Shown here: positions 1-64,000 of the stretch, piece after piece
Layout of the letters: every line of letters begins with the position of its first letter
Position numbering within the stretch: position 1 is the stretch's first letter
Assembly: GCA_944325875.1 (NCBI GenBank)
Contig: CALVBU010000002.1
Coordinates: 124,001-188,000, forward strand
Direction of reading: 5' to 3'
Length of the DNA stretch: 64,000 nt
DNA from: Candidatus Gastranaerophilales bacterium
GTDB lineage: Bacteria; Cyanobacteriota; Vampirovibrionia; Gastranaerophilales; Gastranaerophilaceae
The notes under the pieces: generated by a model
Database searches by the model: none
What the model saw: only the letters and a program-made list of their open reading frames with translations
Told to the model about the DNA's origin: nothing
Translations under genes and position numbers: made by a program

Positions 1-180
1 ACAGTTTTCATACTTCACAAGGAGCTTGTTTTCATCCTCAATCCATTCATACACGTTTGCGGGACAAACATAGGTACAAATTTTCTTTTTACAAGTCTTA
101 CACTTTTCCTGATCAGGTCTTAAATGAGATACCACATCAGGCTCGTATTTTATTTTTGATAATTTATCTTCTAAACTCAT
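1..180 (-). CDS. fixX: FixX-like ferredoxin (partial, C-terminus off the window)
   Basis: Only the first 60 codons are inside the window. The ATG at 180 overlaps the fixC stop by 4 nt (ATGA), which fixes the start and shows translational coupling. The visible protein has the cysteine pattern of a ferredoxin-like protein: CKTC followed by CTYVCPANVY near residues 35-49. FixX-type ferredoxins pass electrons within the FixABCX/ETF-quinone oxidoreductase system, and its place directly after fixC fits that role. The C-terminal half and any second iron-sulfur motif cannot be seen. Confidence 0.8.
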   Translation of the reverse strand, partial: MSLEDKLSKIKYEPDVVSHLRPDQEKCKTCKKKICTYVCPANVYEWIEDENKLLVKYENC

Positions 181-1478
181 TTTATTAGGATACTCCACAA
201 TAATTTTACAACACTAAAGAAGTCTTTAAACAACTCTTTTATACTTCTACTTTTAATGAAATCTTTAATAAAATCCCAGAATAATTTTCTTTTAGGAATG
301 CCATTCACAGAAGTAAACATCTCAAAGAACATATTAATTCTTTCAAGATAATATTTTAAGAAAGAATCTTTTCTCAAATGGATTTCACCCATAAGATTTC
401 GGTAAGTTTTAAGATCTTTTATAACAAAGGATTTTTCAAGTTCAACACGATATCTGTCGAGAGAATTTTCACTGAAATCACCTTTTGCAAGTGCAACAAC
501 TGCAGTCTCACCTGCGAGTTTACCGCTAATCATAGCGAGGTTAGTTCCTTCCCAATGAAGGTTGTTAACTAACATCGCAGCATCTCCTACCACCATAACT
601 CCTGCACCAACAATGGTCGGAATTTTCTTATAACCACCTTCAGGAATTAAATGTGCGGAATATTCCAAAAGTTCTCCATCTTTTATCAAAGGAGCGATTA
701 CAGGATGTTGCTTTAATTTATCCAATAATTCATAAGGCTTAGTTTTATGTTTTTCAAATTCATCAAGAGTAACTCCAAGCCCAACACTTACAGATTCTTT
801 GTTTGTATAAACAAAACCTAATCCAAGCATTCCAAGCATTGAACCGCCAAAAATTTCATAAATACAACCTTCATCATCATTCAAATGAAATCTGTCGTTA
901 ATTTTTTCTTTCGGCAGTTTGAAAACTTCTTTTACACTGACTGCAACATCTTTAGTTTCTAAATCATCTCTAAGCCCGATTTGTTTTGCAAGAAGTGAAT
1001 TTACACCGTCAGCAAGAACTACAATATCTGCATAATAATCTTCAAGTTCTGTTTTTACACCAACAACCGCCTCATCTTTGACAATAAGCTCTCTCACAAC
1101 AGTTTCTTCAACAAGAATTACGCCCTCTTTTTTGGCTTCTTCAGCCATCCAGCGATCAAACTTTCCACGCATAACAGTGTAGCTAACAGGCAATTCATGT
1201 TTATTGGTGTAAGAAATCACCGTACCATCATATTCACCAAGAATTGCGTATTTGTGTTCAACATTTTTTCTTTCTAAAGGAGCAGTTTTTTCAAAATCAG
1301 GGAAAATCTCACGTGTCGGCTGAGCATAAATCGCACCACCAAAAACATTTTTGCTACCTGAGAACTTTCCGCGCTCAATTAAAATAACCTTATGCCCTGA
1401 ACGAGCTATTGTAACAGCACAGGCAATCCCGGCAGGTCCTGCACCGACAACGATAACTTCTGTTTTATTTTCAGACAT
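177..1478 (-). CDS. fixC: FixC-type electron-transferring flavoprotein-quinone oxidoreductase
   Basis: A 433-residue FAD-dependent dehydrogenase. The N-terminal Rossmann motif GAGPAGIACAVTIARSG (about residues 12-28) binds the FAD ADP moiety. A second FAD-binding stretch, VVGDAAMLVNNLHWEGTNLAM (about residues 296-316), is typical of the FixC/GGR family. FixC works with FixABX in electron bifurcation or in moving electrons from ETF to quinone. The start has a good AGGAG 7 nt upstream. It is coupled by a 4-nt overlap to the fixX-like ferredoxin downstream; fixAB are not in the window. Family assignment is strong; the physiological electron partner is inferred. Confidence 0.88.
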   Translation of the reverse strand: MSENKTEVIVVGAGPAGIACAVTIARSGHKVILIERGKFSGSKNVFGGAIYAQPTREIFPDFEKTAPLERKNVEHKYAILGEYDGTVISYTNKHELPVSYTVMRGKFDRWMAEEAKKEGVILVEETVVRELIVKDEAVVGVKTELEDYYADIVVLADGVNSLLAKQIGLRDDLETKDVAVSVKEVFKLPKEKINDRFHLNDDEGCIYEIFGGSMLGMLGLGFVYTNKESVSVGLGVTLDEFEKHKTKPYELLDKLKQHPVIAPLIKDGELLEYSAHLIPEGGYKKIPTIVGAGVMVVGDAAMLVNNLHWEGTNLAMISGKLAGETAVVALAKGDFSENSLDRYRVELEKSFVIKDLKTYRNLMGEIHLRKDSFLKYYLERINMFFEMFTSVNGIPKRKLFWDFIKDFIKSRSIKELFKDFFSVVKLLWSILIK

Positions 1479-1561
1479 AAAGCACTCCTTTTAAAAACTC
1501 TAAAAGCAATATATATTGTGAATTTTGAATAATAGAATTATACACTAAATTTTGTTCATTG

Positions 1562-1567
1562 TAAAAT
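1562..1567 (+). promoter_or_regulatory. -10 box for rsmD, leaderless layout
   Basis: TAAAAT ends 7 nt before the rsmD ATG at 1575, and no Shine-Dalgarno sequence lies between. With a usual -10 to +1 distance the mRNA would begin at or within 1-2 nt of the start codon. No clear -35 was found. Confidence 0.45.
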
Positions 1568-1574
1568 AGTTAAT

Positions 1575-2108
1575 ATGAATATAACAGCGGGTAAATTTAA
1601 AGGACAAAAGATTATAGCACCTGATGAGAAAATTACACGTCCGACTCTTTCAAAAGTCAGGATGAGTATTTTTAATACACTTCAAGCTATGATGGATTTT
1701 GACGGAGCGAGTTTTCTTGATATGTATGCAGGATCAGGGATTATGGCACTTGAAGCGGTATCAAGAGGATTTTCAAAATCTGTAGCAATTGAAAAACACC
1801 CAAAAGTCATACAAGTTATAAAAAATAATTATAAAAAATTTCAAAACGCACCTGAATTAATTACGGGTGACAGCTTAAAAGTTACAGAAAAAATGAATGA
1901 GAAATTTGACGTAATATACATTGACCCGCCATACTTTGCAGGGATTTATGAACAGAGCCTTAAATCCATAAAACATATTGCTAAAGGGATTGTTATACTA
2001 GAACACGTAAATGAAATTGATACATCAGGTTATGAAATAATTAAACAAAAAAAATATGGTGATAAGTATATAACTTTTATTCATCCTATGAACTATTCCA
2101 ATAGCTAG
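1575..2108 (+). CDS. rsmD: 16S rRNA (guanine966-N2)-methyltransferase RsmD
   Basis: A 177-residue SAM-dependent methyltransferase that modifies G966 in 16S rRNA during 30S assembly. The N-terminus MNITAGKFKGQKI matches the RsmD start (R-I-I-x-G-x-x-x-G-x-x-I). The SAM-binding motif I is DMYAGSGIMALEAVSRG (about residues 49-65), and the catalytic motif IV is IDPPYF near residues 116-121. Length is normal for the family. It is transcribed alone, divergent from fixC and convergent with the prepilin gene. There is no ribosome-binding site; see the -10 box just upstream. Confidence 0.9.
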   Translation: MNITAGKFKGQKIIAPDEKITRPTLSKVRMSIFNTLQAMMDFDGASFLDMYAGSGIMALEAVSRGFSKSVAIEKHPKVIQVIKNNYKKFQNAPELITGDSLKVTEKMNEKFDVIYIDPPYFAGIYEQSLKSIKHIAKGIVILEHVNEIDTSGYEIIKQKKYGDKYITFIHPMNYSNS

Positions 2109-2142
2109 AAAATCACAATTCAAAAAAAAAGAACACTCTACC

Positions 2143-2817
2143 TTACCAAGGATAATCGTCAGTAATTTCCCAATTGTTTATCTGAAGTAGTTTTGTACAA
2201 AAAGCTTTGTATTTGGAGTTTTTATTACAACCATATCTTGACTGAGATTTCAGCTGCTCATAAGTTCCATCCCACCCAAAAGTATATGGTTCTACAGATA
2301 TTTTGCGATTGAAATCTCTTTCTATTGGAGTTCCATCTTCATTATCACCATTTCTCTTATTAAATTGAAAAGCAAAAAAATTATGAGTAGTCCTATCTTC
2401 ATCTGAATTTATGTACTTTCCGTCAATAAAATAAACTATGTCTGCACCATTTTTATCATAAGCAAATGAAAACATACCATCAGGAATTAGATATACACAT
2501 ACGTCTTCTTTCGTCTCAGTACACATTTCATATTTACGATATTTTATATAGGGTAAAAAGTAATCTTTGAGAAATTGAACATTTTCCTCATAGGTATAAT
2601 CTCGAGCTTCGCCCATCCAATTTTTGACATCACCGTTTTTAGCTATAGAAAATTGCACTGTGTTATTTATTATATTATAGAATTTTTTCACTTTTGTGGC
2701 TGTTGATTTCTTTCTAGCATCTGTAATCAATGTAGGCATTGTCATTGCTGCTACAATACCTATTATTCCTAACGTTATCAAGACTTCAGCTAAGGTAAAA
2801 GCATTTTTCTTTTTCAT
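2143..2817 (-). CDS. Type IV prepilin / pseudopilin-like secreted protein
   Basis: 224 residues. The N-terminus is a short basic leader (MKKKNA) followed by the class III signal FTLAEVLITLGIIGIVAAM, with F+1 and E+5 as needed for prepilin peptidase cleavage and N-methylation. The hydrophobic helix covers about residues 7-30; the rest is a variable globular domain with several cysteines near the C-terminus (YGCNKN, AFCTK). It is a minor pilin or pseudopilin exposed at the cell surface; no pilus assembly genes are nearby. The start has GGAGGA upstream. It resembles the protein at 21773-22525 at the N-terminus only, as usual for this family. Confidence 0.85.
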   Translation of the reverse strand: MKKKNAFTLAEVLITLGIIGIVAAMTMPTLITDARKKSTATKVKKFYNIINNTVQFSIAKNGDVKNWMGEARDYTYEENVQFLKDYFLPYIKYRKYEMCTETKEDVCVYLIPDGMFSFAYDKNGADIVYFIDGKYINSDEDRTTHNFFAFQFNKRNGDNEDGTPIERDFNRKISVEPYTFGWDGTYEQLKSQSRYGCNKNSKYKAFCTKLLQINNWEITDDYPW

Positions 2818-2872
2818 AAATCCTCCGTTTGTTTTTATTAACTGTTTTTCAAAAATTTTGCATTACAAATAA

Positions 2873-2972
2873 CCGTGTCTGTTGGCACGGCTTACTATCA
2901 GCTCTTTTCATTCAATCGGAGGTCTAAATCGGAAATGCCTATCCTAACTGTTAGTCGGTAGCCCCCCCCCCC
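2873..2972 (-). other. GC-rich structured leader with 11-C/G homopolymer upstream of the prepilin gene
   Basis: Between the prepilin gene and lptB lies a stretch unlike its AT-rich surroundings. On the + strand it has a CCGTG/CACGG stem (2873-2877 with 2886-2890), two ATCGGA direct repeats around 2916-2932, the palindrome CTAACTGTTAG, and a run of 11 C at 2962-2972. Read on the minus strand it would lie in the 5' leader of the prepilin mRNA. I could not match it to a c-di-GMP or other named riboswitch consensus. It may be an uncharacterised leader RNA or a phase-variable homopolymer. Confidence 0.35.
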
Positions 2973-3135
2973 GAAATCATCTCTATACTTAATTTTTGCA
3001 CATTTGCCTCCTAATTTAGCTTATTTGTTTTTATATTATTATATTAAACTATTTTTTTAATTTTTCAAGACCTTCAACAGCTTGCAAAGGAATATTTTTT
3101 CAAGTAATATGTCATTATTAAAAAAAGGGGAATGT

Positions 3136-3864
3136 ATGAGAAGAATTGAGGCTAAGAATCTTATAAAAATATACGGCGACAGAAGCGTTGTAAATGACGT
3201 ATCTTTTCATGTCGATAAAGGTGAAGTTGTCTGTCTTTTAGGTCCTAACGGTGCAGGTAAAACTACAACTTTTTATATGGTTGTCGGACTTGTAAAACCT
3301 AACAAAGGTCATATATTTTTAGATGACAAAGATATTACGGCAATGCCTATGAATGAAAGAGCTCAGTTAGGTATCGGATATTTGCCACAGGAAGCTTCAA
3401 TTTTTAGAAAATTAAGTGTTGAAGATAATATCAAATTAGTACTTGAAATGAACCCGAAACTTACAGTAAATGAAAAACGTCGAAAACTTGAAGAATTATT
3501 GGACGAATTTGGGGTATTAAGACTACGTTCATATCCTGCAGTAGCACTTTCAGGCGGTGAGCGACGCAGAGTAGAAATTGCAAGAGCTCTTGCAGCTAGC
3601 CCTGATTTTATGCTTTTAGATGAACCTTTTGCCGGTATCGACCCTATCGCTATCGGAGATATTAAAGATAATATTAGGAAAATTTCTGAAGAAAAAGGCT
3701 TGGGTGTGCTAATTACTGACCACAACCCGAAAGCTACACTTTCAATTACTGATAGAGCATACGTAATATTTGACGGTAAAATTAAAATTCAAGGTCGAAG
3801 TGAGGAAGTTGCAGTCGATCCAGTTGCTAAAGAATTCTATTTAGGAAAGGATTTTGAACTGTAA
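3136..3864 (+). CDS. lptB: LPS export ABC transporter ATP-binding protein LptB
   Basis: 242 residues, the usual length of LptB. It shows Walker A GPNGAGKTT, the Q-loop in GYLPQE, the signature LSGGERRR, and Walker B FMLLDEPFAGIDP followed by the H-loop in ITDHN. The family-typical ASIFRKLSVEDN segment after the Q-loop supports LptB over generic ABC ATPases. It powers LPS extraction from the inner membrane together with LptF/G. I take the ATG at 3136 (MRRIEAKNL), preceded by AAAGGGG at a proper distance, rather than an in-frame ATG 54 nt upstream. Its stop overlaps the next start (TAATG). Confidence 0.92.
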   Translation: MRRIEAKNLIKIYGDRSVVNDVSFHVDKGEVVCLLGPNGAGKTTTFYMVVGLVKPNKGHIFLDDKDITAMPMNERAQLGIGYLPQEASIFRKLSVEDNIKLVLEMNPKLTVNEKRRKLEELLDEFGVLRLRSYPAVALSGGERRRVEIARALAASPDFMLLDEPFAGIDPIAIGDIKDNIRKISEEKGLGVLITDHNPKATLSITDRAYVIFDGKIKIQGRSEEVAVDPVAKEFYLGKDFEL

Positions 3865-4976
3865 TGAAGTTTCCTAAAATAACTATTTATGACCGATATA
3901 TTTTTAATCAGGTTTTAATCACAACTTTCGTTGCAATTCTTTTATTTACAGTTGTATGGATTGCTCCTGAAATGCTTTTAAATACAATCAAAAAAACTCT
4001 TGCAGGTGAATATACTGTCAAGACTGCTTGTCTTGTATTATTCTATGAATTACCAAAAATTTTAGGTAAAGCTTTCCCTGTAGGACTTTTACTCGGAACA
4101 CTTTTCACTTTCGACAAGTTGAGCAAAGATTCAGAACTTACAATATTTAGAGCTGTCGGAATGTCGTTTCAAAGAATTCTTGCTCCTGTATTAGTATTGA
4201 GTTTTATCATAACTGGATGCTGCTTTGTAACTTATGACAAGCTTATACCTATATCTGCAAACAGAATCAATATGATAAAAGACAGATATCCTTCTACTCA
4301 ATATATTTACACTCAAAAAAATGAAGACAGCAGTCCAAAACTCGCTGTTATTATCTCAAGATTCAGAAAAGATACAATGAATAATGTTATCGTACTTGAT
4401 TTCTCTAATAAGTATTATGCAGATGTTCACCAGCTTTCAAATATTTATTCTGCAAAAACAGGACAATATCTAGGAGATAAATGGCGATTAAAGGATATTA
4501 CACAATATAGAATTAATAATGATGGAATTTTTACTCAAATTAATAACCTAAAAACAATGGATATCTTAAACGGTGAAGATGCTAAAAATGCTTTCATTTT
4601 AATGACATATTCAACAAAAAAAGAACGTGAAATTACAAATTATAACTTGAAAAACTATATTCAACTCCTTAAAAAAGAAGGGCTTGATGAAGAATATCGA
4701 TATATGTTGAATAAATATCTTCAAAGATTTTTCCATCCGTTTGTATGCGTATTACTTGCAATTATGGGGACTTTGCTAGGCTTTAGTAAACCTAGAGAAC
4801 AAAGATTAGTAGGTTTTACTATAGCAATAGGATGTATATTTTTATACTATATAACTCTGCCATTCTTTGACTTATTGGCAGAAAAAGGAGTATTGCCTCC
4901 GCTTATCACCGCAATATTCCCACCATTCGCATTTTTATGCGCAATTATAGCATTTTACAAATCAAAGGATCTGTAA
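3864..4976 (+). CDS. LptF/LptG-family LPS export permease (YjgP/YjgQ)
   Basis: 370 residues with the LptF/G layout: membrane helices at about 13-35, 55-80 and 100-125, a long periplasmic region (about 130-285), then three C-terminal helices (about 290-365). The N-terminal KITIYDRYIFNQVLITTF segment matches the coupling helix region. It forms the transmembrane channel for the LptB ATPase. Only one permease gene is present here, so the partner could be elsewhere or the protein may form a homodimer. One-nucleotide overlaps on both sides make an lptB-lptF-glycosidase operon. Confidence 0.88.
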   Translation: MKFPKITIYDRYIFNQVLITTFVAILLFTVVWIAPEMLLNTIKKTLAGEYTVKTACLVLFYELPKILGKAFPVGLLLGTLFTFDKLSKDSELTIFRAVGMSFQRILAPVLVLSFIITGCCFVTYDKLIPISANRINMIKDRYPSTQYIYTQKNEDSSPKLAVIISRFRKDTMNNVIVLDFSNKYYADVHQLSNIYSAKTGQYLGDKWRLKDITQYRINNDGIFTQINNLKTMDILNGEDAKNAFILMTYSTKKEREITNYNLKNYIQLLKKEGLDEEYRYMLNKYLQRFFHPFVCVLLAIMGTLLGFSKPREQRLVGFTIAIGCIFLYYITLPFFDLLAEKGVLPPLITAIFPPFAFLCAIIAFYKSKDL

Positions 4977-5776
4977 TGAAAAAATTATTTTTATTATTTT
5001 TAGGGATTGTACTATTGCAAACTTGTGCGTTTGCAAAGGATGATATTGATATAAAATACAATGATGGAATTTATCATATTACACTCAGCGGAGAAAAAAT
5101 AATAAAGAAAGTCAAAGTATATGCAACATCAGGATTGCGTACTAATGCAGAAATCCATAAAGCATCGGGAGCTAAACTTACAGTTAATGGAGGTTATTTT
5201 GATCCTCAAAATGAAAAAACCATTTCCTATGTAACTATGGACGGACAAATCTATGAAGATCCTATGCTTAATGAAAATCTTTTAGCTAACTCTTTTTTAA
5301 GAAAAAACTTAAACAAAATTTTAAACAGAACAGAATTTCGAGTTGTCGAATGTGACAGAAAAGTCTTTAAATATGAAATGGTTCCACACAATACTCCTGT
5401 AGATTTTGCTTGTGAAGTAAAATATGCAGTGCAAGGCGGACCGCTAATTTTACCTCAATTACGTTTAGAAGAAGAACTTTTTTTAGTAAAAAAAGATGGC
5501 GAAATTGTAAGAGAATCCTGCTCTGTGCTACATAAAGTTGCAAGAACTATTCTTGGATTAAAAAATGGAGAATTACATATTTTGATAATCACAGATGAAC
5601 ATCCGATGGATATGTACGAAGTCCAAAAATTATGCAACGACTTAGGTTTTGAACGAGCAATGGCCATGGATGGAGGTAGTTCAACCTCTATGAATTACAA
5701 AGACGAATACAACGTTATTTCAACAAAAGGTGACGGAGCCGGAAGGCAATTAAAATCATTTATAACCGTTTATTAA
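4976..5776 (+). CDS. Secreted phosphodiester glycosidase-family protein (NAGPA/DUF2233-like)
   Basis: 266 residues from the ATG at 4976, which overlaps the permease stop (TAATG). A further in-frame ATG 39 nt upstream lies inside the permease and is less likely. Residues 1-20 form a signal peptide (MKKLFLLFLGIVLLQTCAFA). The core carries VNGGYFDP (about residues 70-77) and the family hallmark AMDGGSSTSM near the C-terminus. NAGPA-domain enzymes cleave sugar-1-phosphodiester links, as in uncovering mannose-6-phosphate or trimming teichoic acids. Its coupling to LPS export genes suggests a periplasmic role on envelope glycans, but that is inference. Confidence 0.8.
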   Translation: MKKLFLLFLGIVLLQTCAFAKDDIDIKYNDGIYHITLSGEKIIKKVKVYATSGLRTNAEIHKASGAKLTVNGGYFDPQNEKTISYVTMDGQIYEDPMLNENLLANSFLRKNLNKILNRTEFRVVECDRKVFKYEMVPHNTPVDFACEVKYAVQGGPLILPQLRLEEELFLVKKDGEIVRESCSVLHKVARTILGLKNGELHILIITDEHPMDMYEVQKLCNDLGFERAMAMDGGSSTSMNYKDEYNVISTKGDGAGRQLKSFITVY

Positions 5777-6231
5777 ATCTTAAAATATTTCATCATTTTT
5801 TTCATCAATAAATCATTAGCCGCACCAGCTACTTGTTTAATATTAGGCTCAGCAAAAGTCTCCTTAATTTTAGTCAAAGTCTGCCCTACAAAAGAAAATA
5901 ATGGTAGAACTTTATCTGAATTAAGCTTTAACTCATAATGATTTAATGCAAAATCAATTTGTTTAGGCAATTTAAAAAAAGGAAAATCTGTCTCCATTAC
6001 ACGTATCATAAACGAATCAGGCTTAGCTTTTTTAGTACATTCAAAAGTATATGGACTCCCAGCTTTTTCTAAAAACTTTTGAAACTTTAATTTATCATCG
6101 CCAAATTCATCATTAGTAAGCTCCCCATAAAATGAATACAAATTAATGTCATATGGATGTTTTGGTGATGCCTTTGATTTTGTATGGGATACGCTTAAAT
6201 TTCTTATACCAGTAAAACTTATATTATTCAT
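5773..6231 (-). CDS. Uncharacterised protein with N-terminal ISFTG peptide
   Basis: 152 residues with no family I recognise. It has no signal peptide or membrane segment. Residues 2-7 read NNISFTG, a short N-terminal peptide also found near the start of unrelated proteins here (50126-52066 and 59349-60449). The rest is mixed charged sequence with a C-terminal MKKMMKYF helix. Its stop overlaps that of the convergent glycosidase gene. No Shine-Dalgarno sequence precedes the ATG. Confidence 0.6.
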   Translation of the reverse strand: MNNISFTGIRNLSVSHTKSKASPKHPYDINLYSFYGELTNDEFGDDKLKFQKFLEKAGSPYTFECTKKAKPDSFMIRVMETDFPFFKLPKQIDFALNHYELKLNSDKVLPLFSFVGQTLTKIKETFAEPNIKQVAGAANDLLMKKMMKYFKI

Positions 6232-6272
6232 ATAATCTCGAAAACATGTAAAAAAAATTTTTTGCTATTAAA

Positions 6273-6306
6273 AAAAAGACCATTTTAGAAAAATGGTCTT
6301 TTTTAT
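6273..6306. terminator. Rho-independent terminator downstream of the SIMPL gene
   Basis: GACCATTTT pairs with AAAATGGTC around a 3-nt loop, flanked by A and T runs on both sides, so it can act in either direction. It lies just after the minus-strand SIMPL gene and before the ISFTG gene. Confidence 0.8.
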
Positions 6307-6317
6307 TTTGTATTCAT

Positions 6318-7073
6318 CTATTTTACAAAAAAGCTTGCATGTACATTTGCATATAGTTTAATTACGCCACTTTGAATTGGAGTTGCAGCTTCGGGTGCAA
6401 CAGCATCTGCAGAGGCGCCGAATGATAAATTTTTAGCCATTAAACGGTATTGAACTGTATTATTTTGATTCATACTACAGCTAATATCCATTGATTTGAT
6501 TCCTGTAACTGCTGATGAAGCATTTTTAGCAATTACATCAGCTCTAGTTTTAGCTTTTCTTGTTGCAACACCTAACAATTCATTACATTCGTGATCGTAA
6601 TTTGATACTGAGAATGTTAAATTATTAATATTAGTTGCGCCAAGCCCAATTGCTTTATCTATAATATCGCCAGCTTTAGAAATATTTTTTGTATGAACGA
6701 TTACGTTATTTGAAACCTGATATTTATCTAGATTTCTTTTATTTCCAGAGTATGTGTAAATTGGTGAAGCTGAAAAGTCAGCAGTTTTTACATAATCACC
6801 AGCAGTTATATTAATCATTTCTTTTAAAGCATTATAAACTTTGTCTGAAATCTCTTTATTTTCAGCAGTAGCTTTTTGCAAAGATTTATTATCTTCAGTT
6901 CTCACTGCAATACTAATTTCTACAACATCAGGATTTAATTCAGTATTAGCAGAAGTATTAACTGAAATATAACCTTTTTCCTCAGTATTCACTATAGTTG
7001 CAGCGTTAACATTTGTAGCTGCAATACCCGCAATCACACCTAATACAGCAACTGCTACCATAACTTTTTTCAT
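6318..7073 (-). CDS. Secreted SIMPL-domain protein (DUF541)
   Basis: 251 residues. Residues 1-24 are a signal peptide (MKKVMVAVAVLGVIAGIAATNVNA). The mature part has the SIMPL/DUF541 pattern: a conserved start ISVNTSANTELNPDVVEISIAVRTED, a central IYTYSGNKRNLDKYQVSNNVIVHTK segment, and LGATNINNLTFSVSN. These periplasmic or surface proteins form oligomeric rings, and their biochemical role is unsettled. A good AAGGAG lies upstream. The gene ends at a strong terminator and may be co-transcribed with ligA and the small membrane protein before it. Confidence 0.85.
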   Translation of the reverse strand: MKKVMVAVAVLGVIAGIAATNVNAATIVNTEEKGYISVNTSANTELNPDVVEISIAVRTEDNKSLQKATAENKEISDKVYNALKEMINITAGDYVKTADFSASPIYTYSGNKRNLDKYQVSNNVIVHTKNISKAGDIIDKAIGLGATNINNLTFSVSNYDHECNELLGVATRKAKTRADVIAKNASSAVTGIKSMDISCSMNQNNTVQYRLMAKNLSFGASADAVAPEAATPIQSGVIKLYANVHASFFVK

Positions 7074-7113
7074 AACTTCTCCTTTTCTAAACTAACTAAC
7101 ATAAGTAAAAACA

Positions 7114-7530
7114 TTAAGAATGTTTTTCAGAAATATCTTTGTTTTCTATATCTTTAGACTCTTCTTTTTTCTCAAAGTTTTCTTTCATTAGCATATTATT
7201 TAATCTTCTTGCTTCAGCTTGAATTTTAATTCTATCCATAAGCATTCTCATTTCAGCTTCGCTTAATTGAGCAGTTGATCTATAAGACAAAGCTTTACTT
7301 TTAGAATTAATGATATATACAGAAATCGCTATAGCTGACCACAAAAGAAGTCCCTGCCATAATGAAATTGTAGGTAGAGCTATGTAATTTAATGCTACAT
7401 AATTCCAGGCAAATACTGCAACTTTAGCTGGGAACACCACAAAACCGGCACCCAAACATGCTGCAATAAACAGCACCATAAAAATTCCACGTATACCTTT
7501 TATTTCAATAATCTTTGCATTTTTTTTCAT
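7114..7530 (-). CDS. Small membrane protein, two transmembrane helices
   Basis: 138 residues, no recognised family. Hydrophobic helices lie at about residues 15-38 and 57-75, separated by a short loop. The second half is soluble, charged and probably helical (AQLSEAEMRMLMDRIKIQAEARRLNN), ending in a Lys/Glu-rich tail. It starts 3 nt after the ligA stop, so it is co-transcribed and likely translationally coupled to ligA, with AAAAGG as ribosome-binding site. No functional link to ligation is implied. Confidence 0.7.
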   Translation of the reverse strand: MKKNAKIIEIKGIRGIFMVLFIAACLGAGFVVFPAKVAVFAWNYVALNYIALPTISLWQGLLLWSAIAISVYIINSKSKALSYRSTAQLSEAEMRMLMDRIKIQAEARRLNNMLMKENFEKKEESKDIENKDISEKHS

Positions 7531-7533
7531 ATT

Positions 7534-9522
<1,989 letters not shown>

Positions 9523-9545
9523 TTACCTCTCCCGAAAATAAATTT

Positions 9546-10382
9546 TTACATAATCATTAAAAGTTCTCTGATAACTTTCGTTGCAACAGCAGTAGACACA
9601 CCTGAAGCATCATAATCAGGAGCAAGCTCAACAACGTCAGCACCAATAATTTCAAAGTCTTTCAAGTACTCAAACCAGCCCATAAGCTCATTAAACTGCA
9701 TACCACCACTTTCTGGAGTACCGGTTCCAGGCATAACAGAAGGATCGAGAACATCCAAGTCTACTGTCACAAATATTTTTTTGCCTTTTATGCAATCCAA
9801 ATCAGAATATTTATAACAAAGAGTATTATGCTCTTTCATAAAATCAAATTCTTCTTTCATACCGGAACGAATCCCGATTTGTTTAACATTTTGCGGACCT
9901 ACGATTTTTGAAGCGTGACGAATAACTGCAGAATGAGACATTTCTTCACCCAAATATTCCTCTCTTAAATCCGTATGGGCATCAAAATGAACAATAGCAA
10001 AATCTTTGTGAAATTTTGAAACAGCCTTAATTTCAGGTAGAGTAACCAAATGTTCTCCCCCAATACCGAAAACTCTTTTTCCGTCACGGTAAATATCTTC
10101 AACATTTTTTTCAATAACCTCAAGGGTTTTATAAGTATTGCCAAGAGGGAATTCCAAATCACCTGCATCATGAAAATTTGCATCTTGCAAATACTTGTCA
10201 AATCTCGGAGAATAATCTTCCAAACCCCAGCTTGCAAGTCTAATCTGCTCAGGTGCAAACCTAGATCCTGAACGGTAAGAAACTGTACCGTCAAAGGGCA
10301 ATCCGAGCATCACAATATCAGAAGATGAATAATCATCATTCTGTCCAATCCAATTTCTATCTAAAAACGGGCCTCTTAGCAT
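9546..10382 (-). CDS. speB: Agmatinase / ureohydrolase family enzyme
   Basis: 278 residues of the arginase-agmatinase fold. Metal-binding motifs are visible: GIGGEH (His ligand), VHFDAHTDLR, and VTVDLDVLDPSVMPGTGTPESGG. These bind the two Mn ions that activate water for attack on a guanidinium group. Length and the short N-terminus favour agmatinase (agmatine to putrescine and urea) over arginase, but related ureohydrolases cannot be excluded. ATAGGAG precedes the start. A pentein-fold protein at 59349-60449 may act on similar guanidino substrates. Confidence 0.8.
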   Translation of the reverse strand: MLRGPFLDRNWIGQNDDYSSSDIVMLGLPFDGTVSYRSGSRFAPEQIRLASWGLEDYSPRFDKYLQDANFHDAGDLEFPLGNTYKTLEVIEKNVEDIYRDGKRVFGIGGEHLVTLPEIKAVSKFHKDFAIVHFDAHTDLREEYLGEEMSHSAVIRHASKIVGPQNVKQIGIRSGMKEEFDFMKEHNTLCYKYSDLDCIKGKKIFVTVDLDVLDPSVMPGTGTPESGGMQFNELMGWFEYLKDFEIIGADVVELAPDYDASGVSTAVATKVIRELLMIM

Positions 10383-10504
10383 CTTAATACTCCTATTTTA
10401 ATTAAAGTTTAACACCATTTTAACATAAAAACCTTATTTATAGCAATTTTTTTCGCTTGATTGTTTTATTAGAAATATACCAACTTATTTTAGGAGGAAA
10501 AATT

Positions 10505-10720
10505 ATGATTAAACCTGTAGGCATTAACCCATTGTATTTTAAAGGCGACAAAGTTGAAGAAAAAGCAAAAGTAGAAGAAAAACAACCGGAAGCAAAACCA
10601 GCTGAAGCACCTCAAGCAAATGGAAATGAAGCTCTAGCTAACTATAATAAAGCAGCAATCCACCCTTCTCAACAAGTAAAAACTGAACCACTTCCAGAAG
10701 CAGAAGCTGAGAAAAAATAA
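10505..10720 (+). CDS. Small Glu/Lys/Ala-rich protein with INPLYFKG N-terminus
   Basis: 71 residues starting at the ATG at 10505, chosen because TTAGGAGGAAAAATT provides a strong ribosome-binding site; an in-frame upstream ATG has none. The N-terminus MIKPVGINPLYFKG resembles the I-x-F-x-G peptide seen in other proteins of the window. The rest is low-complexity, disordered and rich in E, K, A and P. No function can be assigned. Confidence 0.7.
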   Translation: MIKPVGINPLYFKGDKVEEKAKVEEKQPEAKPAEAPQANGNEALANYNKAAIHPSQQVKTEPLPEAEAEKK

Positions 10721-10753
10721 GTAATAAATTAATAATTAAATTTAAATAATTCG

Positions 10754-10762
10754 TGATAAAAT
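10754..10762 (+). promoter_or_regulatory. Extended -10 box for mfd, leaderless layout
   Basis: TGATAAAAT (TGn plus TAAAAT) ends 6 nt before the mfd ATG at 10769. The intervening ACAGTT holds no ribosome-binding site, so the transcript probably starts at or next to the ATG. Confidence 0.55.
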
Positions 10763-10768
10763 ACAGTT

Positions 10769-13700
10769 ATGTTCAGCATAGACTGTCTAAATACGAATGA
10801 AAATTATCAACTTTTTAAATCAGACGTAAAAGCTGGGATGTCATTTGCCGTAACAGGGCTTTTGACAATCCTCAGACTTTTACTCGTACAAAAAACTCGC
10901 GAAATTTCCAAGAAAAAAATTCTTTTTATAACATCAACAGAGCAAAATGCTCTAAGGTACCAAAACGATTTTAAAAAAGCATTCGGAATTAAAACGAGTC
11001 TTTTGCCATTTCAAAACATTTCAATGTACGAAAGCGTAGCTTCAAACGTATATGATTATGCCGAACAGGTAAAAATTCTTAGAGAGCAGCCTGATATTGT
11101 AATTGCACCGGTAAAAACTTTGCTGGAAAAATTTCCTGACCCAGACTTTTACAATAAAAATAAACTAACAATAAAAGTCGGCGATGAAATTGACCTCAAA
11201 CAATTATCACAAAAACTCGTAAATCTCGGCTACAAACGTTCAACAATGGTATCTGATATCGCCGAATTTAGTATTCGCGGAGATATCGCAGATGTATTTT
11301 CACTTGATAAAAACCCTGTTCGTATCGAGCTTTGGGGAGATGAAGTTGTTGACCTGCGTTATTTTAATAATGAAACTCAAAAATCAGTAGAAAAAGTTAA
11401 AAAAATAGAAATTCTGCCTGTATATAAATTTCTACTCGATATCCCACAAAATTTACCGAAAGAAATAAAAGAACAAATTGAAGAAGAAGGATACTTTGAA
11501 GGTATTGAGATTTACCAGAATTATTTTAATCAAAATTTAGTATCCGCATTGGATTATTTCAAAGATTATACCGTCATTTTTGACGAAACTCCTGAAGTCT
11601 ATGCAAAATTTGAATTTATGGACGAAAATTTTACTAAACAACTACAGGAGAATTTGAAACTAGGTCTAAATTATGAACTTGACGGACTAAATCACATAAC
11701 TTATGAAGAATTTATCCAAAAACTTGCCTGTTTTATAAAAATTGGACTAAACAATTTTCTTGACGGCGAAATGGATGAAATTGTCGAATTTAATACCCAG
11801 CCTGTCAAAAGTTTTGCTGCCAATTTAGATGAAATCGCAAAATTCATCTTAGACAATCAAAAATACAGAATAATTATTGCAACGGATTATCCTGAAAGAG
11901 TAAGGGAAATTCTTTCCGAAAGAGAAGTTTTCACAGAAATTGATTACACAGAAAGCATAGCCTCACATGGCGGAATTTTAGAAGATTTTGAAACAATAAT
12001 TCTCACCGACAGAGAACTTTTCAACAAAAGAACAAAAGAAGTTACCTCGACAAAACGCTCATATTACAAAGAGAAGCCCGAGTTTATTGAAAGCATAAAT
12101 GATATCAAAGAAGGTGAATATGTAGTCCACAGCATTCACGGTGTCGGGATTTATAAAGGTCTAACCCAACAAGAAATAGACGGGCAATTAAAAGATTATC
12201 TAACAATAGAATACGCAAGCAAAGATAAATTACATATTCCAGCAGAACAAATCAATCTCCTATGCAGATATAGAGGTTCAGGGAATATTAAACCAAAACT
12301 CTCAAGAATGGGCGGCAAAGATTGGGAAAACACAAAAGCCAGAGTAAAAAAAGAAGTAGAACAAGTTGCCTATGATCTTCTAAGACTTTATGCAAGAAGA
12401 AAAATGCAAAAAGGAATTCAGTTCCTACCCGATACAACTTGGCAAGTTGAAATGGAAGAAGCTTTTGAATATACGGAAACTCCGGATCAGATGAAAGCAA
12501 TAGTTGATGTCAAAGCTGATATGGAAAGTGAAAACCCAATGGATAGACTAATCTGCGGTGACGTCGGTTTTGGGAAAACAGAAGTTGCAATGCGCGCAAT
12601 ATTTAAAGCTGTAACCTCAGGTAAACAAGTAGCAGTAGTAGTTCCGACAACGATTCTTGCTCTCCAGCATTTCCAGACAATGTCAGAAAGATTTAAACCG
12701 TTTGGAGTTCAAGTAGAATTACTCTCCAGATTTAGAACATCAAAAGAACAAAAAGAAACCGTAAAAAATCTTGCAACAGGCAAATGTGATGTCGTAGTTG
12801 GCACTCACAGACTATTACAAGAAGGAATAGTCTTTAAAGATTTAGGTCTACTTGTAATAGATGAAGAACACCGTTTTGGAGTAAGACATAAAGAAAAACT
12901 AAAATCTTTAAGAGAAAATATTGATATTATAACTATGTCTGCAACACCTATTCCAAGAACACTATATATGTCCTTGTCAGGCATAAAAGATATGTCTGTA
13001 ATAAACACTCCGCCTAAAAACAGGCTCCCTATAAAAACCTTTGTCGGAGTATGGAATGAAAATATGGTGAAAAATGCCATTGTTCATGAACTTGATAGAG
13101 AGGGACAAGTATTCTATCTATACAACAGAGTTGAGACAATAGAAGAATTTAAACTTCAGCTCCAACAACTTATACCTAATGCAAGAATTGCAATAGGACA
13201 TGGACAAATGGATGAAAAAGCCCTTGAACAGGTAATCGTTGATTTTGCAAACCACGAATATGATGTGCTTCTTGCGACAACAATTATTGAAAACGGCATA
13301 GATATTCCGAACGCAAATACAATGATTATCCATAATGCTGACAGATTTGGACTCGCTCAATTATATCAATTAAGAGGACGTGTAGGACGTTCGCAAAGAC
13401 AGGCTTACTGTTACTGCTTCTACAAACGACAAAAAGAAATGACAAAAGAAGCTGTACAAAGATTAAAAGCAATCAAAGAATTTACGACACTTGGAAGCGG
13501 CTATCAAATAGCCCTAAGAGATGTGGAAATTCGAGGTGTGGGCAACATATTAGGCACAAAACAGCACGGACATATGATTAATGTCGGATTTGACACCTAT
13601 TGCCAGCTTTTGGAAGAAACTGTACAGGAAATCCAAGGTGAACATGTAGATAAGGAAGTCGCAACAATAGTAGATATAAATGTTACAGCATTTATTCCTG

Positions 13701-14140
13701 ATGAATGGGTCGGCTCAGCTGAACAAAAAATGATCGAATATAAACGTCTGGCAGATGTAAAAAATGATGTTGAACTAGATTATATAACAGAAGAATGGAA
13801 AGATAGATTTGCCAAACCGCCTGAAAGCGTTGAAAATTTAATAAAATTAATTAGAATACGTCTTGCTGCAAGTGATGTAAAAATCGCAGCAATTAGAGAA
13901 ACTCAGGATAATATAAGAATCTACACACCATACACGCAACCTGAATGGAAAATTATACAAAAAGAACTTCCATCAGAAATTCTAAAACGTATCAAATTCA
14001 CAATAGCCCCATCATCCTGTCAAGAAGGCTGTTCAATTTTATTGCTAAATAATTCATATATGAATTTTAATGAAGTATTTAACATTTTAACAGATTTGTT
14101 TTATTATATTCATAAAATTAGTCACGAATACAAAAACTAA
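10769..14140 (+). CDS. mfd: Transcription-repair coupling factor Mfd
   Basis: 1123 residues. The N-terminal UvrB-like region is followed by the RNA polymerase-interacting CarD-like domain (EGEYVVHSIHGVGIYKG, about residue 450), then the RecG-like translocase with Walker A CGDVGFGKTE, Walker B VIDEEHRFG, SATPIPRT, and helicase motif VI LRGRVGRSQRQAYCY. A C-terminal TRCF domain is present. Mfd removes stalled RNA polymerase at lesions and recruits UvrA. It has no Shine-Dalgarno sequence (see -10 box). The lipoprotein PPIase gene follows 19 nt later. Confidence 0.96.
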   Translation: MFSIDCLNTNENYQLFKSDVKAGMSFAVTGLLTILRLLLVQKTREISKKKILFITSTEQNALRYQNDFKKAFGIKTSLLPFQNISMYESVASNVYDYAEQVKILREQPDIVIAPVKTLLEKFPDPDFYNKNKLTIKVGDEIDLKQLSQKLVNLGYKRSTMVSDIAEFSIRGDIADVFSLDKNPVRIELWGDEVVDLRYFNNETQKSVEKVKKIEILPVYKFLLDIPQNLPKEIKEQIEEEGYFEGIEIYQNYFNQNLVSALDYFKDYTVIFDETPEVYAKFEFMDENFTKQLQENLKLGLNYELDGLNHITYEEFIQKLACFIKIGLNNFLDGEMDEIVEFNTQPVKSFAANLDEIAKFILDNQKYRIIIATDYPERVREILSEREVFTEIDYTESIASHGGILEDFETIILTDRELFNKRTKEVTSTKRSYYKEKPEFIESINDIKEGEYVVHSIHGVGIYKGLTQQEIDGQLKDYLTIEYASKDKLHIPAEQINLLCRYRGSGNIKPKLSRMGGKDWENTKARVKKEVEQVAYDLLRLYARRKMQKGIQFLPDTTWQVEMEEAFEYTETPDQMKAIVDVKADMESENPMDRLICGDVGFGKTEVAMRAIFKAVTSGKQVAVVVPTTILALQHFQTMSERFKPFGVQVELLSRFRTSKEQKETVKNLATGKCDVVVGTHRLLQEGIVFKDLGLLVIDEEHRFGVRHKEKLKSLRENIDIITMSATPIPRTLYMSLSGIKDMSVINTPPKNRLPIKTFVGVWNENMVKNAIVHELDREGQVFYLYNRVETIEEFKLQLQQLIPNARIAIGHGQMDEKALEQVIVDFANHEYDVLLATTIIENGIDIPNANTMIIHNADRFGLAQLYQLRGRVGRSQRQAYCYCFYKRQKEMTKEAVQRLKAIKEFTTLGSGYQIALRDVEIRGVGNILGTKQHGHMINVGFDTYCQLLEETVQEIQGEHVDKEVATIVDINVTAFIPDEWVGSAEQKMIEYKRLADVKNDVELDYITEEWKDRFAKPPESVENLIKLIRIRLAASDVKIAAIRETQDNIRIYTPYTQPEWKIIQKELPSEILKRIKFTIAPSSCQEGCSILLLNNSYMNFNEVFNILTDLFYYIHKISHEYKN

Positions 14141-14159
14141 CCAAAGAAAGAGAGAGTTT

Positions 14160-15329
14160 ATGAAAGGAAAAAAATTACTTGCAACCGTTGCGTTATCTGC
14201 AATTTTATTTACAGGCTGCGGTATTAAATCAGCTCAAACAATTATTAAAGTTAATGGCCAAAACATAACTCAAGGGCAGTTTGACGAAAGTTTTAACAAA
14301 TCAACTCAAGGCGGTATGATGTCACAATTAGGCATCAATGTAAAAGATGGTAAAAATAATTTCTTATATTATTTAATTAAAGATAAAGTTGTAAACGAAC
14401 TTATCGTAAAAGAATTATTGAACCAAGAAATTGAAAAACGTGGTATTAAAGTGACAAATGCAGATGTTGAAGATGCCATAAAAGAAATCATAGACAAAGT
14501 AGGTTCCAAAGAACAACTTAACGAAATTCTTAAACAAAACGGCGTATCAACTTCGCAATTCAAAAAAGACTTAACCGAAGAAGTTAAGATGAAAAAACTT
14601 GCAAAAGAACTTACTGATAGTAATATTTCAGATGCAGAAGCAAAAAAATATTACAACGAAAATATCAAACAATTCAAATATCCTGAAAAAGTAAGAGCTG
14701 CACACATTCTTATTTCTGTAAATCCTCAGGAAATCGAAGAAATCATAACTTCAGATAAAGACAACGCAGGTCTTTCAAAAGAAGAAATTAAGAAAAAAGT
14801 AGATTCTGAAATTGCAAATAAAAAAGCTAAAGCAGAAAAAGTTTTAGCAGAAGCTAAAAAAGATCCATCACAATTTGCAAAACTTGCAAAAGAAAATTCA
14901 GATGACACAACAACAGCTGTAAAAGGCGGAGATCTAGGATTCTTTGCAGCACAAGAAATGGTACCTGAATTTTCACAAGCAGCTTTCTCTATGAAACCTA
15001 ACACCGTATCAAACCTTGTAAAAACACAATTCGGTTATCACATCATAATGGTTACCGATAGAATGGAAGCTGGTCAACAACCATTTGAAAAAGTTAAAAA
15101 TGATATCAAAAGTTTCTTAGAAACTCAAAAACAATTAGAAGCTATCGATAGACTTGTTGAATCTTTGAAGAAAAATGCAACAATTGAATACGTAAACAAA
15201 GAATACGATCCAAAAGTTATTCAAGAATCACTTCAAACAGAAATTAAACAAAGCGGTGATAAAGCAAAAGAAATCAAAGAAAATGCAGCAAAAAAAGACG
15301 CAGCAAAAGAAACAACTGAAAAAAAATAA
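14160..15329 (+). CDS. PrsA/SurA-like peptidyl-prolyl isomerase lipoprotein
   Basis: 389 residues. The N-terminus ends in the lipobox LFTGC, so it is lipid-anchored. A SurA-N-like chaperone region (about residues 28-155) is followed by a parvulin rotamase domain (EKVRAAHILI to GYHIIMVTDR). The rotamase is split by a charged helical insert of about 50 residues (EEIITSDKDN to AEAKKDP) after its first strand. The C-terminus is Lys/Glu-rich. It likely folds exported proteins. GAGAGAG precedes the start, and it follows mfd in the same transcript. Confidence 0.87.
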   Translation: MKGKKLLATVALSAILFTGCGIKSAQTIIKVNGQNITQGQFDESFNKSTQGGMMSQLGINVKDGKNNFLYYLIKDKVVNELIVKELLNQEIEKRGIKVTNADVEDAIKEIIDKVGSKEQLNEILKQNGVSTSQFKKDLTEEVKMKKLAKELTDSNISDAEAKKYYNENIKQFKYPEKVRAAHILISVNPQEIEEIITSDKDNAGLSKEEIKKKVDSEIANKKAKAEKVLAEAKKDPSQFAKLAKENSDDTTTAVKGGDLGFFAAQEMVPEFSQAAFSMKPNTVSNLVKTQFGYHIIMVTDRMEAGQQPFEKVKNDIKSFLETQKQLEAIDRLVESLKKNATIEYVNKEYDPKVIQESLQTEIKQSGDKAKEIKENAAKKDAAKETTEKK

Positions 15330-15345
15330 CTTCTAAAAAATAACT

Positions 15346-15384
15346 AAAAAATAGGATGGAAACTAATTTCCATCCTATTTTTTT
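15346..15384 (+). terminator. Rho-independent terminator after the PPIase gene
   Basis: ATAGGATGGAAA pairs with TTTCCATCCTAT around a CTAA loop, followed by a T run. It ends the mfd-PPIase transcript. Confidence 0.88.
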
Positions 15385-15415
15385 ATAATGAAAATTTATC
15401 TTCAAACCTCACAAG

Positions 15416-15444
15416 TAAAAAAATGGGCGGCAGGAGGTGCCGCC
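15416..15444 (-). terminator. Probable terminator of the rnpB transcript
   Basis: On the minus strand GGCGGCA pairs with TGCCGCC around a 5-nt loop (15426-15444), followed by CATTTTTTT. It lies about 100 nt beyond the mature 3' end of RNase P RNA, implying a 3'-extended precursor. Confidence 0.65.
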
Positions 15445-15539
15445 AAAAATAAGTATGCAAAACACAAGTATAGCTGTGTATTAATATAATAACAAACTAT
15501 AATAAAAAAGGAAACCGCCATTAGGCTATATAAAAAAAT

Positions 15540-15878
15540 AAAGCAGCCCGTAAGCCGTGTTCTGTTTTAGATAATCATCTGTCTGGTATTGAGATTACTC
15601 TCAATCTCTAGCGATTTTTTAGAAGTGGGCGGACAGCCTTTATAACCTTCAATTTAATCTTGCATTCGACCGGGGGTTGCCTAGCCGATATTTCTCAATA
15701 TCGCTGGTGAAGCTCTTAACTCACCGTTGCACCATCGCTCGTACTTAAAAAAGCCGTTAGCAGTATATTTTCTGTGGTCCTAATCCGCCAGCTCACGCTG
15801 CCCGGAGTTTCTCCGGCGGCCTGTCCTTGAATGCACGGACTTTCCTCACATAATTATGCGCGATTATCCGACTGCTTT
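15540..15878 (-). ncRNA. rnpB: RNase P RNA (bacterial type A)
   Basis: The minus strand carries all hallmark blocks of the catalytic RNA of RNase P: AAAGCAGTCGG at the 5' end, the P4 strand GAGGAAAGTCCGTGC, the GGACAGG region, GCAACGGTGAG, and the 3' strand ACAGAACACGGCTTACGGGC ending in TGCTTT, which pairs with the 5' AAAGCA. About 340 nt, the usual size. It matures tRNA 5' ends. An extended -10 TGTGATAAT lies just upstream (15891-15899 on the + strand, read on minus). The exact ends are estimated from the terminal pairing. Confidence 0.95.
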
Positions 15879-15890
15879 ATTTATTCTCAT

Positions 15891-15899
15891 ATTATCACA
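15891..15899 (-). promoter_or_regulatory. Extended -10 box for rnpB
   Basis: On the minus strand TGTGATAAT lies about 12 nt before the inferred 5' end of RNase P RNA. No -35 consensus was evident, as expected for an extended -10 promoter. Confidence 0.45.
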
Positions 15900-16001
15900 A
15901 AAATTTATATTAAGTGATGTTACAACATTGGAAAATTATTTGTCTTTTTTACACGAATAAAATACAATAGTGTTGGGAAAGTTTTGAGGGATTATTTATT
16001 T

Positions 16002-16499
16002 ATGTTAAAAGATGCAATTAGAGAGAAAACTTTATCACCGCAAGAAGTTAGAGCAATTTTAAATACAGACAATAAAGAAATTGTCGAGCTATGCAAACGT
16101 GCTTCTATCTTGCCGAGAAAAAATTGCAAAGGTCAAACTTACTTCTCTTATGATGAAGTAAAAAGTTTAAGAAAAGTACAAGCTCAGAAACAAGGAGTCA
16201 GTGTTCCTATGGTACAACAAGCTCAAAAAGCGCCTACAGCTATTCAAAACATTCTTACTTCATTACAAGAAATGGAAACTAAGCTTAGTGATAAAATTGC
16301 TAAAGTTATTGATGAAAAACTTGAAGGCATGGATGAGGTTGTTGTAGAACTTATTAGATGTAAGACTGACAACGAAACTTTAAGACAAAAAATTGTTGAT
16401 TTAAATAAAGAAGTATATCAACTTAAAAATGATTTAAGTTCTTATAAACCTATCGGACTTGGTTTATACAGAAAAAAAACCGGACATATATGGGAATAA
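16002..16499 (+). CDS. MerR-like HTH plus coiled-coil protein
   Basis: 165 residues from ATG 16002; an in-frame TTG at 15984 is an alternative start. Residues about 8-60 look like a MerR-type winged helix (LSPQEVRAILNTDNKEIVELCKRASI then YFSYDEVKSLRKVQA). A linker rich in Gln/Pro follows, then a coiled coil (about residues 85-150). The C-terminus is YRKKTGHIWE. Domain form suggests a DNA-binding dimer, but the target is unknown. It precedes recA by about 100 bp and may share its transcript. Confidence 0.65.
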   Translation: MLKDAIREKTLSPQEVRAILNTDNKEIVELCKRASILPRKNCKGQTYFSYDEVKSLRKVQAQKQGVSVPMVQQAQKAPTAIQNILTSLQEMETKLSDKIAKVIDEKLEGMDEVVVELIRCKTDNETLRQKIVDLNKEVYQLKNDLSSYKPIGLGLYRKKTGHIWE

Positions 16500-16602
16500 T
16501 GCGAGCAAGCTGAGGCTTTAGAGTTTTTGCGAAAACAGAACTCGAAATTGCCGTTATATGCAAGTGAGCAAGAAATTAAAAAATTATAAGGGATATAAAA
16601 TA

Positions 16603-17625
16603 ATGGCAGTTAAAGAAAAAGAAACAGAAACTCTATCACCATCAGATGAAAGAAGTAAAGCATTAAAACTAGCAATTGAAAAAATTGAAAAAGACTTCGG
16701 AAAAGGTTCAATTATGAAACTTGGCGATAAAGCCACAGTTAATGTTGATGCTATACCGACCGGTTCTTTAGCACTAGACGTTGCATTAGGGATAGGCGGA
16801 GTTCCTCGTGGACGTATTATTGAAATTTATGGTCCTGAAAGCTCTGGTAAAACAACTCTTGCTCAACATATCGTTGCGGAATGCCAGAAAAAAGGCGGTA
16901 TCGCAGCATTCGTAGATGCTGAACACGCACTTGATCCTGAATATGCAAGAGCACTAGGCGTAAAAGTTGATGATTTGCTTATTTCACAACCTGATACAGG
17001 TGAACAAGCACTTGATATTACAGAAGAACTTGTTCGCTCAGGTGCAGTTGATGTTGTTGTAGTTGACTCTGTTGCAGCACTTGTTCCTAAAGCTGAAATT
17101 GAAGGTTCTATGGAAGATCAACAAATGGGTCTTCAAGCTCGTTTGATGAGTAAAGCTTTGAGAAAACTTACCGGTGTTATAGGCAAAACAAATACAACCG
17201 TTATTTTCATCAACCAGTTACGTATGAAAATTGGTGTTATGTACGGAAACCCTGAAACTACTACTGGTGGTAACGCTCTAAAATATTACGCTTCTGTTCG
17301 TATGGAAATTAAACGTACAGAAGGTGTTAAAGGTGAAGATGGAGAAATCGGTAACCATGTTAGAGTTAGAGTTTTGAAAAACAAAGTAGCACCTCCATTT
17401 AGAACTGCTGAGTTTGACATTATTTTCGGAAAAGGTATTTGCAAAGTCGGAAATATTCTTGATGTAGCTGTAAACCTTGATATTGTTAAAAAAGCAGGTT
17501 CTTGGTTCAGCTTTAACGATGAAAAATTAGGACAAGGAAGAGATAAAGCAAGAGATTTCTTGACAGAAAATCCTGATATCCTTGCTCAAGTAGAAACTCT
17601 AGTTAGAGAAAAACTTGCTCAGTAG
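16603..17625 (+). CDS. recA: Recombinase RecA
   Basis: 340 residues starting at ATG 16603 (MAVKEKETE); an earlier in-frame ATG adds 15 unlikely residues. Walker A is GPESSGKTT, Walker [16 protein letters not shown], and the L1/L2 loops appear as [21 protein letters not shown] and [21 protein letters not shown] segments. It drives strand exchange and SOS co-protease activity. The region before it (16520-16548) contains an imperfect inverted repeat GAGTTTTTGCG...AACTC; whether this is a LexA operator is not shown. A small HTH gene follows after 6 nt. Confidence 0.97.
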
Positions 17626-17631
17626 ATTTTT

Positions 17632-18039
17632 ATGAAAACATTAGCACAATTTGTTCAAAAAAAACGAGATGATTTAGGCCTTTCTCCAAAAGGTCTTGCT
17701 ATGGTATGTAATCTTGATTTGAATTTGATTGAGGATATCGAAGCCGGAAAAGAATTATTTTTACCGGTAACAATTCGTCAGAGTCTTGCTAAAGGATTAA
17801 AATGTCCTCCTGAAGAAATCAAGAAATATGAAAAAGATTTTGACACGCATTATCTTGCTGATGACAAAATTATTGATAGTTTAAAAGAGTTAATTTTGAA
17901 TGGAGCAGGAGGATTAAAATGTCCTAAATGCGGTGCACCTTTAGTAACAAGAGTTGCAAAAATGTATGATTTGGAAGATAACTTGGTGCTTCATCCAAAA
18001 GCTCATTGTACTAAATGCGCATTCCATATTACAGACTAA
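17632..18039 (+). CDS. XRE-like HTH protein with C-terminal zinc ribbon
   Basis: 135 residues. The N-terminal 60 residues form a Cro/C1-type helix-turn-helix (LAQFVQKKRDDLGLSPKGLAMVC to EDIEAGKE). The C-terminus has two CxxC pairs (CPKCGAPL and CTKCAFH) spaced as in a zinc ribbon. It starts 6 nt after the recA stop, so it is co-transcribed with recA. That context hints at a DNA-damage or recA-linked regulator, but no function is known to me. It converges with the TPR gene, overlapping by 4 nt. Confidence 0.7.
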   Translation: MKTLAQFVQKKRDDLGLSPKGLAMVCNLDLNLIEDIEAGKELFLPVTIRQSLAKGLKCPPEEIKKYEKDFDTHYLADDKIIDSLKELILNGAGGLKCPKCGAPLVTRVAKMYDLEDNLVLHPKAHCTKCAFHITD

Positions 18040-18608
18040 ATACTCTCTGAATTATACATTTTTGCTACAATAGTTTTTATGTAATCTTTAACTGCCGGAG
18101 TTATAATTAAATCAGGCTCTTTTACTGCAAATTCGTCCAAAATAACTATAGCATCACGGTATTGACCTTTTTTATCTAACAAAAGTCCTCGCATAATCAT
18201 ATTTAGGGGATTATCATTTTCATAGGTTTGAGCAATCTTTGCATCAACTATTTTCAAAGCCTGATAACAATCTGCAAGGTTCAAATAGTATTTAAAATTT
18301 AATGTATAAAGCCCCAATGCTCTTTCAAAACAATCTTGAGCCAAGTCTGGAGCTCCAACTTTCATATAGCATTCTCCTAGATTATTATAATATACGGAAG
18401 ATGCTTGCACATTCGGACTTAAGCTTATTGCAATCTTAAATTCCTGAATTGCAGCATACCACCAATAATCCTTCATATACATAAGTCCAAGATTATTATG
18501 TTCAGTAGCATTTTTTTCAGAATTAATGACATATGTCTCAGGTTTTTTATAACCGGATACAAATACTGAACAAAATAACAAAGCTATTATAATAATCTTT
18601 TTCATCAT
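18036..18608 (-). CDS. Exported TPR-repeat protein
   Basis: 190 residues with an N-terminal signal peptide (MMKKIIIIALLFCSVFVSG). There is no lipobox cysteine. Three or more TPR units follow: ATEHNNLGLMYMKDYWWYAAIQEFKIAI, VYYNNLGECYMKVGAPDLAQDCFERAL and FKYYLNLADCYQAL. It is probably a periplasmic scaffold protein. It ends a minus-strand run with the MBL, phosphoesterase and second TPR genes, 13 nt after the MBL stop. A second ATG three nucleotides downstream could be the start. Confidence 0.75.
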   Translation of the reverse strand: MMKKIIIIALLFCSVFVSGYKKPETYVINSEKNATEHNNLGLMYMKDYWWYAAIQEFKIAISLSPNVQASSVYYNNLGECYMKVGAPDLAQDCFERALGLYTLNFKYYLNLADCYQALKIVDAKIAQTYENDNPLNMIMRGLLLDKKGQYRDAIVILDEFAVKEPDLIITPAVKDYIKTIVAKMYNSESI

Positions 18609-18621
18609 ACTTTATATATAA

Positions 18622-19560
18622 TTACAATAAATCTATTTCCAAACCTTCATACGCGAGAATAGCTCTTTCAGAAATAGCTTTATACTGTTCTTGTATGGAA
18701 TCAAGTTTTTCATCATCGTATTCAGGATCAAAATGGAAAAATACTAACTTTTCAGCACCTGTTTGATTTTGACATTCAACCGCCATATCGAAAGTAGAAT
18801 GTCCATAACCTTGTTTAGGAACAAAAGAATTCAAATAATCTTCCGTTGTATATTGAGCATCATGAATTAAAAGATTACAGCCTCTTGCAAAGTTTGTAAG
18901 CTTTTTATCACCGCCGAGATAACTTTCTTTATCTGTAGCATAAACAAGAGTTTTACCTTTATAAGATATCTTATAAATCAATACACCCTCTTGAGGATGA
19001 GCATAAGAACGATAACAAGTTATTAAAACATCATCTTCTTCAACTTTTAAATCATCCTCTTTTTCAATCCTTCTAATAATTGGAGCTTCACCTTTTCTCA
19101 GGATAATTCCTTCAGTTTCATTAATATCTCTTATATTAAGATTTCCAGCTATATCACCCAAATCTAAAGGAAAAGATTTTCCGAAAAGTAACCCTGCCAA
19201 TTCATCGGATAAGGTTTCATTATAATTAACATTTCCAAAAACATTTAAAATAGTTGAGGGGATATGAAGCGGTCTAAAGAAAGTAAATCCCTGAATATGA
19301 TCAAGGTGAATATGAGATAATAAAACTGTAGCCTGCACCGGGGTTCTATCCTCAGGTCTTAGACCTGATGCAATATAACTTCTTAATAACTCATTACCTA
19401 CATCAATAAGTCCTGTACCTGCATCAAGAACAATTAAATGTCCACCAACATTTACTTCTATGCAAGAAGTATTACCACCGTATTTTAAAAATTCTTTCTT
19501 TGCTAAAGGATAACTTCCTCTGACACCTCTGAATTTAACTTTAAAATCACCCATTTTCAT
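18622..19560 (-). CDS. MBL-fold metallo-hydrolase
   Basis: 312 residues of the metallo-beta-lactamase superfamily. The N-terminal VKFRGVRGSYPLAKKEFLKYGGNTSCIEV is typical of the phosphodiesterase/RNase Z-like branch. The metal-binding motif is LLSHIHLDHIQGF, with further ligands in LLIHDAQYT, GYGHSTFDMAV and FFHFDPEYDD. It is predicted cytosolic. The substrate may be a cyclic nucleotide, RNA or lipid phosphodiester; the sequence does not decide. Two in-frame ATGs, at 19560 and 19554, share GAGGAT upstream. Confidence 0.8.
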   Translation of the reverse strand: MKMGDFKVKFRGVRGSYPLAKKEFLKYGGNTSCIEVNVGGHLIVLDAGTGLIDVGNELLRSYIASGLRPEDRTPVQATVLLSHIHLDHIQGFTFFRPLHIPSTILNVFGNVNYNETLSDELAGLLFGKSFPLDLGDIAGNLNIRDINETEGIILRKGEAPIIRRIEKEDDLKVEEDDVLITCYRSYAHPQEGVLIYKISYKGKTLVYATDKESYLGGDKKLTNFARGCNLLIHDAQYTTEDYLNSFVPKQGYGHSTFDMAVECQNQTGAEKLVFFHFDPEYDDEKLDSIQEQYKAISERAILAYEGLEIDLL

Positions 19561-19564
19561 ATCC

Positions 19565-20539
19565 TCAGTTTTTCTTTATTTCGTAAACACCGTTTCTGTC
19601 TTTTTCTTCACCCATGTATATGCTGGATCCGAATACTAACAGTTTTGCAAGTTTTTGAATATTTTTTTCACGAGTCTCACGCATTTCAATATTAAACACA
19701 ACTTTTTTACGTTCATTTCGAACATTAATAACTCTAAAAGCATTCGGATAAGAAACTAACGCAGGAGATGCAACATATAAAACATTCCCGTTTTGTGTAA
19801 TTTTAGCTGCGTGATAATGACCTTCAAAAACAGCAATAGGGTTTTTATGTTTTTCAATTATACCCTGAACTTCTGTTGCATTTAATAACTTATGCCCATT
19901 GCTTGGAAAAGGTTCAATAATAGGAACATGCATAAAAATAAGTACAACATCTTTTTTAGCATCATCTAACTCTTTATTGAGCCATACCAATTGTTCATCT
20001 GAAACCCTGCCATTTGATGTAAGTTTGTCACTTATAATATTATCCAAAACTATAACTTTATATCCTTTACGTGGGACAAAGGAATAGTAGGAATTTTTAA
20101 ATTTAAAATTTTCGTTATGTTGTGCAACTATATCAAGATACAAGTCTTTTGTAAGATAACCGCCAACACATCTGTCATGATTGCCAAATGTAATATACCA
20201 AGGAGCTTTTATTTTCTCAGCATATTTTAAAAATGCCTGTAATTCTTTTTCATAAGGAACATTAATTTGATCCCCTGTAAACATTACAAAATTTACATCA
20301 GGAATTTCATTTATTTGGTTAACCGCATCTTCCAAAAGCTTCGGAGATTCCCCTGTCATTTTGAATGTAGTATTAACTCCCGCATCTGAAAAATGCACAT
20401 CACTCAATTGAACAAACTTTAAATCCGAAGAACTATAACATTGAAGCCCATATACCATAATACCTGCAAGCCCGAGAGTAATCACGGCATTACATAGTTT
20501 TGTCAAAAAAGTCTCTTTTTTCTTATATTTGCGCTTCAT
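19565..20539 (-). CDS. Membrane-anchored calcineurin-like metallophosphoesterase
   Basis: 324 residues. One N-terminal helix (about residues 13-30) follows a very basic start (MKRKYKKK), giving an N-in anchored protein. Metallophosphoesterase motifs occur in order: LSDVHFSDAG, FTGDQINV, FGNHDRC, FMHVPI, and EGHYHAA. These ligate two metals. The substrate is unknown; UDP-diacylglucosamine or cyclic nucleotide hydrolases share the fold. It lies 2 nt after the TPR gene and 5 nt before the MBL gene, so the block is an operon. Confidence 0.82.
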   Translation of the reverse strand: MKRKYKKKETFLTKLCNAVITLGLAGIMVYGLQCYSSSDLKFVQLSDVHFSDAGVNTTFKMTGESPKLLEDAVNQINEIPDVNFVMFTGDQINVPYEKELQAFLKYAEKIKAPWYITFGNHDRCVGGYLTKDLYLDIVAQHNENFKFKNSYYSFVPRKGYKVIVLDNIISDKLTSNGRVSDEQLVWLNKELDDAKKDVVLIFMHVPIIEPFPSNGHKLLNATEVQGIIEKHKNPIAVFEGHYHAAKITQNGNVLYVASPALVSYPNAFRVINVRNERKKVVFNIEMRETREKNIQKLAKLLVFGSSIYMGEEKDRNGVYEIKKN

Positions 20540-20540
20540 C

Positions 20541-21458
20541 TTAATCCATTGTTCCTTGTGGTTGAGAATTTAATTTCATTTTTACTTCATTATACTTGGC
20601 ACTCAAAACTTTATCATCGTCAGAGAGTATGATTGCTTTATCCAAGTTTATAAGAGCATTGTTGTAATCTTGAATTCCATAATATGCAAGCCCTAAATAT
20701 TTATACAAATCAGACGTCTGTATACTCTGAGTTAATGGTTCTAAAGTTTCTATTGCCTGACGATATTGATTTTTACTACACAAGATAATCCCTTTTAACA
20801 ATTTATACTCAATATCATCATTCAACGCCAAAGCTGTAACTATTTCTGTTTCAGCATCGTTATATCTGCCCATTTTCATATAAGCTTTTGCCCTCAGGGC
20901 ATAACCAAAATCTTCTTGCTGATTATAATATATAAATCTTGTAACAGGAGGAATTACACCATCGTAATTGCCCATTTCATAATTACATAAAGCAACAGCT
21001 AAATGAGCTTGAGTAAAATCAGGATTTGCCTGTAATGCCTGATTAAATGCCGCGATTGCAAGATTATATTGACGAGTTTCTTTATAATACTCACCTAAAA
21101 AGTTATAATACAAAAATCCTGCCCCTGTTGATGCACTTTTAATATAACTCAACATCCCCTGCATATCACCATTTTTTCTTGCATTCATCGCATTATCCAA
21201 ATTCTGGTTAACTCTTGATGCATAAGATTTTTTAACTGGTGATACAAATCTTTGCAGCATTTTTATATTATCTTTTACTTCTTGATTATTAGGTTCAATA
21301 GTCAAAATCCTATTAAAATATGCTGTCGCACCACTATAATCACCTTGCACAGCATAATTTTTAGCTATATCCATATAATCTTCTACCATTTCATTGGCAT
21401 AAACCGCTGTAAATAAAGAAGAAGTAATAATTAAAGATAACAATAAAAATCTTTTCAT
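20541..21458 (-). CDS. Exported TPR-repeat protein
   Basis: 305 residues starting at ATG 21458 (MKRFLLLSLIITSSLFTAVYA, a signal peptide). An in-frame ATG 33 nt upstream precedes it, but the -10 box at 21465-21473 would put the transcript start at 21458. At least five TPR units follow, such as YAVQGDYSGATAYFNRILTIEPN and YKYLGLAYYGIQDYNNALINLDKAI. It is likely a periplasmic assembly or scaffold protein, first gene of the minus-strand operon to 18036. Confidence 0.82.
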   Translation of the reverse strand: MKRFLLLSLIITSSLFTAVYANEMVEDYMDIAKNYAVQGDYSGATAYFNRILTIEPNNQEVKDNIKMLQRFVSPVKKSYASRVNQNLDNAMNARKNGDMQGMLSYIKSASTGAGFLYYNFLGEYYKETRQYNLAIAAFNQALQANPDFTQAHLAVALCNYEMGNYDGVIPPVTRFIYYNQQEDFGYALRAKAYMKMGRYNDAETEIVTALALNDDIEYKLLKGIILCSKNQYRQAIETLEPLTQSIQTSDLYKYLGLAYYGIQDYNNALINLDKAIILSDDDKVLSAKYNEVKMKLNSQPQGTMD

Positions 21459-21464
21459 ACTCAA

Positions 21465-21473
21465 ATTATAACA
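21465..21473 (-). promoter_or_regulatory. Extended -10 for the TPR operon, leaderless layout
   Basis: On the minus strand TGTTATAAT, a perfect TGnTATAAT, ends 6 nt before ATG 21458 (TTGAGT between). There is no ribosome-binding site. Confidence 0.6.
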
Positions 21474-21477
21474 TAAA

Positions 21478-21699
21478 TTATTCACTTTCAAAATCCAATA
21501 GCTCTTTCGGTTCTACCCCCAGAACATCTGCTATAATTTTTAGTTTTGAAAGTGTAATATCAGTTCTTGCAGTCTCTACCATCGCGATTGTAGAGCGAGA
21601 AATACCGCTTATAGCAAGAAAATCATCTTGCTTTATTTTTTTTTTCTTTCTTATCTTTTTGAGATTTTCTGCGAATTTTTGTAAAAATGGCTTGTTCAT
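21478..21699 (-). CDS. XRE-family transcriptional regulator
   Basis: 73 residues from ATG 21699 (MNKPFLQKFAENL). An in-frame ATG at 21750 would add 17 unlikely residues. The Cro/C1 helix-turn-helix spans nearly all of it: NLKKIRKKKKIKQDDFLAISGISRSTIAMVE then LSKLKIIADVLGVEPKELL. It is divergent from a prepilin gene with 73 bp between starts. Three TGACAT copies in that gap could be its operator. GATAAT ends 6 nt before the chosen ATG, so this start may also be leaderless. Confidence 0.75.
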   Translation of the reverse strand: MNKPFLQKFAENLKKIRKKKKIKQDDFLAISGISRSTIAMVETARTDITLSKLKIIADVLGVEPKELLDFESE

Positions 21700-21719
21700 T
21701 TTTACATTATCAGCTATAC

Positions 21720-21750
21720 TGACATTATAAAAAATCAGTGACATTGACAT
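21720..21750. promoter_or_regulatory. Three TGACAT repeats between divergent XRE and prepilin genes
   Basis: TGACAT occurs at 21720-21725, 21739-21744 and 21745-21750, the last two back to back and the first 19 bp away (about two helical turns). The position between divergent genes makes an operator for the XRE protein plausible. Confidence 0.35.
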
Positions 21751-21772
21751 TTTTATATAAAGGAGGATTTTA

Positions 21773-22525
21773 ATGAAAAAATTACAAAAAGGATTTACAC
21801 TTGCCGAAGTCCTGATTACTTTGGGAATTATAAGTATAGTCGCAGCAATGACTCTACCAAATCTTATTCAAAAAAATAAAGATAAACAAAGAATTACACA
21901 ACTTAAAAAAGCATATTCAACCCTATCTCAGGCATTTAACATGATAAAATTAGAATATGGAGATCCTCGTTATTGGGGCTTTACAAATTCTGTAATTGGG
22001 AAGGACGAAGAAGGCAATAATATTATAGACTCAAGCAGCCAAAACCTAGTAAAAACATTATTTAGCCACTATATAAAACAAGTAAAAGGCAAACACAAAC
22101 ATTCTTTTAGAAAATATATTTCTCTTGACGGACGAAACTATGAAACAAATGGAAATGCAGAGCTAAAGAGCGAAAATATATTATACCTAGCAGATGGTAC
22201 TATGGTGGCTTTCGGTTGGATGTATGAAGACTGTAATAATCAAGTAGTAAGTTGTGGTGACATTCAGGTATTTTTACCTGAAAAAACCGCCCAACTGGGA
22301 GTCAGCACTTTCTACTTTTATTTAACACCGGATGGGATAAAACCTTGGGGAGACAGAGAGCAAACAGTCAGACCCTTTAAAGAATATTGTGACAGAAAAA
22401 ATTCTAAAGGCATTGTCGCTAATAGTCAAGGCAGAAGCTGTGCAGCGTGGGTTTTATACAACGATAACATGGATTATCTATATTGTGATGATTTAAGTTG
22501 GAATGGAAAAACTAGGTGCAAATAA
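21773..22525 (+). CDS. Type IV prepilin / pseudopilin-like protein
   Basis: 250 residues. After the basic MKKLQKG leader comes FTLAEVLITLGIISIVAAM, the prepilin peptidase site and hydrophobic helix with E+5. The globular part contains an LYLADGTMVAFGW stretch and a cysteine-rich C-terminus (YCDRK, SCAAW, YCDDL, TRCK), suggesting disulfides. AAGGAGG precedes the start. It ends at a terminator shared with the convergent thrC. The neighbouring XRE gene may control it. Confidence 0.85.
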   Translation: MKKLQKGFTLAEVLITLGIISIVAAMTLPNLIQKNKDKQRITQLKKAYSTLSQAFNMIKLEYGDPRYWGFTNSVIGKDEEGNNIIDSSSQNLVKTLFSHYIKQVKGKHKHSFRKYISLDGRNYETNGNAELKSENILYLADGTMVAFGWMYEDCNNQVVSCGDIQVFLPEKTAQLGVSTFYFYLTPDGIKPWGDREQTVRPFKEYCDRKNSKGIVANSQGRSCAAWVLYNDNMDYLYCDDLSWNGKTRCK

Positions 22526-22528
22526 ACT

Positions 22529-22552
22529 AAAAGCCCTCAATAGAGGGCTTTT
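22529..22552. terminator. Bidirectional terminator between prepilin gene and thrC
   Basis: AAAAGCCCTC and GAGGGCTTTT form a 10-bp perfect stem with an AATA loop. It serves the two converging genes. Confidence 0.82.
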
Positions 22553-22558
22553 AACATT

Positions 22559-23617
22559 TTAAACATTCATTGCTTTTAATATATCCGTTAAATCCGATGA
22601 AGTCTTTTTGACATCAGCGTTCGAATATTTTATAGCATTATCAGGGTCTTTCAAGCCGTTACCTGTTAAAATACATACGACTTTTGAACCTTCTTTAACT
22701 TGGTCTTTGAACTTAATCAATCCTGCAACAGATGCTGCACTTGCAGGTTCGGCAAGGACACCTTCACAAGAAGCGATAAGTTTATATGCACTAACGATCT
22801 CTTCATCAGTTACACAGTTAATCATACCATTACTTTCATTTCTTGCAGCCTCAGCCTGTTTCCAGCTTGCAGGATTACCGATACGAATAGCTGTTGCAAG
22901 AGTTTCAGGCTTAAGAATTCTTTCACCTCGAACGATTGCAGCTGAACCTTCAGCCTCAAAGCCCATCATCTTAGGAAGTGCAGGAATTTTTCCAGCCTGA
23001 TGCCATTCTTTATAACCTTTCCAGTAAGCTGTAATATTACCGGCATTTCCAACAGGAATGAAATGGTAATCAGGCGCTTGGCCTAAAGCATTACAAATTT
23101 CAAAAGCACCTGTCTTTTGGCCTTCAATTCTATATGGATTAACTGAATTTACAAGAGTTATCGGATATTTTTCTGCAATTGCTCTAACTGCTTCCAATGC
23201 CTGATCAAAATTACCGTTAATTGCAATAATTTCAGCCCCATACATCATAGCCTGAGATAATTTACCAAGAGCAATATATCCATCAGGGATTAATACAAAA
23301 GTTCTCATGCCAGCTTTTGCCCCATAAGCTGCCGCTGACGCTGAAGTATTACCGGTAGAAGCACAAATGATAGCACCTGAACCAGCTTCTTTTGCTTTTG
23401 ATACAGCCATAGTCATACCACGATCTTTAAAACTTCCCGTTGGGTTGCAACCCTCAAACTTCAAATAAATTTCTGCATCCAACCCAATTTTTTTAGCTAA
23501 ATTATCAGCTTTAATTAAAGGGGTATTACCTTCATTTAAAGTAATAACAGGTGTTTTGTCAGATACTGGCAAATACTCTCTGAATGTGTTAATTAATCCT
23601 TGATAATACATTTTCAT
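22559..23617 (-). CDS. thrC: Threonine synthase
   Basis: 352 residues, PLP-dependent fold II. The PLP lysine lies in [18 protein letters not shown], and the phosphate-binding loop in [16 protein letters not shown]. It converts O-phospho-L-homoserine to threonine. Length matches the short bacterial/cyanobacterial ThrC class. It sits 54 nt after homoserine dehydrogenase on the same strand, forming a hom-thrC unit. Confidence 0.93.
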
Positions 23618-23671
23618 ATTCCTTCTTTTTATTTTTATTTATAAAAGCCATATAAGTCCAATAACATTCAA

Positions 23672-24955
23672 TTATATTTGAACTCTTATCAAGCTGTTTA
23701 CTTTATTTATGAATTCATCATTTTCAAAAGTTTCAATAGCTTTTTGCATATCTTTTTCTTTGCATAGCTCAGTAATAACAGTAATATCAGCCGTATTGTC
23801 TTCCGAAACACCTCTTTGAACAATACTTGCAAGACTTATATCGTTATCTTCGCAAATTTTTCCGATTTTACCGATAACACCTTTACTATTTTTTGCATTG
23901 ATCGATAGATAATATTTGTTCTCTGTATCAAGTATATTTACAGGAATAGCAGCTTCATTATGATTACATCTCATCATAGGAAGAAGATAATCTGTTGTAC
24001 CAACTTCTGCTGCAATAGCCAAAATATCTCCCACTACAGAACTTGCAGTAGGGAACTCTCCTGCACCAGGACCTGAAAGCGTAATTGAACCTACCGGATG
24101 TCCGCTTAAGGAAACGGCATTTGTCACATAATCAATATGCGCAAGTGTAGATTTCTTAGATACTAACATAGGATGAACTCTTACATCAGCTCTATTATTT
24201 TCATCTAAATATGCTGATGCTATAAGTTTAATTTTATAACCTAAATCATTTGCAGCATGCATATCCTGAGCACGGATTTTTGTAATACCTTCACGATAAA
24301 CATTCTCAATCTTTATACGTTTTTTAAATGCTAAAGTTGCAAGTGTCGTAATTTTATATGCAGCATCAAAACCTTCAACATCACCGGTCGGATCAGCCTC
24401 AGCATAACCTAAGTCTTGAGCTTCCTTCAATACATCTTCATAAGAAGCACCTTGGACATCCATCTTCGTTAATATGTAGTTAGTTGTCCCATTCAAAATT
24501 GCTTCAATTCTTGTAATTTTATTCCCTGCAAGAATAGTTTTGATAGGCATAATGATAGGAATACCACCAGCTATTGCTGCTTCATAGAGAATAACTTTGT
24601 TATTTGCTTCTGCAAAATTAAATAATTCTTCGCCTTCCTTTGCTAAGAGTTCTTTATTGGCAGTAACAATATGTTTACCATTTTTGATTGCAGTTTTTAT
24701 CAAATCAAACGCAGGATTAAGTCCCCCGATAAGTTCTACTACGATATCAATATCAGGATCATTAACCACCTCAAAAGGATCGTCAGTTATGATTGAATTA
24801 TCAAGACCTTCAATATTACGAGGTTTGTTAATATTTTTAACCGCAATTTTAGTAACTTCAACATGGTCAAATGATTTTAGGGTTTTAAAAACACCAGAGC
24901 CCACGGTACCAAGACCAATTAAACCGATTTTAATTTTTTTATCCATATTTTCCAT
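23672..24955 (-). CDS. hom: Homoserine dehydrogenase
   Basis: 427 residues. The N-terminal NAD(P) fold begins IGLIGLGTVGSGV. The catalytic signature GYAEADPTGDVEGFDAAYK and ANKELLA are present, and a C-terminal ACT domain (about residues 350-427, YYLSINAKNSKGVIGKIG) supports feedback control by threonine. It reduces aspartate semialdehyde to homoserine. ATGs at 24955 and 24946 are both possible starts. It is followed by thrC. Confidence 0.93.
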   Translation of the reverse strand: MENMDKKIKIGLIGLGTVGSGVFKTLKSFDHVEVTKIAVKNINKPRNIEGLDNSIITDDPFEVVNDPDIDIVVELIGGLNPAFDLIKTAIKNGKHIVTANKELLAKEGEELFNFAEANNKVILYEAAIAGGIPIIMPIKTILAGNKITRIEAILNGTTNYILTKMDVQGASYEDVLKEAQDLGYAEADPTGDVEGFDAAYKITTLATLAFKKRIKIENVYREGITKIRAQDMHAANDLGYKIKLIASAYLDENNRADVRVHPMLVSKKSTLAHIDYVTNAVSLSGHPVGSITLSGPGAGEFPTASSVVGDILAIAAEVGTTDYLLPMMRCNHNEAAIPVNILDTENKYYLSINAKNSKGVIGKIGKICEDNDISLASIVQRGVSEDNTADITVITELCKEKDMQKAIETFENDEFINKVNSLIRVQI

Positions 24956-25003
24956 AGAACAAGCTTACCACAAACACAAAAAAACTGACTAAACTTAATA
25001 AAC

Positions 25004-25720
25004 TTATTCTCTTAACCAAGCAAGACAAGTTTGCATGAATTTATCTTCTTCTGCTAAAAATATATCTTCTGCATGGATACTATTTTCAAAAAGAACATAT
25101 TTTTTCTTACAAACAGCTAATTCAAAAAGTTTTTCTGTATGCCATTTTTTCACTGTAACATCTTTTCCACCTGCGATAAAAAGAGTCGGCACATTTATAT
25201 TTTTAACAATATCAATAGGTTTGATTTTCTTAAACGGAACTATTGAAGGTCGAACTGAAACCCAACGAAAAAACTCAAATTTCTTTATTGTTGGTAACCA
25301 AGCATTGTAATGCCACATTTGATTTTCAATTTTAATGAAACTTGAAGGCGCAGAAATTGCAATAATCTTATCTATATCCTTATGAATTCCTCCATGAATT
25401 AATGCTAATGCCCCACCTAAAGAAAAACCTGCTAGATATAATTTTTTATATTTTGATTTTGCAAATTCTACAACTGATTTAATATCATTGGTCTCTTTTG
25501 CCGTAAAAGTATAAAATCCACTACTTTTTCCATGTCCCCTGCAATCGAGGCAGATTACATCCATCTCTTGAGCAAAAGCTTTTGAGATTTTCAAAAAAGC
25601 ATTGCTATCTTTTGTCATAAACCATCCAGGGATAATGATTAACACTTGATCATTCCCTTTATCATAATGATTTATTGCAATTTTAATCTTATCGCTTGTA
25701 TGTATAATCTTTTCTTGCAT
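25004..25720 (-). CDS. Alpha/beta hydrolase
   Basis: 238 residues. The nucleophile elbow is GFSLGGA (Ser about 97), the oxyanion segment IIPGWFM, and acid and His candidates are GGKDVTVKKWH and NSIHAED near the C-terminus. This is the serine hydrolase/esterase-lipase fold; the substrate is not evident. Its ATG directly follows the T-run of a terminator hairpin (25724-25755), leaving no room for a normal ribosome-binding site. It lies between hom and an uncharacterised gene. Confidence 0.8.
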   Translation of the reverse strand: MQEKIIHTSDKIKIAINHYDKGNDQVLIIIPGWFMTKDSNAFLKISKAFAQEMDVICLDCRGHGKSSGFYTFTAKETNDIKSVVEFAKSKYKKLYLAGFSLGGALALIHGGIHKDIDKIIAISAPSSFIKIENQMWHYNAWLPTIKKFEFFRWVSVRPSIVPFKKIKPIDIVKNINVPTLFIAGGKDVTVKKWHTEKLFELAVCKKKYVLFENSIHAEDIFLAEEDKFMQTCLAWLRE

Positions 25721-25723
25721 AAA

Positions 25724-25755
25724 AAAACAGCCTAAAATAATTTTAGGCCGTTTTT
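25724..25755 (-). terminator. Terminator hairpin abutting the hydrolase start codon
   Basis: On the minus strand CCTAAAAT pairs with ATTTTAGG, extended by an imperfect outer stem, followed by seven T that run straight into the hydrolase ATG at 25720. It would end transcription from the gene at 25770-26111. Confidence 0.7.
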
Positions 25756-25769
25756 ATATTTTGTCAAAC

Positions 25770-26111
25770 CTATTGTTTTGTTATAGAATCGTTATTTCTA
25801 ATAATCATAGATTTATTGTACTTACCGTCATAGTTTCTGGTAACAAGGTTAGTTACACTATTAGTAGTTCCTATAACTTCTCTTTGAACCATTTTTAATA
25901 AATTGCTGCTTTTTGTATCATAAACTTTAACAGAAGAAACATAATATTCTTTAGGATAAGCATTTCCAAGAGAATCTAAATGGCTTAATTCCATATCAAT
26001 TGTTCTTGCTTTTGGTCCTTCTGTTTGTAGAATACGTCTTACTCCACCAGGAATTTTCTCTTCTGTAACTAAACTTGATAATAATCTTTGGGGTTTAAAA
26101 TTAATCTTCAT
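25770..26111 (-). CDS. Uncharacterised protein
   Basis: 113 residues, no recognised family. It begins MKINFKPQRLLSSLV and contains polar beta-rich sequence (KEYYVSSVKVYDTKSSNLL), with no signal or membrane segment. AAAGGATG lies before the start. A terminator follows within 50 bp, so it is probably a single-gene transcript. Confidence 0.6.
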   Translation of the reverse strand: MKINFKPQRLLSSLVTEEKIPGGVRRILQTEGPKARTIDMELSHLDSLGNAYPKEYYVSSVKVYDTKSSNLLKMVQREVIGTTNSVTNLVTRNYDGKYNKSMIIRNNDSITKQ

Positions 26112-26185
26112 AACTTCATCCTTTTTTATTAGTGTAAATCATACACTAATAATATAATACGAAGTTTTGCGATTGTAAATAGGTT

Positions 26186-26476
26186 CTACTTGATTTTCAA
26201 TAGCTTTTTAATTGATAAAATACAACTTGCTATAAATTTTGCAATAGAGAACCCATCATCTTTAAAACCTTCTAAATCTTTTTCGAACACAAAACAATCA
26301 AATTCATTTTTTTTAGCGAAGATACTTTCATCAAACGCTTGTTTTCTTTTTTCTTCTTCCCGATGTTCACCTTGTTGCATGTAGCCAAGATTTCCACCGC
26401 CGCCGTCGTTTTGCATATTTGCGGCTTCTCGGATAATTGGCTTTGTGCTCAATACATTTACGTCGAAACCACTCAT
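26186..26476 (-). CDS. Uncharacterised small protein
   Basis: 96 residues. A Gly-rich patch (NDGGGGNLGY) is followed by a charged helical stretch and a C-terminal hydrophobic segment (SIAKFIASCILSIKKLLKIK). No family is recognised. No ribosome-binding site is seen; a hairpin CAATCGGG...CCC.GATTG lies just upstream (26489-26511), possibly in the leader. Confidence 0.5.
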   Translation of the reverse strand: MSGFDVNVLSTKPIIREAANMQNDGGGGNLGYMQQGEHREEEKRKQAFDESIFAKKNEFDCFVFEKDLEGFKDDGFSIAKFIASCILSIKKLLKIK

Positions 26477-26594
26477 TACCGTATCAATCAGGGCTTAACC
26501 CGATTGCCTTTCATATTATTTCCCTTATATATATAAAGTATTTTTCATAAAGAAATGTTACAATTTTTAAGGAGATTTTTACAATTTTTTACAA

Positions 26595-27185
26595 TTATTC
26601 TTCAGAAAATTTAATTACAGACTGGCATTTAAAACCTATCTCAAACAGATCTCGTTTTCTGATCGCAGAAGAAATATCAGGACGGAATTCAGGAGTATTT
26701 GGAGTAAGAATAAATTCTACAATATTATTTTCTTCATCATAATTTATTTTAATTTTTTTAATTAACGAAAGATGAGCTCTATCAAGGCCATCTGCAATTC
26801 TAAGAATTCCACCGAGTTTTTTAACTATTTTACGTTCTTTTTTCTCAAACCCGCCATAGAGTTCGTGCTTATTTTTATCTGGCAAATTCCCTCTATGATA
26901 ACGACAAATTGATGCAGTCATTAAGGTTTCTTTATCACTAAAGCCTTCCAATCCATGCTCAATAACCATATCTCTGGAATGCTTATTATGAGATTTTGAA
27001 TCAACATAATATCCAATATCATGTAAGAGTGCAGCAGATTCCAAAATTTTTCTTTCGCGATTAGACATTTCGCAAACTTTTTCATTCATTTCATCAAAAA
27101 TCATCATGCACAAACGTCTCACTTCCGCCGGATGTGAAGAGCTATTTGCAAATTTTGATAACATACTTTCTGCACTTAATCTCAT
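26595..27185 (-). CDS. HD-domain phosphohydrolase (Ppx/GppA C-terminal-like)
   Basis: 196 residues. The HD core is visible: RLCMMIFDEM, ALLHDIGYYVDSKSHNKHSRDMVIEH, and ICRYHRG, placing the H...HD...H...D metal ligands. The sequence AALLHDIGYYV and RIADGLDRAHLSLIKKI resembles the HD domain attached to exopolyphosphatase/GppA proteins. It may act on phosphorylated signalling molecules. It is divergent from the GGDEF gene with 75 bp between. Confidence 0.72.
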   Translation of the reverse strand: MRLSAESMLSKFANSSSHPAEVRRLCMMIFDEMNEKVCEMSNRERKILESAALLHDIGYYVDSKSHNKHSRDMVIEHGLEGFSDKETLMTASICRYHRGNLPDKNKHELYGGFEKKERKIVKKLGGILRIADGLDRAHLSLIKKIKINYDEENNIVEFILTPNTPEFRPDISSAIRKRDLFEIGFKCQSVIKFSEE

Positions 27186-27229
27186 TCTGTGTAAACTTTA
27201 TCAAAAAAATTTTTTCCATGCAATTTTTA

Positions 27230-27238
27230 TGTTATAAT
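27230..27238 (+). promoter_or_regulatory. Extended -10 promoter of the GGDEF gene
   Basis: TGTTATAAT, a perfect TGnTATAAT. In contrast to the leaderless cases it is 22 nt before the ATG and leaves room for the GGGAGAG ribosome-binding site. Confidence 0.5.
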
Positions 27239-27260
27239 TAAATTTGTATAGGGAGAGATT

Positions 27261-27926
27261 ATGGCTGAAATGGATAATAATGATTTTGAAAATATGAATT
27301 TTGACCTTCCGCCGGAAGTGCTTGATGAAATCCAGCAAAATATTGAAGAAATCATAAGGAATTTTCCTGTCCCTGAAACAAATAAACTTGATGTTATCAA
27401 AAAAATCAATTTTATGTATTCTCACACAAGATATCTCTCTTTAACTGATCCTCTTACTGGACTATATAATCGCAGACATTTGGATTCTAATTTAGAACGT
27501 GAATTTTTACGTTCTAAAAGATATCATAATAATTTAAGTATAGCGGTTATTGATATAGATTTTTTCAAAAAAGTAAATGACACTTATGGACATTTATGCG
27601 GAGATTATGTACTCAAAGAAGTGGCATATATGATTTTGGACACATTAAGAAAAACTGATATGGTATTCAGATGCGGCGGGGAGGAATTTGTTGCATTATT
27701 GACAGAAACCCCATTAGAAAAAGCCCTAATTCCGCTCGAAAGATTAAGAAAAAGAATTGAAGAATATCCTTTTGAATACAATAACAATAAGCTTCAAGTA
27801 ACAATAAGTATTGGTGTAAATTCTACCGAATCAGGAGTTGAAACAGCCGGAGAATTTTTAGACGGAGCAGATAAAGCTCTTTACTTCGCAAAAAACAATG
27901 GTAGAAATCAGGTAAAAACCTTATAG
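27261..27926 (+). CDS. Diguanylate cyclase (GGDEF domain)
   Basis: 221 residues. The N-terminal 55 residues are acidic and helical, without a membrane segment. The cyclase domain starts LTDPLTGLYNRRHLD; the active-site loop is CGGEEF (residues 138-143) and the inhibitory RxxD site (RKTD, 130-133) lies 5 residues before it. It should make c-di-GMP from two GTP and be feedback-inhibited. GGGAGAG precedes the start. The neighbouring response regulator and kinase make a signalling block. Confidence 0.9.
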   Translation: MAEMDNNDFENMNFDLPPEVLDEIQQNIEEIIRNFPVPETNKLDVIKKINFMYSHTRYLSLTDPLTGLYNRRHLDSNLEREFLRSKRYHNNLSIAVIDIDFFKKVNDTYGHLCGDYVLKEVAYMILDTLRKTDMVFRCGGEEFVALLTETPLEKALIPLERLRKRIEEYPFEYNNNKLQVTISIGVNSTESGVETAGEFLDGADKALYFAKNNGRNQVKTL

Positions 27927-28039
27927 ATTAATAGCTTCAAAACACAAAAAATAATTATACCCAGTCGGGTAATTCTCTTTTTCCATTTAAGAGGTTAGAA
28001 TAAATTAATCTCAGTTAAATATGGAACGGAAGTTTTGAT

Positions 28040-28720
28040 ATGGAAAAAGTAATATCTGTATATATAGTGGAAGACGACAAATTGGCAAGAACAACTTATA
28101 AGCATTTATTTAGCCAAGTTTCGGATGAGATTAATTTACTTGGATGCTTTGAAACTGCTGAAGAATGTTTAGCTCAATTAGAGAGAAAACCGGCAGATAT
28201 AGTACTTATGGATATAGGTTTACCCCATATGAATGGAATAGAAGCTACGAAACTTATAAAAAAACAATTTCCAAATACAAAAGTTTTAATGCTGACATCC
28301 CACGAAAGAAGTGAAGAAATATGCGCTTCTATAACGATAGGAGCAAATGCTTATGCTATAAAAGATATTCCATTCCCTTCACTAATCACAGCAATCAAAT
28401 CAGCAACAAGTGGTGTAGTATGGATTGATCCAAGAATTGCTGATATTATTGTTGACCTATTACCAAAACCAGAATCAACAGATTTAGACAATTTATATGT
28501 AAAAAATAAACCAAAGAAAAAACCTGATATTAAACTTTCAGATCAGGATATTGAAATTTTGAAACTCATCCATAATGCAAAAACAAATAGACAAATTGGT
28601 GAAACATTGCACATTAGTCCCCACACAGCAAAATCTCACGTATCTAAAATTCTACGTAAATTATCAGTAACTGCAAGACTTGAAGCTGCTATAAAAGCTA
28701 AAGAATACAATTTATTTTAG
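28040..28720 (+). CDS. NarL/LuxR-type response regulator
   Basis: 226 residues. The receiver domain holds the acidic pocket VEDD and the phosphoacceptor D58 in VLMDIGLPHMNG, with T and K equivalents in LTSHE and AIKDIPF. The C-terminal LuxR-type HTH (about residues 165-225) reads KLSDQDIEILKLIHNAKTNRQIGETLHISPHTAKSHVSKILRKL in segments. It binds DNA as a dimer when phosphorylated, presumably by the kinase encoded 11 nt downstream. Confidence 0.9.
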   Translation: MEKVISVYIVEDDKLARTTYKHLFSQVSDEINLLGCFETAEECLAQLERKPADIVLMDIGLPHMNGIEATKLIKKQFPNTKVLMLTSHERSEEICASITIGANAYAIKDIPFPSLITAIKSATSGVVWIDPRIADIIVDLLPKPESTDLDNLYVKNKPKKKPDIKLSDQDIEILKLIHNAKTNRQIGETLHISPHTAKSHVSKILRKLSVTARLEAAIKAKEYNLF

Positions 28721-28731
28721 AGAATATTTAT

Positions 28732-30033
28732 ATGAAAAAAAAACCGTTAAAAGCAAAAATTATATTTTTGGCGCTTTTTGCACTCCTTTTGGGTCTGTGC
28801 ATATATGATGATGCGACAAAATCAAATCCAAGAAGTCTTATAAATATATTTATACTTGCGTTCATGATGAATGCATATCTTGATAAAAATGAGCACCTAA
28901 AAAAATTAAAAAACGATTATAAAAATTTAAAACTCTGCCCTAAACCCATAAAACATATACAAGAAAATAATAAAACTCCACAAAATTCAATTTTAAGCAA
29001 TCTGCCAATCCCAGCGTTTCTAATTGATTTAGAAGGGAAATATCTCGCAGGAAATGCCAAGTTAAAAGAATTGATTGGAGTACCTGACATTGAATTAAAT
29101 AATAAAAATATTTGTACAAAATATTTCGGTCAAACTTGTAAAAAAATAAGAGAAGAAATTGCATTTATTACAAGCAGTAAACAAAATATTTTACTTGAAC
29201 ACTTTTACAAATTCTCTAACCATAATCCTTCTTGGTATAGAATTTGCAAATCACCAATAATTAACCCGAATGGAGAAATAAACCAAATAGTAGTCTTCGT
29301 CGAAGATATAGGTGCGGAAAAACTTGTTGAAAGACAAAAAGAGCATTACATAGCAACATTAAGCCATGATTTAAAAACTCCTATTATTGCACAAATAAGA
29401 TCTTTAGAACTCATTTTAAAAGGATGTTTTGGTAACATAAATAATAAACAAAATGAGCTTCTACAACTAACATTAGAATCTTGCAAAAGCATGTATTCAT
29501 TAGTATCAACAATTTTATTTTCATATAAATTTGACAATAAAGAAATTAAATTAAACGCAAATGAAATTAATATGACAGATCTATTATTGGAATGTTGTGA
29601 TGAAGTAGCAACTCTTGCCAAAGAGAGAAATATTGAAATTATAATTAATCCTAATTTAATTCAACATAGTATTAATGCGGATGAAACGTTTTTAAAATAT
29701 GCAATATTGTATTTTATAGAAAACGGAGTATCCCACGCATATGAAAATACAAAAGTAACAATTAATCTTTATGAAGAAAATAATGAAATTTCAATGACTG
29801 TAAACACAGAAGGACCGTATATTCCTCCAAAAGACATCAGATATATGTTTGATCAATATCTAGGTCAGACAAAAACATATAACAAAATAGGATTTTGCTT
29901 GAAACTATATTATTCAAGCCAAATTATCAGAGCTCATAATGGAAAAGTTTTCATCACAAGCGACCCTTCTAATAAAAATATTTTAGGATTTAAAATCCCT
30001 CGTGCAGCAGAAAAAATTCCGGCGATTGCTTAA
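28732..30033 (+). CDS. PAS-containing sensor histidine kinase with degenerate ATP-binding boxes
   Basis: 433 residues. Two N-terminal membrane helices (about 8-24 and 35-50) are followed by a PAS domain (ILSNLPIPAFLIDLEGKYLAGN, about residues 87-195), a HisKA helix with H212 in SHDLKTP, and an HATPase domain with an N-box FIENGVSHAYENT. The G1 box, normally DxGxG, reads TEGPYIPP, and the G2 box reads IGFCLKLY. It may still bind ATP or be a weak kinase. It starts 11 nt after the response regulator stop, so the two are partners. Confidence 0.83.
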   Translation: MKKKPLKAKIIFLALFALLLGLCIYDDATKSNPRSLINIFILAFMMNAYLDKNEHLKKLKNDYKNLKLCPKPIKHIQENNKTPQNSILSNLPIPAFLIDLEGKYLAGNAKLKELIGVPDIELNNKNICTKYFGQTCKKIREEIAFITSSKQNILLEHFYKFSNHNPSWYRICKSPIINPNGEINQIVVFVEDIGAEKLVERQKEHYIATLSHDLKTPIIAQIRSLELILKGCFGNINNKQNELLQLTLESCKSMYSLVSTILFSYKFDNKEIKLNANEINMTDLLLECCDEVATLAKERNIEIIINPNLIQHSINADETFLKYAILYFIENGVSHAYENTKVTINLYEENNEISMTVNTEGPYIPPKDIRYMFDQYLGQTKTYNKIGFCLKLYYSSQIIRAHNGKVFITSDPSNKNILGFKIPRAAEKIPAIA

Positions 30034-30040
30034 ATATTTC

Positions 30041-30049
30041 TGATATAAT
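30041..30049 (+). promoter_or_regulatory. Extended -10 for the GNAT gene, leaderless layout
   Basis: TGATATAAT (perfect TGnTATAAT) ends 6 nt before ATG 30056. The gap CAGTTT has no ribosome-binding site. Confidence 0.6.
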
Positions 30050-30055
30050 CAGTTT

Positions 30056-30628
30056 ATGAATTTATATCTTGAAACTAAAAAAAATTTACCAAAAGAAATC
30101 TTTCAGGATATGGAAAAACAATTTCCACCTGAAGAGATGAAATCGTTTGACGATTTTAATAATCTGTTTGCAAAAAACAACTATAAATGTGAAATTCTTT
30201 TTGATAACAAAAATCCTGTTGGCTATATTTTATATTTAGAAAATGAATATATCTGGGTAGACTACGTAGCTATTTTTAGTGAATACCATTCAAAAGGATA
30301 TGGGAGTAAAATCCTTGAAATCCTTTTTCAAAAATATTCACAACTTAAAGGCGTGTTCTTTGAAGTTGAACCAGAAAATCATGAAAATATTCAAACAATA
30401 AAAAGAATGAATTTTTATAAAAGATTAGGATGCGAAAATTTAAATTTTAATTATTATTATCCAAATGATATTAAAAAATTAAAAATGGAACTCCTTTTCA
30501 AACCATTAAAAGAAGATTTGCCAAACAAAAATGAAATTCTTAATCAAATATCATTCGTATTTGATAGCTTACATTCTAACGTAAAATCAAAAAATGAAAC
30601 CTTGGAATTAATAAAAACAAACAACTAA
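30056..30628 (+). CDS. GNAT-family N-acetyltransferase
   Basis: 190 residues. The acetyl-CoA binding loop is HSKGYGSKILEILFQKY (about residues 80-97), preceded by the beta strand VDYVAIF. The later part FFEVEPENHE and MNFYKRLGCENLNF completes the GNAT core. The acceptor substrate is unknown. It starts from a leaderless-type promoter, and an EamA transporter starts one base after its stop, suggesting coupling. Confidence 0.8.
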   Translation: MNLYLETKKNLPKEIFQDMEKQFPPEEMKSFDDFNNLFAKNNYKCEILFDNKNPVGYILYLENEYIWVDYVAIFSEYHSKGYGSKILEILFQKYSQLKGVFFEVEPENHENIQTIKRMNFYKRLGCENLNFNYYYPNDIKKLKMELLFKPLKEDLPNKNEILNQISFVFDSLHSNVKSKNETLELIKTNN

Positions 30629-30629
30629 A

Positions 30630-31478
30630 ATGCATACTATACTCGCAGTGATAATAAGAATATGTTCTAACTCGTTATCAAATGTTTTCCAAAAACGTCT
30701 GACCAAAGGCGGACTAAATTCATTTGCCATAAATTTCTATACATATATAGGTCTAAGTATTCTTTCAATTCCGTTAATAAAAAATATATCTACGCTAACA
30801 CCTATCGTATTAACAAATGCCACAATAGGCGGAATTTTCGGCGCACTCGGGAACTATTATTTGATTAAAGCTCTAAGCAAAGGAGAATTATCTATTCTGG
30901 GGCCGATAAATGCTTATAAAGCTCTAGTGGCAATGATATTTGCAATCTTTTTAGCCGGAGAAATTCCATCAATTATTGGAATTTTGGGAATTGGATTATT
31001 AATTTTCGGAAGCTATATCATTTTTAACGGAACAAAAGAAGGATTTTCACTTAAACTTTTAAAACGTAAAGATATAAAATATAGGATTTACGCACTAATT
31101 TTCACAGCAATAGAAGCAGTTTTTATAAAAAACGTAATAAATCACTCAGACATTTTGACATCATTTATCCTATGGTGTATTTTTGGTGCAATATTTGCGT
31201 ATTTATTGATACTTACACATAAAATCAAATTCGTAAAACTCAACACAACAAAAATTATCCATCTTATAAGCTTGGTTGCAACAGCAGGAATAATGCAATT
31301 TAGTACAAATTTTGTATTTGAAAAAATGAACGTAAGCTACGCACTTGCACTATTTCAATTATCAGCAATTTTAAATGTGTTTTTAGGTTGGAAAATATTT
31401 AATGAAAAAGATTTACTAAAAAAATTAATCGGATCTTTCATAATGGTTCTCGGCGCTGCTATTCTCATTATTTTCTAA
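30630..31478 (+). CDS. EamA/DMT-family transporter
   Basis: 282 residues with ten predicted membrane helices in two five-helix repeats, typical of the drug/metabolite transporter superfamily. The motif LGPINAYKALVAMIFAIFLAGE in helix 3-4 matches EamA proteins. Such proteins export amino acids or metabolites; the substrate cannot be read here. The ATG follows the GNAT stop by 1 nt with no ribosome-binding site of its own, so translation is likely coupled. Confidence 0.83.
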   Translation: MHTILAVIIRICSNSLSNVFQKRLTKGGLNSFAINFYTYIGLSILSIPLIKNISTLTPIVLTNATIGGIFGALGNYYLIKALSKGELSILGPINAYKALVAMIFAIFLAGEIPSIIGILGIGLLIFGSYIIFNGTKEGFSLKLLKRKDIKYRIYALIFTAIEAVFIKNVINHSDILTSFILWCIFGAIFAYLLILTHKIKFVKLNTTKIIHLISLVATAGIMQFSTNFVFEKMNVSYALALFQLSAILNVFLGWKIFNEKDLLKKLIGSFIMVLGAAILIIF

Positions 31479-31498
31479 AACTAAAAAAAACCTTTTTA

Positions 31499-31507
31499 TG
31501 CTATACT
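31499..31507 (+). promoter_or_regulatory. Extended -10 promoter of the alcohol dehydrogenase gene
   Basis: TGCTATACT fits TGnTATAAT with one mismatch. The leader then carries an AGGAG site 6 nt before ATG 31532. Confidence 0.45.
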
Positions 31508-31531
31508 CAATAGAAATAAAAGGAGCAAAAA

Positions 31532-32584
31532 ATGGGAGAGAAAATGAAAGCACTTGTATGGCATAAAGACGGTTCTATTGAATTAACGGAAAAACCAATT
31601 CCTAAACTACAAAATGAAAGAGATGCTATTGTAAAAGTAACATTATCAACAATATGTACAAGTGACTTACATATAATGCACGGCGCTGTTCCTTCTGCTA
31701 TTCCAGAAACTACTTTAGGACATGAATTTGTAGGGGAAATAGTTGAGGTCGGGAAGGATATTACAAATCTAAAAAAAGGTGATAGAGTTGCCGCGAACTG
31801 CATAACATTTTGTGGAGAATGCTTCTTTTGTAAAAAAGGATTTATAAACAATTGCGAAAATGGCGGATGGGAAATAGGATGTAAAATTGACGGTTGCCAA
31901 GCCGAATATATAAGAGTTCCATTTGCAGATACAGGACTTTCTAAAATTCCTGATAATGTAAGTGATGAAAATGCATTATTCACAGGAGATATTTTATCAA
32001 GCGGTTATTTTGGAGCAGAATTATGCGAAATCAAAAAAGGTGATACCATAGCCGTAATAGGCTGTGGACCTGTCGGATTATGCGCAATGATGTGTGCTAA
32101 AATTCTTGGGGCATCTAAAATAATTGCAATAGATATAGATAAAACCCGACTTGAATTTGCTAAAAAACTTAATCTTGCAGACTTCATAATAAATGCTGAA
32201 GTTGAAAATACAGAAAGTATAGTTAAAGAACTAACAAACAACCATGGGGCGGATGGTGTAATAGAATGTGCAGGTGGAGAAAATACACTTGAAACAGCTT
32301 GGAAAATTGCAAGAGCAAATTCTGTAGTCGCAATAGTTGCAATGTATGAAAAAACTCAAGAATTACCTTTACCTAAAATGTACGGTAAAAATTTAATTTT
32401 CAAAACAGGCGGAGTTGATGCGATCCATTGTGACAAGCTATTAGAACTAATTGCTGCAGGCAAGATTAATACAGACTTTTTAATTTCAAAAAAACTTCCG
32501 CTAGAAGAAATTACAAAAGCATATAAAATGTTTGAAGAGAAACAGGATAATTGCTTGAAAATTGCAATATACAATAAAAACTAA
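31532..32584 (+). CDS. Zinc-dependent alcohol dehydrogenase (MDR family)
   Basis: 350 residues. Catalytic zinc ligands are in CTSDLHIMHG and GHEFVGE; the structural zinc lobe is CGECFFCKKGFINNC. The NAD-binding Rossmann motif is VIGCGPVGLCAM. It resembles medium-chain dehydrogenases acting on alcohols or sugar alcohols; the exact substrate is open. AGGAG at 31521 favours ATG 31532 over the internal ATG 31544. Confidence 0.88.
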   Translation: MGEKMKALVWHKDGSIELTEKPIPKLQNERDAIVKVTLSTICTSDLHIMHGAVPSAIPETTLGHEFVGEIVEVGKDITNLKKGDRVAANCITFCGECFFCKKGFINNCENGGWEIGCKIDGCQAEYIRVPFADTGLSKIPDNVSDENALFTGDILSSGYFGAELCEIKKGDTIAVIGCGPVGLCAMMCAKILGASKIIAIDIDKTRLEFAKKLNLADFIINAEVENTESIVKELTNNHGADGVIECAGGENTLETAWKIARANSVVAIVAMYEKTQELPLPKMYGKNLIFKTGGVDAIHCDKLLELIAAGKINTDFLISKKLPLEEITKAYKMFEEKQDNCLKIAIYNKN

Positions 32585-32632
32585 CCCAGTTGAGCAATAG
32601 AAATTTTTCATATATCGACACATAGTTTGTAT

Positions 32633-33346
32633 ATGAAAAAATTTATAGCAACACTGTTAATAATTATGTTAGGAATAAGCGCTTACGCAGAAACTTGTAC
32701 TTGCGAAGATGAAATCATTGCAAGAGAGCATATGTTTTGCGAAAAATGCGCAGAATGTAATCAAGTATTAATAAAGAATTTAGAAAATGTAATTTGTAAA
32801 GGCAATGCCTTTAGAATTGTTTTTGATTGCAAATTTTGGTCAGAATGTTCAAAAGCAGGCGACAAAGTAAACTTCAGCGTACCTGAAGCAATCTATACAC
32901 AAGAAGGTACATTACTAATCCCTGCAGGTTCAAAACTTGTAGCAACAGTAATTAAGATTGAAAAACAAAGAGTTCCGAATAAAAATGCAAGGGTTTACCT
33001 AACATTTGACTGCCTAATGTTACCTGATGGAACCGCAATATCTATGAACGCAAGACCTTGTACTAAAGATTCTTCCCTAAAGGAAGGTCCTTGGCATACA
33101 GCAGGAAAACTTGCAGCTTGGACTTTAGGTCTTGGTATTGTTGGTGCAGGTGCCGGTACAGGTTTCGCATTCATCCCAAATCCAGCAAAGCTTGGTGTCG
33201 GTTATGCTATCGGTATTCCAGTCGGTACAACTGTCGGTTTAGTAACAGGACTTATAACTCCTGGTTTGAAATATCACGCAAAAGCAGGTGAATCAATTGT
33301 AATAATGCTTTGTGAAGACTTATGTATAAAAAAACAGTGTCAATAA
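32633..33346 (+). CDS. Exported Cys-rich protein with glycine-zipper segment
   Basis: 237 residues from ATG 32633, with signal peptide MKKFIATLLIIMLGISAYA. The N-terminal mature part is Cys-rich (ETCTCEDE, FCEKCAECN). The middle (VNFSVPEAIYTQEGTLLIPAGSKLVATVIKIEKQ) resembles beta-rich domains of TrbI/VirB10 and related envelope proteins. The C-terminal half has a Gly-rich glycine-zipper stretch (GLGIVGAGAGTGF to GIPVGTTVGLVTG) that could insert in a membrane. Function unknown. Confidence 0.7.
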   Translation: MKKFIATLLIIMLGISAYAETCTCEDEIIAREHMFCEKCAECNQVLIKNLENVICKGNAFRIVFDCKFWSECSKAGDKVNFSVPEAIYTQEGTLLIPAGSKLVATVIKIEKQRVPNKNARVYLTFDCLMLPDGTAISMNARPCTKDSSLKEGPWHTAGKLAAWTLGLGIVGAGAGTGFAFIPNPAKLGVGYAIGIPVGTTVGLVTGLITPGLKYHAKAGESIVIMLCEDLCIKKQCQ

Positions 33347-33352
33347 ACATCA

Positions 33353-33889
33353 TCATTGTATAAAATAGTTTTGTTTATGTAATTGTATAATATGCCCTTC
33401 AAGCTCTAGTAGTTTAGCTTTATTACAAATTCCGGCAGAAAATCCAGTTAAACTACCATTCGCACCAACAACTCTATGGCAGGGAATCATTATTAAAATA
33501 GGATTATGCGCAATAGCATTACCTACAGCTTGAGAAGACATTTTTTCTTTATTCAAATTTATGGTAACTTTTTTAGCGATTTCACCATAAGTTAAAATTT
33601 CACCGTATCGAATCTCAGTTAAAATTTGCCAAACTGTTCGCTGAAAATCACTACCTTGTGGAGCCAAATTTAATTCATCTAAACTTGGATTTTTTGCTAA
33701 AAAGTAATCGTCAAGCCATCCTCTTGCAAACCTTTGAATATCCAAGTCAGATTTTTCTATAATTTCTTCTTGCTGGAAATTTTCAGCAAAAAACTTTTGT
33801 CCCTCAAGTCCAACACCACGGATAGAATTCTTATCGCTTAATATAAACAACTTTCCTAAAGGACTAAGATAATTAGACGAATATAACAT
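33353..33889 (-). CDS. ogt: Methylated-DNA-protein cysteine methyltransferase (Ogt/MGMT)
   Basis: 178 residues. The active-site motif is IMIPCHRVVGANGSLTGFSAG with the alkyl-accepting cysteine. The helix-turn-helix region FQRTVWQILTEIRYGEILTYGEIAKK with the arginine finger is intact. The protein directly repairs O6-alkylguanine and is used once. It is convergent with the Cys-rich gene and followed upstream on minus by a small His-rich gene. Confidence 0.93.
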   Translation of the reverse strand: MLYSSNYLSPLGKLFILSDKNSIRGVGLEGQKFFAENFQQEEIIEKSDLDIQRFARGWLDDYFLAKNPSLDELNLAPQGSDFQRTVWQILTEIRYGEILTYGEIAKKVTINLNKEKMSSQAVGNAIAHNPILIMIPCHRVVGANGSLTGFSAGICNKAKLLELEGHIIQLHKQNYFIQ

Positions 33890-33895
33890 TAAACA

Positions 33896-34156
33896 TTAAT
33901 CCCAGAATTTAAAAAATCTATGATGTTTAGGAGCCGGTTTATGCTTAGGCGGTTTCTTATGATGACATTTTTTCTTATGTTCACAATGACCTAAATGACG
34001 ACCATTATCATGCTGAGCATCACCGCTGCGGAATTCAATTTCCGTATTATTTCGTCTTAGCCCAAACCAAGTAAAAGAACCATCATGAGCATAAACTGCA
34101 GAAAAAGATGATGCTATAGTAATACAAACAATTATACCAAGTAATTTTTTTAACAT
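33896..34156 (-). CDS. Small exported His-rich protein
   Basis: 86 residues. The signal peptide covers about residues 1-23 (MLKKLLGIIVCITIASSFSAVYA). The mature part holds ten histidines and two cysteines, concentrated in CEHKKKCHHKKPPKHKP and PKHHRFF, suggesting metal binding outside the cytoplasm. No family recognised. GGAGGG lies before the start, and a consensus promoter is upstream. It probably shares its transcript with ogt, 6 nt away. Confidence 0.7.
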   Translation of the reverse strand: MLKKLLGIIVCITIASSFSAVYAHDGSFTWFGLRRNNTEIEFRSGDAQHDNGRHLGHCEHKKKCHHKKPPKHKPAPKHHRFFKFWD

Positions 34157-34181
34157 ATGCCCTCCAACTTTTTAAACATAG

Positions 34182-34211
34182 ATTATCGCATTATGTTTAT
34201 ATATATGTCAA
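34182..34211 (-). promoter_or_regulatory. Promoter of the His-rich gene and ogt
   Basis: On the minus strand -35 TTGACA (34206-34211) and -10 GATAAT (34182-34187) are 18 bp apart, followed by a leader with a GGAGGG site. Confidence 0.65.
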
Positions 34212-34257
34212 GTTAAAATCTATAATCGTAAATTTTCTATAAGAATAAAACGCAAAA

Positions 34258-34278
34258 TGCCACGGATTTGCCACGGAT
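34258..34278. repeat. Tandem TGCCACGGAT repeat
   Basis: Two exact 10-bp copies separated by one T. The GC content stands out from the surroundings. No third copy was noticed in the window. Confidence 0.6.
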
Positions 34279-34309
34279 CAAAAATTTCGACCAAAAATTT
34301 ACATTAAAA

Positions 34310-34329
34310 AAGCGGGCTCAAACCCGCTT
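34310..34329. terminator. Orphan terminator hairpin
   Basis: AAGCGGG pairs with CCCGCTT around CTCAAA. A run-up of A on the left and T-rich sequence on the right allow either direction, but no nearby gene ends here. Confidence 0.5.
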
Positions 34330-34588
34330 ATCTTTTAGATTTACGGTAGAAGGGTTGGTAGGAGAATTAAGTAGATAATTTTAATAATTTGTAAAATTGA
34401 AGTTTTTTATATTTTTTATTTTAAAGCTTAAACAGAATATGTGGGATTGACCGTCATTATTGATGTTTTAGGCTTTTTTTTATTGTGAAAATTTTCAGAC
34501 ATAGTTGCAATTAAGTTAAATTAAAAAAAAGTTTGAGTATAATAATACGACTAAAAATTTTTGTAAAGAAATTTGATAAGGTGAAACA

Positions 34589-34720
34589 ATGCATGAAACA
34601 AAGATCAAAAAAATATTTCAGGAATATACCAACAACAAGTTGGAAGCTAAAGATTGTAAAGAAATTGAGGAGAATCTTAAGGAATTTTTTTTAATTCTTT
34701 TGGAATGGAGTAAAAGATAG
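34589..34720 (+). CDS. Small acidic helical protein (43 aa)
   Basis: A 43-residue ORF, MHETKIKKIFQEY to FLILLEWSKR, with AAGGTG 6 nt before the ATG and a TATAAT box about 46 nt upstream. The translation reads as a regular amphipathic helix pair with an ordinary amino acid mix, unlike random AT-rich frames. It precedes the replication gene and probably belongs to the mobile element. Function unknown. Confidence 0.5.
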   Translation: MHETKIKKIFQEYTNNKLEAKDCKEIEENLKEFFLILLEWSKR

Positions 34721-34879
34721 GAGGTGATTTTATCTCATTATTAAAATTTTTACATATTTTGTAAATTATATTAAAAAAAACACAATTTTTTTTCGTTTTC
34801 ATACGAAAAAAAAGAGGTTTTACCTCTGTAAATGTACGATTTTTTATCCAAATTTTGTCAAGTAGGAAAGGAGATAAGA

Positions 34880-35557
34880 ATGTTAGAATTAGATAAAATA
34901 AAAACAAGTATTGATGATAGGTATTTTAAAAAAAACAAACAAGAAAATAAAGGCATGTATATTGGTTTTAATTATAACATTGCCGATAATAAATTGTATT
35001 TTGAAGTTTCTGGGAAGTTATTTTCAACACCTACATCTTTTGGGGCAATTACGAGTGAAAATATTTCAGATATACCAGAGAAGATTTACAATTTGTCTGG
35101 AATTCAAATTGATAAAGATTATTTAATAAAATGTGCTCCACTATATAGAATAGATATAAAAAAAGATATTTTAGTTGATGGTAATCCCGAAAATTATATT
35201 TCAGCATTACGAGAGATTCTAAAAGCAAAATCTGATAAGTTTGATGTCTACAAACATACAAATTTAAAGTATATTGACGGATTGTCGGTTCATTCTAAAA
35301 AATTAAGCGATAAAACAAGATATACAGCTTATATTAAGTGGAGAGAGGTTTGTAAAGATAAAAATTATAAAAATATGTTTGCCTATGATTTTATAGAAAA
35401 AGCAACAAATATTATTCGTTTTGAATGCCAAATTAGGCAGTATGCAAAAATAAGAGAAATTTTTGATATTAATAGAAGTTGTTCTCCGTCAATTCAGGAT
35501 ATTTTTACTTGTGGTCGAAATGTTATATCTGATTTATTTAAAGAACTAATAGTTTGA
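34880..35557 (+). CDS. Replication initiator-like protein (phage/plasmid gene II/X, CRI-like)
   Basis: 225 residues from ATG 34880, set by AAAGGAG 7 nt upstream. The layout fits filamentous phage or plasmid gene II/X initiators: an N-terminal beta segment NKLYFEVSGKLFSTP, then SGIQIDKDYLIKCAPLYRIDIKKDIL, and a late IIRFECQIRQYAKIREIFDI that matches the family's conserved (L/I)RxExxxR-(K/R)-I. These nick a plus-strand origin in rolling-circle replication. The match is from memory of the family, so function is probable rather than certain. It starts a four-gene + strand cluster. Confidence 0.55.
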   Translation: MLELDKIKTSIDDRYFKKNKQENKGMYIGFNYNIADNKLYFEVSGKLFSTPTSFGAITSENISDIPEKIYNLSGIQIDKDYLIKCAPLYRIDIKKDILVDGNPENYISALREILKAKSDKFDVYKHTNLKYIDGLSVHSKKLSDKTRYTAYIKWREVCKDKNYKNMFAYDFIEKATNIIRFECQIRQYAKIREIFDINRSCSPSIQDIFTCGRNVISDLFKELIV

Positions 35558-35573
35558 AGGAGGAAAAGTAGAA

Positions 35574-35819
35574 ATGAAAGTAGATAATTTAATCAAAATA
35601 ATGGGTAGGCTTAAGATATGTGAAGACAACAATTGGGATCTTGCAGATATAAGAATGTTTATAATGCGAGAGTGTAATTATGGCGGGGAATCCCAATTAT
35701 CTCGTCATATTTCAAAATTCAAAATATTTATGGAAAATCATATTCTAGAATTAAAAAAAGGAAATATTATTCATGAAATATTAAAAAAATTAGAGGAGGA
35801 AAATAATGATAAATATTAA
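35574..35819 (+). CDS. Small uncharacterised element protein (81 aa)
   Basis: 81 residues, probably all helical (LADIRMFIMRECNYGGESQLSRHISKFKIF). A GGAGGAAAAG site precedes the start. It lies between the initiator and the next gene, overlapping the latter by 14 nt, so it is in the same operon. No family recognised. Confidence 0.6.
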   Translation: MKVDNLIKIMGRLKICEDNNWDLADIRMFIMRECNYGGESQLSRHISKFKIFMENHILELKKGNIIHEILKKLEEENNDKY

Positions 35820-36471
35820 CATTTGGCAAACATTAAAAGAAGGTGGCTTTGTATTGGTACCATACACAATGTTAAAAGTATTAGGGCCTATAAATTCTGT
35901 TGTGCTTGGTGAAATTGTATCTGAGTTAAACCACGCGATAAAAAATCATTTAAGTTATAATCAGGATTTTTTAACTAACATTAATAGAATGGCTGATTTT
36001 TTAGGAATGCAATATGAAGAAGTAATTTCAGCTGTAAAAGAATTGCAGGAACAAGAATTAATTGCTGTATCAAATTCTTATATTAAAAATACCATATATA
36101 TGGTTGTGAATATAGATAAAATTCTTGAATTGCAGAAAAACATTATTACGGAGTACTTATTTTGTGGTTGGGATAGCGGATTGATGATGTGTCAAAATCC
36201 CACACATGAAAAAACATCTTTTACAAATTCTTTGAATAGAATAAAAATTTTTATTGAAGAAAATGCTAAGGATTTAAATCCTGTTCCAATGATAGTGTAT
36301 ATGCATTTGAATTCTATAATCAAAATTATAGAAAGAAAGCAAGAAAGAAGTATTTTTGAAGTTGACCCTTTTTTATATGAAAAAATAAAAGAACAGTTTT
36401 TAGAATTAAATGAAAATTCATATAATTTAATTTCACTCTTTTTGGATATACTATCTGCAATTCAACATTAA
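35806..36471 (+). CDS. Winged-helix-like element protein
   Basis: 221 residues. Residues about 15-95 look like a replication or plasmid-type winged helix: FVLVPYTMLKVLGPINSVVLGEIVSEL, then LTNINRMADFLGMQYEEVISAVKELQEQELIAV, a recognition-helix and wing pattern. The second half is helical with no known match. AGGAGG precedes its ATG, which lies inside the preceding gene. Likely a replication or copy control protein. Confidence 0.55.
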   Translation: MININIWQTLKEGGFVLVPYTMLKVLGPINSVVLGEIVSELNHAIKNHLSYNQDFLTNINRMADFLGMQYEEVISAVKELQEQELIAVSNSYIKNTIYMVVNIDKILELQKNIITEYLFCGWDSGLMMCQNPTHEKTSFTNSLNRIKIFIEENAKDLNPVPMIVYMHLNSIIKIIERKQERSIFEVDPFLYEKIKEQFLELNENSYNLISLFLDILSAIQH

Positions 36472-36679
36472 CGGCTTCCTAAAATAATAAAAAAAATAGT
36501 AAAAAAATATATTAAAATGGCTTAGAGTTGAGTTATATCAATAGTTTAGAGTGCCTTTGTTAATAATTATTGCTATTTATTTATTATTTTGTTGGACAAA
36601 ACGTAAATTTTTATAAATTAGTCGGTACAATAATATACTTCTTATAAATTAAAAGATCATAAAGATGAAAGGAGAAAAA

Positions 36680-37588
36680 ATGTCAAAAAGAATAGGCTTA
36701 TTTTCCGAAGAGCAATTCCGAGAAATACAAAAATGTAATCCTGATTATTTCTATAATGAGAAATCCAAAGAGCTTGCAAATAAAATTGAAAATATAAAAG
36801 GGCAAGAACTTGATGGTATTATAAAAATAGGAGAATATTTATGTGAATTTAAAAATACTTGTGGAGAAGCAGGACCAGAATATTACAATAAATTCTTAAG
36901 AAATCCAAAAGTTAAATTAGGGAAAACACAGGCAAAAAAATATATTGCGGTTTATAAATATTACTCCTCTCAAGTAATGGGTTGCCAGTCGACTGACATC
37001 CTTAAAAAGTTAGGTATTGAGAAAATCTATTTAATAATGCAAGTCGAAAACGCAGAAGTCCATAAGTATCTTATACAATATATTATTAAATGGAAAATAA
37101 ATGTAAAGATGATAAAGGTTATGATTAATCAACTGAATAATGGTAAAACATTAAAGGAAGTTTGTAATTGGCATTTAAAAATATGTCAGATGAAAAAAGG
37201 ACTTATTGAGATGGATTATTCAATTCTACCAGAGGAAAAACCAAAGGTAAATTATTATAAAATGTATCAAAAAATTCTTGTAAAAAGCGAAATTCTAGAA
37301 GAAGAGAACCAAAAACTAAGACAAAAAATAGCTTTATTAGAAAAGGGTGTAGTAATACCTAAAGGACTTTCAGACAAGCTACCAAAATATTTACAAGAAG
37401 CCCAAAAAAAATTCTTAGAAGTTAGTAATACATCTTCTTCGCTATCAACTGAAGATTTAAGAGAACAACAAATTTCTTTTTGGAGAAATGAAGTAAATAA
37501 TTTTGAACAGAAATATTTTAACAAAAAGGTTAATAAGAGGCTAAAAGAAAAACGGCTTTTAACGTCAGGAGAAAAATTAATTAATTAG
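36680..37588 (+). CDS. DUF3102-like coiled-coil protein of mobile elements
   Basis: 302 residues from ATG 36680, preceded by AAAGGAG; an ATG 15 nt upstream is less well placed. The N-terminal half resembles DUF3102: IIKIGEYLCEFKNTCG, then LGKTQAKKYIAVYKYY and LGIEKIYLIMQV, a pattern common in phage and plasmid proteins. A coiled coil follows (SEILEEENQKLRQKIALLEKG, about 205-225). The C-terminus is highly basic. It may be a partition or replication accessory protein. Confidence 0.5.
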   Translation: MSKRIGLFSEEQFREIQKCNPDYFYNEKSKELANKIENIKGQELDGIIKIGEYLCEFKNTCGEAGPEYYNKFLRNPKVKLGKTQAKKYIAVYKYYSSQVMGCQSTDILKKLGIEKIYLIMQVENAEVHKYLIQYIIKWKINVKMIKVMINQLNNGKTLKEVCNWHLKICQMKKGLIEMDYSILPEEKPKVNYYKMYQKILVKSEILEEENQKLRQKIALLEKGVVIPKGLSDKLPKYLQEAQKKFLEVSNTSSSLSTEDLREQQISFWRNEVNNFEQKYFNKKVNKRLKEKRLLTSGEKLIN

Positions 37589-37657
37589 TATAGAAGTGTT
37601 ATAAAAATTTTTATTACTGTGTTATTGCCAATTTATTTGAATAGATGTACATTTGAC

Positions 37658-37858
37658 ATGAATAATATTGTCATAAAATTAAATATAGATGCAGGTGGTA
37701 TTAATTTCGTGCTATTATTGTCGTTGTTCTTAGCAGAAACACAGAAAACAACCTGCAATAATGATTTATGCAATCAATATGACACAGAAATAAATAAAAT
37801 TATTTACAAATTATATGATTTAACTTCTGAAGAAGTAAATTATATTGAAAAGTGTTAA
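37658..37858 (+). pseudogene. C-terminal remnant of an adenine methyltransferase / type IIG restriction enzyme
   Basis: A 66-codon ORF (or longer from GTG 37619) whose end reads YDTEINKIIYKLYDLTSEEVNYIE. This matches the well-known tail of Eco57I/TaqI-like adenine methyltransferases and type IIG enzymes (D-x-x-I-(D/N)-x-x-(V/I)-Y-x-L-Y-x-L-(T)-x-E-E). No catalytic NPPY motif or SAM-binding domain exists upstream in this frame, so most of the enzyme is missing. It sits 16 nt before a nuclease-like gene, as expected for a decayed restriction-modification pair. Confidence 0.5.
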
Positions 37859-37874
37859 AGGATAATATTCCCAA

Positions 37875-39293
37875 ATGCCAAATATTATACAACGAATTGA
37901 ACAAATATTAAAAGAAAAAGAACCTTTATCTTTAGAAACTTTAATTGATGAAATTAAGTCTATTGCATATATACAGGATAAAGTTGTTCTTGATGAAAAA
38001 CGAATTAAAAATCAGATTTTATTAATGTTACAGAAAAATAAAATATTGAAAGATTTTGAAAATCTATTGTACCTAAATACTCCTCAAAATATGTTTAAAA
38101 TACATAAACAATCTGGCATAACAATAAAACATTATTCTTCTAATCAAGAAATAACATTAGGCTCGCCAGGCATGAAACTATCTGCAGGTATGGTTATGAC
38201 ATTTGGAGATTATAAAATTATTGAAAATAATCCAGATTCATATTTTATGGTTTTAGATGTAGATTTGCCACTTAGATTAGAGGTAAATGAGCAATTACAT
38301 AATCCATATGTAATTAAAATAGGTAATAAGAATTATAATCTTTTTCATAAAATAAAAAAAAGAGGAGAGGAGAATTTTTCTTGTTTAGATACAAATTACT
38401 TACCATACTTTTCTTCATTACAGATTTCTGCACCTACAAACAAAGAATTACTAGAATTAGATAAAGTTCAATTGTTATATGACATATTAAAAAAAATAAA
38501 TAATGTAATAAATAATAAAATATTGGAGCAATGTATAAATTATAAAATCAATTTACCTTTTACATATGCCTATATAGATCCAAAACAACATAAAATAACC
38601 CCAATAACAAATACTATTGTTTTTTTAACAACGGATGTAGAAATTTTAGGGAAAAATATTACAAATGAATATCCAAGAGAAGAATTACGGAAATTACTTA
38701 ATTCGGAGAAAATTGTCTTACAAAATAAAATCGAAGATAATATAACCGAGTATAATTCAATTTATGATTTTAGTGGAAAAATTTTTCGTTTAACACATGA
38801 TTTCTCATTTTATATCAGACAAACTCCAGAAATTTTTAATAATATGAATGAAGAATTTATAAGGGATGTTTATTTATTTTGTACAAGAGTAGGAACAGAG
38901 TATACATGTGAAGCAGAAGCTTTTAATTATGATGGTAAATCTGATTTTAAAATTATATCAAATAATAAATATGAGTATATAATAGGAGAATTCAAATGGT
39001 GGACTGGTGACAAATCTATAGAAGAACTTTGTAACCAAGGCTTAGAAAAACATGTAACTGGCCAAGAAAAAGATATTTATTTGATAATGTTAAGTAGAAA
39101 TAATACAATAAATATTCCGAAAGAAAAATCTTTGAATTATATTCGTAGTAGATCTGAAATTTTAGAAGAATGTCACGATAATGTATTACCAGAAGGTTCA
39201 AAAGAGTGTTTTTATAAATTTAAAGCTAAAATAAAAAATAATGATGTAAATGTTATTTTTGCAATTATTGATTTGCACTATAAAAGAATCTAA
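37875..39293 (+). CDS. Candidate PD-(D/E)XK nuclease with N-terminal HTH
   Basis: 472 residues. The first 65 residues (IIQRIEQILKEKEPLSLETLIDEIKS to NLLYLN) look like a HARE/winged-helix DNA-binding module found on restriction enzymes. The C-terminal third has a candidate nuclease core: E346/E348 in CEAEAF, D357 in GKSDF, and E372-F-K374 in IIGEFKWW, that is E...D...ExK with usual spacing. The long middle part is unassigned. It follows the tail of a methyltransferase-like gene, so a restriction or defence role is likely, but no homology search was run. Confidence 0.55.
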   Translation: MPNIIQRIEQILKEKEPLSLETLIDEIKSIAYIQDKVVLDEKRIKNQILLMLQKNKILKDFENLLYLNTPQNMFKIHKQSGITIKHYSSNQEITLGSPGMKLSAGMVMTFGDYKIIENNPDSYFMVLDVDLPLRLEVNEQLHNPYVIKIGNKNYNLFHKIKKRGEENFSCLDTNYLPYFSSLQISAPTNKELLELDKVQLLYDILKKINNVINNKILEQCINYKINLPFTYAYIDPKQHKITPITNTIVFLTTDVEILGKNITNEYPREELRKLLNSEKIVLQNKIEDNITEYNSIYDFSGKIFRLTHDFSFYIRQTPEIFNNMNEEFIRDVYLFCTRVGTEYTCEAEAFNYDGKSDFKIISNNKYEYIIGEFKWWTGDKSIEELCNQGLEKHVTGQEKDIYLIMLSRNNTINIPKEKSLNYIRSRSEILEECHDNVLPEGSKECFYKFKAKIKNNDVNVIFAIIDLHYKRI

Positions 39294-39411
39294 AGTATAT
39301 TTATTACTTAATTTTGTGCTAAATTAGTCTAACTAATTAATTCCCCTAATTATAGTGCCAGTTTTCAGTTAGTAATGGAAACCATTAATTCTAATGTATA
39401 TTATATCTTTA

Positions 39412-39423
39412 AAACGACCGTTT
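39412..39423. promoter_or_regulatory. Palindrome AAACGACCGTTT, candidate recombination site
   Basis: A 5-bp inverted repeat around a 2-bp AC centre, the geometry of serine-recombinase crossover sites, 122 bp before the resolvase gene. The 39294-39544 gap holds no gene. Confidence 0.3.
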
Positions 39424-39544
39424 AAATTTTCGTCATCTATATATTGGAAATGGGTGACTTTTTGTTGATAGGATTGGAAAATAAAAATATAAAAATTACG
39501 TTTTTTCGATAGGGATAAACATTGTAACAACAGAAAGGGCGAAA

Positions 39545-40147
39545 ATGACCACATATGCATATCTACGTGTAAGTACGTTAGAGCAAAATACTGACAAAAA
39601 CAAACTGGAAGTTTTAAAGTTTGCAAACGATAAAAAACTTGGAAATATTGAATTTATAGAAGAACAGGTTAGTGGGAAAGCAAACTTTAAAGACCGACAA
39701 CTCGGTACATTATTAGAAAAAATGGGAAACGAGGATATTTTAATTGTCTCTGAACTTTCAAGAATTGCACGCTCAATCACACAAATATTTGAAGTAATAG
39801 ACATAACCAAGCGTAAGGGGATTACTCTGTATTCCATTAAAGAAGGTTTTTCAAATAATGATAAAAGTATTACTTCAACAGTAACGACTACAATATTTGC
39901 ACTTGTCGCGCAGATTGAAAGAGATTTAATTAGTTTGCGAACAATTGAAGCATTGCAATCAAAAAAAGCTCAAGGTATAAAACTTGGTAGACCAAAAGGC
40001 AAAGGTAAATCAAAGCTTGATAAAAATAGAGAAGAAATCCTTAAATTAATTGAGTTAAAAGTGCCAAAAACAATTATTGCAAAGCAATACAACACTTCAA
40101 CTGCAAATTTATACAGATTTATGAAACCTAATCAAAAATCAACTTAA
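39545..40147 (+). CDS. Small serine recombinase (resolvase/invertase)
   Basis: 200 residues. The catalytic serine S10 lies in YAYLRVSTLEQ, followed by EDILIVSELSRIARS with the active-site arginines. The E-helix TVTTTIFALVAQIERDLISLRT leads to a C-terminal HTH (EEILKLIELKVPKTIIAKQYNTSTANLYRFM). Length and domains fit Tn3-type resolvases or invertases. GAAAGGGCG precedes the start. It is followed by a large serine recombinase after 61 nt. Confidence 0.88.
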   Translation: MTTYAYLRVSTLEQNTDKNKLEVLKFANDKKLGNIEFIEEQVSGKANFKDRQLGTLLEKMGNEDILIVSELSRIARSITQIFEVIDITKRKGITLYSIKEGFSNNDKSITSTVTTTIFALVAQIERDLISLRTIEALQSKKAQGIKLGRPKGKGKSKLDKNREEILKLIELKVPKTIIAKQYNTSTANLYRFMKPNQKST

Positions 40148-40208
40148 ATAAAATAAAAATAAATTAGTATAATAATAAGACAAAAAAATTAATAGAGAGG
40201 ATTGAATA

Positions 40209-41717
40209 ATGGTTGTAATAAAAACTAAAGCAGTTTCTTATGCAAGAGTATCAAGTGCAGAGCAAGAAAAAGAAGGATTTTCTATTTCAGCTCAACAAGA
40301 TTTATTAAGAAGTTATGCGGAAAAAAATAATATACAAATTGTAAAAGAATTTTCAGAAGCTGAAACTGCCAAAGATGTTGGTAGACGTAAATTTAAGGAA
40401 ATGTTGCAATATCTTAAAAATAATAAAGATGTTACTACGATTTTAGTTGAAAAGACAGATAGGTTGTATCGTAATTTTAAAGATTATGTAGAATTAGATG
40501 TAGAAAAAACTGGATATACAGTTTGTTTAGTAAAAGAAGGTACAATTTTAACCGCAAATTCTACATCTCATGAGAAACTTACACATGGTTTTAAAGTTTT
40601 GATAGCAAAAAATTTTATAGATAATCTTACAGAAGAAACTCAAAAAGGTAGATTAAAGAAAGTTCAAGAAGGTTATTTTATATCTTATGTCCCATACGGC
40701 TATAAAAAATTAAATAAAAAAGATACTGAATTACATCCACAAAAATCAAAGTTTGTAAAAAGAGCATTTGAATTATATGCACAGGGGGATATATCTCTTA
40801 AAAATCTTACACAAAAATTATTTGATGAGGGGTTTATATATACACAAAGCAACCCTAAAATATCAACGGGTCATCTTGGGAAAATACTGTCAAATGAAAG
40901 CTATATTGGTTATATAAGACATTGTGGTAAATTATACAAGGGTAAACATCCTTCAATAGTATCAAAACAGTTATTTATGAAAGTCCAAAAAGCATTTAAA
41001 AAAGATGGTAAACCTGATACAAGAAATGGACATAGATTTTTATATAAAGGTTTATTAAAATGCGAAGAATGCGGGTGTGCAATTACATCTGAAATAAAAA
41101 AAGATAAGTGGATTTATTACCATTGTACTGGCAATTCAAAAACACAATGTTCACAAAAGAAAAACTATATTAAACAGGAAGAATTAGATTTACAGATTGA
41201 TGAAGCTATCAAACGTGTAGTAATAGATGATGAACTTGCGGATTATATCAATGCAATTCTTGAAGATAGTTATAAGGAAATGCAGCTTAATACAAAAGAA
41301 AAATACAATTATATAACAGCAGAGATTAAAAGAGCACAATCCCGTAAAGATAAATTACTCGAAATCTACATGGAAGGTGATATTCAAAAAGATGTATGGA
41401 CGAAAAAAACAATAGACATAGATACGCAGTTGAAGCAGTTAGAAAAACAACTTGAAATAATAAATTTGTCTGGAAAACAATTTATCAATGAGGGTACAAA
41501 TATTATTGAAGTCGCAAAGCAGACATATAACTTGTATAAACAGCAGACAACAGAAGAAAAACGTAGGTTGTTAAATATCATATTTGAAAATATTACTGTT
41601 AAAGATAGAGTTATACATTATACATATAGGAAACCATTTTGTTACTTTGCTCAATGTGATTTGAATGATTTAAATGGTATTGAGAGTTATATAAAACAAA
41701 ATATTACTAATCATTAA
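40209..41717 (+). CDS. Large serine recombinase (element integrase)
   Basis: 502 residues. The resolvase catalytic domain has S15 in YARVSSAEQEKEG; a recombinase domain (GYFISYVPYGYKK to GHLGKILSNESYIGYI) and a zinc-ribbon (CEECGCAITSE then YYHCTGNSKTQC, about residues 283-316) follow, then a coiled coil (about 365-425). This is the architecture of phage and ICE integrases acting between attP and attB. AGAGAGG precedes the ATG. Its stop overlaps a frameshifted minus-strand gene. It likely moved this element or one part of it. Confidence 0.9.
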   Translation: MVVIKTKAVSYARVSSAEQEKEGFSISAQQDLLRSYAEKNNIQIVKEFSEAETAKDVGRRKFKEMLQYLKNNKDVTTILVEKTDRLYRNFKDYVELDVEKTGYTVCLVKEGTILTANSTSHEKLTHGFKVLIAKNFIDNLTEETQKGRLKKVQEGYFISYVPYGYKKLNKKDTELHPQKSKFVKRAFELYAQGDISLKNLTQKLFDEGFIYTQSNPKISTGHLGKILSNESYIGYIRHCGKLYKGKHPSIVSKQLFMKVQKAFKKDGKPDTRNGHRFLYKGLLKCEECGCAITSEIKKDKWIYYHCTGNSKTQCSQKKNYIKQEELDLQIDEAIKRVVIDDELADYINAILEDSYKEMQLNTKEKYNYITAEIKRAQSRKDKLLEIYMEGDIQKDVWTKKTIDIDTQLKQLEKQLEIINLSGKQFINEGTNIIEVAKQTYNLYKQQTTEEKRRLLNIIFENITVKDRVIHYTYRKPFCYFAQCDLNDLNGIESYIKQNITNH

Positions 41718-42098
41718 ATTGCTTTAAAAAATCAGTAACTTCAGTTGGAATATCGTTTTTATTGAATGCTTGTGCAATATAATGATTAGAAAATGATATT
41801 TTGTAGGTTTCTTGTAAATATTTTCTTAGTTCTCTCAAAATAGTTTTGCCTGGTGCAAATAAAAGTTTTTGTTCTATTGTATTCCAATTATTATTTATAA
41901 TTTCACGAGCTTTTTATTTGCAGTTGAAACTTCATAATTGTTATTAGCTTGTTTTATTTGTGTTGATAAATTATCAAATATATCAGGTTTCAAATTTTCT
42001 AATATTTTATTGAGAATATCTATTAGTTGAAGTTTAGTACTACAAATTATATCCGACACAAAAATTACTTGATTATTTTTTAGCAAATAACTCTGCAT
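41707..42098 (-). pseudogene. Frameshifted gene of unknown family
   Basis: The minus strand encodes MQSYLLKNNQVIFVSDII... up to STANKK, then a one-base shift in an A run near 41913 breaks the frame. Continuing in the new frame gives AREIINNNWNTIEQKLLFAPGK through VTDFLKQFND and stop TAG at 41707-41709, for about 130 residues in total. Both halves have normal amino acid usage, so this was one protein. The stop overlaps the integrase stop. The family is not recognised. A + strand tail in the same DNA (ending 42136) is an alternative reading of its first part. Confidence 0.5.
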
Positions 42099-42172
42099 TA
42101 TTAGACGAAATTATTGATAACTACTGTGAAAATTAAAAGATCAATTGAATAGAATAATCTTTGCTCCTTTAT

Positions 42173-42203
42173 AAGAGGGGAATTTATCCCTCTTATTTTT
42201 TAT
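42173..42203 (+). terminator. Rho-independent terminator
   Basis: TAAGAGGG pairs with CCCTCTTA around an 8-nt loop, followed by a T-rich tail. It lies downstream of the integrase region on the + strand. From here to 42570 there is no gene, only AT-rich DNA and one TGTCTTACATTTT repeat. Confidence 0.7.
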
Positions 42204-42502
42204 TTTTAAACACTGGTAATTTGTAAGGGATTGAACATCAAATAAAAGCTAAATTGACTATAAATAAAAGGTAAGTCAAAACGCTTAAAAAAGCAGTAAA
42301 TGCTTGCTTATACCAGTATTTAACTGTTTAAGATTAAAAAAAAGAATCCTAAAATTGAAAAAATTAATTAAAAAATTAAAGTTTAAACCCGCTTTGGAAC
42401 AGTTGTACATACAAATGTTGAAGTAAAATTATTGTTTACAAAATTGCGGAAAATATCTTAAATTTGTTAGACACTGAAAAATTAAGACCTATAAACAGAT
42501 AT

Positions 42503-42515
42503 TGTCTTACATTTT
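42503..42515 (+). repeat. Third copy of the TGTCTTACATTTT recombination-site half
   Basis: TGTCTTACATTTT is identical to the outer end of the left inverted repeat (43156-43168) and in the same orientation. A partial second arm, TATTTTGTAA, follows at 42529-42538. The two direct copies flank the tyrosine recombinase gene. Confidence 0.6.
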
Positions 42516-42570
42516 CATTTATATCCTTTATTTTGTAATTTTAAATTAAAACAAAAAGGAGGACTAAGAA

Positions 42571-43113
42571 ATGTCAACAGTAGAACCAATTAGAAATAAA
42601 AAAGATATTCAAAAAGTTGAGAAAATTCTCGCAAAACAATGCAAACGTGATTTGTTATTGTTTACTATTGGAACAAACTGCGGACTTAGGATATCGGATA
42701 TTTTGAGATTAAATGTTGCGGATGTGAGAAACAAAACACACATACAACTAATAGAAAAGAAAACAGGTAAGTATAAAAAATTTCCTATAAATATAAAATT
42801 AAAGCCATTACTTGAAGATTTTATTACTGGCAGAAAAAATGATGAACCATTGTTTTTATCTCGTTGGGGGCACAGACTTGACAGAGTAACCGCATATTAT
42901 ATTATTCGAAATGCCTGCGAGCAAGCAAAACTACATGAAAAAATCGGTACTCATTCTATGAGAAAATCTTTTGGTTATCACCATTATCAGCAGTTTAAAG
43001 ATATTGTTATCTTACAGAAAATTTTTAATCATTCAAGCCCGCAAATTACATTAAGATATATAGGTATTGAGCAGGACGAAATAGATTCTTCATATAATAA
43101 TTTTGTATTATAA
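42571..43113 (+). CDS. Compact tyrosine recombinase (FimB/FimE-size)
   Basis: 180 residues, catalytic domain only. All active-site residues are present: R40 in GLRISD, K64 in IEKKTGK, H128-x-x-R131 in THSMRKSFG, H154 in FNHSS, and nucleophile Y163 in TLRYIG. It lacks the N-terminal core-binding domain of XerC/D or phage integrases, like FimB/FimE of phase-variable fimbriae. AAGGAGG precedes the ATG. Matching inverted repeats 44-235 bp downstream are likely its substrate. Confidence 0.88.
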   Translation: MSTVEPIRNKKDIQKVEKILAKQCKRDLLLFTIGTNCGLRISDILRLNVADVRNKTHIQLIEKKTGKYKKFPINIKLKPLLEDFITGRKNDEPLFLSRWGHRLDRVTAYYIIRNACEQAKLHEKIGTHSMRKSFGYHHYQQFKDIVILQKIFNHSSPQITLRYIGIEQDEIDSSYNNFVL

Positions 43114-43138
43114 GCTTGTCTTCCTTTAATATCAGTCA

Positions 43139-43154
43139 ATGACATACATTTTGA
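43139..43154 (+). repeat. Degenerate extra half-site next to the left inverted repeat
   Basis: ATGACATACATTTTGA matches the adjoining ATGTCTTACATTTTAA at 13 of 16 positions, in direct tandem. It may be an accessory binding site for the recombinase. Confidence 0.4.
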
Positions 43155-43156
43155 AT

Positions 43157-43183
43157 GTCTTACATTTTAACTATTTTGTAAGA
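43157..43183 (+). repeat. Left 27-bp inverted repeat (IRL) of a putative invertible segment
   Basis: GTCTTACATTTTAACTATTT followed by TGTAAGA is the exact reverse complement of 43322-43348. Each repeat is itself a palindrome of TCTTACA and TGTAAGA arms around a 12-bp asymmetric centre, the layout of a tyrosine-recombinase core site. Confidence 0.8.
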
Positions 43184-43321
43184 TGAATTTCTAAAAACCA
43201 CTGCATTCATAGTATCACAAATAATATCTGCTTGCAAAAAATTATAAAAAATGTAAAGTGTTATTAATTTTTAAAAGGATTTTATCTTCGAAAATCAAGT
43301 ATATCAAGGCTTCAATAAATG
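43184..43321. mobile_element. Putative invertible promoter segment (138 bp)
   Basis: This AT-rich segment holds no ORF but has a near-consensus promoter on the minus strand (43209-43237). It is bounded by 27-bp perfect inverted repeats and adjoins a compact tyrosine recombinase. Inversion would turn the promoter toward the + strand genes beginning at 43405. As sequenced it points the other way. Confidence 0.65.
43209..43237 (-). promoter_or_regulatory. Promoter inside the invertible segment, currently facing left
   Basis: On the minus strand -35 TTGCAA (43232-43237), a 17-bp spacer, and an extended -10 TGATACTAT (hexamer 43209-43214). Transcription would run leftward through the left repeat and antisense to the recombinase 3' end. 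Confidence 0.65.
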
Positions 43322-43348
43322 TCTTACAAAATAGTTAAAATGTAAGAC
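43322..43348 (-). repeat. Right 27-bp inverted repeat (IRR) of a putative invertible segment
   Basis: TCTTACAAAATAGTTAAAAT followed by GTAAGAC is the exact reverse complement of 43157-43183. It ends 56 bp before the downstream ATG at 43405. Confidence 0.8.
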
Positions 43349-43404
43349 GTTTTTTAAATAACCATAAAATGAAACTGTAAATATAAGGAAATAATACTGC
43401 AGTT

Positions 43405-44058
43405 ATGGTTTTATTAAGTGATTTTGATAAGGTATTAGAGGAAAATTTATTTAATCCAATTTCAGAAGATATTAACTGTCGTTACAACTCATGGGAACAC
43501 TGTTATGCTTTTTTCTATAAAAATAAAGAAAAGATAATATGTGATGATATGCTGGATACAGCAGCATTAAATCTTGGGTTCTACCTTGGAAATTGGGGAA
43601 TGTTTAGAAAATCATTCTTAATGAACAAAGATTATAAAATTCATGTTCATGTTATTAAAAGATTGCTTAGCGAGTGTAAAGAATTATGGCAGCCCTATGA
43701 TAAAATTTCGTGGAATGATATACAAAAGGCAAATGATATTATTAATGAGGGTTATAAAGATATCTGCAAATCCAAAAGAGTTTCAAAAATTTTAATTTCA
43801 AAGATTTTATTAGGTATTTTTGCCTGTGTTCCTGCGTATGATCGATACTTTGTGCTTGCTGCAAAAAATAGCAATGGGCTTATTTATCATAACTATTCTG
43901 AACAAAGTTATAATGATGTAAAAAAGGTTCTTTCTACTCTTAGTTATGAAAACAATAGGCATTTATATGATGATAAACAGATAACTTATCCACCAATGAG
44001 ATTGCTTGACGCATATTTTTGGTTTAAGGGCAAGGAACTTGATAATAGAGCCAAATAA
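43405..44058 (+). CDS. SWEHCY / GCVPAYDRYF-type uncharacterised protein
   Basis: 217 residues. The motifs YNSWEHCYAFFYKN, ALNLGFYLGNWGMFRKSFLMNKDYKIHVHVI, and ILLGIFACVPAYDRYF match what I remember of a widespread family without a known function, found sporadically in bacteria, often in accessory DNA. It has no signal peptide. It is the first gene after the putative invertible promoter, with only a weak ribosome-binding site. It could be switched on and off with the following secreted and membrane genes. Confidence 0.65.
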   Translation: MVLLSDFDKVLEENLFNPISEDINCRYNSWEHCYAFFYKNKEKIICDDMLDTAALNLGFYLGNWGMFRKSFLMNKDYKIHVHVIKRLLSECKELWQPYDKISWNDIQKANDIINEGYKDICKSKRVSKILISKILLGIFACVPAYDRYFVLAAKNSNGLIYHNYSEQSYNDVKKVLSTLSYENNRHLYDDKQITYPPMRLLDAYFWFKGKELDNRAK

Positions 44059-44097
44059 CAGATTTCAGGTGATACTAAAAAAGAATGGAGTGATTTA

Positions 44098-46179
44098 ATG
44101 AAGAAAATATTATTATCAATAATATTATGTTTTTTGTTAGTAAACCCGACTTTATCTTCTGCATTGACAACAAATGAATTTGGGTTTGGCATTTCTTTAA
44201 ATCGAGTTGGCGATGATGTTATAATAGAAAATGTTATATCTAATTCAATTGCAGATAAGTTAGGTTTAAAAAATGGGCAAAAAATTATTAAATTTAACGG
44301 AAAAAAAATCAATAAAGTTAAAAATTCAGATATTGAAAATATTAACAGTAAATATAAATCATTAAAAATTACAACTTTTGATAATAAACAATACAAATTA
44401 AAATCCGAAGATATTTCATTATTAAATTCGTATAACCAAATTCAAGAAACTTATAACCAGAATACAAAATATAAAGTTACTCCGTATAAAACTGAAAAAA
44501 TTATCTTAGCTAATGATATTGAAAACAAACATGCTAAGTATGCAAATGCATATTTAAACTATGCTGATGCTATTGCAATTGAGAATTCAAAACTTTATGT
44601 TGATTTATTTAAAGTAACTGATGAAAATATAAAAATAGCACTAGAAAAAACTAAAAATAATGAGATTAATCCATATTCAGAACTATACAATTCAATTTAT
44701 CGGACAAATAAAACGTATGATATATATGGAGAAGCTTTTAAACAATTTCTAGAACTTTCTATATATAATGATGTAAATATTGACTTAATCCATAGGCAAA
44801 TATCAGAATTTAATGAACAGCAAAAAAAACAATTTGCGCAATTTGCTTATAATACTAGGATTGTAGCAAATCTATATAGTTATACGAATCGTGAGCTTAG
44901 TACGTATTTATTAAAACATACTATTAATGCAAACAAAACAGATATTTGGCAAAATGAACTTAAAGTAGAAAATAATATATATAATATAAAATACAAAGAA
45001 CTATGTAATCTTATTGCAACTTATAAAATAGAAATTAAAAAACCGGGTCCACTATCTAATCGTGAACAAATTACAGCAGGTATTGTTCCAAATTCAAAAT
45101 GGGTAGACGACAAGCAAATTATAGTACTTGCACAGGAAAAAGGTTATAATCCAAATAAGTCTCTAGATTTTGCAAGATTAAACACAAATAACCATACACA
45201 ATATACTTCTTTAAAACAATTAAATAATTATAAAGTACAAATACCCCTCAGTTTAGTTTATTCTTTGCCAGAAGGTGTTAAACAAATTGGATCTGAGGGT
45301 ACAGTAAGTAAGCCTAACGAATTTACTTCTATTATTCTTTTAGTTCAGAAAAGCATTATTTGTAATGCTAAAGGAGATATAAATAATGCTATTATAAATT
45401 TAAATAATGCTTTTTCAATTCTTGAAAAGAATGGATATACTCCTACCTCAAAGCACACATCAGATACAATGAAGGATTTATATTTATATAGAGCATATTT
45501 ATACCTTAAATCGGGTAATGAAAATTATTTATATGAAATATGCCAAAATATATATTATGCTTTATCTTTTTATAATGCTCTACCTTCTCGTAATATGTTT
45601 TATTCATCTAATTTACACAGTAAAGAATTTTTGCATAACGGTATTTCAGCTTATGAGCAACGTAATTTGATTTATGAAATATTAGATGATAAAAATATTT
45701 CATCTTATACAAAGCACGAAGTATACAGATATATTATTTCAATTCTAAACACTGAAGTTGGTACTTATATAACATTACCTGCTATAGCAAGTTATATTGA
45801 ATATATATATAGCCTTGATGATTCAGATCCGTTATTTACAGAACTGAGGAAAAATAAAACACAAATTTTAAATTCTTATATCTCAACACTTAGGGGTTCA
45901 TATGCTCTAATTTCAAAAGGAATTTTAATCATGGCAAGTGGACAGTTCAATGAAGGATGTAATATAGTATATAATGGATTTAAAGGACTAAATTTAGATG
46001 AAAGAGAATATGCTTCTTATTTAATTCATTATTCGTTATTTATATTAAGAACATACGATTTAAATTATTTAAATTTACCTAATGCTGTGAAACTTAATGA
46101 TCCTAAAATCGAACTATTAGAATCTTACCGAAATTTAATTTATAAACATCACAGAGAATTTCAAATGATTAGGAGATAA
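44098..46179 (+). CDS. Exported PDZ-domain protein (693 aa)
   Basis: Signal peptide MKKILLSIILCFLLVNPTLS to about residue 24. Residues about 25-105 form a PDZ domain: FGFGISLNRVGDDVIIENV, then SIADKLGLKNGQKIIKFNGKKI, which places the ligand-binding loop and the typical GL-x-x-G-D-x-I motif. The remainder (105-693) is helical with TPR-like stretches (SIICNAKGDINNAIINLNNAF), and has no protease motif. It probably works as an envelope scaffold. GGAGTG precedes the ATG; the next gene starts 2 nt after its stop. Confidence 0.7.
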   Translation: MKKILLSIILCFLLVNPTLSSALTTNEFGFGISLNRVGDDVIIENVISNSIADKLGLKNGQKIIKFNGKKINKVKNSDIENINSKYKSLKITTFDNKQYKLKSEDISLLNSYNQIQETYNQNTKYKVTPYKTEKIILANDIENKHAKYANAYLNYADAIAIENSKLYVDLFKVTDENIKIALEKTKNNEINPYSELYNSIYRTNKTYDIYGEAFKQFLELSIYNDVNIDLIHRQISEFNEQQKKQFAQFAYNTRIVANLYSYTNRELSTYLLKHTINANKTDIWQNELKVENNIYNIKYKELCNLIATYKIEIKKPGPLSNREQITAGIVPNSKWVDDKQIIVLAQEKGYNPNKSLDFARLNTNNHTQYTSLKQLNNYKVQIPLSLVYSLPEGVKQIGSEGTVSKPNEFTSIILLVQKSIICNAKGDINNAIINLNNAFSILEKNGYTPTSKHTSDTMKDLYLYRAYLYLKSGNENYLYEICQNIYYALSFYNALPSRNMFYSSNLHSKEFLHNGISAYEQRNLIYEILDDKNISSYTKHEVYRYIISILNTEVGTYITLPAIASYIEYIYSLDDSDPLFTELRKNKTQILNSYISTLRGSYALISKGILIMASGQFNEGCNIVYNGFKGLNLDEREYASYLIHYSLFILRTYDLNYLNLPNAVKLNDPKIELLESYRNLIYKHHREFQMIRR

Positions 46180-46181
46180 TT

Positions 46182-46838
46182 ATGAAAATAGATATTAAAA
46201 TAGTTATAGGTTTGATTTTATTATTTTTAATAACCATTTTCGGATTACTATATACAAAAGAAACAAAAACAGTACTAAATAATAAAGTGCAAGAAAATAC
46301 AAATAAAAATATACCGAATATACCTCTGCAAATAAATAACACTACATTAAGTTGTGAATCCGATGAAACAAAAAGTGTTGTAATAAATATATTTCAGGAA
46401 AATGATAATTATTACAAGTATATTGATGAAAACTCTATCGCAGCCCTGAACTTAAAATATCCTGCAGCAGAAAATTATGATAGTAATATAGATAGGTATG
46501 AATGTACTGGCAAAATAGTTATGAATGCAAAAGGATTGGGTTTTCTTCCTTCCGAGCAGAATTATAATAATAATTATTATAATACAGTTCGTAGTTATTC
46601 TGAATATTTGAAAGGCTATGATACATATGAAATAGATGTAAGATATAGTGTACAAATGTCAGAAGGCAGTTTACTTGTAAAAGTTTCAAGTTACGATTTA
46701 CAATACAACGGCAAATTAAGTTGCAAAAAAACATCTTGTAATGGAATAATTGACAAAAAAGTATACGCTCAGAAACAACAACGAGAAAAAAGAATGCAAT
46801 TAAAAAAAGAAAGTGAAACAATGGTATTACCAGAATAA
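46182..46838 (+). CDS. Membrane-anchored uncharacterised protein
   Basis: 218 residues. One N-terminal membrane helix (IVIGLILLFLITIFGLLYT, about residues 6-25) is followed by an extracytoplasmic domain rich in Asn and Tyr, with four cysteines (SCESDE, YECTGK, SCKKTSC) that could form disulfides. The C-terminus is charged. It starts 2 nt after the PDZ gene stop, so the two are coupled. No family recognised. Confidence 0.65.
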   Translation: MKIDIKIVIGLILLFLITIFGLLYTKETKTVLNNKVQENTNKNIPNIPLQINNTTLSCESDETKSVVINIFQENDNYYKYIDENSIAALNLKYPAAENYDSNIDRYECTGKIVMNAKGLGFLPSEQNYNNNYYNTVRSYSEYLKGYDTYEIDVRYSVQMSEGSLLVKVSSYDLQYNGKLSCKKTSCNGIIDKKVYAQKQQREKRMQLKKESETMVLPE

Positions 46839-46898
46839 TTCAAAAACAATACACAAAATATTAACAGTTCAAATTAAAAATAATAGCAGGTTTATTTA

Positions 46899-47579
46899 AT
46901 GTGTGAAAAATTTTTAAAAGAAAATCAAAAATTTTGTAGCCAACCTGGGAGCAAAATTAATTCAAAAATTATAATAATCATATCTATAATATTTGGAATT
47001 GCTTTGATAACCATCGCGATTTTGAAACTAAACAGCCCTAAAAACCTAGAAATTGAAACAAAACAGAAGCAAGTAATCAAAACACCTGTACAAACTTTAC
47101 AGTAGATTGATGAACTGCAGGCAAAATATTTTAATGTTATAAAAAGAAATGATGTTTTGCTTCAAATACAGGACAGCGATGAGTATCAACAGGACATGAA
47201 AGACTTAAATAATCTTTTCAAGGAAGTTGAACAGAAAATAGATAAAAACAACTATTACCTGTAAAAATATTATAAAATTAAAGAGCAGTATGCCGTCAAT
47301 ACAGGAACATCACAAAGCGATATGAATATATTTGCGTCAAATGAATATAAAGCAGTTGACGGATTATTAAACGAAACATACCAAGCAGTAAAAGTAAAAA
47401 TTTCGCCAGATGATTTTAAACAACTAATAACAAGCGAATTAAAATGGCTTAAAGAGGTTGAAGATTATTATAAAGTATATGAACAGCAGGGATTTTGTAC
47501 AATCGGTTCACTTGTCCATTCAGAATATGAATGCAACATGAGAAACTTTAGAACATTGCTTTTAATGCTTTATTTTTAA
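46899..47579 (+). pseudogene. Zinc-ribbon/TM/LprI-like gene with two in-frame stops
   Basis: One reading frame of 226 codons is interrupted by TAG (47103-47105) and TAA (47262-47264). It reads a degraded zinc ribbon (CEKFLKENQKFCSQPGSKI), a membrane helix (IIIIISIIFGIALITIAIL), a coiled-coil stretch (IDELQAKYFNVIKRNDVLL), and a C-terminal LprI/DUF1311-like domain (YKAVDGLLNETYQAVKVKI, ELKWLKEVEDYYKVYEQQGFC). Both stops can come from glutamine codons by a single C-to-T change. The second ribbon cysteine is lost, consistent with decay. Confidence 0.65.
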
Positions 47580-47621
47580 TCATCGAATGCTTATTCAAGT
47601 AGATTGTCAATATTATTTATA

Positions 47622-47760
47622 AATACATCTAAAGATAAATATTTTGCACAAGCTAATATCTCTTTAAAATTACTCGCTCAACAGTTTTATAACGAGGAAT
47701 TTATATATATTAAGTCATACCAAAATATCATCAGGTCAGTTAGAAAAAATGCTTAAAAAG
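47622..47760 (+). pseudogene. Fragment of a second large serine recombinase
   Basis: The + strand reads KYFAQANISLKLLAQQFYNEEFIYIKS, which parallels LYAQGDISLKNLTQKLFDEGFIYTQS in the integrase at 40209-41717. After a frameshift the reading TKISSGQLEKMLKK parallels PKISTGHLGKILSNES. Only this part of the recombinase domain remains. It is diverged from the intact integrase, so it marks an older element rather than a recent copy. Confidence 0.6.
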
Positions 47761-47906
47761 TGTTTTATTAACAAAATCTTAAAACAAACTTAATTTTAAT
47801 CGAACTCGTGGAAATGTACTAAATATAATACATTCTACGGGTTTTATTGTATTTAAAAAAAATATTAAAAAAATCTTTAATCGAACTTGTCAAAGCCAAT
47901 AAAAAT

Positions 47907-47928
47907 GAGGGTTTGAAGCATATCAACC
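47907..47928 (-). terminator. Terminator of tRNA-Arg
   Basis: On the minus strand GAGGGTT pairs with AACCCTC, followed by ATTTTTATT, about 15 nt after the tRNA 3' end. Confidence 0.6.
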
Positions 47929-47946
47929 CTCTATTTTATGAAAAAA

Positions 47947-48020
<74 letters not shown>

Positions 48021-48117
48021 CTGTCAGAGGAACTTTCCAGACGTTTGGTTTCTGTGGGGTATCTGTATTCATCCCTCATTGATTTTATATTAACATAAAC
48101 ATTTTCTTTTGCAATAT

Positions 48118-49005
48118 TTATTTATTTTTTTCTTTTATTTTACCTCGATATATTGGTATAAAGCCTAATAAACAATATTCTATTATATCTGGATAATAAT
48201 AAAAACGCTTTAATACTGTTATTCCTAAGAATCTATAACGATCTCTTTTGGCATATTTATATCCGTTTAACAAGTTTAGACCTTTTTCTTTTGCAAACTC
48301 TAACATTTCTTTTTCTGATATTGCATAATCTTTTGCATTTTGTTCTGATTTAGTGGACATTATTGATGTAGGATTTTTTCTGTAATAGTAGATTGCACTT
48401 GGCACTGTTACCACACTATCCATATAATATATTGCTTTTAAGCACCAGATTACATCTTCATATACTCTTCCTACAGGAAATTTCACATTGCTTTGCAAAA
48501 GTTTTTCACGGTTATAAATTTTGTTCCAAACATAACTATATATTGGGGCATAAGTTAATTCATTTTTTTTATTTTTATCGTTTGAAAATTCTTCTTTTGT
48601 ATAAATCAATTTTTTTCTTTTGCGATTACCGGTAACTCTGATAATACTGCTGCAAGCTAAATCACTGTTATGTTTTTTCGCAGTATTGTACAAGCTTTCT
48701 AAATAATTTTTATCAATCCAATCATCTGAATCAATAAAGCTGATATATTCACCACGAGCAAACTCCATACCTTGATTTCTTGCAGCAGATATTCCTTCGT
48801 TCACTTTATCAATCAACCTTATACGTGAATCTTTTTGAGCAAATTCTTTCAAAATAGCCAGAGTATTATCCTTGGAACCATCATTTATACAAATTATTTC
48901 AATATCTTTAAGAGTCTGATTTATAACAGAATCCAGACATTGCTTTATATATTTCTCAACATTATATGCCGGAATAACAACTGATACTTTTATATTTTCA
49001 CTCAT
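48118..49005 (-). CDS. GT2 family glycosyltransferase
   Basis: 295 residues from ATG 49005 (MSENIKVSVVIPAYNVEKYI), chosen because TTGGAG sits at the right distance; an in-frame ATG 12 nt upstream overlaps the preceding gene by 10 nt. The GT-A fold shows INDGSKDNT, the nucleotide-binding SFIDSDDWID with the metal-binding DxD-like DSDD, and the acceptor-site region GRVYEDVIWCLKAIYY (ED). It likely adds a sugar to a surface glycan. It is encoded directly after a paralogue. Confidence 0.87.
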   Translation of the reverse strand: MSENIKVSVVIPAYNVEKYIKQCLDSVINQTLKDIEIICINDGSKDNTLAILKEFAQKDSRIRLIDKVNEGISAARNQGMEFARGEYISFIDSDDWIDKNYLESLYNTAKKHNSDLACSSIIRVTGNRKRKKLIYTKEEFSNDKNKKNELTYAPIYSYVWNKIYNREKLLQSNVKFPVGRVYEDVIWCLKAIYYMDSVVTVPSAIYYYRKNPTSIMSTKSEQNAKDYAISEKEMLEFAKEKGLNLLNGYKYAKRDRYRFLGITVLKRFYYYPDIIEYCLLGFIPIYRGKIKEKNK

Positions 49006-49007
49006 TT

Positions 49008-49988
49008 TTATCTCCAACTATATTTTGCAAAAATAATTTTTAATTTCAATTCTAAATAAGAAATTCCCTTTTGAATTTTTAACCTAGACCACCAATATTT
49101 TGGATATTTTTCATTTAAGTAGTTTTGTAACTTTAAAACAGCCTCAAAAAACTCATCCGCAATTTCTTCACTGGCTTTTGTATACCAAGATAGCGACTTT
49201 TCAAAATATTTACCTAATATAAATTTTCTATAATCATCATCTATATCCAAATTATTTAATAAAGCCTCAATTTCATATACGTTATAAATAGGTGATAGGC
49301 TTTTCTTTTTATTAACCGCAGTAATAGCTCCTGCTCGACTCTTTATATAATAATATAAATTATCACTAACAACTTTAATTTTATCCGCACATAACATTGA
49401 ATGGATAAAAAATAACTGATCTTCGCCATTCTTTATTTCTTGGAATCTTATATTATGCTTATTAATAAAATCAACACGATACATCTTACTCCAAGCTGTT
49501 GGAGGAAACTTAAATATATCTTTCCCTAAATCATTGCATCCAAAAAGTTTTTTTCTAAATTTTAAAGGGATTTTAGAAAAATCATATCCACCTCTTTTAA
49601 TGATTGGATTTCCATTTTTTTCTCGGACAGAAAATGCTCCAAAAACTACAACATCAGGATTATCAGACTCAGCTTTTTGCAAACATTTTTCTACTAAATT
49701 TTCACTAACCCAATCATCGGAATCAACAAAAATTAAATATTCTCCATTTATATACTTCATTCCCTCATGCCGAGCTGAAAACAATCCCCCGTTTTGTTTA
49801 TTCACAATTTTGATACGAGAATCTTTTTCTGCAAAAGAATTTAAAATTTCGAGCGAATTATCAGTAGAACCATCGTTTACACAAACGATTTCGATATCCT
49901 GAAAAGTTTGCTTAATCAAACTTTCAAGACATTTTGATAAATACTTCTCAACATTATAAACAGGAACTATAATTGATACCTTAGGCAT
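49008..49988 (-). CDS. GT2 family glycosyltransferase
   Basis: 326 residues. The N-terminus MPKVSIIVPVYNVEKYLSKCLESLIKQTF and VNDGSTDNSLEIL bind UDP-sugar; IFVDSDDWVSEN is the DxD motif, and IKNGEDQLFFIHSM the catalytic ED motif. It probably extends surface polysaccharide or LPS. It has a consensus promoter directly upstream and is followed 2 nt after its stop by a second GT2 gene; the two form an operon of related enzymes. Confidence 0.88.
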   Translation of the reverse strand: MPKVSIIVPVYNVEKYLSKCLESLIKQTFQDIEIVCVNDGSTDNSLEILNSFAEKDSRIKIVNKQNGGLFSARHEGMKYINGEYLIFVDSDDWVSENLVEKCLQKAESDNPDVVVFGAFSVREKNGNPIIKRGGYDFSKIPLKFRKKLFGCNDLGKDIFKFPPTAWSKMYRVDFINKHNIRFQEIKNGEDQLFFIHSMLCADKIKVVSDNLYYYIKSRAGAITAVNKKKSLSPIYNVYEIEALLNNLDIDDDYRKFILGKYFEKSLSWYTKASEEIADEFFEAVLKLQNYLNEKYPKYWWSRLKIQKGISYLELKLKIIFAKYSWR

Positions 49989-49997
49989 AACATTTTA

Positions 49998-50026
49998 ATA
50001 ATATTAGAGTCTATATATAATGTCAA
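49998..50026 (-). promoter_or_regulatory. Consensus promoter of the glycosyltransferase pair
   Basis: On the minus strand -35 TTGACA (50021-50026), a 17-bp spacer, and -10 TATTAT (49998-50003). The -10 ends 9 nt before ATG 49988, leaving a leader of only 2-3 nt and no ribosome-binding site. Confidence 0.65.
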
Positions 50027-50125
50027 CTTCACTACTAACTGAGATTATGTAAATTAATCTTAATATTAAGCAAACTTTTTCAACTTTAGCTTTAATATTA
50101 TAAATAACATTAAGGGGTATAAAGA

Positions 50126-52066
50126 ATGAAAATTTCACCAGTAAATGCACTAAATTACATTTCTGCAATTAAAAATATAAAAACATCTGAGACTTACACA
50201 CATCAAAATATAAACGACCGTTTTGAAAAACAAAATATATATAATGCAATCTCATTTACTGGAGTCGATGGCAAAGGCAAAGTAAAACAAAGAGGCATGC
50301 TTTTTCATATTTCAAGCCTTCCTGCAACCCGTTCTTATTGCGGTCAATTCTTAGATCCGCAAACAAATCAGTTTATTGATTTTTTAGAAAAATCACATCA
50401 AACACACTGGATTATGAACCCGCTTTTTGCATTGGGAAATGACTTATGCCCATATAACGCTTCCGGGCGTTTTAGCAAAAATAAATATCTTGTTAACCTA
50501 AATGAATTAACAAAAAATAGATATGGAAATCTATTAAAAGAATCAGAACTTCCTGATGATATTACATCTCCAGTGTTTACTATGGATATGTTGAAAAAAC
50601 AAAAAGACCCACGTTTTACAAAAGCTTATAAACGTTTTAAACAACTTGATAATAATCATCCTTTAAAAATTGAATACAATAAATTTGAAAAAGAAAATAA
50701 TGACTTATGGTTAAACACTTATGCGGCTTATGATACTTTATCCGCAAAATACGGGACAAACTGGAAGAATTGGCCTGAATATTTAAAAAAGCTTCCAGAA
50801 AATATAAAAGAGGAAAATCTTTCTTTTGAAGAAGTTTTTAACGATGATGAATTAGATACGTTTAACCAATACAAGTTTGAACAATTTATTTATGACAAAC
50901 AATTCAATGAATTTAATAACCAATTAAAATCAAAAGGAATAAGACTTATACTCGACTTGGCGATAGGGGTTGATCCAAATGGAGTTGACACTTGGGCAAA
51001 CAAAAACATATTCCTTCTTGATAAAAACTACAACCCGACCAAAGTAAGTGGCTGCCCACCAGAAGCTGCCTATCCTTACACACAAGTCTGGGGACATGCA
51101 TTGTACAACTACGACTCACCTGATTTTTGGACATATCAGGAAAACTCATTAAAAAAACTTTTAAAAGAAGGTGACCTAAGACTTGATCACTTTGTAGGAT
51201 ACATAAATAGAGCTGAAATTCCAACAACTTACAAAACTTCAGATGGAAGAATTTTAAAAGACAGTGAAATTTTCGCACCAAAAGATAAAGGTGGAATGGG
51301 TAAAGACTTTTTTGAAGAAGACTGGATCGTAAGACTTGATAAAAAAACAAACTCACAAGGGGAAAATATGTTTGAACTATTCAAACGTGTTGCAAAAGAA
51401 CAAGGCTTAAAACCTTCAGATTGTTATATATTAGAAGACTTTGGACCACTTGCAGAAACAAAGGCATATAAAGAATTTAAAAACAATTTTGCAGAAGATT
51501 TTGTAAGTCAAAGAATTCCTATCGCAATGGGTATTGGAGAAAATATAAGCAAAGCTCAAGACAAAAATAATATATCTAACCCTGAAAATATTGAAAAACA
51601 AAAGAATATTGCAATATTAACAGGCAATCATGATCTACCACCGCTTAGAGAATATGTAGATCTGCTTTTGGATAATAAACCAAAAGATATCAATGGAAAA
51701 AATTCTCCTGCGCTATTTAGAGAATTTTGCAAAGATGAATTACACCTAACAAAAAATGAAATGGCAGATAAAGATTTAGTCCTAAAAGAACTAATGAAAT
51801 GGCACTATACAAGAAATGTAAAACAAGTTCAAACAACACTTCAAGATGCCTTGGGACTATATTTCAGACCAAATATCCCAGGATTTTGGAATGGTATGGA
51901 AGATAAATATAAAATGAAAACAACAGCAGAAGCACTCCTACCTTTCTGGAGCAGAGTATTTCCAAAAGATTTCTTAACTCGTACCGATAAAAGCGGAATA
52001 AATCCGGGATATAAAGATTTAGCCGATGATTATGTAAAAATGATGGATGAACTATACAATCCATAA
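50126..52066 (+). CDS. malQ: 4-alpha-glucanotransferase (GH77, MalQ-like) with N-terminal ISFTG extension
   Basis: 646 residues. After a 45-residue extension carrying AISFTG (41-46), the GH77 fold begins RGMLFHISSLPATRSYCGQF. Catalytic motifs are RLDHFVGY (nucleophile Asp), YILEDFG (acid/base Glu) and LTGNHDLPPLREY (third acid, normally THDNP; here NHDLP). It disproportionates malto-oligosaccharides in glycogen or starch turnover. AAGGGG precedes the start. A GH57 gene and a glucokinase gene nearby support a glucan pathway. Confidence 0.86.
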   Translation: MKISPVNALNYISAIKNIKTSETYTHQNINDRFEKQNIYNAISFTGVDGKGKVKQRGMLFHISSLPATRSYCGQFLDPQTNQFIDFLEKSHQTHWIMNPLFALGNDLCPYNASGRFSKNKYLVNLNELTKNRYGNLLKESELPDDITSPVFTMDMLKKQKDPRFTKAYKRFKQLDNNHPLKIEYNKFEKENNDLWLNTYAAYDTLSAKYGTNWKNWPEYLKKLPENIKEENLSFEEVFNDDELDTFNQYKFEQFIYDKQFNEFNNQLKSKGIRLILDLAIGVDPNGVDTWANKNIFLLDKNYNPTKVSGCPPEAAYPYTQVWGHALYNYDSPDFWTYQENSLKKLLKEGDLRLDHFVGYINRAEIPTTYKTSDGRILKDSEIFAPKDKGGMGKDFFEEDWIVRLDKKTNSQGENMFELFKRVAKEQGLKPSDCYILEDFGPLAETKAYKEFKNNFAEDFVSQRIPIAMGIGENISKAQDKNNISNPENIEKQKNIAILTGNHDLPPLREYVDLLLDNKPKDINGKNSPALFREFCKDELHLTKNEMADKDLVLKELMKWHYTRNVKQVQTTLQDALGLYFRPNIPGFWNGMEDKYKMKTTAEALLPFWSRVFPKDFLTRTDKSGINPGYKDLADDYVKMMDELYNP

Positions 52067-52211
52067 CACTCATAAATTGCATAATTTCAAAATTTCTCCA
52101 AAAAATTTAGTTAAGATTAATGTTATTTTCAATTAAATTTATTGGTAATTTTGTTATGTTTTCGTTACAATCAAAACATAGATTACTCAATAAAAAAAGG
52201 AATAAGAAATT

Positions 52212-54818
52212 ATGCTAACCGGAAACGAAATAAGAAAGTTATATTTAGATTATTTTAAAAACAAACACCAACATACAGTAGTTGAAAGCTCAAGCCTTGT
52301 GCCTGACAACCCTACAGTATTATTAACAACAGCTGGTATGTTGCAATTTTTACCTATATTTTTAGGAATTGTTAAATCACCTTATGACCCAGCTCGTGCA
52401 ACATCTTGTCAAAAATGTGCAAGAGCAGGCGGAAAAGACAGTGACATCGAAAACGTAGGACGTACTCCAAGACACCATACTTTCTTTGAAATGTTAGGTA
52501 ATTTCTCTTTCGGAGATTATTATAAAAAAGAAATCATTCCTTGGGCTTGGGAATTTGTTACAGAAGTTTTAAAACTTGATAAAGACAGACTATGGATTAC
52601 CATTTTTGAAACAGATGACGAAGCTTATGAAATTTGGAGAAGTGTTGGAGTTCCAGCAGAAAGAATTAAAAGAAAAGGTAAAAAAGATAACTTCTGGGGC
52701 CCTCCTGGAGCATCTGGATCTTGCGGACCTTGCTCAGAAATCCACTACGATTTAGGTGAACAATACAAATGTGACGACCCTAATTGCGGAATTGATACTT
52801 GTGAATGTGATAGATGGGTTGAAATTTGGAACTTGGTATTCACAGAATTATATCAAGACGAAGAAGGTAACCAATCTCCGTTAGAAAGCAAAAACGTTGA
52901 TACCGGAATGGGCTTGGAAAGAATTACAATGGTATGTCAGGGCGTTGCTTCAACTTTTGAAACAGACCTTTTAAAACCAATATTGGATAAAGTTTCTGAA
53001 ATGAGTGGGGTTCCTTACAAAAAATCTGAAAAAACAGATGTATCATTGAGAATCATCACTGACCACGCAAGATGCGTTTCTTTCTTGATTTCTGACGGTG
53101 TAATCCCTGGAAACGAAGGAAGAAGTTATGTATTGAGAATGATTTTACGTCGTGCACTTCGCCACGGAAAAATTCTTGGTATGGATTTACCATTCTTGTA
53201 CAAACTTGTTGATGTTGTAGTTGAACACTACGGCGAAGCTTATCCTGATTTGGTTAAGAATAAACAAAAAATCATCGACACAATCAAAAAAGAAGAAGAA
53301 AGATTTGCAAAAACCCTTGATAGAGGCTACAAATTACTTGATGAATTTATAGCAGATAAAAAAGATATTGATGGTGAAAGCGCATTCAAATTATATGATA
53401 CATTCGGTTTTCCTCTTGAACTAACAAAAGAGATTGCTGAAGAAAACGGATTAAAAGTTGATGAAGCAGGCTATAAAGCTGCAATGCAAGAACAAAAAGA
53501 TAGAGCAAAAGCAGCAACTGCAAAAATCAGCGTAACAGGCGATATGAAATACGCAAAACTTGAAGATGAAGTCGGTTCTACTGAATTTGTCGGATATGAA
53601 GAAAATGAATGCGATGCAAAAATTCTTGCAACAATAGAAGGCGAAGGATATGTTGATATCGTACTTGATAAAACACCATTCTACGCAGAATGCGGTGGTC
53701 AAATAGGTGATTGCGGATTTATCGAAAACGATAATCTTAAAGCTGAAGTACTTACAACATTTAAAGTTAACAACTTGTTTGTACACCGTTCAGAAGTAAT
53801 AAACGGTGAAATTACAATCGGTGAGACGGTAAAAGCAAAAATCGATGTTCCTCGTCGTGAAGAGATTAGACTTCACCACACATCAGCACACTTATTGCAA
53901 TCAGCATTGAGAAAAGTTTTAGGTGAAGAAGTTCACCAAGCGGGTTCTCAAGTTGAACCGGATAGAATGCGTTTTGATTTTACATTCTCAAGAGCAATGA
54001 CTCCTGAAGAACTTGTTAAAGTTGAAGAAATTCTAAATAACTGGGTAGCAAAAGGATTGAATGTTCATACTGATGTAATGGATATTGAACAAGCAAAACT
54101 TACAGGTGCTACAGCTCTATTTGGAGAAAAATATGATGAAGTTGTAAGAGTTGTTTCAATCGGAAATGAAACTTGCATATCAAAAGAATTTTGTGCAGGA
54201 ACACACGCTAGAAATACAAGAGATCTTAGACTGGTAAAAATTGTATCAGAAGGTGCAATTGCTGCAGGTACTAGACGTATTGAACTAGCAGTATCTAAAG
54301 CTGCATTTGACTTTATGAACGCTAAAGTAAAAGAAATAGATAAACTTTCTTTGATGTTTAAAACTCACTACGATGAAATTGTAGAACGTGTAGAAAAACT
54401 TCAAGAAGAAAATAAAGAATTGCAAAAAGAATTAACTGCAGCAAAAGAAGAAAATACTCGTGCAAAATTTGCAACATTCTTATCCAAAGCAGAAGACATC
54501 GATGGCGGAAAACTGTTTATCACAAAAGTAGAAGATATTGATGGCAATGCTTTAAAAACAGGTATTGAATTTGCATCTCAAAAACTTGGAGAAAGCATCA
54601 TTATACTTGCGTCATCAAGAACAGTTGCAGTAAAAGTATCAGACAGTTTTGTTAAAAAAGGTGTAAACGCAGGCAAAATTGTTGGAGAAATTGCTCGCTT
54701 TACCGGAGCTAACGGAGGCGGAAGACCTAATTTCGCTCAAGGTGGTATCAAAGATGCTTCTAAATTAGACGAAATTCTTTCAAAAATTGAAGAAGATTTG
54801 AAAGCTGTAAAAGTATAA
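52212..54818 (+). CDS. alaS: Alanyl-tRNA synthetase
   Basis: 868 residues. The N-terminal class II core has the motif region GNFSFGDYYKKEIIPWAWEF and DTGMGLERI. The editing domain carries HHTSAHLLQSALR and the zinc-binding CAGTHARNTRDL. The C-terminal coiled coil (about 715-760) and C-Ala domain (GANGGGRPNFAQGG) complete it. It charges tRNA-Ala and edits Ser/Gly. AAAGGAA precedes the start. Confidence 0.97.
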   Translation: MLTGNEIRKLYLDYFKNKHQHTVVESSSLVPDNPTVLLTTAGMLQFLPIFLGIVKSPYDPARATSCQKCARAGGKDSDIENVGRTPRHHTFFEMLGNFSFGDYYKKEIIPWAWEFVTEVLKLDKDRLWITIFETDDEAYEIWRSVGVPAERIKRKGKKDNFWGPPGASGSCGPCSEIHYDLGEQYKCDDPNCGIDTCECDRWVEIWNLVFTELYQDEEGNQSPLESKNVDTGMGLERITMVCQGVASTFETDLLKPILDKVSEMSGVPYKKSEKTDVSLRIITDHARCVSFLISDGVIPGNEGRSYVLRMILRRALRHGKILGMDLPFLYKLVDVVVEHYGEAYPDLVKNKQKIIDTIKKEEERFAKTLDRGYKLLDEFIADKKDIDGESAFKLYDTFGFPLELTKEIAEENGLKVDEAGYKAAMQEQKDRAKAATAKISVTGDMKYAKLEDEVGSTEFVGYEENECDAKILATIEGEGYVDIVLDKTPFYAECGGQIGDCGFIENDNLKAEVLTTFKVNNLFVHRSEVINGEITIGETVKAKIDVPRREEIRLHHTSAHLLQSALRKVLGEEVHQAGSQVEPDRMRFDFTFSRAMTPEELVKVEEILNNWVAKGLNVHTDVMDIEQAKLTGATALFGEKYDEVVRVVSIGNETCISKEFCAGTHARNTRDLRLVKIVSEGAIAAGTRRIELAVSKAAFDFMNAKVKEIDKLSLMFKTHYDEIVERVEKLQEENKELQKELTAAKEENTRAKFATFLSKAEDIDGGKLFITKVEDIDGNALKTGIEFASQKLGESIIILASSRTVAVKVSDSFVKKGVNAGKIVGEIARFTGANGGGRPNFAQGGIKDASKLDEILSKIEEDLKAVKV

Positions 54819-54924
54819 TTCAATAAGAAATTGTAAATTTTTGTTTAACAACTAACAAAAATTTGGCTTCAAACTCTTTAATAATAAAGAATTTACAATA
54901 CAATTACTCAGAATGGAGAAAAAA

Positions 54925-55176
54925 ATGTTAAAATCAATTATGGGATTTGATATCCTCAATAAATTTGGACAACCTACATTAAGTTGGGCAAAAAATGCTA
55001 AACCTTCAAAACCTGCTAAAATGACTAGTATCGATGACTTTAATAAATATTTTGAGAACAAAATGTTCAATCTAAAATTAGAAAAGTCTCCTAAAGAAGA
55101 TGTTTTAGTAAAAAATACATTAGAAGATGAAAAATTTTCAGATATTCCGGATATCTTTGACAGACTACCTAATTAA
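54925..55176 (+). CDS. Small uncharacterised protein (83 aa)
   Basis: 83 residues from ATG 54925, with TGGAG as ribosome-binding site; the ATG 12 nt upstream lies on that site. It begins MLKSIMGFDILNKFGQPTLSWAKNAK and ends with acidic sequence (DEKFSDIPDIFDRLPN). There is no signal or membrane segment. A hairpin follows that overlaps the dut ribosome-binding site. Confidence 0.6.
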   Translation: MLKSIMGFDILNKFGQPTLSWAKNAKPSKPAKMTSIDDFNKYFENKMFNLKLEKSPKEDVLVKNTLEDEKFSDIPDIFDRLPN

Positions 55177-55200
55177 GAAATAATAATTTAATAATTTTAC

Positions 55201-55242
55201 AAAAATCTCCTTATACTCTATGATGAATATAAGGAGATTTTT
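55201..55242 (+). terminator. 15-bp perfect hairpin that is both terminator and dut RBS
   Basis: AAAAATCTCCTTATA (55201-55215) is the exact complement of TATAAGGAGATTTTT (55228-55242) around a 12-nt loop. The right arm contains the dut Shine-Dalgarno AAGGAG and is followed directly by ATG 55244. A possible -10 TATACT (55212-55217) lies inside the left arm. Confidence 0.75.
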
Positions 55243-55243
55243 T

Positions 55244-55681
55244 ATGACCATACTAAAAATAAAAAGATTAGCAAACAATAGATTTGTACCTGAATATAAA
55301 ACTGAAGGCGCTGCCGGAATGGACTTATGTGCAGCAATCGACAATCCGATTACTCTAAAGCCATTAGAAAGAACACTCATCCCAACTGGATTAAAAATAG
55401 AACTGGAACACGGTTATGAAGCTCAAATAAGACCACGTTCAGGATTATCAATAAAACACGGTATCACACTTATTAATTGTGTCGGAACTATCGATGAAGA
55501 CTATCGTGGAGAAGTTTGTATTCCTTTAGTAAATCTTTCTAACGAAACATACACAATTCAACCTGACGAAAGAGTTGCACAAATGGTTATTGCAAAAGTT
55601 GAGCAAGCAAAGATTGAAGTAGTTACCGAATTAACTGAAACCATCAGAGGGACCGGCGGATTTGGCTCAACCGGGAAATAA
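55244..55681 (+). CDS. dut: dUTP diphosphatase
   Basis: 145 residues from ATG 55244, the usual size. All five trimeric dUTPase motifs are visible: [41 protein letters not shown], and [11 protein letters not shown] at the end. It hydrolyses dUTP to dUMP and limits uracil in DNA. The ribosome-binding site lies in a hairpin that reading-through transcripts would form. The DUF2752 gene overlaps its end by 20 nt. Confidence 0.95.
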
Positions 55682-55949
55682 AAGAATTAAAATAATTTTT
55701 CTAATTTTACTACCACTGCTATTTTATATAGGGGTAGTTCTTTTAACGCATTTCAATTTAATAAATTGTATCTGGAAAACTGTTACAGGACACGAATGTC
55801 TTGGTTGCGGTATAACTAGAGCTTTTTATAGCCTTTTTCATGGAGAATTAAAAAATGCTTACAATACAAATCCTCTAATAATAGTTATAGCTCCACTAAT
55901 GATAATATTATGGATTAAACTTTTAATAAAAAATACTCTAAATAAATGA
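55662..55949 (+). CDS. DUF2752 membrane protein
   Basis: 95 residues if it starts at TTG 55662, inside the dut end. Two membrane helices (about 10-30 and 70-90) flank the family core [27 protein letters not shown], with the CxGCG-x-T-R-A motif and A-x-x-x-N-P. DUF2752 proteins have no assigned role. The position next to the TM2 genes could reflect a shared membrane function. Confidence 0.75.
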
Positions 55950-56017
55950 CTATAAAAAATCGATAAAATGCTAAAATCGTCCCGTATGATTACTCAAGAA
56001 AGGACAAAATTAGAGCA

Positions 56018-56344
56018 ATGGAAGAAAATAGCAATATCGAAAATTCAGAACAAGTGATACAAGCAAGACCGCCAAAAAGTTTTACAGTAACATTATTATT
56101 AAACTTTTTCTTGGGTGTTTTAGGCATTCACAGATTTTATACAGGATACACGCTTATTGGTATTATCCAACTGTTAACACTCGGGGGTTGCGGAATTTGG
56201 AGTTTAATAGATTACGTTATGCTTGTATCTAACAAATTCAAAGATAGCGAAGAGCAACCTTTAGCAGATTATAATAAAAATTTAGCAATAGCATCGTTAG
56301 TCGTATTCATAATCTCTATATGGATAGTTATTCTAGCAGATTAA
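56018..56344 (+). CDS. TM2-domain membrane protein
   Basis: 108 residues. A charged N-terminus (about 25 residues) precedes a TM2 domain: LLNFFLGVLGIHRFYTGYTLIGIIQLL then GIWSLIDYVMLV, with the GxxGxHRFYxG turn, and a further helix at the C-terminus. TM2 proteins are small membrane proteins of unclear role. A close paralogue follows 54 bp later. Confidence 0.8.
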   Translation: MEENSNIENSEQVIQARPPKSFTVTLLLNFFLGVLGIHRFYTGYTLIGIIQLLTLGGCGIWSLIDYVMLVSNKFKDSEEQPLADYNKNLAIASLVVFIISIWIVILAD

Positions 56345-56397
56345 AATAATATTATAATAATTACTCAATTAACAATATTTGAAAGGAATTAAGTATT

Positions 56398-56739
56398 ATG
56401 ACAATGTACAAAGACACTCAAGCATCTCAAATGCAAGAACAACCTGTTGTATATGGCAAAAAAAAGAATTGGCTAGCAACAATGCTACTATGTGCATTTT
56501 TAGGTCCATTTGGCATACATAGATTTTATACAGGTTATCCAATTATCGGGATCATTCAATTACTAAGCTTTGGCGGATGCTGTATTTGGATACTAATTGA
56601 TTACATAATGCTTGCTTTAAATAAATATAAAGACAAAAATGAAAATGAACTTGATGAATACAATGGAACTGTTGGATTTATATTTATAATTTTGTTAATT
56701 ATCGGTGTTATAGCTGGAATTTTATCTCCACATTCATAA
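56398..56739 (+). CDS. TM2-domain membrane protein, paralogue
   Basis: 113 residues. The same design as its neighbour: hydrophilic N-terminus, TM2 core LCAFLGPFGIHRFYTGYPIIGIIQLLSFGGCCIWILIDYIMLAL, and a C-terminal helix. It is clearly a tandem duplicate of 56018-56344. AAAGGAATTAAG precedes the ATG. It ends at a strong bidirectional terminator. Confidence 0.8.
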   Translation: MTMYKDTQASQMQEQPVVYGKKKNWLATMLLCAFLGPFGIHRFYTGYPIIGIIQLLSFGGCCIWILIDYIMLALNKYKDKNENELDEYNGTVGFIFIILLIIGVIAGILSPHS

Positions 56740-56767
56740 AAAAAGCCTCATAAGAGGCTTTTTTTTA
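56738..56767. terminator. Bidirectional terminator after the TM2 pair
   Basis: GCCTC pairs with GAGGC around ATAA, extended by A and T runs on both sides, between the TM2 genes and the convergent small gene. Confidence 0.8.
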
Positions 56768-56786
56768 ATAAGAAGGAGGAAAAATT

Positions 56787-56969
56787 TTATTTTTCTTTTG
56801 ATGTAAAAACAGAAATTCCTTTTAGGTTTTCTACATCAAAATTAGTTTTTATTAAATTATCAAATAAATTTGGTTCAGATTTTTCTATCTGCTTTTGATT
56901 TTTCCAATAGTCTTTGTCAAGCTGTGGAAAACCTTGAGGTTCAGATATATTACTATTAAAATCAACCAT
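56787..56969 (-). CDS. Small uncharacterised protein (60 aa)
   Basis: 60 residues, hydrophilic (MVDFNSNISEPQGFPQLDKDYW to LKGISVFTSKEK), with ordinary composition but no known family. GGAAATAT lies before the ATG. It is an isolated gene between a terminator and the GH57 gene; coding status is uncertain. Confidence 0.45.
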   Translation of the reverse strand: MVDFNSNISEPQGFPQLDKDYWKNQKQIEKSEPNLFDNLIKTNFDVENLKGISVFTSKEK

Positions 56970-57059
56970 ATCTATATTTCCTTATTTTTATGTGTACTAT
57001 AACGACCCTAATAAAAAATTTCTTTAACTATTAATAAAATTTTTTACAAATTTTTACAT

Positions 57060-59294
57060 CTAATCCCTTTTAATATTCAATAGCATTTCATTTGGAATAA
57101 ATACATCATTTATCCCAATATTAGCATTGACGAAAACAAACTCTAAACTTTCTCCACTAGCTATGTCCAAAACATTGAAAGGAATTTTCAGATCAACTAC
57201 TTTATCAAACACGGCAACAATATCTCTAGGGTTTTGCATTACCCAAAGATTATTCGGAATAGCTTTTATTAATCTTAAAAGCCTTAATTTCCCTTCATGA
57301 ATTGATAATTGAATTTCATTATGAAACTTTTCTTTTGAAACAGGCAATATATTTTCTGTTTTATTAATCAAACGTATTGGAGAAAGAGAATGTTTGCGTT
57401 TTGAATTCCTTGTATAAATATACATTTGATATGTTTTTTTCATAAATTCCGGATTATTTTTTATATATTCATTTACGTAAAAACGTAAGTATAAATTATC
57501 TCTGTCATATCCGAAACAAATTTTATCAAAAAACTTATTTTCTTTTAACACAGGCCCATCCGGAATAGATATACAACCCGCATTTAACCAAGACTCATCT
57601 CCTAAAATATCTTTACCATCAATAATAGGATTAATTTCACCTTTAGGATATCTTGAAGGCTTTGACATCGCAGATAGCAAAGGCATATCTAAATAATCCG
57701 GAACATCTAAGCCCAAATATGTATAAATATTTTTCAAATGTTCTCTGAAAATATAATCAAAAACATTATCACGTCCGGAATCATTTGGTTCTCCATACCA
57801 CCAGAACCAATCACTTCCTTCCGCAATAAATAATTCTCTTCTTGCAAGTTCGATATTTGGATTATAAGGATTTTCTTTTACGTACTTACAAAAATCATCA
57901 CGAACTTGTTTTACATAATTCCAAGCCAAATTCTTTAACGGTTCATCAATCCACAATTTAAAATTTCTATTTATCCAAGAACCTGAAGCAATATTTTTTA
58001 ATGGTTTGTGGAACTTTTCTTTTTCAATATAATCACTGATTAAAACAGTTTCAAGCGATTCATCTTTCTCAATCAATTCATACAAAGTCTTCAAGAAAGT
58101 AATTCCGTCATTAGGATAATTTTCCCAACAGTTTTCTCCATCCATTGCAATAGTCAAAATATGATTATCATCAGGAGATGAAAGAAGTTTACTTTGCATA
58201 ATTTTAATTCTGTCATACAAATCGTTTGCAGCAGCAACAGAATCATAATTAGGATACTCAAAACCAATCAAATTTGGAATTAAAGAATTTCTGAAAATCA
58301 TCTTTAATCCATTTTTGTATTCATAAGATTTTACAAGATGGTAAGGTTCTTCCAAATAACCTTTAAAATCTCTTACAAACTCAAAATTTATTGATTCAGA
58401 AAGTATTCCCTCATCAGAAATCGACCATTCTGCGCCGACATCCTTAAACAAATCCAATTCTTTCTTGCTGACACAATGTTCAGACGGCCAAATACCTTTT
58501 GGGCGTTTTCCTATAAGTTCTTCAATTCTATCTAAAGCTGATACCATTTGCACTTTAGCATCTAAAGGCATCTTCAAATCTACAGGTAGCCCCTCTTTAT
58601 TGGCAATTTTTATACTGTTAATATCAAGAAGAATTGGTAAAATAGGATGGTAATAAGGACTTGTTGTGACTTCAATTTTGCCATCTTCAACATATTTTCT
58701 ATATGCAGGAATAATTCTTCTGATAATATCTCTTTGAATTTCAATAATTTTCTGACGATCTTCAAGAGTATAACCTTTTCCTTTTTTAAATAATTTTTTT
58801 AATTCAATATATTCATTTTTATATGAAGGATCAAACCAAGCCAAATTAAATAAAGCCATCAAATCAGAATATTCCTGCTCAGAAAAAGCATTAATATCTG
58901 CTTCAGCCATTGTCTGTCTTTTTTGGAAAAGTCTGTTATATTCCTCATAAGGAAAAATCATTGTACGATAATTTGAATCAAAAAAGTTATTCAAAATAAA
59001 TTCTTTATCATCATTAGATAAATCTTTTATATCAGTTACAGTCAATCTTGAATGAAGATCATGTAAACCCTTTTCTCCATAATCAATAAACGCATCAAGC
59101 AAAACAGGTACAAGATTTAGATTTAATTTAATATCCTTAAAATGGTCCAGAATAGTTACCATATCAAGATAATCTTTTACAGCATGGAGTCTTGTCCAAG
59201 GCATTAAATAATCACCTTCCGGAGTAAGCTGATAAACTGGCTGATGCATATGCCAATAAAATGCTATGGATAATTTTTTATTCTGACTCATCAT
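57060..59294 (-). CDS. GH57-family alpha-glucan hydrolase/transferase
   Basis: 744 residues. The GH57 start IAFYWHMHQPVYQLTPEGDYLMPWTRLHAVKDYLDM is intact. Catalytic residues are placed: nucleophile Glu in GIWPSEHCVSKKELDL and acid/base Asp in LTIAMDGENCWENYPNDG. A C-terminal domain (about 550-744) is probably beta-rich. GH57 enzymes include alpha-amylases, 4-alpha-glucanotransferases, amylopullulanases and branching enzymes; which one is undecided. It is predicted cytosolic, since there is no signal peptide. An ATG-ATG start at 59294/59291 is possible. Confidence 0.88.
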   Translation of the reverse strand: MMSQNKKLSIAFYWHMHQPVYQLTPEGDYLMPWTRLHAVKDYLDMVTILDHFKDIKLNLNLVPVLLDAFIDYGEKGLHDLHSRLTVTDIKDLSNDDKEFILNNFFDSNYRTMIFPYEEYNRLFQKRQTMAEADINAFSEQEYSDLMALFNLAWFDPSYKNEYIELKKLFKKGKGYTLEDRQKIIEIQRDIIRRIIPAYRKYVEDGKIEVTTSPYYHPILPILLDINSIKIANKEGLPVDLKMPLDAKVQMVSALDRIEELIGKRPKGIWPSEHCVSKKELDLFKDVGAEWSISDEGILSESINFEFVRDFKGYLEEPYHLVKSYEYKNGLKMIFRNSLIPNLIGFEYPNYDSVAAANDLYDRIKIMQSKLLSSPDDNHILTIAMDGENCWENYPNDGITFLKTLYELIEKDESLETVLISDYIEKEKFHKPLKNIASGSWINRNFKLWIDEPLKNLAWNYVKQVRDDFCKYVKENPYNPNIELARRELFIAEGSDWFWWYGEPNDSGRDNVFDYIFREHLKNIYTYLGLDVPDYLDMPLLSAMSKPSRYPKGEINPIIDGKDILGDESWLNAGCISIPDGPVLKENKFFDKICFGYDRDNLYLRFYVNEYIKNNPEFMKKTYQMYIYTRNSKRKHSLSPIRLINKTENILPVSKEKFHNEIQLSIHEGKLRLLRLIKAIPNNLWVMQNPRDIVAVFDKVVDLKIPFNVLDIASGESLEFVFVNANIGINDVFIPNEMLLNIKRD

Positions 59295-59348
59295 AAAATC
59301 TTAACTCCGTTTGAGATAATTATATCATGCAAACGTAGAAAATTAAAA

Positions 59349-60449
59349 TCATTCAATTACGGGAACTTCCGCACACAAACAATGAATTCCGCCTTGAGAA
59401 TGCTCAAGACAAATCGGAATATAACCATCAGCATCTATAAAATGAACATTTTCAGGTTTCACATATTCTTTGATACTATCTTTAAATAAAGATTGAAAAC
59501 TAAAACCTAATTTTTCTTCAACTTCAGGAGTAATTTGTGCCATTTCATCAAGCAATGATTTATTTGTTATATAAACAAGTTCACCATCCGGATTTTCTTG
59601 AATAATAGCATTCATAAAATTAGCAAGATAATGATTATCATCATAATTATCACTTGAAAGAACAGGTCTTACAAAACATCCCGGGACTCTTACTGGCGAA
59701 AACCCGTAACTTTCTAGCTCTTTTACAATTTCATCCGTATTTTGATATTTATTTGAAACCTTGCCGATTTCAAATGTTTCTTTAATGTTTTCAAGATTTT
59801 CCTGAACATTTTTCATTTGAGAATCATTATTCTCTTCTGCATAAATTTTGGCATTAGTTACAGCATCATGCAAAGCTTTTGATAACAAGTTATCATCATT
59901 AACTAACACAGTTTTATCCTTAAGAGGTCTAATACCCATATCTATATGAAATTCCGGCTGAGATATCGGATAGACTTTTTCGATTTCAAAATCCCTTTTA
60001 ATATTATTTAAATTAAAATTTTCTAATTCATCTTTACCAACAATAAGTGCATCAGATTTCCCATCTTTGACAAAAAAGAAATTTCCACCTTGAATATGTT
60101 CTTCTAAAGATTTTTCAGGTCTTTCGAAAAATGAAGATACAGCATCATTAATAATCTCTAACCATTTGTTTGCCAAAATTTTACCCTTAGGGATAAAAGT
60201 AAGATTATCTTGAGCCCAAGGGAAATTCATCATATTAGGTAATGCCGACATTGGATCGGATTTATAATTTTGTGCACTAACAATCTCATCAGCATTTTGA
60301 ACAAAAACATCAAAATTATTTTTATTACCAATAGAGGATAATTCTTTAACAAGTTGAGTAAAAGAATCTCCTGCTCCAACATCACGGATAATTAAAGATT
60401 TTAGGGGTCTGGCATCATAGCCGGTAAAATGTATATTATTAGTTCTCAT
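59349..60449 (-). CDS. Pentein-fold guanidine-modifying enzyme (agmatine/arginine deiminase-like)
   Basis: 366 residues. The pattern follows agmatine deiminase/PAD_porph enzymes: NFPWAQDNLTFIPKGK (Asp), IQGGNFFFV, PEFHIDMGIRPL (His-x-Asp), and SQGGIHCLCAEVP near the end with the candidate catalytic Cys, like GGGGIHC in agmatine deiminases. Sequence divergence is high, so the substrate is open; it could act on agmatine or peptidyl arginine. The N-terminus MRTNNIHFTGYD carries the I-x-FTG peptide. No signal peptide is seen. Confidence 0.6.
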   Translation of the reverse strand: MRTNNIHFTGYDARPLKSLIIRDVGAGDSFTQLVKELSSIGNKNNFDVFVQNADEIVSAQNYKSDPMSALPNMMNFPWAQDNLTFIPKGKILANKWLEIINDAVSSFFERPEKSLEEHIQGGNFFFVKDGKSDALIVGKDELENFNLNNIKRDFEIEKVYPISQPEFHIDMGIRPLKDKTVLVNDDNLLSKALHDAVTNAKIYAEENNDSQMKNVQENLENIKETFEIGKVSNKYQNTDEIVKELESYGFSPVRVPGCFVRPVLSSDNYDDNHYLANFMNAIIQENPDGELVYITNKSLLDEMAQITPEVEEKLGFSFQSLFKDSIKEYVKPENVHFIDADGYIPICLEHSQGGIHCLCAEVPVIE

Positions 60450-60548
60450 ATTCTGCTTAAAAAACCCTGAAAAATATTTTTTGCTATTAAAAAATATATG
60501 TTTGTCCTATTATAGTAATATAACTATTTTAGAAAAGGGAGTAATATA

Positions 60549-61502
60549 ATGGTTAAAAACAGAATTGGTATTGATGTTGGTGGAACAAATGTAAAAATTG
60601 CTTTAGTTGATTCAAACGGAAAAATCGGATATTCGAATACAATTCCGACACGTGCGGAAATGGGTTATGAATATACAATCAACAATATGAAACAAGCAAT
60701 CAGAGATTTGCTAACCGAAACAAAATTATCAGCAAAAGATATAGAAGGAATTGGATTTGGACTTCCGGGACAAGTTGATTTTAAGTCAGGTATAGTAAGA
60801 TTAATTACAAATATTCCTGGATGGGTAGAAATTCCTCTTGCAAAAATGATAGAAGATGAATTTCATATTCCAACACGCATAGATAATGATGTAAGATGTG
60901 CTGCACTAGGAGAATTAAATTTCGGTGCAGGTAAAGGATGCCAGAACCTAATTTGTATTACTGTTGGAACAGGTATCGGTTCAGGTTTAATCATAAACGG
61001 AAAGCTTGTTCGCGGAGCATCAAATGCAGCAGGAGAAATCGGACACATCAAATTACAAATGCACGATGGACCTATTTGCGGTTGCGGAGACACAGGATGT
61101 TTGGAAGCATTTGCGTCTGGTCCTGCAATAGTTGCAATGGCTGAAGAATACATCTTAGGCGGTAAATCTACAAAATACCGTGAAATGGCAAACGGAAATG
61201 ATATTACACCATTCATAGTTGCAGAAGCTGCTAAAGCTGGCGATGCTGTTGCAAAAAGAATCTTCACAAGAATGGGTGAATATATAGGTATCGGAATGGC
61301 AAGCGTCGTAAACCTTCTAAACCCTGAAAAAATTATCATCGGTGGTGGCGTTGCAGACGCAGGAGATATTTTGTTAAATCCGTTAAAAGAAACTATTAAA
61401 AACCGAGCAATGAAAATTGCAGGAGAAACGGTAGAAGTAGTTCCTGCTCAACTCGGAAATACAGCAGGAGTTATCGGAGCAAGCTTACTTATAGAAAGTT
61501 AA
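60549..61502 (+). CDS. ROK-family glucokinase
   Basis: 317 residues. The phosphate loop is GIDVGGTNVKIALVD. The ROK signature with zinc ligands is GEIGHIKLQ then CGCGDTGCLEAFASG. A catalytic Asp is in RIDNDVRCAALGE. It phosphorylates glucose, or a related hexose such as N-acetylglucosamine or allose. AAGGGAG precedes the ATG. It ends at a strong terminator; GH57 and GH77 genes nearby suggest it feeds glucan-derived glucose into glycolysis. Confidence 0.9.
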   Translation: MVKNRIGIDVGGTNVKIALVDSNGKIGYSNTIPTRAEMGYEYTINNMKQAIRDLLTETKLSAKDIEGIGFGLPGQVDFKSGIVRLITNIPGWVEIPLAKMIEDEFHIPTRIDNDVRCAALGELNFGAGKGCQNLICITVGTGIGSGLIINGKLVRGASNAAGEIGHIKLQMHDGPICGCGDTGCLEAFASGPAIVAMAEEYILGGKSTKYREMANGNDITPFIVAEAAKAGDAVAKRIFTRMGEYIGIGMASVVNLLNPEKIIIGGGVADAGDILLNPLKETIKNRAMKIAGETVEVVPAQLGNTAGVIGASLLIES

Positions 61503-61532
61503 AAAAAAGGAGGCAAATGCCTCCTTTTTTTT
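61501..61532. terminator. Terminator after the glucokinase gene
   Basis: AAAAAAAAGGAGGC and GCCTCCTTTTTTTT form a 14-bp perfect stem around AAAT. Confidence 0.9.
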
Positions 61533-61548
61533 AACATAATATTTGTTG

Positions 61549-61554
61549 TATAAT
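61549..61554 (+). promoter_or_regulatory. -10 box for holA, leaderless layout
   Basis: A perfect TATAAT ends 6 nt before ATG 61561 (TTGACT between), with no ribosome-binding site. Confidence 0.6.
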
Positions 61555-61560
61555 TTGACT

Positions 61561-62517
61561 ATGGCAATTTATTTTTTCTATGGTGAAGAAGATTTTAATA
61601 TAGAGCAAGAAATCGAAAAACTAAAAAAGGGTCTCGATAAAAATTTTCTCGAAATGAGTTTTAAAACTTATAACAATCCTAAATTTCCAGACCTTATTTC
61701 AATTTTGCGAACCCAACCTATGATGTTTGGCAAAATGCTTATTATAATAAATTGTCTTGAATATTTCTCAAAAACATTCGATGATAAAGAAATAAAAGAA
61801 ATCACAGAAGCATTAGAAAATAATAATGAGAATTTAGATATAGTATTTGTTGCGCAATTACCGAGGGATGAAGGTAAAAAACTCGACAGCAGAAAGAAGT
61901 TTTTTAAAACATTATCAAAATATAATGCAAAAGAATTCGCAACAATTCCAACATACAGAACCGCCGAACTTGAGTTGTGGATAAACAAACAAGCTAAATC
62001 AAAAAAATTAAAACTTGATCCAAAAGCAGCAACAGCAATGCTTACACAAATCGGCAATAACCTAAGACAAATCGACACCGAACTCGAAAAACTAAAACTT
62101 ATGGCATATCCCAATGATTTAGTAACAGTCGATATGGTAAAAGAGATTTGCATTTCCAACGAAGATTTATTTGCCTTTTCTGATTATTTAATGGAAGGGA
62201 AAAAAGATTTAGCACTAAAAGAATATCGCAAATTATTGGAGAAAAAGTATTGTCTTGAGATAGTTTCAACCCTCCAAACCATGCTCAGACGCTGGATAAT
62301 TTTAAAAGCAAAATCTTCAGAATGCACCCCTTCTGAATTATCTCGTCTTACCGGCCAGCATGAATATGTTGTAAAACTAACTTTACAAAAACTTAAATCA
62401 ACAAACTTAAAAGATTTAGTAAAACTAAAACAAAATATAACCGAGGCAGAATATAAAATTAAATCAGGACAATCACAAAACCCTGAAGCGGAGGTAGAAA
62501 ATGCCTTCTTTAAATAA
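61561..62517 (+). CDS. holA: DNA polymerase III delta subunit HolA
   Basis: 318 residues from ATG 61561 (MAIYFFYGEEDFNIEQE). The HolA layout is present: an N-terminal AAA-like fold with YFFYGEEDF, the LINKQAKSKKLKLDPKAATAML helix region, IGNNLRQIDTELEKL, and a C-terminal collar domain (LEIVSTLQTMLRRWIILKA). It opens the beta clamp in the clamp loader. It overlaps holB by 17 nt. An in-frame TTG 18 nt upstream is inside the promoter, so it is not used. Confidence 0.85.
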   Translation: MAIYFFYGEEDFNIEQEIEKLKKGLDKNFLEMSFKTYNNPKFPDLISILRTQPMMFGKMLIIINCLEYFSKTFDDKEIKEITEALENNNENLDIVFVAQLPRDEGKKLDSRKKFFKTLSKYNAKEFATIPTYRTAELELWINKQAKSKKLKLDPKAATAMLTQIGNNLRQIDTELEKLKLMAYPNDLVTVDMVKEICISNEDLFAFSDYLMEGKKDLALKEYRKLLEKKYCLEIVSTLQTMLRRWIILKAKSSECTPSELSRLTGQHEYVVKLTLQKLKSTNLKDLVKLKQNITEAEYKIKSGQSQNPEAEVENAFFK

Positions 62518-63391
62518 TTTAGGAATCGAAAATATAAGAGAAAAATATCCTTTTCTAATAAAATATTTCACAAAAGGAATAGAAAAGCCTAATAAAAATA
62601 TTGCGCACTGTATTCTTTTTTACGGAACAGACATTCAGGCACAATACGATTTGGCACTGGAAATTGCAAGAATGCTTAATTGTACAGGCGATCATACCCC
62701 TGAATGCAAATGTCTTAACTGCAATTGGATAAGAGAAAATCAACATCCGGCAGTTCTTACAATATCGAAAGTAGACAACAAACCGTCTAATGACGAATCA
62801 AAAACTGTAATCTCAATTGATCAAGCCAGAATGATAAAAAATGATTTGCTGGTAACTTCAGAATATCATAGAGTATTAATCTTCTGTGACAAAGATAAAG
62901 AAGGTAATGTTTGCGGACTAAATCCTAATAACTTTCAAGAACCGACAGCTAACGCTTTACTAAAAACTTTTGAAGAACCACCGTCTAATACAACATTTTT
63001 CTTTTTAACAAAAGATAAATCAGATATGATTTCGACAATCATATCCCGCGCACAATGTTTCTTTGTACCATCAATGCAAGAAGATAACAGAGATTATTCA
63101 TTAGTAAAGGATTTAATGGAGAATTATCTTGAAACCGAAAGAAACGCCGTCTTGGATTTTAACGACAAACTTCTTACAATCTCAAAAGATAATGACCCAA
63201 TGGAAGTTCTGGTTCAAATGCAAAACTTCATGACAGAATTACTTAAAACAAATGTGCAAAACAAATTACTTAAATTAAAACTTCTAAAAGATATCAATGC
63301 AGTAGAAAAAGCAAAAAAAGAACTTCAATTAAATATGAATATTCAAACAGTCATAGAAAATTTATGCTTTGACCTTATACTTAATGATTAA
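62501..63391 (+). CDS. holB: DNA polymerase III delta' subunit HolB
   Basis: 296 residues. The clamp-loader AAA core is split by a four-cysteine zinc module (LNCTGDHTPECKCLNCNWI, about residues 60-80). EEPPSNTTFFFLTKDKSDMISTIISRAQ is the conserved SRC/sensor 1 region, ending RAQ in place of the usual SRC. Walker A is replaced by LFYGTDIQAQYDLALEIA, lacking GKT, as expected for the non-ATPase delta' subunit. It works with HolA in clamp loading. The ATG lies inside holA, 17 nt before its stop. Confidence 0.85.
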   Translation: MPSLNNLGIENIREKYPFLIKYFTKGIEKPNKNIAHCILFYGTDIQAQYDLALEIARMLNCTGDHTPECKCLNCNWIRENQHPAVLTISKVDNKPSNDESKTVISIDQARMIKNDLLVTSEYHRVLIFCDKDKEGNVCGLNPNNFQEPTANALLKTFEEPPSNTTFFFLTKDKSDMISTIISRAQCFFVPSMQEDNRDYSLVKDLMENYLETERNAVLDFNDKLLTISKDNDPMEVLVQMQNFMTELLKTNVQNKLLKLKLLKDINAVEKAKKELQLNMNIQTVIENLCFDLILND

Positions 63392-63418
63392 CAAATTGCC
63401 CGACATAGACTGTTAGAA

Positions 63419-63424
63419 TATAAT
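63419..63424 (+). promoter_or_regulatory. -10 box for the PAS-GAF gene, leaderless layout
   Basis: TATAAT ends 7 nt before ATG 63432, with no ribosome-binding site in the AT-only gap. Confidence 0.5.
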
Positions 63425-63431
63425 ATTATAT

Positions 63432-64000
63432 ATGAAAAAGTTTGATATCTTCAATCAATTTAGGGATGCTGTAATTATAGTAAACAAAAAGCGGGAAGTA
63501 ATTTATCAAAATTATACTTTCAAACGTTGGTTTGCAGACTTTTCAAACTTGAAAAAATTCTCTCATAACTACAATTTTGATATCTGCCCACTCACCAGCG
63601 AAAACCTTGAAAACTATTCTCCCATCTACCATGCGCTAAACTGTGAAGAAAACTTTTTTGCATCTGTATCCTATCAACATAATAGAGAAAAAACATCCTA
63701 CTATGATATGTCTGTAATTAAAAAAGGTAAATATGCAATTTTCTTTTTCTCAGACATAAGCGCTCAAACAGAATTGTTAAAAAAACAAAAACAATATGAA
63801 AAATTACAACAAAACTACAATAATCTTGAAGAAGAAAATGAAGATTTACAAAAAATTAAACAAAAAGCACAATCTCAAGCCATCCGAATCGCACTCATAA
63901 ACAAAGTTTCCAACATAATAAGAGAATCTACCGATATATCAAAAATTCTTAATTCTGCACTCAATGAACTTGCACTAATGTTTGGCGCATTCAAGACATA
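63432..64000 (+). CDS. PAS-GAF sensor protein (partial, 3' end off the window)
   Basis: 189 complete codons are seen. The N-terminus FDIFNQFRDAVIIVNKKREVIYQNYTFKRWF is a PAS-like domain (about 1-110). A coiled coil follows (KQKQYEKLQQNYNNLEEENEDLQKIKQKA, about 115-150) and then the start of a GAF domain (RIALINKVSNIIRESTDISKILNSALNELALMFG). Such architectures usually end in a histidine kinase or GGDEF domain, which is out of view. There is no signal peptide. Confidence 0.7.
   Translation, partial: MKKFDIFNQFRDAVIIVNKKREVIYQNYTFKRWFADFSNLKKFSHNYNFDICPLTSENLENYSPIYHALNCEENFFASVSYQHNREKTSYYDMSVIKKGKYAIFFFSDISAQTELLKKQKQYEKLQQNYNNLEEENEDLQKIKQKAQSQAIRIALINKVSNIIRESTDISKILNSALNELALMFGAFKT

Follow-up and report, generated by a model that had tools for sequence, protein, structure and literature searches.

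A 66-codon open frame on the forward strand, running from an ATG at 37658 to a stop codon at 37858, is, judged by its sequence, an orphaned type IIG C-terminus that has lost the rest of the enzyme. The fragment is very probably a non-functional relic: the type IIG gene has kept its constant 3' tail but neither catalytic body nor specificity domain, and what is left is most likely untranslated. The window analyzed is the whole stretch of 64,000 nucleotides, part of contig C2 of genome G000 (2.2 Mb), and the description covers this one genome. The longest mechanical frame for the ORF starts at a GTG at 37619 and has 79 codons. The methyltransferase tail string named in the preliminary description is present in the 66-codon ORF, and the last 43 codons (37727-37855) correspond to the C-terminal end of type IIG restriction-methyltransferases. 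The features are as follows.

36665-37588, forward strand: element backbone gene on the 5' side of the relic (307 aa), with no methyltransferase match
37592-37726, forward strand: in-frame DNA 5' of the relic, neither type IIG-like nor coding-like by coding score and shuffle test
37658-37858, forward strand: 66-codon ORF, an open frame (79 codons from the alternative GTG at 37619)
37727-37858, forward strand: type IIG C-terminal tail, the probable relic, 43 codons and stop, by DNA alignment, profile match and coding score
37858-37862, forward strand: AAGGA, probably the site where ribosomes bind for the nuclease gene; its first base is the last base of the relic's stop codon
37875-39293, forward strand: PDC-S54-like protein, probably a PD-(D/E)XK nuclease, 472 aa, phage-defence candidate (PADLOC PDC-S54, E 1.6e-13)
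39407-40147, forward strand: serine resolvase (39545-40147, PF00239) and its upstream DNA, a 3' flank common with the G278 type IIG locus
40209-41717, forward strand: large serine recombinase (PF00239, PF07508)

Homology of the fragment to type IIG enzymes

The PADLOC type IIG model PDLC03612 matches the ORF at the end of the model (positions 1218-1245 of 1247, E 3.7e-4), and PDLC03609 (E 0.0022) and PDLC03629 (E 0.012) match it at their extreme C-termini. A tail profile was built from 12 C-termini of other genomes with the window sequence left out, and a search of the window's genome with this independent profile returned the relic at 37748-37852 with E 2.5e-12. These matches bear out the proposal that the fragment is an orphan type IIG C-terminus. 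No match up to E 1 was found for the ORF in Pfam, NCBIfam, or PHROGs. When the 66 residues were searched against 288 genomes of the family, the best non-self match (E 8.4e-9) fell at the end of a G097 frame of 1150 codons. The protein encoded there (1141 aa) is the closest full-length relative, with 48% identity over 46 residues, and is type IIG by PDLC03612 (E 3.2e-208) with an Eco57I methylase match (5e-27). At the DNA level, positions 37727-37851 of the window are collinear with the G097 gene over about 125 bases. In G097 (locus L060), an ApeA / PDC-S58-like HEPN gene comes after the type IIG gene, and a nearby opposite-strand gene of 134 aa has a start that looks TIR-like by eye.

The body of the enzyme is missing. 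No adenine methyltransferase domain was matched in the fragment or in the upstream gene, and the 36665 protein has no methyltransferase match in Pfam, PADLOC, NCBIfam, or PHROGs; a search of the window's genome with PDLC03612 at E <= 1e-5 gave contig C5 only. The first observation that no catalytic domain lies upstream was thus correct. The tail profile found no second, inverted copy of the tail near the relic in the window's genome. A search of the 288 genomes with the junction DNA gave, besides the window itself, matches under about 100 bases that were taken as chance, and a 32-base exact piece of the tail was absent from viral contigs. The tail profile and a nuclease profile gave nothing credible against solved structures.

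Edge of the tail and neighbouring genes

Similarity to type IIG genes stops 5' of 37727, and a break in the coding score coincides with this start of DNA homology. The codon score was trained on 42 ORFs of the window. The tail has no internal stop and gene-like codon use, with a score of 0.188, compared with a median of 0.221 and a 5% point of about 0 for 352 real 43-codon stretches. The 45 codons 5' of the tail score -0.107, which is below that 5% point and falls between the median (-0.234) and the 95% point (-0.02) of random stop-free stretches. The frame is open for these approximately 45 codons, for which the chance is about 0.026. Similarity of the upstream 45 residues to the pre-tail region of type IIG enzymes was equalled by 186 of 1000 shuffles, and no specificity domain was found there. 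A decayed specificity domain in the 135 bases upstream, suggested by a gapped BLAST extension, was rejected as the shuffle test did not support it.

Pairwise comparison of seven intact type IIG genes, with aligned pieces under 50 bases dropped, gave a pattern of body, unalignable stretch, and 3' tail in 20 of the 21 pairs; the remaining pair is alike throughout. The unalignable stretch is about 0.7 to 1.6 kb long in the 20 pairs, and the conserved tail starts 124 to 358 bases before the stop codon. The relic is this constant 3' block. As its signature consists of the constant tail only, its apparent breakpoint coincides with the point where conservation starts between intact genes, and the homology start would look identical with a diverged specificity domain 5' of it. 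Both the codon score and the short space of 138 bases between the stop codon of the 36665 gene and the tail start argue against such a domain.

The gene 3' of the relic encodes a protein whose PDC-S54 match covers residues 302-430, with a weak, below-cut-off match to Pfam PDDEXK_9 (E 0.041). Residues D357, E372, and K374 are invariant across three aligned sequences, and we take them to be the catalytic set of the PD-(D/E)XK fold. The PDC-S54 match together with these residues indicates that the protein is probably a PD-(D/E)XK nuclease and a candidate for anti-phage defence; its predicted structure (mean pLDDT 57.4) was too poor for use. The nuclease is rare: relatives occur in 6 of the 288 family genomes, its own included, and two of these are weak. 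The three nearer relatives are in G049, G012, and G056 (the last cut by a contig end), and none of these genomes has a tail-profile match at E <= 0.01. In the 6-kb flanks of two of them (L085 and L086), no type IIG gene was seen when the ORF lists were read. An intact type IIG gene with PDC-S54 was not found in the 288 family and 241 order genomes (overlapping samples), in a single scan each of GTDB contigs and viral contigs, or in plasmids and phages, where the nuclease gave a single partial match, on a Rhizobium plasmid. The full-length gene followed by a homologue of the 37875 gene, which the preliminary description had proposed to look for in relatives, was thus not found in the searched collections, and its view of the neighbour as the remainder of the lost system was not borne out. 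The nuclease as restriction partner of the lost enzyme was rejected, with no supporting locus in the genomes, contigs, plasmids, or phages searched. As the genomes of its nearer relatives lack the tail, the nuclease is probably not a partner of the lost type IIG enzyme. The name PDC-S54 was not found in the papers searched, and searches on PDC-S54, Gastranaerophilales restriction-modification, and defence-island remnants yielded no account of such tails. Part of an 1858-codon frame with one stop (G020:C89:8390-8554; L008/L089) resembles residues 101-155 of the nuclease over about 55 residues.

The relic sits in an integrated element, with backbone genes on one side and a module of cargo and recombinases on the other. 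The backbone genes at 34832, 35574, and 35806 occupy 34832-36471, and the product of 35806 is weakly like phage replication initiation proteins. Relatives of the three genes occur in the same order in G260, with a partial relative of 36665 nearby; behind them in that genome come an 838-aa gene, which partly matches type II restriction enzyme and PDC-S02 models, and a second gene without a match. The 36665 protein has weak, partial relatives in 4 other genomes of the 288. On the 3' side, the flank at 39407-40147 is 80% identical over 155 bp, in front of the window's resolvase, to locus L067 in G278, and the large serine recombinase is 43% identical over 477 aa to that of L149 in G256. In G278, the type IIG gene is split over two frames of 617 and 395 aa and is for this reason apparently interrupted; behind it come a 206-aa gene without a match and the resolvase-flank DNA. 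The type IIG gene of G256 (1073 aa) has two small genes and then a large serine recombinase behind it. The relic thus marks a joint between element backbone on the left and, on the right, the type of cargo-recombinase module found behind type IIG genes. The order of type IIG gene, cargo, and recombinase in G278 and G256 supports the reading as a relic. Against it count the difference in models, as PDLC03609 is nearest to the G278 and G256 type IIG genes and PDLC03612 to the G097 gene, and the lack of an intact locus with type IIG gene and PDC-S54. The open upstream frame, the tail free of stops, and its gene-like codon use also count against it; the last two would fit a recent loss but also a kept peptide.

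No exact repeats of at least 15 bases join 33300-34900 to 39200-48200. The region from about 34200 to 41800 is a variable integration site beside the gene at 33353-33889, which is presumably a methylated-DNA-cysteine methyltransferase gene. At this site, G198 (same genus) has other genes and, at some distance, a large serine recombinase related to the window's (47.5%), and G158 has different content again. Further along the window (42571-43351), the two arms of a perfect 27-base inverted repeat, at 43157-43183 and 43322-43348, lie behind a short tyrosine recombinase gene. They enclose 138 bases ahead of the gene at 43405, and the arrangement looks like a promoter switch that can invert. In L064, a related recombinase is arranged in the same way, with 26-base arms (96%) and 133 bases between them.

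Orphan tails in other genomes and the constant tail

At E <= 0.01, the tail profile gave 78 matches in 69 of the 288 genomes, of which 12 by hand count lie in frames under 100 codons. Three of these short-frame matches (G275:C77, G117:C90, and G166:C177) start less than 125 bases from the end of their contig and one is unconvincing (G046:C7, E 0.0072); these were left out. The eight convincing orphan tails are those of the window, G046:C36 (425 bases from the contig end), G037, G194, G078, G032, G075, and G018, the last matching only 15 positions (E 3.7e-4). The eight differ in frame, length, and neighbours, and the seven outside the window show stops, frame changes, or other lengths. A same-strand defence-candidate gene lies 3' of the tail in four of the eight, namely, PDC-S54 in the window, SIR2 in G046, PDC-M46A/B in G032, and a broken SIR2 gene in G037, with 81% DNA identity to an intact locus. 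The gene 3' of the G078 tail matches MzaA through sigma-70 domains, and since an ordinary sigma factor would match the same domains, it is doubtful as a fifth defence case. The other three tails are followed by a 101-aa gene without a family (G018), an opposite-strand gene (G075), and a contig end (G194).

A trio of loci is mosaic around the tail. L061 (G080) and L074 (G038) are both type IIG by PDLC03596 and are 96-97% identical in the body and 93% over 117 bases in the tail; they differ in the specificity region 5' of the tail and in the cargo 3' of it (ThsA-like SIR2 and PDC-S50, respectively). The orphan L078 is 86% identical to L074 through the specificity domain and tail, and 85% identical to L061 from the tail through the SIR2 cargo. 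It thus combines an L074-like specificity domain with L061-like cargo, which places the joint in or near the tail in this trio. Type I and III genes are known to exchange specificity domains that lie between conserved flanks, according to the accessible text of two papers (PMC3983042; PMC3077401). We infer from these few loci that the tail also borders exchanged cargo; its constancy could alternatively reflect selection on the protein. A wider interpretation, in which the type IIG 3' tail is a homology arm exchanging the upstream specificity domain and the downstream defence cargo, and in which the orphan tails and the window relic are scars of cassette turnover, is offered tentatively and is on balance unlikely.

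Origin of the probable relic and comparison with known systems

Recombination or deletion ending at the 5' edge of the tail would produce a scar like that in the window, and such an event is the probable origin of the window scar. Because the tail is a constant block between differing specificity regions and cargo, an event at its 5' edge would leave exactly this scar. The tail likely stayed because it adjoins the cargo gene; the last base of its stop codon is also part of the nuclease gene's probable ribosome-binding site.

A special case of this explanation is deletion in place, in which a full type IIG gene stood here in an operon with the same nuclease and lost nothing but its body. Between the relic and the nuclease gene there are 16 bases, and the gap from intact type IIG gene to cargo is 8 bases in L061 and 2 in L149. 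Type IIG gene and cargo are followed by related recombinase DNA in G278 and G256, and in L078 the body was lost and the tail and SIR2 cargo were kept. On the other hand, G049, G012, and G056 have the nuclease relative without a tail match at E <= 0.01, the backbone genes on the 5' side lead into another gene pair in G260, and tail and cargo may have come together, already truncated. Deletion in place is a serious possibility, somewhat short of probable. Of the earlier proposal that a deletion removed the body, the missing body stood and the deletion in place is possible only, as loss in place and arrival of a truncated tail with the cargo would look alike in these data.

The 66 codons could also have been kept as a small protein, an option raised at the outset, or as a translated leader that promotes translation of the nuclease gene. 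The open frame, the gene-like tail score, and the stop codon that touches the probable ribosome site of the nuclease are consistent with this. However, the upstream half is not coding-like, the seven other convincing orphan tails are broken, frame-changed, or of different length, and the nuclease relative in L085 has no such leader in front of it in the ORF list. The best Shine-Dalgarno match at any in-frame start of the ORF is 4 bases, at a GTG at 37709, although this is weak evidence because 8 of the 42 large ORFs of the window have no match at their longest-frame start and 10 have only 3 bases. A small protein or leader is therefore improbable, and a conserved stand-alone protein was rejected, since the remaining orphan tails are either broken or unlike in length, frame, and context.

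It is very improbable that the relic is what is left of an invertible specificity cassette. In L064 (G270:C31), 308-base inverted repeats (4114-4421 and 5544-5851, 91%) suggest probable phase-variable specificity: a 293-aa cassette faces a full type IIG gene beside a serine recombinase, to which the window's resolvase is 40% identical. Among the 25 longest of 62 inverted repeats at 34000-44500, however, just one touches the relic; its 29 bases at 76% are unconvincing because this is the usual chance level in the AT-rich DNA here, and no specificity domain was found 5' of the relic. Chance resemblance to a short motif, with which the lack of Pfam, NCBIfam, and PHROGs matches would agree, is refuted by the independent profile match and the collinear DNA.

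The relic as read here shares with type IIG enzymes (Eco57I / TaqI_C class; PADLOC REase_MTase_IIG, best PDLC03612) a homologous C-terminal tail, and as in type IIG genes, the tail stands at the gene end with another gene close behind. Unlike in these enzymes, the search in front of it gave no methyltransferase, endonuclease, or specificity domain. Its relation to PDC-S54, the PADLOC-DB candidate matched by the 37875 protein, is one of adjacency only. Truncated type III and type IIG genes are described as decayed restriction-modification in H. pylori in the accessible text of PMC3983042, and the likeness, on that text, is a truncated gene remaining in the genome; the relic is likewise a piece of a longer gene whose remainder is missing. 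The window differs in that only the 3' constant tail is kept, by an intact defence candidate, in an integrated element. With Domain Movement in type I and III genes, as given in the accessible parts of PMC3983042 and PMC3077401, the likeness is a variable specificity domain between conserved flanks, whereas the genes here are type IIG, the 3' flank also borders differing cargo, and the window holds a scar only. A function of the scar itself is unlikely. The place where a restriction enzyme was lost can be revealed by a 3' tail that is short and highly conserved, and such tails hint at exchange points in defence islands. The relic is ordinary, and of mild interest is the recurrence of orphan tails, several beside defence genes, in related bacteria.

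Follow-up and report, generated by a model that had tools for sequence, protein, structure and literature searches.

Stand-alone fusions of a winged helix and a nuclease are experimentally characterised 6mA-dependent type IV enzymes, and those of the DpnI and FcyTI kind couple the winged helix to a PD-(D/E)XK nuclease (PMC11037411). PDC-S54 (PADLOC PDLC05036), in turn, is a candidate single-gene phage-defence family of about 410 aa; PDC candidates originate from 'guilt-by-embedding' (PMC12988326), and our literature search found neither PDC-S54 by name nor any validation of it. The gene at positions 37875-39293 on the forward strand of the window, the 64,000-nucleotide stretch of a Candidatus Gastranaerophilales genome (a gut lineage with cyanobacterial kinship) that was analysed as a whole, can be compared with both. 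Like the DpnI/FcyTI kind, it is a stand-alone gene whose product would carry a winged helix and a PD-(D/E)XK nuclease, but the winged helix is N-terminal rather than C-terminal as in the characterised enzymes, and an extra module of 220 residues lies between the domains, with no sequence match found. DpnI and other 6mA readers are absent among the structural matches listed, an absence that carries no evidential weight. With PDC-S54 the protein has in common the E-E..R, E, GKxD, ExKxW, and Q positions of the nuclease domain, whereas a winged helix and a central module replace the front part of PDC-S54, and the gene is solitary where canonical PDC-S54 is embedded in type I restriction-modification (R-M) loci. 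The protein is an uncharacterised variant among known single-gene candidate defence nucleases. Our main reading, with a probability of about one half, is that it is a stand-alone, methyltransferase-independent DNA endonuclease of type IV-like organisation that travels on mobile DNA as defence cargo.

The gene itself is well founded. The initial annotation had its coordinates exactly right: the frame, on the forward strand, opens with ATG, runs for 472 codons, and is backed by homologues and by a match to PDC-S54, and the window copy is intact and keeps all conserved residues. A full-length homologue in another genus (genome G104) is 51% identical; the two genes diverge least at codon position 2 (0.27) and most at position 3 (0.48), and identity is about equal across the winged helix, the centre, and the nuclease domain (49, 49, and 54%). 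On this comparative evidence the gene is intact and under constraint. Around it no terminator-like site was found, and promoter-like sites were not above chance. The protein was modelled with AlphaFold2 on a 19-row alignment (mean pLDDT 75.8), which was used instead of a single-sequence prediction with a mean pLDDT of 31. Three parts are discernible, a winged helix (residues 1-74), a beta-rich centre (75-294), and a PD-(D/E)XK domain (295-472); the first and most of the last are modelled with confidence, and the centre is mixed. Searching the PDB by sequence was unproductive, and Foldseek found no match for the whole model in the PDB or the viral libraries at E <= 0.001. The domain-level structural matches cited below come from VIA-align; their Z values are moderate, and the comparison hardly covers the central module.

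The C-terminal domain (residues 295-472; 38757-39290) is the predicted nuclease. Eleven positions reach a conservation of 90% or more across the 19 rows, namely E326, E327, R330, E348, G354, D357, E372, K374, W376, G378, and Q388, and the conservation of D357, E372, and K374 is far above chance. In the model, E326-E327 (38850-38855) begin the first core helix, D357 (38943-38945) lies within strand 355-361, and E372-x-K374 (38988-38996) within strand 368-375, so that the conserved D...(D/E)xK residues occupy adjacent strands of the core sheet, the arrangement expected of the superfamily. The best fold matches are type II enzymes, OkrAI (residues 298-472; Z 9.7, 138 residues, 3.2 A) and BamHI (Z 8.9), from which the window protein differs in its extra N-terminal domains and in having no cognate methylase; the catalytic motif of BamHI, moreover, ends in ExE, and that of the window nuclease in ExK. 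McrC, of the type IV system McrBC, has a similar fold (Z 8.2 over 115 residues), but here no McrB GTPase partner is seen beside the gene and the N-terminal part is different. Pfam PF08011 was matched below threshold only (E 0.004). Because these moderate Z values coincide with conserved E...D...ExK residues in the strands where they are expected, a PD-(D/E)XK (restriction-endonuclease-like) fold is strongly supported as the predicted structure of the domain. Such a core, with the same residue numbering, had been proposed in the initial annotation; the model places the E and K residues on core strands rather than scattering them, and the proposal stands.

PDC-S54 is the sole significant library match of the protein (E 1.6e-13, residues 302-430), and profile-profile comparison of residues 302-468 with PDC-S54 by hhalign gave a probability of 97.3% (E 2e-11); the figures are those of a clean comparison, a version with a clade member inside the PDC-S54 alignment having been dropped as circular. 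To judge from the profiles, the nuclease domain is homologous to PDC-S54. The library match nevertheless spans profile positions 246-372 of 410 only, short of the whole model, whereas canonical members match positions 1-407, that is, end to end. The N-terminal region gave an hhalign probability of 0.6% from an alignment shallow enough to leave room for very remote kinship, and any relation of the central region to the N-terminal part of PDC-S54 is undetectable by profile comparison. Since homology is confirmed for residues 302-468 alone and the N-terminal parts are unalignable, the protein is, at the level of sequence, a nuclease of the PDC-S54 type built into a different protein framework. 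Two canonical PDC-S54 genes occur in two Gastranaerophilales genomes (L011:9530-10759 and L012:3758-4981). Both belong to type I R-M loci of the order hsdM, hsdS, PDC-S54, hsdR, a placement between hsdS and hsdR that fits the 'guilt-by-embedding' origin (PMC12988326). Among six plasmid-borne PDC-S54-type genes that were inspected, one is near type I R-M genes, and an annotated methylase stands beside none, with annotation that is incomplete.

The front end is of a different character. Residues 1-74 (37875-38096) are modelled at a pLDDT of about 85-95 as helices 4-15, 20-35, and 41-53 plus a wing, and align structurally with the cullin WHB, MecI/BlaI, and other winged helices. The cullin WHB is the top match (Z about 10, 1.5 A). 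Pfam returned Cullin_Nedd8 for the G104 homologue, though below threshold (E 0.0049); this likeness is probably convergence of small winged helices. The initial annotation had described a HARE-like N-terminal DNA-binding module, of which the DNA-binding type is retained in the predicted winged helix and the HARE identity is not. The RNA polymerase delta subunit, a protein with a HARE-type domain, appears among many winged-helix matches (Z 7.1). HARE domains differ from winged helices by a helix inserted in the HTH (PMC11037411); the HARE label is unsupported because the model is a plain three-helix winged helix without the inserted helix and a Pfam search returned no HARE match. One relative (L003/L014) has no winged helix, and the domain is thus dispensable in some members. 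The central module (residues 75-294; 38097-38756) had no Pfam match and is conserved to about the same degree as the nuclease domain.

The relatives are few. Apart from the window copy, the clade is represented in 286 genomes from the order by three relatives, one of them truncated at the edge of its contig, and a single degraded remnant; pattern matching over 84,980 species genomes recovered the same three relatives. In named records they are filed under Candidatus Gastranaerophilales, or as MAGs labelled Cyanobacteria or simply bacterium. The N-terminal 300 residues were found only in Gastranaerophilales, in the three relatives and the remnant; viral contigs and phages yielded no whole-protein relative, and plasmids the nuclease part only. 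The copy in G104 is flanked by S-layer-type genes, that in G198 adjoins a DUF3800 gene and a nucleoside transporter, and the truncated copy in G232 lies beside a Bro-N gene, with genes for a Mu/TniA-type transposase, TniB, and a GmrSD type IV system a few kb upstream. No partner gene is shared among them. The segment L010:9049-13794, near the G232 copy, which holds the GmrSD-type gene together with the TniA/TniB-type transposition genes, is possibly a transposon with restriction cargo. The remnant, in G177 (L006:1501-1659), is a degraded central module (residues 104-156) beside stops and next to a gene that by eye is RhuM-like.

A further question is whether such a nuclease must be paired with a methylase. 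The initial annotation had placed the gene directly after the tail of a modification enzyme and suggested that the nuclease had lost its methylase. The tail is real. A 79-codon frame on the same strand (37619-37858) aligns through its 28 C-terminal residues with the far end of models for type IIG restriction enzyme-methyltransferases (E 3.7e-4, positions 1218-1245 of 1247), and over residues 32-78 it shares 47% identity with a portion of a 1150-aa open frame from a second genome belonging to the same family. These two matches identify it as a type IIG scar, which adjoins the nuclease gene but is no working part of the system. The nuclease could accordingly be half of a broken R-M pair, formerly protected by the neighbouring methyltransferase; only 16 bases separate the stop of the remnant from the nuclease start codon, and OkrAI and BamHI, the best fold matches, are type II enzymes. 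Type IIG enzymes, however, carry their own nuclease, and the relatives have no accompanying methylase. When the D12, C5, N6, and N6/N4 Pfam families were searched over four whole genomes, none matched on the contig that bears the G104 copy or on that of the G198 copy, and the matches on the G232 contig came from one locus, interrupted by stops and more than 40 kb away. No intact DNA methylase is present in the probable island that surrounds the window copy, so the gene stands alone there as it does on the G104 and G198 contigs, and in place of the adjacent cognate methyltransferase of a type II R-M system the window has only the type IIG tail of fewer than 80 codons. The genome to which the window belongs has several DNA methylases elsewhere; that of G104 has none of the D12 and C5 types. 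Because type IIG enzymes have a nuclease of their own and the relatives lack a methylase nearby, the supposed loss is unsupported, and a broken pair is very unlikely. The nuclease does not depend on the upstream type IIG enzyme and is not the toxic survivor of a decayed R-M pair; nor, since relatives carry it without a methylase beside it, does an intact nuclease next to a dead methylase pose a paradox. That the window copy is itself an inactive remnant may be set aside as extremely improbable: the G177 locus demonstrates that members of the family can decay, but the window copy has a full open frame, all the conserved residues, and conservation in every domain.

Given that the relatives are likewise without a protecting methylase, the protein probably serves in defence as a compact, self-sufficient enzyme, and a mode of action like that of type IV or other single-gene restriction systems may be envisaged. 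The proposal of the initial annotation, that it may be a type IV-like or novel defence nuclease, remains the most promising lead. A predicted nuclease and a predicted winged helix, a domain of DNA-reader type, are combined in one chain, as in type IV systems. The C-terminal domain would cut DNA with metal ions held on D357 and E372, K374 serving as the catalytic lysine, and the winged helix would bind DNA. The clade-specific central module might read a feature of foreign DNA, either a base modification or a structure formed in replication or recombination. The host would be spared because its own DNA lacks the recognised feature, and, as the solitary relatives suggest, a companion methylase would not be needed. 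Carriage as mobile defence cargo is favoured by the three recombinases near the window copy and, in G232, by the TniA/TniB-type and GmrSD genes upstream of the copy. Tentatively, and at less than even odds, the gene would represent a novel family of single-gene restriction systems, recorded to date from Gastranaerophilales alone; in it, a PDC-S54-type nuclease would be guided to a foreign mark by the winged helix and by a central module not described before, with no methylase involved. Alternatively, the N-terminal modules may sense a phage protein or an infection signal and release indiscriminate degradation of DNA, making the protein an abortive-infection or conditionally activated nuclease. 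A central module as conserved as the nuclease is what a sensor would lead one to expect, and the fold matches include, at lower strength, Can2 (Z 7.2), a nuclease that a signal molecule activates; against this, Pfam recognised no known sensor domain and the relatives have no partner gene in common, and we consider such a role rather unlikely. A housekeeping function for the mobile element or the cell, in recombination, repair, or transposition, is less probable again. Recombinase or transposase genes do lie near the copies in the window and in G232, but the G104 and G198 copies have none beside them, and the nuclease family is itself a candidate for defence, with members found inside type I R-M operons. 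If the main reading, a methyltransferase-independent defence endonuclease, is correct, the PDC-S54 nuclease domain would be a transferable effector that is combined with differing recognition modules, and the uncultured gut lineage would offer a short and testable defence candidate.

The surroundings in the window agree with the mobile region of the initial annotation. The gene sits in a low-GC stretch with three recombinases, namely two serine recombinases on the forward strand (39545-40147 and 40209-41717; Pfam Resolvase and Recombinase) and a small tyrosine recombinase (42571-43113), and a gene at 35806-36471 has weak matches to replication proteins. Synteny with a sister genome breaks off at about 34258, and sequence homologous to another genome picks up again at a tRNA-Arg at 47947. 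An island between these points, with putative ends, is therefore likely; no clean empty site for it was found. Within this interval, a 241-aa frame at 34832-35557 resembles by eye the gene II/X-type replication proteins of phages and plasmids, a family for which neither Pfam nor PHROGs returned a match. Finally, two 30-nt inverted repeats (43154-43351), 97% complementary and 138 nt apart, lie directly downstream of the tyrosine recombinase and upstream of an open reading frame at 43405-44058, an arrangement that looks like an invertible DNA switch.

Follow-up and report, generated by a model that had tools for sequence, protein, structure and literature searches.

Two perfect inverted copies of a 27-bp sequence (43157–43183 and 43322–43348) lie between a small recombinase gene and a group of three genes in a genome of Candidatus Gastranaerophilales, with a gap of 138 nt between them. 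Is this arrangement a promoter-bearing DNA segment that the neighboring enzyme flips, and, if so, in which state was it sequenced? In the window, i.e., the whole stretch of 64,000 nucleotides that was analyzed, this pair is the longest perfect inverted repeat with a gap of ≤500 nt. The runner-up is 18 bp, and the chance expectation for such a 27-bp repeat is ~6e-8 at the base composition of the window.

Repeats, recombinase, and cargo at the locus

The features of the locus are listed below in window coordinates.

42571–43113, plus strand: catalytic-domain-only tyrosine recombinase of 180 aa, proposed invertase (PF00589, E = 1.2e-24)
43157–43183, plus strand: left inverted repeat, putative recombinase core site
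43184–43321, no strand: putative invertible segment of 138 bp, with homologous segments in both orientations in relatives
43209–43221, minus strand: putative extended −10 promoter element TTTGTGATACTAT, based on motif enrichment and a constant distance to the repeat ahead
43232–43237, minus strand: weak −35-like TTGCAA, 17 nt from the −10 element and partly conserved in genomes G136 and G266
43322–43348, minus strand: right inverted repeat, putative recombinase core site
43405–44058, plus strand: cargo ORF1, 217 aa, predicted all-alpha protein
44098–46179, plus strand: cargo ORF2, 693 aa, apparent signal peptide and PDZ domain (PF00595, E = 1.7e-6)
46182–46838, plus strand: cargo ORF3, 218 aa, N-terminal hydrophobic segment, no family

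Each 27-bp arm consists of TCTTACA, 12 nt, and TGTAAGA, and an asymmetric crossover core, TAACTA, is located at about 43168–43173 in the left repeat. The stop codon of the recombinase is at 43113, and the left repeat begins 43 nt further right; the cargo starts 56 nt past the right repeat. The initial annotation had already pointed out the repeats with their segment, the small recombinase 43 bp to the left, a three-gene cargo beginning at 43405, and a palindrome with an asymmetric center resembling the core site of a tyrosine recombinase. Its coordinates were exact, the recombinase and the three-gene cargo were confirmed, and the same site anatomy was seen over 52 distinct repeat pairs, as described below. 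The contig runs unbroken through the locus, and the assembly contains one orientation. Incomplete half-sites of the repeat, resembling TTACATTTT or its complement, are also present upstream of the recombinase (42503–42515), to the left of the left repeat (43145–43153), and in the middle of the segment (43247–43257). Accessory half-sites beyond the segment and at its middle showed no family-wide enrichment, and we do not claim them here because they are suggestive only in the subgroup of the window.

The recombinase has a Phage_integrase catalytic domain with the R-K-H-R-H/W-Y residues of the tyrosine recombinase superfamily, and all six catalytic residues are intact (R40-K64-H128-R131-H154-Y163). 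It represents the catalytic half only and does not have the N-terminal core-binding domain of XerC/XerD. Its scores missed the cut-offs for XerC/XerD (TIGR02224/TIGR02225; 68.8 versus 335 and 65.9 versus 330 bits) as well as those for FimB/FimE-type invertases (NCBIfam PRK09870/PRK09871; 35.7 versus 221 and 43.7 versus 222 bits). The protein is related to phage integrases (PHROG 216), and its best contig matches in the GTDB genome set were Candidatus Gastranaerophilales gut MAGs, which identifies the host as a gut melainabacterium. Small "site-specific integrase" genes of Firmicutes phages and plasmids are ~47–53% identical to it over the full length, and they were rejected as switch carriers since no comparable repeat pair adjoins them in the eight records checked.

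ORF1 homologues were found in seven of 288 family genomes, including that of the window, and three of these genomes (G087, G219, and G190) have no adjacent recombinase in the stretch read. The all-alpha fold of ORF1 was predicted by a fairly confident model (pLDDT 83). The sequence has no match in Pfam, PHROG, PADLOC, or NCBIfam, and the model has no PDB fold match at E ≤ 0.001. ORF2 is apparently a secreted PDZ protein. At another locus (L197, G138:C23), a resolvase gene comes after the ORF1 operon, and beyond it lie a second recombinase, a switch, and glycosyltransferase genes; by its gene order, this locus is read as two switches in series. To the left of the window switch, a 472-aa protein (37875–39293) matches the PADLOC candidate defense model PDC-S54 (E = 1.6e-13), and a resolvase and a large serine recombinase lie beside it (39545–41717). 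This region (37875–41717) is possibly a mobile defense island.

The cassette family and its putative promoter

Recombinase homologues (E ≤ 1e-30) were found in 108 of the 240 genomes sampled from the class, and, among the matches listed, all genomes with homologues fall within the window's own family. The survey comprised 131 distinct copies, ten of them in one genome (G138), and 113 had enough downstream sequence for a repeat test in which a pair required at least 19 of 24 matches and pieces of the same loci served as controls. A repeat pair adjoined the recombinase in 67 of these 113 copies. At least 20 of 24 matches were reached by 60 copies, compared with two of 154 control pieces, and about 40% of the testable copies had no detectable adjoining pair. 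The catalytic residues are retained in 123 of 124 family copies. The pair typically lies ~40 nt after the recombinase stop with a median gap of 142 nt, and its sequence varies from locus to locus, whereas the two arms within one locus match each other. The average site over the 52 distinct pairs is palindromic at positions 6–11 from the center and non-palindromic at the central four positions, where the arm-to-arm identity is 94–98%. As judged from sequence, the site has the build of a tyrosine-recombinase core, its crossover region asymmetric and its two copies inverted relative to each other. Repeats without a recombinase were not seen in relatives, all loci examined having been located through the recombinase.

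Glycan genes are the commonest first genes past the right repeat in the family. They include GT2 glycosyltransferases (11/53), sugar transferases, Stealth capsule proteins, epimerases, and an aminotransferase. Non-glycan first genes encode LuxR-type HTH proteins, in prophage-like contexts, and large, apparently secreted proteins. The relatives would mostly switch glycan loci; the cargo of the window differs from most of theirs in not being such a locus.

A near-consensus promoter facing away from the cargo had been proposed within the segment. Its positions, 17-nt spacer, and strand were as described, and the direction agrees with the motif strand and with the relatives, but the consensus score is no better than that of shuffled segments (p ~0.22). 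Likewise, consensus sigma-70 scoring across all segments gave p < 0.05 in only six of 134 strand tests and did not reach significance. Because of this, our promoter assignment rests on motif conservation. The −10 region of the window (TGA followed by TACTAT at 43209–43217, minus strand) belongs to an extended −10 motif, TTTRTGnTAnnnT, which 30 of the 54 non-redundant segments contain. Shuffled segments gave a mean of 1.3 (max 5 of 200), and one of 49 flank controls had the motif. The enrichment is partly post hoc, as the pattern was picked after inspection of several segments. The position of the motif was outside that choice: on either strand, the repeat ahead is 12–34 nt away from its last base in 31 of 36 occurrences, with a typical distance of about 26 nt. 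Among the positions left free by the pattern, a further A is conserved at −10 position 5 (83%). The motif lies ≤120 nt upstream of genes in 36% of cases, compared with 6% for random positions (sixfold; the count includes the switches themselves) and 2% for the reversed motif. Its distribution is therefore that of an ordinary promoter element in this lineage.

The motif points away from the cargo in 20 segments and toward it in 11, and one segment has both; this bias is not significant (binomial p 0.15). The 20 of 31 cases in which it points at the 3′ end of the recombinase gene would fit a segment that inverts but has its main output leftward, serving in the sequenced orientation as antisense control of the recombinase while the cargo is expressed independently. 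We consider this improbable, as glycan biosynthesis and other surface genes lie directly past the right repeat in most loci and the right repeat of the window is only 56 nt from the cargo. With the cargo as the main output, the window segment is, from the strand of its motif, in the "away" (OFF) orientation.

Several family members depart from the common layout. A prophage-type subgroup (L123, L035–L045, L057, L068, L074, and L183–L188) has the repeats and a conserved segment, but the segment has one orientation in all loci compared and the motif is mostly absent; some family members may therefore not be active promoter switches. A LuxR-type HTH gene is often next in this subgroup, to which the second copy in the genome of the window (L123, G000:C36:635-1174, on a 3.5-kb contig) also belongs. 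On viral contigs, only prophage-type relatives were found, plus one pair with the motif facing the cargo. Longer segments of 270–300 nt are present in L082, L077, L144, and L151, with a third repeat copy in L082 and two promoter motifs in tandem in L082, L144, and L151, which suggests multi-state switches. A Helicobacter record (L097, Helicobacter sp. 11S02629-2, NZ_MLAN01000004.1) contains a recombinase with 61% identity and a repeat pair with 23/24 matches, a possible case of cross-phylum cassette transfer.

Six loci (L129, L130, L158, L134, L160, and L043) contain a second recombinase-like gene (~175–199 aa, 27–42% identical), which in five loci is the first gene after the right repeat or overlaps it. 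Most catalytic residues are gone from these proteins (residue strings RQARQF, KIDRQF, KKERHY, D-VRHF, and NDARQF), and the tyrosine is replaced by Phe in five of the six. They are candidates for dead-enzyme regulators of switching. We tentatively suggest that the Gastranaerophilales have undergone a lineage-specific expansion of flip cassettes, placed mostly before glycan loci and some having feedback on switching through a dead paralogue. A single genome would then hold as many as about ten recombinase copies, with a separate site sequence for each, and in some cassettes the dead paralogue would be the first gene under the invertible promoter.

Segment orientation in relatives and the proposed mechanism

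Inversion was observed directly between two related loci, L120 (G143) and L039 (G053), whose recombinase is a paralogue 63% identical to that of the window and occupies a different locus. Their recombinase genes are identical (540/540 nt), as are the 800 nt upstream, and the downstream flanks are homologous in the normal direction. The segment between their 29-bp repeats is identical (257/257 nt) only as the reverse complement. Within the subtype of the window, we compared the segments of two ORF1-carrying genomes, G136 and G266, in which the recombinase is 89% and 90% identical, respectively. The window segment aligned with that of G136 in the forward direction (107 versus 40 inverted; null maximum 68) and with that of G266 in the inverted direction (105 versus 50 forward; null maximum 61), and G136 and G266 aligned with each other in the inverted direction (112 versus 51 forward; null maximum 60). 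The switch is therefore in opposite states in close relatives. The inverted arrangement that the initial annotation had recommended looking for in related genomes was thus present, both in G266 relative to the window and in the L120/L039 pair.

Assembly breaks also coincide with the repeats. In G266, the contig with the recombinase and the contig with the cargo overlap by exactly 77 nt, starting from the first base of the right repeat. A de Bruijn assembler produces such an exact overlap at a repeat if both orientations coexist, and we infer that this is the case here, although some other strain variation could fall at exactly that base. Both flanking contigs in G116 stop flush at the repeat. 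Of 131 recombinase copies, 18 have a contig end ≤200 nt downstream, and only one has a contig end within the same distance upstream (p 4e-5). The inversion in related loci, the assembly breaks at the repeats, and the occurrence of the motif on either strand all bear out the invertible-promoter reading with which the analysis began.

The single orientation in the window assembly and the constant orientation in the prophage-type subgroup would also be expected if the repeats were paired operators or autoregulation sites of the recombinase, or if the switch were a locked relic whose segment no longer inverts. This is quite improbable, since opposite orientations occur within the window's own subtype, the family pair shows an exact inversion, and the two arms share the same asymmetric core, a requirement of strand exchange. 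Highly improbable is a role of the repeats as integration attachment sites of a mobile element, folded as single strands in the style of CTX phage or integron attC: the kinship of the recombinase to phage integrases and the mobile-element genes at 39545–41717 would suit it, but the outward promoter motif keeps a fixed distance from the repeat, the cargo varies between loci and yet consists mostly of glycan genes, and we rejected the folded-att and integron readings because the flanks keep their place while the segment inverts.

The locus has the features of an inverton: a perfect repeat pair (27 bp, 138-nt gap) bounds a short intergenic segment, a putatively active recombinase with intact RKHRHY residues lies nearby, a putative promoter with the conserved extended −10 motif is located inside the segment, and both orientations are present among homologous loci. 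Here, we propose with high confidence that it is a self-contained phase-variation switch, in which a promoter segment is flipped by its own recombinase. The recombinase (42571–43113) would bind both inverted core sites, and strand exchange inside the asymmetric 6-bp core would flip the 138-bp segment, as in the related loci. In the sequenced state, the promoter would be directed leftward, across the left repeat and into the 3′ end of the recombinase gene in antisense, and because of this direction the cargo at 43405 would be without this promoter (OFF). In silico inversion places TTTGTGATACTAT on the plus strand from 43284, ~25 nt ahead of the right repeat; from there, the promoter would fire through the right repeat into ORF1–3 with a ~100-nt leader (ON). 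The action of this recombinase on these sites, continued flipping of the segment, and transcription of ORF1–3 from the inverted promoter are all inferred from the sequence. As the segment flips, the population would become a mixture of cells that express the cargo and cells that do not. No terminator was found in a search at the locus; therefore, OFF may be leaky, and transcription running on past the recombinase gene could give some cargo expression. Speculatively, leftward antisense transcription could also damp recombinase expression. Very probably, then, a gut cyanobacterium turns a gene cluster on and off by DNA flipping.

Significance and comparison with known systems

Gut Melainabacteria, which are relatives of cyanobacteria that do not photosynthesize, are known almost entirely through metagenomes. 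The present results provide sequence evidence for phase variation by DNA inversion in this group, and the signature of site, motif, and recombinase allows switch states to be read from existing metagenomes. The glycan cargo of the relatives points to phase-variable surface glycans in this lineage, a situation also found in Bacteroides. An inverton is a known kind of element, but in this lineage it appears to be undescribed. In agreement with the initial annotation, a literature search, with the Jiang 2019 inverton survey outside its scope, found no work connecting invertible promoters or DNA inversion to the Melainabacteria or the Gastranaerophilales. One paper that mentions both "Melainabacteria" and "phase variation" is, by title and abstract, a flagellin survey.

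Among known systems, fimS with FimB/FimE, hyxS, and ipuS of Escherichia coli resemble the window switch in layout, with a tyrosine recombinase beside a short promoter segment bounded by inverted repeats. The ipuS switch drives expression of a surface protein and of a LuxR-type gene (PMC6083910). In contrast to the fimS type, the window recombinase lies far below the curated FimB/FimE cut-offs, the sites of its family are longer and nearly palindromic, with a sequence that varies among copies, and the phylum is different. The RecV-dependent switches of Clostridioides difficile and PsrA of Streptococcus pneumoniae share DNA inversion mediated by a tyrosine recombinase (PMC5386303, PMC7096588), a likeness of mechanism only. 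In the capsule-locus invertons of gut Bacteroidota and Akkermansia, invertible promoters head glycan loci, often near tyrosine recombinase genes (PMC11892184, PMC13343947). The Akkermansia repeat motif, CGGATT..AATCCG, is unlike the family sites described here. Each Gastranaerophilales switch, moreover, usually has its own recombinase immediately upstream, and the switch of the window stands before a cargo other than a glycan locus.
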